Below are positions 1 through 26,885 of a stretch of DNA of 26,885 nt, piece after piece. The number at the start of each line of letters is the position of its first letter. Positions within the stretch are counted from its first letter, which is position 1. The stretch is from a virus. The translations under genes and the position numbers were made by a program. A model generated the notes under the pieces. The model did no database searches. It worked only from the letters and a program-made list of their open reading frames with translations, and had not been told where the DNA came from. The stretch spans positions 1 through 26,885 of IMG/VR virus record IMGVR_UViG_3300010334_000219. One strand, 5' to 3'.

Positions 1-25
1 AGCAGATAAAAACAACAAAGTCAAT

Positions 26-964
26 TTAAATATCTTCAGATTCAGCAGTATCTTCCTCGGGAGAATCTTCTTCGCTTTTAGCTGCTCGCATATTTGGCAA
101 ACGCATATTTTTGTATAGTTCGGCTTGCCTAGCAATTTCTTCAGCATACTCTTGGCTGTGTTGTCTAGTTAAACTTGGAGTAAGTCCAGCTTCCTCCATC
201 AAGTCGTCGCGGATATTTTGATTTTTCTTTTCCATGTTCAGTATCCTAGTAAAAGAATTTGTCACAGCCGCAGTATAGTAAGCAAAGGGATTTTCACTTT
301 TACTTTCGTCAAATTGCAAGCCAATTTGACTTAGTTGCAATATGGCCTGCCCCTTCATCTCCTCAATGTAAGTATAACCACGCCAGTTACTGCGTTGTGC
401 ATACCGTTCGCTGAGTTTAATAAACATTTTTCCTAGATTTTCTGTGATTCTGCCGTGATCTTTACTGAACCGGCCACTTTTAATTGGACCCTTCCAGTGG
501 CTTTTTCCTACACAGATCAGTTGATCCTTGTCATTGAATTTCCAATGTTGAAATGGGGGGAAGTTTACTTTTTCGTGACTGTCGGCCGTATTTTTCAAAG
601 TTTTTTTCCTACCAGGAGCTAGCGGAATATGTTCAAACGTCATAATTCTAATTATGATATCAGTTTTGTCAATAGTTTCAATGCCAGGGATACATTCTGA
701 TAATTTGATCTTTTTATCACCGCTTAGTCTAGCTTGGCCAAAAATCACCAACCCCAACCGTTTGGCTCGGTAAGCTTTGGCTTCGTCAATGATCACGTCA
801 TTAATTTTATCTAAATTATTGACAATTATGTCGTGCTGCTGGTAATTTGTGCTAGTAAAGCTGGAATACGAGCATTTGCTTTGGTGTATTTCTGCTAGCA
901 GGTCTTTGTTATTGAGATACTTTACTTTCCTGCCAGTCACGGCAAAAGATATAGGTGAAGTCAT
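26..964 (-). CDS. 55: gp55-like sigma factor for late transcription, with a central insertion
   Basis: 312 aa. In T4, gp55 is a small sigma-70-family factor that directs host RNA polymerase to TATAAATA late promoters. Seen here: residues 16-26 (YLNNKDLLAEI) match the T4 gp55 start (YVNNKELLQAI). Residues 177-253, with NWRGYTY (193-199), FDESKSENPFAYYT (218-231) and the basic EKKNQNIRDD (245-254), match the sigma region 2-like core that in T4 reads FSGYTQ...FDETKYKNPHAYIT. Between them lie about 125 residues absent from T4 gp55 (185 aa), including HIPLAPGRKKTLKN (112-125). The C-terminus is very acidic and lacks the T4 clamp-binding motif SLDFLYE. I chose the ATG at 964 rather than a TTG at 1003: an AAGGA-type ribosome site precedes it, and the TTG lies upstream of the expected transcript start. 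Divergent from the baseplate block. The family call is firm from recalled T4 similarity; the role of the insertion is unknown. Confidence 0.85.
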   Translation of the reverse strand: MTSPISFAVTGRKVKYLNNKDLLAEIHQSKCSYSSFTSTNYQQHDIIVNNLDKINDVIIDEAKAYRAKRLGLVIFGQARLSGDKKIKLSECIPGIETIDKTDIIIRIMTFEHIPLAPGRKKTLKNTADSHEKVNFPPFQHWKFNDKDQLICVGKSHWKGPIKSGRFSKDHGRITENLGKMFIKLSERYAQRSNWRGYTYIEEMKGQAILQLSQIGLQFDESKSENPFAYYTAAVTNSFTRILNMEKKNQNIRDDLMEEAGLTPSLTRQHSQEYAEEIARQAELYKNMRLPNMRAAKSEEDSPEEDTAESEDI

Positions 965-989
965 ATTGTTGTTATTTTCCTTATTTTTA

Positions 990-1017
990 AGTATAGCATA
1001 CAACTAGATAGTGTCAA
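990..1017 (-). promoter_or_regulatory. Sigma70-type promoter for the gp55-like gene
   Basis: On the minus strand a consensus -35 TTGACA (1012-1017) is followed by a 16-base spacer and a -10 TATACT (990-995). TGC directly before the -10 gives an extended -10 element. The predicted start, near 983, leaves a leader of about 20 bases that contains AAGGA before the ATG at 964. This fits early or middle expression of the late sigma factor by unmodified host polymerase. Confidence 0.75.
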
Positions 1018-1040
1018 CTATTATGATTATCGCAGCACTT

Positions 1041-1079
1041 TATTTATGGTTAAATAACTGATAAGGAAAACTATTTATG
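1041..1079 (-). promoter_or_regulatory. Two possible late-promoter-like boxes facing the gp55-like gene
   Basis: Read on the minus strand, CATAAATA occurs at 1072-1079 and again at 1041-1048, each one base from the T4 late consensus TATAAATA. Both lie in the divergent gap upstream of the sigma70-type promoter, so they could add late autoregulated transcription. Such boxes are easily produced by AT-rich sequence, and the right-hand one overlaps the start codon of the divergent gene at 1077. A plus-strand TTAAATAA at 1050-1057 is a still weaker candidate for the baseplate block. Confidence 0.25.
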
Positions 1080-1880
1080 GCAAACCCACCAATTCTTGGA
1101 CCAGCTTCAACCTCGGACTCGACGTTCTCGCCTGGGACTCGTGGAGAAGATCTTTTCGCTGAAGCCAGTTCCAGTAGACTGGATTCGAAAAACGGCAGTC
1201 CTAGGTCTGCCCAGGCTTTAAATGGGGCCAATGTAAAGGCCAAACCAGCAGCTAATGTAAACAGTATGACAAGGAATGGAAAAACTGATCTAAGAACTAA
1301 GATCTTGGTGCCATCAGAATACCTTACAAAATTAACATCTGGGCATAACAAAGCGTTATTGAATTTAAAAGGTATTATTTTCCCCTACACTCCCACAATT
1401 TCCTTAGAGCACAAAGCTGAATACACTTCACAAAATCCTTTACACAGTAATTATTCTATAAATTTTTACAAATACAGCGCTGTTGGCGATATCAGTATTA
1501 CTGGTATTTTTACAGTACAGACCGCGGAGGATGCTGCGACATATCTCTCTACGATACATTTATTAAGAGCTTTGACCAAAGGAAGATTTGGTGGCAGTGA
1601 TCCCCTTAGAGGAAGTCCGCCGCCTGTGTGTAGGTTATGGTCATATGGCACTTTTATGTTGCAAAATGTGCCAGTGGCTATCACTAGCTTTAAGAATGAC
1701 CTAAATCCTGATGTGGATTATTTTTATTTGAAAGACGGAGTTTTTCAGGAGGCATATGTGCCAGTGAGATCAACTATAGTATTAAATTGCAAACCCATGT
1801 ACAGCAGAAAAGAAATGTTAGACGCCACTGTTCCAGATTGGTTAACTAGTAAAAATCAAAGAAGTTTGGGGTTATTATAA
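1077..1880 (+). CDS. Tail-tube initiator / tube-cap-like baseplate protein
   Basis: 267 aa. Residues 1-70 are rich in Ser, Pro, Gly, Ala and Asn and look disordered. From about residue 80 a folded domain starts with GIIFPYTPTISLEH (FPYTP at 102-106) and continues through ISITGIFTVQTAEDA, PPPVCRLWSYGTF (Y190) and a final VPVRSTIVLNCKPMYSR. This pattern (FPYTP, FTaQT, PPPVlrl.yGp, and a late VDY plus YSR) recurs in T4-like phage proteins of the tube/tube-cap group, and T4 gp48 and gp54 hold the equivalent position between hub and tube. The likely role is linking hub and tail tube at the centre of the baseplate. AAGGA at 1063-1067 gives a good ribosome site 9 bases from the ATG. The stop overlaps the next start by one base, so translation is probably coupled. 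The assignment to gp48 versus gp54 is open; the call rests on recalled family motifs and gene context. Confidence 0.6.
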   Translation: MANPPILGPASTSDSTFSPGTRGEDLFAEASSSRLDSKNGSPRSAQALNGANVKAKPAANVNSMTRNGKTDLRTKILVPSEYLTKLTSGHNKALLNLKGIIFPYTPTISLEHKAEYTSQNPLHSNYSINFYKYSAVGDISITGIFTVQTAEDAATYLSTIHLLRALTKGRFGGSDPLRGSPPPVCRLWSYGTFMLQNVPVAITSFKNDLNPDVDYFYLKDGVFQEAYVPVRSTIVLNCKPMYSRKEMLDATVPDWLTSKNQRSLGLL

Positions 1881-2179
1881 TGGCTAGATATTCTTCATTA
1901 AGTCCTTATTTTACCACTGATCAAGTTTTTGGTCATTTGGATGTATTGAATTTCAGAGATATACCTGTGTTGTCTAATGACATTCTATTTACTGTGACCA
2001 AAACCTATGAACATAGGCCTGATTTATTGTCTTACGATCTCTATCAAACTGTGGAACTATGGTGGGTGTTTGCCGTTCGAAATCCATCCATAATACAGGA
2101 CCCTGTGTTTGACATGAAAGCTGGTGTACAAATATTTTTACCCCAGTTAAATGCTATCAAATCTTCGTTGGGATTATAA
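1880..2179 (+). CDS. 53: gp53-like baseplate wedge protein (short form)
   Basis: 99 aa, against 196 aa for T4 gp53. The core is HRPDLLSYDLYQTVELWWVF (residues 45-64) followed by NPSIIQDPVFDMKAG and a hydrophobic IFLP end (86-89). Short phage proteins of the gp53/LysM-like group share the pattern R.D..aYd.YG...lWWvia..N.i.DP...l..G..l.iP. In T4, gp53 joins the wedges near gp25 and gp6 and is needed for wedges to assemble around the hub. Its start codon shares one base with the preceding stop (TAATG), and the hub gene follows after one base. No C-terminal region like that of T4 gp53 is present, so this is a minimal version. Confidence is good for the family, moderate for the exact role. Confidence 0.7.
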   Translation: MARYSSLSPYFTTDQVFGHLDVLNFRDIPVLSNDILFTVTKTYEHRPDLLSYDLYQTVELWWVFAVRNPSIIQDPVFDMKAGVQIFLPQLNAIKSSLGL

Positions 2180-2180
2180 C

Positions 2181-5100
2181 ATGGATGACTATAATGGTAT
2201 GGATAACAACTCTTCGTCATTTAATAATGCTGGAGTGGACGTTGAAAGAAAAACAAAAAATTCAAAAAAAGAAAATGTACCTGCTAACCTTATCAAAAAA
2301 TATTTTTCCACAAAACAAGCAGGTACCAATGTTCTTAACAGTTATAGGTCAGTAAGTTATAATTTCACATTGGCTGCTATATCGTCTTACGATGCTAGTC
2401 GACCTCAAACATACAATTCCCGTAATCCTAAATTTGTCGTGGCAACTAGTAAAGGAAAAAATAAAAATGACCGCATTAATTCTGGATCAAAAGACCCACT
2501 TTCTAACACAATATCAAACATAATAAACCCTGGAAGTAAGCCAAGTTATGATGCGTCTGGCGATATTAAATCATTCAATCAAAATAGTCCTGGTAGTTTC
2601 GATTTGTTTATTGACGATGTTGTCATCGAATCAACCTTTAGTTTTACAGATGGTGCAACAACCTTGCCCTTAAAATTTGATTTTGAAATCATAGAACCTT
2701 ACAGTCTTAACGGATTTATTGAAGCTTTGCAGATCTGTGCTTTGGCCAGTGGATTCCGTGACTATATGAAAGCAAGTTATGTGTTAATTTTGGATTTTGA
2801 TGGAATTCCTGATACTGGCAGTACTCCGTTACCTCAGCCTGTGCCTAATTCTTCAAAAGTATTTTTTATAAGGATCACGGGTATTCAAGTATCAGTGACA
2901 GATTCAGGCACAAGATATAAAGTTTCATCAATAGCTCTTGGCAGTGCGGCTCAAAGTTCAGCAGTATCAAAAATTAAAAGAAAACTGTCCACTAAAGGCA
3001 ACACTGTGAAAGAAATGTTGAATAATGCGGTGAAGGCACTAAACGAATATTCATCAAATGAAGCAAAATCTTCAAGTAGCAACCCAGCAATATTTGATAG
3101 TTATGATATTTTGTTTCCAATATATGATGATAAGGGTGTTATTATACCAAATCGTGATAATAAAATTGCTTCAGAACAGTTGGTGCCTGATTTGGCAGCG
3201 ACAAGTAGTAATGTTGCTATGACTGAGATTGGAAAAACGCAATCTGCCTATCAACCATTTGGATCTGCATCAAAATCTCCTCCAAAACAAAATTCACAAA
3301 GTACTATATCTTATCAAAATATTTCACATTTTGATTCTGGAACTCCAATAACTGACATAATTTCTTCGGTCATTCGTGATAGTAATTATATAGCTAAAAT
3401 TATCAAGGCGTTTCAAAAAGGCGGTGACGTGAACACTGTGTTAGATTCAAACGGGTTTTTAGATTATTTTGTAATTTCCACTGCAATGATAGCCAAAGAT
3501 GGCACAAATAATCCTGAAACAAATCAGCCCTATTATACCTATACTTATTTGATTGAGCCTTATAAAATCCTTTACAATATGGCAATACCAGGAGCGGGGA
3601 ATCAAACCGTTGATGCTAAAAAAATTGAAAAATTTTCTTTGAGAAATTATAGATATTTTTACACAGGATTGAACACTGACATAATTGATTTTAAAATAAA
3701 TCTCAATCATTTGTTTTTTGAAGAAATTCCTGCAAATATGGGAAACAATGACGCAGATCCTAGCGCCGACTCCGCTAAGTCAAGCAACGGTTCCAATACA
3801 AGACTTGCAAATCCTAGTGGGGATGCCAGATTTAAAACATCTCAATATTCCACAGATAATGCCAGTACTATTAATCCGGGTGGCATGCCAAACAGCACTG
3901 TGCCTTCTGGGCAAGGATGGCAGGCAATGGTAAAAACCATGCATGAAAAAGTTTCAAATTCTATAGGGCTTATAACCGGCGATTTGGCTATCTTGGGCGA
4001 TCCATATTACCTAACAGCGGGCTCAACGGGTAATAGTCTAAATAAAAATAGTAAATTTGGTCAGCTTGCCAACGGTCAGGAAGCGGCAACAAGAGCAGGA
4101 ATGGTGTTGATATCATTAGCATTCAATAATCCAGTTGACATTGGCAAGTCTGGGTTTATTGAATTTAATAATAATCCCTTGCCAATTGGAGGATTATATC
4201 AAGTTACCATGGTGAAGAGTCAATTCAAAGACGGGTTGTTCAAACAAAATTTATCAATCCTTAGAGTTCCTGGTCAAACCGACAGTAACCCTGATGTTCC
4301 TTCTAAAATTTTTAGTTCCTATCCCAATCCGCAAGATCAAATAGCACAAAGTTCAGGACCCCCGCCGCCATCATATACTGTGACCACTAATGATGGCACT
4401 ACGGGATTTAGATCACAAACTTTAAATTTAAATTCTATTTTTGAAAATTCAAATACAAATAATCCAGGTGGACTTGGCGGCAGCGACAACCCAGTGTTTG
4501 GAGCAATTAATCCTGCGGGAGGACTTCCCACATCAATATATGGCATCGTACCTAACGGGGCCAATCAGTTGGCTACTGGTATAAGAGCATCGGCGTCTGG
4601 TTTATATGCTTCCCAAGACGCCAATTTAGGCGATGCAGCTTTGGCATTGGGTGCAGCAAAAATTCTCAATACCTCTGAAAAAACTAATAATAATGTGACA
4701 AACAGTTTGATTAATAATAAAAGAACTCTAAAACCTTCACTAAATTCAAATTCACTGAATGCTGCTAGGTCTAGTGGTGCTGGACTAATAAACAATGCTA
4801 ATAATCAAATTAATCAAGTTATTAACCAATTTACAAATGACCCTCTTGGTTTGTCTAAACTGTTCAATCTGATGCCATCGCGGATATCAGGCATTACAGG
4901 AAATTTACAAAGTAAGGTGCTATCCTCTCTTGGCGGACTATCTAATGTGATACCTCAAAATGTTAATTTGAAAACTGCGTCTAATCAAGGAGTTAGAATT
5001 GATGGACTTTCTGCAGATGGAATATCCAAATTGCCGCCATTTCCAGCCCCATCAGTTGGAATTAGAAATCCAGGATTTTCAAATAGTAATGATACTGCCG

Positions 5101-5372
5101 TCAATGCAAGTGGAAGTCCATTAATCAATGGTTCAGGGTCTTCGCAAATTGACAATTATTTTAAATCAGAACGTGAAAACTCTGCATACAGTCTATATGG
5201 ACAGTTATCAAATAATCCGCTGCCTGTGGAAAATATTTCTAATCCTTTTAATCAAAATCAAAATATATCAAAATCTGTGGTATCTCAATATGGTAGTCGA
5301 TCAAAAAATGAAATTAGTCCTTTGATCAGTGCGTTAAATAACAACAACAATAGTGATACCAATTTTGTATAA
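2181..5372 (+). CDS. Large baseplate hub protein (gp27 functional counterpart) with long disordered C-terminus
   Basis: 1063 aa, against 391 aa for T4 gp27. Residues about 135-260 hold a hub-type domain: SFDLFIDDVVIES, then LPLKFDFEIIEPYSLNGFIE from residue 162, a helix, and YVLILDFDG near 207. A second hub-like domain lies at about 595-700, with GDPYYL (606-611) and GGLYQVTMVKSQFKDG leading to LSILRVPG, a pattern seen in gp27 and gpD-type hub proteins, which form the ring that holds the spike. From about residue 705 to the end it is Asn-, Ser- and Gly-rich and looks disordered, with short amphipathic stretches. The ATG at 2181, just after the gp53 stop, was preferred over an in-frame ATG at 2151 that would overlap gp53 by 29 bases; the ribosome site is weak for both. 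The spike gene follows after 14 bases. Hub identity is inferred from these motifs and from the position next to gene 5. Confidence 0.65.
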   Translation: MDDYNGMDNNSSSFNNAGVDVERKTKNSKKENVPANLIKKYFSTKQAGTNVLNSYRSVSYNFTLAAISSYDASRPQTYNSRNPKFVVATSKGKNKNDRINSGSKDPLSNTISNIINPGSKPSYDASGDIKSFNQNSPGSFDLFIDDVVIESTFSFTDGATTLPLKFDFEIIEPYSLNGFIEALQICALASGFRDYMKASYVLILDFDGIPDTGSTPLPQPVPNSSKVFFIRITGIQVSVTDSGTRYKVSSIALGSAAQSSAVSKIKRKLSTKGNTVKEMLNNAVKALNEYSSNEAKSSSSNPAIFDSYDILFPIYDDKGVIIPNRDNKIASEQLVPDLAATSSNVAMTEIGKTQSAYQPFGSASKSPPKQNSQSTISYQNISHFDSGTPITDIISSVIRDSNYIAKIIKAFQKGGDVNTVLDSNGFLDYFVISTAMIAKDGTNNPETNQPYYTYTYLIEPYKILYNMAIPGAGNQTVDAKKIEKFSLRNYRYFYTGLNTDIIDFKINLNHLFFEEIPANMGNNDADPSADSAKSSNGSNTRLANPSGDARFKTSQYSTDNASTINPGGMPNSTVPSGQGWQAMVKTMHEKVSNSIGLITGDLAILGDPYYLTAGSTGNSLNKNSKFGQLANGQEAATRAGMVLISLAFNNPVDIGKSGFIEFNNNPLPIGGLYQVTMVKSQFKDGLFKQNLSILRVPGQTDSNPDVPSKIFSSYPNPQDQIAQSSGPPPPSYTVTTNDGTTGFRSQTLNLNSIFENSNTNNPGGLGGSDNPVFGAINPAGGLPTSIYGIVPNGANQLATGIRASASGLYASQDANLGDAALALGAAKILNTSEKTNNNVTNSLINNKRTLKPSLNSNSLNAARSSGAGLINNANNQINQVINQFTNDPLGLSKLFNLMPSRISGITGNLQSKVLSSLGGLSNVIPQNVNLKTASNQGVRIDGLSADGISKLPPFPAPSVGIRNPGFSNSNDTAVNASGSPLINGSGSSQIDNYFKSERENSAYSLYGQLSNNPLPVENISNPFNQNQNISKSVVSQYGSRSKNEISPLISALNNNNNSDTNFV

Positions 5373-5386
5373 TTTTAGGATTAAAA

Positions 5387-7795
5387 ATGCCATTTGAACA
5401 AAAAGCCGTCCGGTCTAAACCACAAAGTTCTGGCCCCTTTATTGCTGAAATAGTGAATCATTTGGACCCGTTAAGGATGGGAAGATTAGAAGTATCAATA
5501 ATAGATGGCCTAGCAAATTCCATCTCTAATCCAAATGAGACATATATTGCTAGATATCTAAGCCCATTCCAAGGCGCAACCTCGGTTAGATTTGAGGGAT
5601 CAAATCCGGCAAATTTTAATGATGTTCAAAAAAGTTATGGGTTTTGGATGGTTCCCCCTGATGTGGGATGCAGAGTTTTAGTTATTTTTGTTAATAAAGA
5701 TCCTAACCAATGTTTTTGGATAGGATGTGTGCAAGATACATATCAAAATCATATGATACCAGGCATCGCCGCCAGCTTTAACTCCTACACAACATCAGAA
5801 CAATTAAAAAAATATGGGCAATCGTCTTATCTGCCAGTGGCTGAGTATAATAAATCAACTAATAAGAATAAAAATCCCAATATTGATAAAAATTTAAAAC
5901 CAGTTCACCCCTTTGCAGATAGATTATTACAACAGGGTCTTCTATTAGACAGAGTTCGAGGAGTAACGTCTAGCAGTGCTAGGCGGGAGGCTCCTAGTGC
6001 AGTCTTTGGAATTAGTACTCCTGGGCCATTAGATCCAACTGGCCCTAAAAAACCAATCAATCCTCGAAACAAGTCATTTGTTGCACCAGTGAGTCGGCTA
6101 GGCGGGTCTACATTTGTCATGGATGATGGTGATGTAAATGGGCAAAACGAGTTGGTTAGAATACGAACTAGAACAGGCCATCAGATACTATTACACAACT
6201 CTGAGGATTTGATTTATATAGCCAATTCTACTGGTACTGCGTGGATTGAGTTGACCAGTATGGGCAAAATAGATATCTATGCAGCTGATTCAGTGAGTAT
6301 CCATACTCGGGGAGATTTTAATTTTAGAGCTGATCGAGACTTTAATCTAGAGGCTGGTAGGAGATTTAATATAGCAGCAGGATCTGGAGACGTCAACGTA
6401 AATGCTGGACAAACTTTTAATTTATTGGCCAATTCTTTACGAGCAAGATCTTTCTCTGATATTAGTTTAACATCGGATACTGAAACCAAATTGTCAGTTG
6501 GTGAAAACTTTGGACTAGCAGTTACTGGAGATACTAATCTTTTAATTGGCGGAACCGCCAACATCAGTGCATTGGACCAATTGAATATTATTTCTGAATC
6601 TAGAGTGGCTGTAAAATCAAATACTGATTTGTCGTTAAGTGCAGGTGAAACTGTGACAGTATCTGCCAGTATCTTAGATTTAAATGGCGCCCCTGCAGTC
6701 AGTCCATCGACATCAATCCCATTTACAGTTGATACGCCTCCGCCCCTAAACTTCTTTTCTGTACCACAAAATTCGCCAGGATCATGGAATAATAATTACT
6801 ATTCAACGGCCAGTATCACATCTATAATGTCTAGGATTCCCAGTCACGAGCCATGGGCCCAGCATGAAAATAGTAATCCCAATCAATTCAATTTGGCCAA
6901 TACAGATGCTTCGATTGGCACTACTATACCAGGAAACATCGGAAATCCAAAGCCTGTATTTGGCAAGGTTCCAACATACAAAGTTGCGGGTACTGGGGCT
7001 TCGCCAACATTTGCAGGCCAAACTGCCAACACCACTCCTTCAACTAGTTTCTTGCCTGAGGTTACTGACAAAGATAAAGTTAAGGCAGCACAGTCGGCGC
7101 AATCTGGAGTTAAAGGGCAGGAAGCTCTTAAGAAAGCAGCGTCACAATTGGGCATGAATGAAATACAAGCAGTTGCCAGTTTGTTAGGCATTTGTGGCGG
7201 CGAAAGTTTGTGGAAAACTGTGACTGAAAACTTTAATTATAAAGACTCAGATAGATTAATTGAAGTATTTCCATCAATATTCAAAGGCAACCCCAGTTTG
7301 GCAGAACAGTATGTGGGTAATCCAAACAACTCATTGCCGGAGTTGTTATATGGATATCAAAGTCCCATTGGGAAAAGACTTGGTAATACCCTCCCGGGCG
7401 ATGGCGCCAAATATGTTGGCCGAGGATTTATTCAATTAACTGGTAGAAGTAATTATGCTAGGTATAGTCAATTAATGTATGCTAACGGGTTTGTACCAAC
7501 TCCTACTACGCTTTTGGATCAACCCGAATCATTGAACACGTTAATTATTGCTGCACAAGTCAGTGTTATATATCTTTTAGATAGGGTAAAAGTTCCGCAA
7601 AATGATCCTGCATATTTTTCAGCAGCTCTTAAAGCAGTGGGATTTAACACTCCGGATAATTTAGCTAAAAAGACCAACTTTTATCAATACTTTTTAGAGC
7701 AATTAGAGCCACAGCAGAATGTTCTTAGATCAGGATCAGGGGAAATTGTAAGAGATTCTCAGGGCAATCCAATTCGAATGGGCAGGTTAGATTAA
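5387..7795 (+). CDS. 5: gp5-like spike: OB-fold, beta-helix and C-terminal GH19 lysozyme/chitinase domain
   Basis: 802 aa. Domains in order: an OB-fold at about 15-125 (FIAEIVNHLDPLRMGRLEV, later FWMVPPDVGCRVLVIFV and CFWIGCVQD); a linker; a triple beta-helix at about 290-432 built of roughly 17 octad-like units (for example DFNFRADR, DFNLEAGR, DVNVNAGQ); a Pro/Thr/Asn linker containing RIPSHEPWAQHE; and a GH19-like domain at about 590-775. The GH19 region shows GGESLWKTVTENFNY with candidate catalytic Glu606 and Glu614, LIEVFP, and YVGRGFIQLTGR (676-687). GH19 enzymes cleave chitin or peptidoglycan glycan. In T4 gp5 a different (T4-lysozyme, GH24) domain sits between OB-fold and beta-helix, so both type and position differ here. 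The likely job is local peptidoglycan cutting during tail penetration. TTAGGA 7 bases before the ATG is a good ribosome site. The call is firm from domain order. Confidence 0.88.
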   Translation: MPFEQKAVRSKPQSSGPFIAEIVNHLDPLRMGRLEVSIIDGLANSISNPNETYIARYLSPFQGATSVRFEGSNPANFNDVQKSYGFWMVPPDVGCRVLVIFVNKDPNQCFWIGCVQDTYQNHMIPGIAASFNSYTTSEQLKKYGQSSYLPVAEYNKSTNKNKNPNIDKNLKPVHPFADRLLQQGLLLDRVRGVTSSSARREAPSAVFGISTPGPLDPTGPKKPINPRNKSFVAPVSRLGGSTFVMDDGDVNGQNELVRIRTRTGHQILLHNSEDLIYIANSTGTAWIELTSMGKIDIYAADSVSIHTRGDFNFRADRDFNLEAGRRFNIAAGSGDVNVNAGQTFNLLANSLRARSFSDISLTSDTETKLSVGENFGLAVTGDTNLLIGGTANISALDQLNIISESRVAVKSNTDLSLSAGETVTVSASILDLNGAPAVSPSTSIPFTVDTPPPLNFFSVPQNSPGSWNNNYYSTASITSIMSRIPSHEPWAQHENSNPNQFNLANTDASIGTTIPGNIGNPKPVFGKVPTYKVAGTGASPTFAGQTANTTPSTSFLPEVTDKDKVKAAQSAQSGVKGQEALKKAASQLGMNEIQAVASLLGICGGESLWKTVTENFNYKDSDRLIEVFPSIFKGNPSLAEQYVGNPNNSLPELLYGYQSPIGKRLGNTLPGDGAKYVGRGFIQLTGRSNYARYSQLMYANGFVPTPTTLLDQPESLNTLIIAAQVSVIYLLDRVKVPQNDPAYFSAALKAVGFNTPDNLAKKTNFYQYFLEQLEPQQNVLRSGSGEIVRDSQGNPIRMGRLD

Positions 7796-7808
7796 TAAAT
7801 ATTTGACT

Positions 7809-8246
7809 ATGACATATAAATCCTTAGAAATTACCAACGCTTCAACTGTCCAAAAACAGCCTGTTAAAACCAGCCAGTTCTACAAAGGGTTTTCTAGTGT
7901 TGATATAGCAAACACTGCTAACAAATTATATGACATAGATATAATTAGACAGGATCTAATTAATCAATTCAAAACTAAAAAAGGTGAGCGATTAATGAAT
8001 CCAACTTTTGGTACCATCATCTGGGATGTGCTGATGGAGCCAATGACTGACGAAATTTATGATTTATTGTCTGAAGATATCACAGCGATTTGTAACAGTG
8101 ACCCTAGGGTGGTTCCAACCCAAATAAATTTAAACGAGTTTGAAGGTGGATACTTAATTGAAGTGTCTATCCAACTGGTGGGCACGGATCAATCTGCAAA
8201 CTTAAGATTGGCATTCAATCAAGAATCTGGGTTGATCATACAATAA
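7809..8246 (+). CDS. 25: gp25-like baseplate wedge protein
   Basis: 145 aa, close to T4 gp25 (132 aa). Key matches: FYKGFSSVDI (residues 24-33), LYDIDIIRQDLINQFKTKKG (40-59) and RLMNPTFGTIIWDVLMEP (61-78), then DPRV near 98-101. The gp25 family, shared with type VI secretion TssE, carries a conserved Glu-Pro core that appears here as MEP. The protein sits at the inner wedge and links gp6 to the first sheath ring, so it helps trigger sheath contraction. The ATG at 7809 is preferred over an in-frame TTG at 7803. It follows the spike gene by 13 bases and precedes gene 6, the same 25-6 order as in T4. Confidence 0.93.
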   Translation: MTYKSLEITNASTVQKQPVKTSQFYKGFSSVDIANTANKLYDIDIIRQDLINQFKTKKGERLMNPTFGTIIWDVLMEPMTDEIYDLLSEDITAICNSDPRVVPTQINLNEFEGGYLIEVSIQLVGTDQSANLRLAFNQESGLIIQ

Positions 8247-8266
8247 TACACGCAGTTTACTGCCGC

Positions 8267-8274
8267 TATAAATA
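8267..8274 (+). promoter_or_regulatory. T4-type late promoter (TATAAATA) upstream of gene 6
   Basis: An exact TATAAATA lies in the longest gap of the structural block, between gene 25 and gene 6. By T4 geometry, transcription would start near 8280, about 15 bases before the gene 6 ATG. The match is to the known T4 late consensus recognised by gp55, and a gp55-like factor is encoded in this window. Chance occurrence in AT-rich DNA is possible, but its position in a gap supports it. Confidence 0.6.
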
Positions 8275-8283
8275 AGGTATACA

Positions 8284-8298
8284 ATGAAAATACCATGA
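8284..8298 (+). other. Possible four-codon leader ORF overlapping the gene 6 start
   Basis: ATGAAAATACCATGA reads M-K-I-P-stop, and its TGA overlaps the gene 6 ATG as ATGA. The only Shine-Dalgarno-like AAGG (8274-8277) is 6 bases from this leader ATG but 17 from the gene 6 ATG. Gene 6 may therefore be translated by termination and reinitiation. Transcripts starting at the late promoter near 8280 would lack the AAGG, so only read-through mRNA from upstream would use it. This is inference from spacing alone. Confidence 0.3.
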
Positions 8299-11200
8299 CT
8301 ATACCAGCCACCAATTCAAAATTACTTGTTGCCGAAGATTGGAAAAAAATATACCAATCTTTTCAGAATACGGAATTTCAAAGCTACGATTTTGATACAA
8401 TCCGACGAATTCTAATTTCCTATCTTCAAGACAATTATCCAGAAGATTTTAACGATTTTATTGACAGTAGCGAATATGTTGCACTTGTTGAATTAATTGC
8501 GTACTTGGGGCAAAATTTAAGTTTTCGAATTGATTTAAATGCTCGAGAAAATTTTTTAGAAACTGCACAACGTCGAGATAGTATTTTGAGATTGGCACAG
8601 CTAGTTAGTTATGTTCCAAAAAGAAATTCTGCATCTAGTGGGCTTTTAAAAATATCAGCAGTGTCAACAACGGCAAATGTTTTTGATCAAGCAGGCAATA
8701 ATTTATCAGGGAACACTATTGTTTGGAATGACATTACTAACATCAATTGGTATACTCAATTTATCAGTATTTTGAACGATGCAATGCCAGGTAGTATGTC
8801 TTTTGGTAAACCAAACGACTATGATATTATTAATGGAAAACAAACTGAGCAATACGTAATTAACACAAATAACTCTGATGTCCCTGTATATTCATTCACT
8901 CAAAATATTAATGGAGTTGAGATGGTTTTTGAAATTGTGTCTTCAACATTTTCAAATCAAAATTACATATATGAAGATAGTCCTAAACCAGAAAATCCTT
9001 TTAACATCATATATCAAAATGATAACCAGGGATCAAGCAGTGCAAATACTGGATTCTTTACACTTTTCAAACAGGGTACACTGGCACTAAGCGATTTTGA
9101 ATTAAACAATTCAGTTCCAAATGAAATTGTGGGAGTTAATGTTGAAAATATTAACAATAATGACGTTTGGTTATGGCAGTTAGACGCAAACGGAAGATAT
9201 TCTGAGCTATGGCAACAGATACCGTCAATCAGTGGCAATAACATTATCTATAATAGTGTACAAAAATCTTTTAGGAATGTGTACAGCGTTACCACAAGAG
9301 ATCGAGACCAAATTGATTTAAATTTTTCAGATGGAGTTTTTGGCAATTTGCCATTTGGACGTTTTCAACTTTTTTATCGTCAAAGCAACGGTCTTGCGTA
9401 TAATATAACTCCAGATCAGATGTCAGGTATAAGTCTAACTATTCCTTATGTAGATAAATCAGGAGTTAATCAAAATTTAACATTAATTTTAAATTTAGAA
9501 TACACAGTAAATAATAGTGCTCCATCTGAAAGCAATCTTTCAATACAGCGTAAGGCTCCCCAAGCGTTTTACACTCAGAATAGGATGATCACTGCTGAGG
9601 ATTATAATATTGCACCTCTAACTTATACTTCAAACGTTTTAAAAATTAAAAGTATTAACAGGGTAAGCAGTGGTATTAGCAAGTACTTTGAACTTAGTGA
9701 TGTCAGTGGTAAGTACGGAAAAACTAATATTTTTTGTGATGATGGCATGATTGCAAAAAATGTCACAAATTCAGTATTTTCCTTTAGCTTCAATAACCAA
9801 AATGACATATGGTCATCAATTAAAAATTACCTATTGCCTGCAATATCTAAATTAGAGCTAAATTCCTTTTACATAGACACATATAGAAAATATAAACCTG
9901 TTAGTGTGAGTGTTGATGATAAATTCACTTGGGTGTCAGTCAATGTCATTACTGGTCAAAGTCGTGGGTATTTTCAGGGCCCAGTTTTTAACATAAACAA
10001 TGACTATCAGTTAATTCCCTTCGCTGTTAATCAGCGTCCAGCGAATTCCAGCAATCCTTTATATTATATAACTCCTGGAGCTTTGATAAAGTTCCAAGCT
10101 CCAAATGATATTGTTGGAAGACCCCAATATTTTTTACCTGATGGAACCCTTACTATAACCGAAAGTTTTAATACTTCAGAATACTGGTGGTCCACCGTTC
10201 AAAAAGTAATTGGCACAGGTAACAACAATGGCCTTGGAGCATTAGATGACGGCACAGGCCCTATTATTCTATCTAATGCAATACCTAATCGATGTGCCGT
10301 TGTTGAAATTGTTCCGGCGTTTTCTAATACTTTGGATTACGGGATTCAGTCAACTATAGTTGATTTATGTCTAAGTTATCAAACTTTTGGTCTTAGATTC
10401 GATTCCCTATATCGACAGTGGGAAATAATTTACAACGGAAATCTAAATAAAGTTAACGATTTAACTGATCAAGGTTTGTCTAACATGTTCTTATATGAAG
10501 GAGACAACACCAATGCTAATAGAGACTCAAGTTGGCTAATATTGTTTGATTTATCTGGAGAAAAGAAATACTCAGTTACTGATAAATTAACTCAATATAT
10601 TTTTAAGAGTGAATCTCAAACAGGATTTTATTTGGGAAATTCTAATGTTAATTTTGATTACACTAACAACACAGTGGTCAAAGATAAAATTACTGTGCTG
10701 TCTATCAACTCCCGAGCCGACAATAATTCCAAACCGCTTAATATAGATTATGTTTGGCAGGTAACTGGTTCTATTGTTGAATCTGACGGATATATAGACC
10801 CGTCAATAATTTTAATTGGATTTTATACTGGAAACTTGCCAGGAAATTTGATAAATGCCACAGTGAATCCAGATGCGTTTGATACTATTATAGGTGAAGG
10901 AAATAATTCAATTTTAATAAATGGTAAATCCTATACTGGAAGATCAGGATTAAAGTTTCATTATGAGCGTAATCCCTCTGATGATGTTCGAGTTGACCCA
11001 GCCAAAAGTAACATAATTGACATTTATATGTTGACTGCAAGTTATAATTATGAATTTAGAAATTGGTTAACAACGGAAAACGGTATGATGCCATTGCCAC
11101 CAACAACTCAGTCTTTAGAAAGTAATTATAGTTCAGATTTGGAACCTATCAAAGCAATTAGTGATCAAATAGTATTTCAGCCAGGCTTGTATAAAATTTT

Positions 11201-11558
11201 ATTTGGAAATTATGCAGATCCAGCCCTGCAAGCAACATTCAAAGCAGTTAAAAGCGAGTACAGTACATTAAGCGATAATGCAATTAAATCTAAAATTTTA
11301 GAAGGTATAAATCAGTTTTTTGATTTGGAAAATTGGGATTTTGGGCAGTCTTTTTATTTTAGTGAACTATCTACCTACATAATGAATTTATTATCGCCAA
11401 ATATTACTAATTTTTTACTAGTGCCAGTATCTACGAGTTTTGGAAATTTATATGAAATATCATGTCAATCAAATGAAATTTTTATCAGTGGTGCTACTGC
11501 TGAAAACATTCAAATAATTTCAGCTGTTACCACACCTCAGTTGACCAACGGAAAATAA
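8295..11558 (+). CDS. 6: gp6-like baseplate wedge protein (baseplate J family)
   Basis: 1087 aa, against 660 aa for T4 gp6. The N-terminus has the marine T4-like gp6 signature: SKLLVAEDWKKIYQSFQNTE, then ELIAYLGQNLSFRIDLNARE and NFLETAQRRDSILRLAQLVS. A J-domain-like part follows at about 405-440 (SAPSESNLSIQRKAPQ, then QNRMITAEDYN from residue 428). The C-terminus reads INQFFDLENWDFGQSFYFSE and ends with NEIFISGATAENIQII, also typical of gp6. Middle residues of about 450-950 are beta-rich added sequence. gp6 dimers join neighbouring wedges into the ring that encircles the hub. The start at 8295 leaves a poor ribosome site, perhaps compensated by the leader ORF at 8284-8298. The giant gene begins 3 bases after the stop. 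Confidence 0.92.
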   Translation: MTIPATNSKLLVAEDWKKIYQSFQNTEFQSYDFDTIRRILISYLQDNYPEDFNDFIDSSEYVALVELIAYLGQNLSFRIDLNARENFLETAQRRDSILRLAQLVSYVPKRNSASSGLLKISAVSTTANVFDQAGNNLSGNTIVWNDITNINWYTQFISILNDAMPGSMSFGKPNDYDIINGKQTEQYVINTNNSDVPVYSFTQNINGVEMVFEIVSSTFSNQNYIYEDSPKPENPFNIIYQNDNQGSSSANTGFFTLFKQGTLALSDFELNNSVPNEIVGVNVENINNNDVWLWQLDANGRYSELWQQIPSISGNNIIYNSVQKSFRNVYSVTTRDRDQIDLNFSDGVFGNLPFGRFQLFYRQSNGLAYNITPDQMSGISLTIPYVDKSGVNQNLTLILNLEYTVNNSAPSESNLSIQRKAPQAFYTQNRMITAEDYNIAPLTYTSNVLKIKSINRVSSGISKYFELSDVSGKYGKTNIFCDDGMIAKNVTNSVFSFSFNNQNDIWSSIKNYLLPAISKLELNSFYIDTYRKYKPVSVSVDDKFTWVSVNVITGQSRGYFQGPVFNINNDYQLIPFAVNQRPANSSNPLYYITPGALIKFQAPNDIVGRPQYFLPDGTLTITESFNTSEYWWSTVQKVIGTGNNNGLGALDDGTGPIILSNAIPNRCAVVEIVPAFSNTLDYGIQSTIVDLCLSYQTFGLRFDSLYRQWEIIYNGNLNKVNDLTDQGLSNMFLYEGDNTNANRDSSWLILFDLSGEKKYSVTDKLTQYIFKSESQTGFYLGNSNVNFDYTNNTVVKDKITVLSINSRADNNSKPLNIDYVWQVTGSIVESDGYIDPSIILIGFYTGNLPGNLINATVNPDAFDTIIGEGNNSILINGKSYTGRSGLKFHYERNPSDDVRVDPAKSNIIDIYMLTASYNYEFRNWLTTENGMMPLPPTTQSLESNYSSDLEPIKAISDQIVFQPGLYKILFGNYADPALQATFKAVKSEYSTLSDNAIKSKILEGINQFFDLENWDFGQSFYFSELSTYIMNLLSPNITNFLLVPVSTSFGNLYEISCQSNEIFISGATAENIQIISAVTTPQLTNGK

Positions 11559-11561
11559 TAA

Positions 11562-14500
11562 ATGACAACGGCAACAATACAATCAGTTAATCTTTTACCA
11601 ATATATTTTCAAACTGACAAAAATTCTAAATTTTTGTCTAACACCATTGATCAGTTAATTCAGCCAACTCAATTAGAACGGCTAAATTCGTTTGTTGGAT
11701 CAACTTCAACACCCACATATAAATTGAGTGATTTTTATGTACGTGAATCTGAGCCTTTAAGACAGGCATATCAGTTAGATCCAGCTTTGGTAGTTTACGA
11801 TATTGAAGAGACTGTGCAGTCATTGGTAACTATTAACGATTTATCTAACGAAATAAAAATTAGGGGAGGGTATTCTGATAATTTTGATAGACTATATGGA
11901 GCTGATGTATATCCCTACTACCCTCATATTGATTTAGACAAATTCATCAATTACCAAAATTATTTTTGGTCTCCAGATGGCTCGTTTTTAATCACCATTG
12001 GCGAAGATTTTCTTGATGTTGATAATTTAATTTTAGGGCTCGAATCTGCATCAGTTCAAGTCAACGGGCAGTCAGTTTCGTTATTAAATGGCATGCTAGT
12101 GACCTTTACTGGCAAGGGAGTTGACCCTAAATATCAGTATAAAGAATTTTATGTAGAGGGAGTGGGCACCTCAATAACGCTTGTTGATACAAATAAATTA
12201 ATCGTTCCTGAAAAAATTACAGAATTGGTCAATGATCAATATGACAGTCAAGGTTATGATTTTTTAGGTTACGATAGTGACACTAGATATCCAAAAATTC
12301 CAGAGTATGTTACTATTAATAGGGCCAGTTTAGACGGCAATCCTTGGTCAAGATATAATCGTTGGGTTAGTCTTGATGTAATAAAAGCTAGTTCGCTATT
12401 AAATAATTCAGAATTAATTACTCCAATTTCTAATAGAGCCAACAGGCCAATTATTGAATTTAACAAAAATTTAAAACTCTATAATTTTGGTTCTACTGCA
12501 ATTGAGCCAGTTGATTTACTAGATCGTGTTGTAGAAGATGCATTTAGTGTTTTCCGGATCATAGAAGGAGCTGTACTACCATCTGCATCTACGGCAACAA
12601 CTGGCATCTTTATTGATGGGGTTAGGGTAGAATACGGGAATCGTGTGATTTTTACTGCTGATAAAAATCCGTTAATTAAAGATAAAGTATTCATTATCAC
12701 ATTTGTTGATTTAGGTGACACCAACGAACCTGCGGTTGCACTATATCCAGCACTTGATGTTCCTTTGGCGGAAGGATTGTCAGTTGTGGTTAAAAAAGGA
12801 AAGATGAATGGTGGCTCAAGTTTTTGGTTTAACGGGAATGACTGGATACGTGCGCAGCAGCATACTCAATTAAATGAAGCGCCGTTGTTTGACCTTTTTG
12901 ACTCCAACGGCATTAGTTATTCAAATTTAAATTATTATCTTTCTAATCTTTCTGGAAATAAAGTGTTTGGATACGAAATTGATCCTATTAATCCACCAGA
13001 CAAAATTTTAGGATTAAATTTAGCATATTTAAATGGCAACCTTACTTCAAGTATTTTATTTAAAAATTATTTCAGTAATGGAACTATAAATTTAATTAAT
13101 AACTTTGGTGGTAATTCTATTATTAGGACTGATCAAACTTTTTTAAAAATAGATGATCAACTTGTTAATATTTGGCAAGGATCTATCAAGCCAAAGATTG
13201 CAGTTAATACTAGTACTGGATATTATGATTTGCCACTAAGCCTTTCAAATAATCCATTAAATGCCAGTTTAGATTCTTTTACATTGGGTGATTTATCAAA
13301 TCAAAAGTATAACACTGGTACTCAATTAATTATAAATTCTAATCCTATTAGTTTTGCCATGATGTTTATTGGTAAAAAAGAACATAGTGTTATTAATGCA
13401 ATAATTAACCAATCTCAGAGATATAATTATTTTAAAGAATCGTTAATTAATTACCTTTCGTTAACTAGCTTCACTAATAACCCAGCAGAAGCTCTTGATG
13501 AAATTTTGCTAAAGATTAATGAAGGAACACCATCGGAAAGTTCTTTTTATCTATCAGACATGGTGGGCCATGGTCAAAATAAAACTGTATTATTTCATAA
13601 AGTTGCATTTGTTGAAACTGAGACTTATTTAATACCAGAAGAATTTTCTTTAAAATCAATATCTAACAAAAGTACATTAGTTTATATTAACGGTCTGCAA
13701 TTAACATACGGCATTGATTATGAGTTTGATTCAATTGATCCTTATGTTTATTTTTTAAAATCATTAAAAATTGGTGATGATATTAAAATTGTTTTTTATA
13801 ATGATACTAAAAAAAGTTTTATACCGCCAACTCCTACGAAATTAGGTCTATATCCTTCATTCATTCCTAAAATTTATTTAGATAATACTTATGCGACACC
13901 TGTGAATGTTATTCAAGGTCATGATGGTAGTATAATTGCAGCTTTTAACGATTACCGAGACGCAATTTTATTAGAATATGAACTACGAGTTTTTAATAAT
14001 CTAAAGGTATCTTATCAATCAGATTTATTTGATATACACAAAGTTGATCCGGGATTTTGGCGAGATAAAAATGGGATCAGTAATTATTCTTTTTCTGAAA
14101 TTACTGCTATTTTACAAAAAGATTTTATCAAATGGGCAACTGATTATGGTATTGATTATACTGCTAATAATACTTTTGACTTAACAAAACCGTTCACTTG
14201 GAATTATGTTTCGAATATAGATTCGGTCAAAGGATCTGTCAGATCGTTATTTAAATATTATTACGACACTGACAGGCCACATACACATCCTTGGGAAATG
14301 TTGGGATTTAGTATAAAACCTGTATGGTGGGATTCAAAGTACGGTCCGTTACCATACACAGCTGGCAACCGAATAATGTGGGAAGATTTATCAGCAGGTA
14401 GGATCTTAGTTACAGATACTGGACCAATTATTAATGAATTTTATGCTAGACCAGGATTAATGGATCTAATCCCAGTTGACAACGAAGGTGCTCTGTTAAA

Positions 14501-17500
14501 CCCAGCAGTTATTGGTTTGGCAATTAATACCAATCAATATTCAATGGATCGAAGCTGGGCTGTTGGTGACCACGGACCTGCCGAAACTGCATGGAGAAGA
14601 AGCAGTTATTGGCCGTTTACAATTCAAAAATTATTAGCACTAACTTGTCCTGCATCGTATTGCTCTTTGATGTATGACCCGGCAAATATGAAAAAAAATA
14701 TTTTAGGTCAATGGGTTTACGGTAAAAATGAAGTATTTTTAAATTTAAAACAAATTCCAATTCACGGTGAAAATGATTTGCCAAATGACAGTGGCTACAG
14801 TGTCATTATAAGTGAAATTGGTAAAAAACGTGATTTTGATTATATATCAAAACTCAAAAGCGATTTAAATTATTGTAATTTTAATCTAGTATACAAAGTT
14901 GGCGGATTCGTAGGCAAAAACACTTTGCAGATTTTTATTGATGCGTACGAACCTAGTACCAATTCTCCAGAATCTTTATTGCCAGATGATGACTATATGC
15001 TAACTGTCAATGTTAGCAACCCAATTAAAAGTGCTAGTATTTCTGGGATAATTATTCAAAGAGTTTCCAAAAATTTTGTTGTTAGAGGATATGATCAAGA
15101 TTTTCCGTATTTTACATACCATCCCCCAATCAAGGCCAACTCGTCATCATTGAATACTGTGGGCGGAACTGCCAGTGAATTTGTTGATTGGTCGTCATCT
15201 ATATCTGATCCTTTATCTACTACCTATTATCAAAAAGGACAAGTCGTCAAGTACGGCAGCAAGTATTATCGAACTCTAGTTTCCCATCAGTCAGGTGAAA
15301 CTTTTGATACAACACTATTTTCAAAGTTATCATCTCTGCCTATATCAGGTGGGGTCACTGTTCAATCAGTTTCAAATTTTGATAAAAGACCTGTGCAAGT
15401 ACCCTATGGTACTACTTTTACGAAAATTCAGGATGTTTATGACTTGATTGTAGGGTATGGCGATTGGTTAGTTTCTCAAGGGTTTTACTTTAACCAATTC
15501 AATATTGATCTACAATGTACGGTAGATTGGAATTTAAGTGCAAACGAGTTTTTATACTGGACTACTCAAAATTGGATAGATAACAGTATTATATCAATCA
15601 GCCCATTTGCAGATCAAATTTCATACTATACCAACAATTCAGTAGTTGATAATATTTTTAATGATTTTTATGGGTATAATTTTTTCAAATCAGACGGAAC
15701 TTCTTTTGACAAATCAAATCTGTTTATCACAAGAAGTGACAACAATTTTATTGCCAAAACTATCAACACCGATGATGGTATATATTTTGCAAAGTTAAAT
15801 TCTATACAAAAAGAACATGCTATAGTTTTTAAAAACACTACTATCTTTGGGGATATTGTATATGATATCCAGACAGGTGAGCGACAACAGAGAGTAAAAT
15901 TAGTTGGTTTTAGAACTGCTAATTGGAATGGCGGGTTGACATCTCCTGGCTTTATAAATGATTCTATAAAGATAAAGGACTGGGAGCCAAATCAGCCCTA
16001 TCTTGCCAGCAGCATTGTTAGATATAATAATTTTTATTATAGCGCTTTTAAAAATATCAACAGCGAATCTAGTTTTGATTTTGTTAAGTGGAAAAAACTT
16101 GAAAAAAAGCCAAACTCCAAATTATTTCCAAATTTTGATTATAAAATAAGTCAATTTAATGATTTTTACAGTCTGGACATTGATAACTTTGACGTAGCAC
16201 AAAAACAATCTGCTCAAAGTTTAGTAGGATACGGTCCTAGATCATATCTTGAAAATATTATTTCCAATCCCATATCTCAATACAAATTTTATCAAGGATT
16301 TATCAAAGAAAAAGGTACTGCGAACACTATTGCCAAGTTGGTCAATAAGCAAGATTTTAATAATGAAATAAGATTTTATGAAACTTGGGCTCTGCGGGTG
16401 GGGCAGTATGGCAGTTTTACTTCGTCTCAAGAATTTGAATTTCCGCTAATTGAGGGAACTTTTCTTGAGAACCCTCAAATTGTAACATTTACAGAACCAA
16501 AATCTACTCGTGATTACTCGCCAGTTTATTATATTAATCCGTTGAATTTTACAATTTACCCAAGTTTGGGAGCAATTCCTAATATAAAAGCCACAACGTC
16601 AACAAATATATTCCAACTTATGAATGCTGGTTATGTTCGAATCGATGATGTTGATGCAACAGCATATAATTTGAACAGTTTACTGGATGTCGCAAACAAC
16701 CGTGAGTTACTGGAAGGAAACACTATTTGGTTAGGATTCAAACCAAATGGAGATTGGGACGTACTAAGATACTCATTGTTCTCTTCTGATATTATAGCTG
16801 TGGATTTAGACGAAATCTATAATAGTGTGACTGTTACCACATCTCTGCCAAATAAATTATCCAAAGGGCAAGTTATATCTATTGTTGGTGTTAGCAATTC
16901 AATTGACGGGGTTTATGTCATTGAATCAAAGACGTCTCCAACACAATTTACTGTGATCAACAACGACGCATTTGTAAATGATCAAGATTTAAACTTTCCT
17001 GGTTTTGTTTTTATCTTTGAATCAATGAGATTTGGAAATTTTGATCTTATCTCAACTGACGAAAAATTATACAACTATGATATTGGTACTTATTTTTGGA
17101 TTGATTCTGGAAACAATACCAACAACAACGGATGGGAAGTATATAAAAAAGTTTTAAATTATCAAAGTTCTAAGTTAGTTGGGCGACACTCTGCGTTATC
17201 TCAGGGCTTTGGATATCATATAAGCACAAGGAATAATAGTAATATTCTTGTAGCTGGGGCACCAATTTATTCGGCGCCAGGAAAATCAGGTGCATTTTTT
17301 CTTTATGATAATAAAAAAACAAAATTAAGTGAAATTTCGTTTTTTTCAATGGATAATACCGCTGGTAATAATAACAAATTAGGATACGCGGTATTTTATG
17401 ATGACCGTATTTTTCCTAACTCAAATTTTGGATTGGTGTTTGCAGGAGCTCCTGGAGCATACAATAATAGCGGAACGGTGTTAATTTTTAGTATTAACGA

Positions 17501-20500
17501 AATTTACGATGCTAGACAGCAAGGCCAGTTAACAAATCCAAACAGTAACTCAACAGGAACATTTGGGGCCAGTATCTTTGTTCAACGAAATACTGGAACA
17601 AAACAGGTATTAATTGGGGCTCCTAAAACAAACCAGGTATACTCCTATGTGATTACCTCTACGAATGCAGCAAATCTGCTAATAAGTCAGCCAATTTTGA
17701 CAACGTCAAGTGTAGCTTTGTCAACTGATGCACAGTGGGGTTATTCAATTGTTGGATCAGATAATGCAAAATATATAGCAATCAGTGCACCTTATAATGA
17801 CAAAAAAAATGTTAACTCTATAGTTGCTAATAGTAGTACATCAGTTTTTGATAATATTGGCACGGTGTCTGTGATATATAATTCAACTGTGACACAAACT
17901 ATATACAGTCCGTTTGGTGATAATGGAAATTTTGGATTATCAATGGCCATGAGTCAAGATGGATCATACCTAGCAGTTGCCGCACCAAATACTCTAAATA
18001 ATAATAATAGTTATGGCGCAGTAGCAGTCTATAACACAGGAACTAATGGAAGGTATACACTAACTCAAATTTTGTATAATCTTGTTCCCAACAGTAAGAT
18101 GTATTTTGGCATGTCACTGAGCATTAACTCTTTGTCAAATGCTTTGGTAGTATCTGCTCTAGGCACGAATACTACTGTGATTACCACTTTTGATACTTTT
18201 ACTACTTTTGATTTTGATGTAACACGATTTACTGAAACACAAGATTATTCGGGCACTGTGTATCTGTATAATCGAAAAAAATCAAGATTTGTATTCAGCC
18301 AGGAAATTATTGATAGTTCTGAATCAGTAAACACTTTAACCAACTTTGGCAATTCTATTGCCGTTAGTGATGATTTAATATTTGTGGGATCACCGTCCAC
18401 TTTGAATCAAACCACTGGTAGCATTTTTACATTTTCTAAAATTGATCAAACTATTGACGGACTGGAACGGGTTCGAGTTCAAGAAGATCTAATAACTCCT
18501 AGTTCAATTAATCAGATACGACTAATCGATACAAAATTAGAAAAAATTATAAATTACTATGATTTTGTTGATCCTATCAAAGGAAAGATTTTGGGAATAG
18601 CTGATGAAGAATTGACGTACAAGGAATCCAGCGACCCGGCAGTATATAGCATAGGTAGAGAAGGAGTCACTGTTAATGCGAACCTCAGTTGGATTGACCA
18701 ACAAGTAGGGCAGTTATGGTGGGATTTAAGTAACACAAAGTTTATTTGGTATGAACAAGGGGAAATAGAATATCGTAGAAATAATTGGGGAAAATTATTT
18801 CCAGGAGCAAGTATTGACATATATGAGTGGGTGGGGTCTGATCTTCTACCAAGTGATTGGAGTGCTCTAGCAGACACTCAGGAAGGGTTGGCAAGAGGAA
18901 TCAGCGGACAGCCTAAATATGTTGACAATAGTACACTGGCGGTCAAACAGATATACGACAACATAACAGGAACTTTTGGTAATGTGTACTATTATTGGGT
19001 AAAAAATAAAATAACTGTGCCCAATGTTAAAAATCGAAATACAAGTGCATTCTCTGTGGCTAGGTACATAGCCAATCCTACAGAAGCAGGAATACAATAC
19101 GCCGCATTCATTTCAACAAGTTCTTTGATGTTGGCCAATTTTTCCGCAAAATTTCGATCAAATGAAATAAGTTTAAATTTTACAATCGATAACACTAATA
19201 ATAAAGTACAAAAGCATGTTGAGTGGCAATTAGTAAATGAGGGAGTTACGCAAGATCAAATACCATCATTGTTGGAAACTAAAATGATTGATAGTTTGAT
19301 TGGATATGACAGTGAGGGTAATTTAGTACCTGATCCTAAATTGTCTGATAGATTAAAATATGGAATTGGAATACGCCCTCGACAGACTTTGTTTAAAAAT
19401 AGATTAACGGCGTTGCGTAATATTGTTGAATTTGCTAATGGAATACTGCTCAATACCCAAGTTGTTGGTAACTATAATTTTTCAAATTTAAATGCAGAAG
19501 AATCATTACCAATACCAACAACGTCATCTTGGGTGGTGGTTGAGGAAGTACTGGACTTAGATAACATTGACACTTCAGTTGTGAATAAGGCGTCAGTAAT
19601 TTCAGATTCGTACCAAAATGGCAATTGGTCGGTGTACCAGTTTGATGGAATAAAATGGGATGTGGTTCAAACTCAAAGTTATAATACCAAATTATATTGG
19701 GAATATGTTGATTGGGTAAGTCCTGAATTTAATATCTATAAAACAATATCTCATATTATTAACGATCCTTATCAATTGGGGGCCATAACTTCAACATTTG
19801 GTCAGTATATAAAAATTAATAATAGAGGCGATGGAAGATTTGTGATAGTTACTCCATCAAAATTGGGAGATTTTGGAACTTTTGGTAATAATTATGATAT
19901 CCTCTTTATTCAAAATGGAACTATACAAATTAAAGATATTTTATGGAGTTACATTTACGGATGGGATAGCAATAATGCGTTTAGTCAAGGGTTGTTTGAT
20001 CAAACCCCAAATAAGGAAATATCTTATATTTTATCTGCTTTAAAGAACGATTTATTCATAAACGATTTATCAAAAAATTGGAATTCTTTATTTTTCAAAG
20101 CAGTTAAATTTGCGCTATCTGAACAGAAGTTCGTGGATTGGGCGTTTAAAACTTCTTTTATTGACGTAATCAACTATTCAGGAACATTGACACAAACTTC
20201 AGTCTATAAGTTACAGGATGACACATATTACGAAAAGTATATAAATGAAGTCAAACCATATCACACTCAGGTAAAAAGGTTTACTGCCTCCTTTGACAGT
20301 ATTGATATTTCTGACACAACAGTTACAGATTTTGACTATTCACTGGCTTATGATTCAGTCAGCAATCAATTTGTTTCAAATCCAATTCCAATTGAAAATT
20401 TTAATTTTCCTGAAATTTATAACTCAAGTACAGGAGTAGTCATCACAGAGTTTCTCCCACTTACAACAAAATTTGTAAATGTTCCTTGGAGAGAACTAAC

Positions 20501-23500
20501 TAATAAAATCTTATTTGATAGGATAACCACTCAAGATCAAATTGGAAATTTAACAGTGGTTGATCATTTTAATGGAGCTGTTAATAATTCCTTTTTTGAG
20601 TTAAGTTGGGTAGCCGACACAGATAAATCTAAAATTTTTGTATCCATTGATGGCATACCAGTATATTCTTCAGGGTTTGAAGTTCTATACGATAGTAAGC
20701 CTTACATGGGATATACCAAGCAGTACAGTTATTTAAAATTATTACCTAATTCAGTGCCGTCAATTGTATCAGATAATACTACGACGTTTACATTATCAGT
20801 AACTTATCAAAAAAATCCAATTTTGATGTCAGCATCTGAACGAATTTATAATTTATATAATCCCACACCTGATATGTTAAAAAAGGATATAACACAGCTG
20901 ATGTCCGGGGCGGTTGATCCACGAAAAGTGATTGGCGGCCAATACGAAGGCACTGGGTTTGGAAATGTTAATTCTGGTATGGTATTAGACAGCATGATAA
21001 ATCCTGGAATTTCTAGGACTATCACAGTGCCCAATACGGTTACTGGCATTGACAATATTACGGAATTTTATGGAATAAATGGTGTTGTAATAACTGGTAC
21101 TAATGCAAGTACAATTACCATCAATGTTTCATCGTCAACTGTGACTATTGTTGATATAGATGATAATGCAATCACTGGTCAATATACTTCATCAAACGGA
21201 CTTCGGTGGAATTTTTCTAAAGAAAGAACTATAGTTTATCCGTCTACAGGATATCCCACATGGATTAATAGTGGCCTATCTGGAAGAGTTGGTGGATTGG
21301 GCATTAATCCTAATGATGTTATTATTGATGGATCTGTTAATTTTATACCTACACAACCTAATCAAGCTCCTGAGGAGTTGGTGCCAGGCGCGGTTGGCGA
21401 TTCATTAGCGGTCAATGTTTATACAAAATCTGCATATCAATCCCCTACAATTTTTAATTCTAGTAAAAATATAACTAAATCAACCTTAACGTCTGTGATA
21501 GAGTTATCAATAATGCCGCCAACAACTTCAAGCATTGTGGTAACTTTTAATAACAGGGTGCTTAGTTATGTCAGCACACTGACTAATTTAGAAAATTTTC
21601 CGTCATTTAGTATTGATTGGTCTGCAAATCAATTAATATTGCCACCACAAACAGCTTCAGGAATTTTAAGTTATTTAATTTTAGGCGTGGGTGATTCGAA
21701 TCCAGTTGGGTTAGGTATGGTTGATTCTCAAAGCGTCACCGTTGATATTCAATTTACAACCAGCACTGGCAAACTAATAACTATGGTAAATTATCGTGAT
21801 GTGGGCAGTGCATATGTCACAGTTGACGGAACTCCAATTGATAATATTTCATATCCTATTGTCAGTGGTAACCCGGTGTTTTATTCAATCAATACTGCAA
21901 GTAATAGAGATAGCAGAGCTGTAGTTAATGTACGTAATTTGACAACTGGTACTCATTTAATACAAGCATGGATTTTCAACTCTACAAGTTCGCAGTTTAA
22001 CAAGATAGTTGAACAAAATTATTACGTGGGTGATACCCCTGTGTTTGTAAACGATGCATCTGGATTTGCTACTGGGATACAATTAACAAGGAACCCGATG
22101 ATTTTTGGCCCCATGTCGGAAACAATTGTTGAAATAATTCCTGATGATGGGCCTAGGGTAAGACTACGACCTCCACATTTTAATTATTATAAAGTAACAA
22201 ATACTAACATTTTTGAAGTTGGATATCCAATTGTTGCATCTACATCTTCATTTGTAGTTGACACAGTTCAAGGTAAAAATATTCGAGTTTATTTGGATGG
22301 TCGACAATTGGCGTACGGCAGCAATAAAGATTTAGATTATTATATTGAGAACAATCTAGTCTATATAGCTACTCGACCTATTGTGTTTGGTACGGAACCT
22401 AAAATTGGTAGTATAATAGCTATCGAAACCTTTTACTATAATGAAATCAGTAATTCAACGTCAATTACTGACGGTTCGGTGGAGTATGATTACGATTACT
22501 TAATTACAGGCGAACAAGCAATTGGATATACTCTGTTATTAACACCAAATTACAGTTCCATAACAAGTTCTACAGTAAGAATACTCACATTTCATATCCA
22601 AGATAGTCTAGGTGTTATATCAAAAAAGTTTTTAGGAAACCCTTCACGAACTTATACATTAGACTATCCTGTGTTGAATTCAAATTATTTGTGGGTGCAA
22701 GTCAGTTCTACTTCTACTGGCCTACTATCATTGACAAACGGGCTTGATTATCAGGTATTAGAAGACAATTTGACTGTGTTAATTGGTGATAATATTAATG
22801 CAACGCCAGCAGACACTGTGTTTATAAAGAGTTTTGCTGATCCAAACAAATCAGAAAAAACATTGGGATATCGAATCACCAAAGATTTTTTAGGTAAGAC
22901 TTCGTTTACTAGATTATCAAATGATGACTCCACATATCTAACTCAACCTTTAGAGGCAGGTGATGAACAAATTCATATAGCTGACGGCAGTATTCTAAGT
23001 CCTGCTGATGACAACAAAAACGTTCCTGGCGTGGTATTGATAGCTGGTGAAAGAATTGAATTTTTTAACAATATTGATAATGTGCTATCTAATTTACGTC
23101 GAGCAACTGGTGGAACTAGTCAAGCTGAGTATTTGGAAATTGGCACTTTGGTTATGGACCAGGGAAAAAATCAAATTATAAATGAGTTTCCCGCAACGCC
23201 ATATTCGGATGTTGTGTTAATTCAGAATACTTATACTAGTTCTGTGTTAGAAAACACATATACTATTAGTACAACTACTATTTCTACTTGGATTAATCCA
23301 GTTACTTCATCTACTGTAAGATGTGATGGTATTACCCTAACGACTGCAACGGCACCATTGCCTTTTGATCCGTACACTGGTAAAGTGACATATAAGGGAA
23401 GGATTTATCCTATATCAACGTCTAGCATAAATGCAAAAGATCAAATTGAAGTCTATTACGGCGGGTACCTATTACGCAAAGATCAATCTTTTTATCATGA

Positions 23501-23972
23501 TACCACAATATCCTATGATGGTATATCCATTGACCAAATCAAAGGTGAAGTCGCATCCGCTAATGATTTAGCCACAAAAACACCGTATTTGGGGGATGCC
23601 TATATTTGCCAAGATACTAATCAAGTTTGGGTATCAACAATAAATCAATATAATTTATACGGTGTTCCTTCTTATGTATACTCTGGATTAAAGCGAATTC
23701 CTCCAGATTTTACTATAACCACAGCTACACAACGATTGATTTTAAACACGGCTACGGTTAGTATTCAAACAGGCACGTTGTTGACTGTGGTTAAGAAACA
23801 GGTGGGGTCATCATGGAACGATATTGTATCAATCAACACTTCCAAATCATTACTAGTGAGTACTGGCACAATTGCTCAATTCTTAAATTCAGGATTAGCG
23901 CTGTTACCTGCAAAATATTTTTATGAGTCGCCCCCGCCTATAGTTGGATCTAGTGATCAAACGTTGACATAA
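11562..23972 (+). CDS. Giant baseplate-wedge-position structural protein (4136 aa)
   Basis: 4136 aa, in the position of T4 gene 7 (gp7 is 1032 aa) right after gene 6. Residues 1-150 have motifs seen in large structural proteins of marine T4-like phages: IDQLIQPTQLERL, the YQLDPALVVYD stretch, and YYPHIDLDKFINYQNYFW. Further landmarks are two carbohydrate-binding-like segments (1222-1256, 1473-1513), a seven-repeat FG-GAP-like propeller (about 1874-2293), EVKPYHT (from 2896), APEELVPG (from 3269) and a GERIEFF motif (from 3829). Short fibre-like beta modules of the VYxxGxxL...DY type recur near 704, 3573, 3707 and 3961. No signal peptide or membrane segment is evident. It is probably the outer wedge scaffold with fused receptor- or fibre-binding parts, possibly replacing several separate T4 wedge proteins. 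The reading frame is open throughout and codon use looks even, so a single gene is likely. The specific equivalence to gp7 is inferred from order. Confidence 0.75.
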   Translation: MTTATIQSVNLLPIYFQTDKNSKFLSNTIDQLIQPTQLERLNSFVGSTSTPTYKLSDFYVRESEPLRQAYQLDPALVVYDIEETVQSLVTINDLSNEIKIRGGYSDNFDRLYGADVYPYYPHIDLDKFINYQNYFWSPDGSFLITIGEDFLDVDNLILGLESASVQVNGQSVSLLNGMLVTFTGKGVDPKYQYKEFYVEGVGTSITLVDTNKLIVPEKITELVNDQYDSQGYDFLGYDSDTRYPKIPEYVTINRASLDGNPWSRYNRWVSLDVIKASSLLNNSELITPISNRANRPIIEFNKNLKLYNFGSTAIEPVDLLDRVVEDAFSVFRIIEGAVLPSASTATTGIFIDGVRVEYGNRVIFTADKNPLIKDKVFIITFVDLGDTNEPAVALYPALDVPLAEGLSVVVKKGKMNGGSSFWFNGNDWIRAQQHTQLNEAPLFDLFDSNGISYSNLNYYLSNLSGNKVFGYEIDPINPPDKILGLNLAYLNGNLTSSILFKNYFSNGTINLINNFGGNSIIRTDQTFLKIDDQLVNIWQGSIKPKIAVNTSTGYYDLPLSLSNNPLNASLDSFTLGDLSNQKYNTGTQLIINSNPISFAMMFIGKKEHSVINAIINQSQRYNYFKESLINYLSLTSFTNNPAEALDEILLKINEGTPSESSFYLSDMVGHGQNKTVLFHKVAFVETETYLIPEEFSLKSISNKSTLVYINGLQLTYGIDYEFDSIDPYVYFLKSLKIGDDIKIVFYNDTKKSFIPPTPTKLGLYPSFIPKIYLDNTYATPVNVIQGHDGSIIAAFNDYRDAILLEYELRVFNNLKVSYQSDLFDIHKVDPGFWRDKNGISNYSFSEITAILQKDFIKWATDYGIDYTANNTFDLTKPFTWNYVSNIDSVKGSVRSLFKYYYDTDRPHTHPWEMLGFSIKPVWWDSKYGPLPYTAGNRIMWEDLSAGRILVTDTGPIINEFYARPGLMDLIPVDNEGALLNPAVIGLAINTNQYSMDRSWAVGDHGPAETAWRRSSYWPFTIQKLLALTCPASYCSLMYDPANMKKNILGQWVYGKNEVFLNLKQIPIHGENDLPNDSGYSVIISEIGKKRDFDYISKLKSDLNYCNFNLVYKVGGFVGKNTLQIFIDAYEPSTNSPESLLPDDDYMLTVNVSNPIKSASISGIIIQRVSKNFVVRGYDQDFPYFTYHPPIKANSSSLNTVGGTASEFVDWSSSISDPLSTTYYQKGQVVKYGSKYYRTLVSHQSGETFDTTLFSKLSSLPISGGVTVQSVSNFDKRPVQVPYGTTFTKIQDVYDLIVGYGDWLVSQGFYFNQFNIDLQCTVDWNLSANEFLYWTTQNWIDNSIISISPFADQISYYTNNSVVDNIFNDFYGYNFFKSDGTSFDKSNLFITRSDNNFIAKTINTDDGIYFAKLNSIQKEHAIVFKNTTIFGDIVYDIQTGERQQRVKLVGFRTANWNGGLTSPGFINDSIKIKDWEPNQPYLASSIVRYNNFYYSAFKNINSESSFDFVKWKKLEKKPNSKLFPNFDYKISQFNDFYSLDIDNFDVAQKQSAQSLVGYGPRSYLENIISNPISQYKFYQGFIKEKGTANTIAKLVNKQDFNNEIRFYETWALRVGQYGSFTSSQEFEFPLIEGTFLENPQIVTFTEPKSTRDYSPVYYINPLNFTIYPSLGAIPNIKATTSTNIFQLMNAGYVRIDDVDATAYNLNSLLDVANNRELLEGNTIWLGFKPNGDWDVLRYSLFSSDIIAVDLDEIYNSVTVTTSLPNKLSKGQVISIVGVSNSIDGVYVIESKTSPTQFTVINNDAFVNDQDLNFPGFVFIFESMRFGNFDLISTDEKLYNYDIGTYFWIDSGNNTNNNGWEVYKKVLNYQSSKLVGRHSALSQGFGYHISTRNNSNILVAGAPIYSAPGKSGAFFLYDNKKTKLSEISFFSMDNTAGNNNKLGYAVFYDDRIFPNSNFGLVFAGAPGAYNNSGTVLIFSINEIYDARQQGQLTNPNSNSTGTFGASIFVQRNTGTKQVLIGAPKTNQVYSYVITSTNAANLLISQPILTTSSVALSTDAQWGYSIVGSDNAKYIAISAPYNDKKNVNSIVANSSTSVFDNIGTVSVIYNSTVTQTIYSPFGDNGNFGLSMAMSQDGSYLAVAAPNTLNNNNSYGAVAVYNTGTNGRYTLTQILYNLVPNSKMYFGMSLSINSLSNALVVSALGTNTTVITTFDTFTTFDFDVTRFTETQDYSGTVYLYNRKKSRFVFSQEIIDSSESVNTLTNFGNSIAVSDDLIFVGSPSTLNQTTGSIFTFSKIDQTIDGLERVRVQEDLITPSSINQIRLIDTKLEKIINYYDFVDPIKGKILGIADEELTYKESSDPAVYSIGREGVTVNANLSWIDQQVGQLWWDLSNTKFIWYEQGEIEYRRNNWGKLFPGASIDIYEWVGSDLLPSDWSALADTQEGLARGISGQPKYVDNSTLAVKQIYDNITGTFGNVYYYWVKNKITVPNVKNRNTSAFSVARYIANPTEAGIQYAAFISTSSLMLANFSAKFRSNEISLNFTIDNTNNKVQKHVEWQLVNEGVTQDQIPSLLETKMIDSLIGYDSEGNLVPDPKLSDRLKYGIGIRPRQTLFKNRLTALRNIVEFANGILLNTQVVGNYNFSNLNAEESLPIPTTSSWVVVEEVLDLDNIDTSVVNKASVISDSYQNGNWSVYQFDGIKWDVVQTQSYNTKLYWEYVDWVSPEFNIYKTISHIINDPYQLGAITSTFGQYIKINNRGDGRFVIVTPSKLGDFGTFGNNYDILFIQNGTIQIKDILWSYIYGWDSNNAFSQGLFDQTPNKEISYILSALKNDLFINDLSKNWNSLFFKAVKFALSEQKFVDWAFKTSFIDVINYSGTLTQTSVYKLQDDTYYEKYINEVKPYHTQVKRFTASFDSIDISDTTVTDFDYSLAYDSVSNQFVSNPIPIENFNFPEIYNSSTGVVITEFLPLTTKFVNVPWRELTNKILFDRITTQDQIGNLTVVDHFNGAVNNSFFELSWVADTDKSKIFVSIDGIPVYSSGFEVLYDSKPYMGYTKQYSYLKLLPNSVPSIVSDNTTTFTLSVTYQKNPILMSASERIYNLYNPTPDMLKKDITQLMSGAVDPRKVIGGQYEGTGFGNVNSGMVLDSMINPGISRTITVPNTVTGIDNITEFYGINGVVITGTNASTITINVSSSTVTIVDIDDNAITGQYTSSNGLRWNFSKERTIVYPSTGYPTWINSGLSGRVGGLGINPNDVIIDGSVNFIPTQPNQAPEELVPGAVGDSLAVNVYTKSAYQSPTIFNSSKNITKSTLTSVIELSIMPPTTSSIVVTFNNRVLSYVSTLTNLENFPSFSIDWSANQLILPPQTASGILSYLILGVGDSNPVGLGMVDSQSVTVDIQFTTSTGKLITMVNYRDVGSAYVTVDGTPIDNISYPIVSGNPVFYSINTASNRDSRAVVNVRNLTTGTHLIQAWIFNSTSSQFNKIVEQNYYVGDTPVFVNDASGFATGIQLTRNPMIFGPMSETIVEIIPDDGPRVRLRPPHFNYYKVTNTNIFEVGYPIVASTSSFVVDTVQGKNIRVYLDGRQLAYGSNKDLDYYIENNLVYIATRPIVFGTEPKIGSIIAIETFYYNEISNSTSITDGSVEYDYDYLITGEQAIGYTLLLTPNYSSITSSTVRILTFHIQDSLGVISKKFLGNPSRTYTLDYPVLNSNYLWVQVSSTSTGLLSLTNGLDYQVLEDNLTVLIGDNINATPADTVFIKSFADPNKSEKTLGYRITKDFLGKTSFTRLSNDDSTYLTQPLEAGDEQIHIADGSILSPADDNKNVPGVVLIAGERIEFFNNIDNVLSNLRRATGGTSQAEYLEIGTLVMDQGKNQIINEFPATPYSDVVLIQNTYTSSVLENTYTISTTTISTWINPVTSSTVRCDGITLTTATAPLPFDPYTGKVTYKGRIYPISTSSINAKDQIEVYYGGYLLRKDQSFYHDTTISYDGISIDQIKGEVASANDLATKTPYLGDAYICQDTNQVWVSTINQYNLYGVPSYVYSGLKRIPPDFTITTATQRLILNTATVSIQTGTLLTVVKKQVGSSWNDIVSINTSKSLLVSTGTIAQFLNSGLALLPAKYFYESPPPIVGSSDQTLT
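17181..18445 (+). repeat. Seven FG-GAP-like repeats encoding a putative beta-propeller within the giant protein
   Basis: Seven protein repeats begin with (F/L/W)G at residues 1883, 1940, 2001, 2059, 2124, 2182 and 2262 of the giant protein, 57-80 residues apart. Most run FGxSixxxxxxxxlxVGAPxxxxxxGxVxxY; examples are ILVAGAP, LVFAGAP, VLIGAP, AISAP, AVAAP and IFVGSP. Seven units of about 60 residues match a seven-bladed integrin-alpha/FG-GAP-type propeller. The DNA itself is not repetitive, so the duplication is old. The function is probably ligand or sugar binding, or a structural hub. Confidence 0.75.
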
Positions 23973-23975
23973 ATA
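23968..23975 (+). promoter_or_regulatory. Possible late promoter (CATAAATA) at the end of the giant gene
   Basis: CATAAATA is one base from the T4 late consensus and contains the stop codon of the giant gene (23970-23972). A start near 23981 would give a leader of about 16 bases before the next ATG at 23997, with a GGA in it. The place is sensible, as it would uncouple expression of the small structural genes from a 12.4-kb upstream gene, but one mismatch in AT-rich DNA is weak evidence. Confidence 0.35.
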
Positions 23976-23996
23976 TTACTATGGAAAAAAATAACT

Positions 23997-24617
23997 ATGA
24001 ATAACCCTAACGAATTTTGTCCAATAGCAGTGCAAGGACATGTTAAAATTTATGATCCAGTGACTAATGAAGTTTTTCGAGATCAGCCAAATGCTATCAA
24101 TTATGAAAATTTTAGTATAGCACTAGCCCAAAGCTTGTCAAATCAGGGAGTTGGGATGATTGAAGGTATGGCGTTTGGTAATGGCGGATCTCGAGTTGAC
24201 GCATCTGGCATCATTACTTACCTCACTCCCAATGTAATTGGCACCACTTCTGCACTGTATAATGAAACCTTTTACAAGGTGGTAGATTCTAGATCATCTG
24301 GAAATAATTTAAATCCAGTTAAAAATTTTATACAATATCGGCATGTTCCTGGAGCATTTTACAGTGATGTTTTAATAAGCTGCTTGTTGGATTTTGGCGA
24401 GCCCAGCGGCCAACAAGCATTTGATAATGCTGTGAACAGTGACGGGACTTATATTTTTGACGAAATTGGAATTAGAGCTTACGGGGAAGATGGTACGGGG
24501 TCAGGTTCATTATTAACCCATGTAATTTTTCACCCTACTCAAAAGTCATTGAATCGTCTTTTGCAAATTGATTATACCATTCGAATACAAAGTTTAGCTA
24601 CTGGAGGTGGGCATTAA
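23997..24617 (+). CDS. Conserved T4-like virion structural protein of unknown role
   Basis: 206 aa. I recognise the sequence type but not a proven function: GHVKIYDPVTNEVF (residues 14-27), INYENFSIALAQSL (34-47), GMAFGNGGSRVD (57-68), YRHVPGAFYSDVLISCLLDF, GEPSGQ and then FHPTQKSLNRLLQIDYTIRI near the end. Proteins with this pattern occur beside giant wedge and fibre genes in marine T4-like phages and are annotated as virion structural proteins. It has no signal peptide or membrane segment and is predicted globular and beta-rich. The ATG at 23997 has only a weak GGA upstream. The gene ends on a one-base overlap with the next start. It may be a peripheral baseplate part or a connector for the fibre-like proteins that follow. 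Confidence 0.65.
   Translation: MNNPNEFCPIAVQGHVKIYDPVTNEVFRDQPNAINYENFSIALAQSLSNQGVGMIEGMAFGNGGSRVDASGIITYLTPNVIGTTSALYNETFYKVVDSRSSGNNLNPVKNFIQYRHVPGAFYSDVLISCLLDFGEPSGQQAFDNAVNSDGTYIFDEIGIRAYGEDGTGSGSLLTHVIFHPTQKSLNRLLQIDYTIRIQSLATGGGH
24603..24608 (+). promoter_or_regulatory. Consensus ribosome binding site for the first fibre-like gene
   Basis: GGAGGT lies 8 bases before the ATG at 24617, inside the end of the preceding gene. It is the only full consensus Shine-Dalgarno site I saw at a gene start in this window; the others are partial. It suggests higher translation of the 258-aa fibre-like protein than of its neighbours, in addition to coupling through the TAATG overlap. Confidence 0.7.
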
Positions 24618-25393
24618 TGACATACGCAGTAACATACAATGACGGTAGTCCTTTACTGTTAGTGGCAGATAATACTATTGACACTTCTAGAAGTGTGACC
24701 TTTATTGGAAGAAATTTCCAAGGTTACGGATTTTATCAAAATCAAAATTTGGTTACTTTGTTAACTAATTCTGCTAGTCCTGATTATTCTAGACCATTAA
24801 ATCCTTTACAGGGACAGATATGGTATGATGCGACTAATCAACGATTAAATATTTATGATCCAAACTTTCGATCGAACGGTGGATGGAAACATGCCGGCGG
24901 AGCATCAATTGATTCTAGTCCTCCTAGTGGAGTTGCTGAGGGAGATTTCTGGTATGATGTAGAAAATCAAACTCTAAATCTGTATGCTGAAAGCGGGTAC
25001 TATTCAGTTCCTACGTATCCGCGCAATGAGCCTACTGGATGGATAACTCCAAGCACTTCCATATTTGATAATGGTACAACGCCTGTTACCCATCAAGTAA
25101 CATTCCTTCAAAATTATGGCGATGTAGTGGGAGCCCTTAGTAACTCGTCTTTTATAGCCAGCGGGTCTGATAGTACTTATAGATTTCCGTTAGCAGATAC
25201 AAATGCGTACTCTATACTACAAGGGTTAAACATTATTGGATATGTGCAAGCTACTGGTGGTTTAATTTTAAATGAAGCTCCAGCAACATCAACTTCGGCA
25301 GGAATACCTGGCCAAATTGCATATGATGTCAATTTCATCTATGTTTGCATAGCTGAAAATAACTGGAAAAGAGTTGGATTGACTGGATTTTAA
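24617..25393 (+). CDS. Fibre-like structural protein with WYD modules (paralogue 1)
   Basis: 258 aa. The N-terminal module (about 22-95) has SVTFIGRNFQGYG (26-38), LVTLLTNSASPD, then PLQGQIWYDATNQRLNIYD. A second, shorter WYD unit follows at about 109-123 (GDFWYDVENQTLNLY). The C-terminus (232-258) is GQIAYDVNFIYVCIAENN plus WKRVGL, a typical end of phage tail-fibre and collar-type proteins in which IaYD...lYvCva.n.WKR forms a small beta fold. The role is probably an attached fibre or a fibre adaptor on the baseplate rim. The N-terminal module is shared with the next gene, so the two arose by duplication. The first start overlaps the upstream stop and has a strong ribosome site; the next gene follows after 2 bases. 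Confidence 0.65.
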   Translation: MTYAVTYNDGSPLLLVADNTIDTSRSVTFIGRNFQGYGFYQNQNLVTLLTNSASPDYSRPLNPLQGQIWYDATNQRLNIYDPNFRSNGGWKHAGGASIDSSPPSGVAEGDFWYDVENQTLNLYAESGYYSVPTYPRNEPTGWITPSTSIFDNGTTPVTHQVTFLQNYGDVVGALSNSSFIASGSDSTYRFPLADTNAYSILQGLNIIGYVQATGGLILNEAPATSTSAGIPGQIAYDVNFIYVCIAENNWKRVGLTGF

Positions 25394-25395
25394 CT

Positions 25396-26628
25396 ATGCC
25401 TTATATATTAAATTTAACAACAGGAAGTGAACTAATTACGGTCAAAGATGGCACCGTTGATAACAGTACTAGTCTTATTTTTATTGGAAGAAATTTTTCT
25501 GGATATGGGGAACCATTAGAAGAAAATTTTGTTAGACTATTAGAAAATTTTTCCTCTCCAGGAACTGATAATATTCCGTCAAACGAAAAATTATCTAACC
25601 CATTACAAGGTCAATTGTGGTATAACAGTAACAAAAAACAACTGTATATTAGCTATGATGGATCAGAGTTTAAAGGCATTGGTAGTATAACTGTTGGGAA
25701 TCGTAATAGTGTATCTAATCCGTCGGATGGTGATATGTTTTGGGAAAACGGTGTACTTTACGGTTTTCAAAAATCTGCGGGTGTTTATTTAAACATTGGG
25801 CCTGCTAATGGTAGTCAGTTTAGTTCATGGCTTTATGGTAGGACATTATCTACACCAGATGAGTTTCTTTATCCATCAATTGTTGGGTTAGTTGGCGATT
25901 TACCAGTAGTTGCTTTTTCAAATATTAGTTATATCCCAGCAAATACTAAATTAATTGAAAATAGCACACAGGATTTAAATACCTTTACATATATCAAAAA
26001 AGGAATAACATTACCAAATGCTAATCCAGTAACCGGAATTTCATCAACATCCACAACTTCGGGATATTTACTGTGGGGCACTGCTGCTGATGCGTTGTCT
26101 TCAAGAAGTATAAGATTAACACCAACAGTTTTGCCAGATAATAGATTTTATGTACCGTTATCAAGATCATTAACTGGTAATTTACCGTTAGCATCTACTT
26201 CTACTTTTTATTATAGAAACGGCGTTTTAAATGTTACTGCCCAATCTGCCTTTTATGCCGACTTAGCTGAAAGATATGAGGCAGATGCTGTATACGAACC
26301 AGGCACTGTGTTAATTATTGGCGGGGAAAAAGAAGTCACTGTTACCACAACATTTGCTGATACGCGGGTAGTGGGCGTAGTAAGTAAAAATCCAGCATAT
26401 TTAATGAATAAAGACGCTGGGAATGACGAAACTCACCCTGCAATTGCCTTAAAAGGTCGAGTTCCTTGCAAAGTTACAGGTTATGTTAAGAAGGGCGATC
26501 TAATTGTAACCAGTAGCGTGGCTGGATATGGATGTGCAGCTAACTCTGTCTTTGGTGGCGCAATAATAGGAAAAGCCCTGGAAAATCAATCCGAGGGCTT
26601 TGGTGTTATTGAAATTTTAGTAGTTTAA
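25396..26628 (+). CDS. Fibre-like structural protein with WYD module and distinct C-terminal domain (paralogue 2)
   Basis: 410 aa. The N-terminal module repeats that of the preceding gene: [20 protein letters not shown] (26-45), LLENFSSPG, then [18 protein letters not shown] (68-85) and a degenerate second unit, [13 protein letters not shown]. The C-terminal domain (289-410) begins [20 protein letters not shown] and continues [34 protein letters not shown] and IIGKALE...GVIEILVV. This domain is common at the ends of fibre-like proteins in marine T4-like phages and may form a trimeric tip or a chaperone-like end; I cannot tell which. The ribosome site is weak, so coupling to the gene before it is likely. 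The 3' end overlaps the minus-strand thymidylate synthase gene by 4 bases. Function as a fibre or receptor-contact protein is inference. Confidence 0.65.
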
Positions 26629-26885
26629 ACAGCCATTGGGGCTTTGATAGCTTCGTGGTGTTGATAATCCACTAATTCAATATCTTCCATTTCAAAATCC
26701 GTAATAACTTGTATAGATGGATTCAGTTGTAGTGTAGGCAATGGCAGCGGATCCCGACTCAATTGCTCTTTGACTTGATCAAAATGATTGTGGTATATAT
26801 GAGCATCGCCAAAACTAATTATCAAATCTTCAACTTCCAAGTTACAAACCTGTGCAATCATGTGTGTAAATAGTGCATAACTGGC
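26625..26885 (-). CDS. thyA: Thymidylate synthase, C-terminal part (cut by window edge)
   Basis: Only the last 86 codons are inside the window; the gene continues past 26885. The visible part starts [17 protein letters not shown] and contains GDAHIYHNH, in which His and Tyr match the dUMP-binding residues of the ThyA family, then PLPTL and the final IKAPMAV typical of ThyA C-termini. The enzyme methylates dUMP to dTMP with methylenetetrahydrofolate and supplies dTMP for phage replication. It is a ThyA-type rather than ThyX-type enzyme. It runs against the structural block and overlaps the last fibre-like gene by 4 bases. The family call is firm. Confidence 0.95.

Follow-up and report, generated by a model that had tools for sequence, protein, structure and literature searches.

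A predicted seven-bladed FG-GAP propeller inserted in the giant gp7-position virion protein of a clade of uncultured jumbo phages

The window analyzed here, all 26,885 nt of the uncultured jumbo phage record IMGVR_UViG_3300010334_000219, carries a baseplate wedge operon (Table 1) and no tRNA genes. A gp25-like wedge gene, a gp6-like gene, and a gene for a giant protein lie on the same strand. The giant protein is matched by the virion structural protein profile phrog_10938 (E value, 3e-298), and homologues occur in 58 phage records. Its gene directly follows the gp6-like gene in the wedge operon, the position held by gp7 in T4. While T4 gp7 likewise comes next after gp6, it has only 1032 amino acids and no detectable sequence relation to the giant protein (hhalign probabilities of 0.9% and 2.5%), in which no Gp7 Pfam domain was found. 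T4 gp7 perhaps itself holds a propeller domain, which a literature search did not recover. Fold comparison of amino acids (aa) 2601 to 2975 with the PDB was uninformative, the best VIA match being a phage tailspike (Z score, 6.0; 60 residues), and no gp7 was among the VIA matches listed. The original prediction of a wedge protein is supported by gene order and by virion mass spectrometry (MS) of two relatives but not by any match in sequence or fold. Virion membership is established solely via these relatives, PA5oct gp355, which lacks the propeller and whose database record notes detection by ESI-MS/MS, and CBB_236, a 3340-aa protein that we identified as a homologue and that appears in the virion MS table of phage CBB (PMC5259590).

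Table 1. Genes and features of the wedge operon and the propeller region (coordinates in the window)
Feature	Position	Strand	Basis and remarks
gp25-like baseplate wedge gene	7803..8246	+	phrog_43 and phrog_261, baseplate wedge subunit
gp6-like baseplate wedge gene	8295..11558	+	phrog_10646 and phrog_219, baseplate wedge subunit; directly upstream of giant ORF
Giant gp7-position virion protein, propeller host	11562..23972	+	Single open frame, 4136 aa
Conserved flank A, aa 1562-1787	16245..16922	+	HMM anchor
Host hairpin strand before insert, EVYKK, aa 1859-1863	17136..17150	+	Predicted strand; conserved W.VY.K flank; in L125 joined directly to next flank
Seven-bladed FG-GAP beta-propeller insert, aa 1864-2298	about 17151..18455	+	AlphaFold2 model, integrin superposition; boundaries from L125 empty site
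Probable closing (outer) strand of blade 7, aa 1867-1873	17160..17180	+	Predicted strand; closure inferred
FG-GAP unit 1, aa 1883-1901	17208..17264	+	Unit HMM, regex
FG-GAP unit 2, aa 1940-1964	17379..17453	+	Regex; HMM domain at 1959-1976
FG-GAP unit 3, aa 2001-2021	17562..17624	+	Unit HMM, regex
FG-GAP unit 4, aa 2059-2077	17736..17792	+	Unit HMM, regex
FG-GAP unit 5, aa 2124-2142	17931..17987	+	Unit HMM, regex
FG-GAP unit 6, aa 2182-2200	18105..18161	+	Unit HMM, regex
Blade-6 B-C loop with conserved TFD..TTFD, aa 2199-2222	18156..18227	+	Column conservation; lowest loop entropy
FG-GAP unit 7, aa 2262-2278	18345..18395	+	Unit HMM, regex, Pfam FG-GAP_2
Host hairpin strand after insert, LERVRV, aa 2301-2306	18462..18479	+	Predicted strand; conserved W..LR.Q..LVD flank
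Conserved flank B, aa 2314-2620	18501..19421	+	Query of contig scans; basis of tree

Seven FG-GAP-like repeats had been predicted at positions 17181 to 18445 (aa 1874 to 2294 of ORF 11562-23972), and this observation was confirmed, with measured spacings of 57, 61, 58, 65, 58, and 80 residues against the predicted 57 to 80. A unit HMM, trained with the window left out on 75 units that came from the 63 remaining alignment members, found all seven units with domain E values between 1e-5 and 1e-16 but no unit elsewhere in the giant protein. When the 558-aa segment was shuffled 500 times, 8 shuffles gave any domain at an E value of ≤0.01, with a maximum of two. A regular expression matched seven times in the window, 0 times elsewhere in the protein, and on average 0.0065 times (maximum, 2) in 2000 shuffles, which is weaker evidence because the expression was fitted to the window itself. 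The Pfam FG-GAP_2 model (PF14312; cut-off, 23) was passed with 23.7 bits in the whole protein and 34.0 bits in the segment alone, and it was matched in 56 of the 64 members at an E value of ≤0.01. The profile of the 64 sequences matches the integrin alpha-4 propeller (E value, 4.3e-16). The units are short and degenerate, and in the whole-protein Pfam scan a single stretch passes by itself, but for a low-complexity protein rich in Thr, Ser, and Asn, chance or an annotation artefact is scarcely credible as the explanation against the HMM, the shuffles, the PDB profile, the fold, and 172 homologous contigs.

The profile match, an AlphaFold2 model (pLDDT, 83.7; pTM, 0.83), and structural superposition all support the predicted closed, seven-bladed propeller of the FG-GAP/integrin-alpha type. 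Model residues 78 to 518 (aa 1865 to 2305) superpose on an integrin with a Z score of 33.0 and an rmsd of 2.8 over 355 residues, and the ten best VIA matches are all integrins (Z scores of 31.3 to 33.0, rmsd of 2.8 to 3.0, and 346 to 355 aligned residues). The domain is slightly larger than first stated because the strand at aa 1867 to 1873 and residues past unit 7 join the modeled domain. The N-terminal propeller of integrin alpha (3v4p and 9t3y) likewise has seven FG-GAP blades and, by superposition, the same fold, but identity to the phage propeller is 19%. In addition, the integrin domain lies N-terminally in a membrane receptor, while the phage domain lies in the middle of a 4136-aa protein with no beta-subunit partner known. 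Calcium-binding DxDxDG loops, which the original prediction proposed to look for, are absent: the PF01839-type motif occurs in 0 of the 64 members, and a relaxed motif, D.[DN].[DNS]G, occurs in 13. Since DxDxDG is missing, the domain has an integrin fold, yet we do not file it as an integrin alpha subunit.

The predicted strands on either side and an empty site in contig L125 of sample 3300020045 place the propeller at a beta-hairpin tip in the giant protein. In L125, profile positions 2 to 73 and 534 to 579 match three bases apart and in frame, an exact empty site, and no other significant propeller match was found on the 353-kb contig. A PF14312 genome search was insensitive (one of eight records with known propellers over the cut-off), and alignment A2 was used instead. 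The loss is seen in this single contig; the 80 loci nearest to it comprise 78 with the propeller, L125 itself, and one locus truncated where its contig ends. A closed propeller has its two ends next to each other, so the insert could have been added without upsetting the host fold. The case shows how a giant baseplate protein can gain a whole closed domain at the tip of a hairpin, and L125 provides a natural empty site for comparison.

Among RaK2/PA5oct/Atu_ph07-like jumbo phages, the gp7-position protein of the virion carries the propeller in the window and in 172 of the 211 non-identical viral contigs that were examined; this is not a frequency in nature because the loci are the best matches to a few queries. 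A scan of viral contigs with flank B found 488, while a first scan with exact peptide patterns, probably too strict, found nothing, and a scan of genome contigs with flank B found no relatives. None of seven isolates examined, drawn from the 58 phage records in which the giant protein occurs, has a propeller in the slot. A search of phage records with the propeller returned only Sinorhizobium phage Phosso, in a different gene (E value, 3e-4), a search with the L025 segment returned none, and no propeller relatives were found on plasmids. The GC content of the propeller (34.7%) is close to that of the giant ORF (33.9%), giving no sign of a recent foreign origin by base composition.

For phylogeny, 57 of 275 rows were dropped for an identical flank B (among them RaK2, represented by its IMG copy L265). 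A short flank B then removed 5 of 218, and clustering at 85% removed 44 of 213. The resulting flank-B tree, from which the insert was left out, is a quick tree of 169 rows with SH-aLRT support only and several long branches. On this tree, the propeller has one gain and one loss (L125), whereas shuffles required 33 changes on average, with 0 of 500 as low, and the propeller is kept in 133 of the 134 clustered lineages of the clade. In propeller-less clades, the same slot holds other inserts of 260 to 1540 aa or almost nothing. The suggestion that the propeller might be present or absent as a cassette therefore holds as to presence and absence, but the idea of a mobile cassette is rejected by the single ancestral gain, since inherited, and the one clear loss. 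Rather, the propeller is a clade-defining insert, a single-gain marker for a large jumbo-phage clade that has no isolate among the phages examined.

From the computed repeats, predicted fold, insertion site, distribution, and history, we infer the copy number, virion position, loop face, and function in an explanation that we give about an even chance of being right. An integrin-alpha-type FG-GAP_2 propeller would have been inserted once at the hairpin tip, in the ancestor of the uncultured clade, and passed down together with the giant protein. It would form a rigid, non-enzymatic, calcium-independent binding platform that protrudes from every baseplate wedge and docks virion parts. The TFD..TTFD loop of blade 6, the sole conserved long loop, would most likely dock a virion protein (a fibre, a spike, or a neighbouring wedge), and the other, length-variable loops would be free to gain extra modules. 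In the blade-6 loop, D430 (segment numbering) is invariant in 64 of 64 members, and F423, D424, F429, and T434 are conserved in at least 90%. Signature regular expressions for this loop were too strict (40 of 173, and 69 of 173 with the window missed), and column conservation was used instead. In the two closest pairs, the propeller and the remainder of the protein are conserved to about the same degree (L088, 59.7% identity versus 59.7/57.2%; L010, 61.7% versus 60.3/59.0%). This close-pair conservation and the blade-6 loop slightly favor the docking of virion parts over direct host binding; either of the roles first suggested, a receptor-binding disc or a docking site for fibres, may apply. 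Against docking, the conserved loop is modeled with low confidence (pLDDT of about 55 to 63), L125 survives without the propeller, and no partner gene was found among the next three genes. These genes (g206, g258, and g410; window positions 23997 to 26628) are equally common with and without the propeller, occurring in 115, 114, and 113 of the 117 rows that carry it and in 30, 30, and 30 of the 32 other rows, counting rows that extend 4 kb or more downstream. Should the propeller bind fibres or hosts, it would name the part that separates the clade from the cultured RaK2, PA5oct, and Atu_ph07 types.

Direct host binding, in which copies at the rim of the baseplate would meet glycans or proteins of the cell surface as a secondary receptor contact, has a smaller but still appreciable probability. 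In two pairs that are further apart, the propeller shows lower identity than the N-terminal part (L011, 46.1% versus 57.3%; L016, 41.8% versus 55.0%), as a surface-binding module might, and length varies more among B-C loops than among A-B loops (Mann-Whitney P = 0.013; seven of each). CBM_5_12-like inserts, which would fit glycan binding, were found in the propeller region of five of nine marine members scanned (E value of ≤0.01), all below the Pfam cut-off. The propellers of phiKZ gp131C, phi11 gp45, and PRD1 P2 differ in blade type from FG-GAP and are not inserts of a baseplate giant. They belong to a peripheral tail protein (phiKZ gp131C) and to receptor-binding proteins (phi11 gp45 and PRD1 P2), in which propellers are established (PMC6115969). 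Related phages, moreover, encode stand-alone integrin-like "hemagglutinins" (PMC11242549). In contrast, the closest pairs lack a sharp identity drop relative to the rest of the protein, the blade-6 loop is strongly conserved, and one gain with near-universal retention is not a pattern of exchange.

Some integrins carry an I domain in a propeller loop, and some phage propellers likewise hold a further domain, the CBM_5_12-like insert. A more speculative picture, which we consider possible but rather doubtful, is a ring of integrin-like heads, one per wedge, that would have been acquired once as a clade-wide organ of adhesion or triggering, with carbohydrate-binding modules added to the loops in marine branches. 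It is less probable still that the propeller is a structural spacer, making the giant wedge protein stiffer or wider without any specific binding. The loss in L125 and the varied contents of the slot in other clades would fit a spacer, but retention in all but one of the clustered lineages, with a conserved loop, argues against it.

What is new is the placement of the propeller inside the gp7-position giant; stand-alone integrin-like propellers of related phages were already known. Atu_ph07 A0A2L0UZX4 (393 aa) is a BFVD match to the propeller (E value, 1.3e-15), while in Atu_ph07 and Phosso the slot of the giant protein contains no propeller. AP-J-162 gp213 (375 aa), from a rhizobial jumbo phage, is described as an integrin-like "hemagglutinin" similar to human integrin 3VI3 (PMC11242549); both are integrin-like propellers like that of the window, but separate proteins. 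CBB_550, CBB_552, and CBB_554 of the RaK2-like phage CBB are also beta-propellers, but of the Kelch rather than the FG-GAP type and encoded by separate genes, and CBB_552 was detected in virions (PMC5259590).

The giant protein encoded in the baseplate gene cluster of this 26,885-base virus record contains a predicted beta-propeller of the integrin alpha type (amino acids [aa] 1864 to 2298). Seven FG...GAP units were found at aa 1883 to 2278, with spacings of 57, 61, 58, 65, 58, and 80 residues. An HMM built from 75 units of other phages recovered all seven and had zero matches in the remaining 3578 residues of the protein; in the shuffle control, 8 of 500 shuffles gave any match, with a maximum of two per shuffle. 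An alignment of 64 homologous segments, 56 of which match Pfam FG-GAP_2, was used as a profile against the PDB, and 45 of the 54 matches at an E value of ≤1 were integrin alpha chains, led by integrin alpha-4 (E value, 4.3e-16). The other nine (best E value, 0.0081) clearly bore no relation to the propeller, rhinovirus VP4 among them, or had different folds.

The AlphaFold2 model from this alignment has a mean pLDDT of 83.7 and a pTM of 0.83, with pLDDT values of <50 at segment residues 1 to 24, 305 to 308, and 555 to 558 (numbered from aa 1788) and of 55 to 63 in the blade 6 loop region (421 to 440). Read from strand order, blades 1 to 6 would each comprise four consecutive strands, and three C-terminal strands together with the N-terminal strand at aa 1867 to 1873 would close the ring as blade 7. 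All 50 Foldseek matches listed for the model against the PDB were integrins (best E value, 1.3e-13). VIA-align superimposed it on integrin alpha-M (Z, 33.0; rmsd, 2.8; 355 residues); the best ten rows were integrins throughout (Z, 31.3 to 33.0), with WD40 propellers just behind (Z up to 30.9). A search of viral structure models (BFVD) gave 128 matches at an E value of ≤0.001, many of them giant-virus proteins, and these included the Atu_ph07 "hemagglutinin" and a virion protein of cyanophage S-TIM5.

The giant protein occupies the gene position of gp7 in T4 and matches the virion structural protein profile phrog_10938 (E value, 3e-298), with homologues in 58 phage records (RaK2, GAP32, 121Q, Munch, PA5oct, Atu_ph07, Phosso, and SCTP-2 types). 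The PA5oct relative is present in virions by mass spectrometry, according to its sequence record, and the homologue that we identified in CBB, CBB_236, appears in a virion mass spectrometry table (PMC5259590). Neither a sequence nor a fold relation to T4 gp7 was detected, and the label "wedge protein" is therefore based on position.

Features of the baseplate gene cluster and of related propeller regions
Feature	Coordinates	Remarks
Wedge gene	1880-2179	gp53 type
Protein with hub/spike-like domains	5387-7795	
gp25-like gene	7803-8246	
gp6-like gene	8295-11558	
Giant protein gene	11562-23972 (+)	single open frame of 4136 codons, directly after gp6-like gene
First of two adjacent ORFs	24617-25393	N terminus VTFIGRNFQGYG
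Second of two adjacent ORFs	25396-26628	N terminus (12 residues) like that of the first
CBM_5_12-like modules, below cutoff, nested in propeller region		L181, L172, L175, L144, L135

In relatives, the propeller is preceded by a "W.VY.K" segment and followed by "W..LR.Q..LVD" or a similar motif. A natural empty site was found in L125, a locus on a 353-kb contig and, within the propeller clade, the sole member observed to lack the propeller: both flanking segments are joined in frame, with profile positions 2 to 73 and 534 to 579 three bases apart, and a scan of the contig with the propeller profile gave no further match anywhere. In the AlphaFold2 model, strands at aa 1859 to 1863 and 2301 to 2306 bracket the propeller, which is most simply explained as having been inserted into a beta-hairpin at its tip. 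A similar flanking stretch occurs in propeller-less clades (e.g., L200, L203, and PA5oct). The slot between the conserved flanks holds, in other clades, 76 to 129 residues or 260 to 1540 residues of sequence other than propeller (Atu_ph07, Phosso, L192 to L199, and L207 to L263), some of it glycine-rich repeats; the slot is a general growth point of the giant protein.

The row set of 267 viral loci and eight first proteins (275 rows) was reduced to 218 by removal of identical flank B sequences (aa 2314 to 2620). Of the 211 viral rows, 172 carry the propeller core, as does the window, at scores of at least 105 bits; it is absent from the other 39 viral rows and from all six isolate rows; RaK2, the seventh isolate, stands in the set as its IMG copy (L265), also propeller negative. 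On a tree built solely from flank B (169 rows, of which 133 have the propeller and 36 lack it), two changes suffice, whereas shuffled data needed 33 on average and none of 500 shuffles needed as few; the propeller-bearing rows plus L125 form a single group of 134 (SH-aLRT, 99). One gain and one loss thus fit the distribution.

Identity to the two nearest relatives is about the same for the propeller as for the rest of the giant protein (59.7% versus 59.7 and 57.2% for L088; 61.7% versus 60.3 and 59.0% for L010), with flank B higher, at 70 to 71%. In L011 and L016, the propeller (46.1 and 41.8%) is below the N-terminal part (57.3 and 55.0%) and near the C-terminal part (46.8 and 45.3%). Loop length varies more in B-C than in A-B loops (mean standard deviation, 8.1 versus 1.4 residues; P = 0.013); in integrin propellers, the ligand face is the one that carries the B-C loops. 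Although long, the blade 6 B-C loop is conserved: one Asp is invariant, and four further positions reach ≥90%. The role that we favor, with evenly balanced confidence, is docking of a virion partner via this conserved loop. Direct host contact by the propeller ranks second, as a possible but somewhat doubtful role. Among the immediate neighbor genes, no candidate partner tracks propeller presence or absence; the two adjacent ORFs downstream, probably encoding paralogous tail proteins, occur in relatives both with and without the propeller.

CBM_5_12-like inserts were found in the propeller region of several marine members, five of the nine scanned giving a match at an E value of ≤0.01 (best score, 25.6 bits versus a cutoff of 26.2); in L181, one module sits past the GAP end of a unit. 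The label "marine" for these members is judged from their distant tree branch rather than from sample metadata. Outside the propeller, the giant protein of the window has a below-cutoff CBM_5_12 match at aa 1220 to 1244 (about 15219 to 15293; E value, 0.0036), and one Pseudomonas phage record annotates its homologue as chitin-binding type-3.

Propellers are established in phage tails (phi11 gp45, PRD1 P2, and phiKZ gp131C) (PMC6115969), Kelch propeller proteins are described for the RaK2-like phage CBB (PMC5259590), and an integrin-like "hemagglutinin" is reported for Sinorhizobium jumbo phage AP-J-162 (PMC11242549). The excerpts consulted on RaK2 adsorption (PMC10253068), Atu_ph07 (PMC6102473), and Sf14 (PMC11821841) make no mention of a domain of this kind, and a partial search of literature other than subscription journals and bioRxiv found no prior FG-GAP propeller within a baseplate giant protein. 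The 543-kb contig of L195 (G005, positions 411597 to 412742) carries a free-standing ORF of 423 aa in which FG-GAP_2 matches seven times, and the giant protein of the same phage is without a propeller in the slot. In Sinorhizobium phage Phosso, gene 108 (L002, positions 3868 to 13101) is a separate giant ORF with 19 FG-GAP_2 stretches (E value, 1.3e-174, within 3078 aa of the ORF), and its product probably consists of several propellers in tandem.
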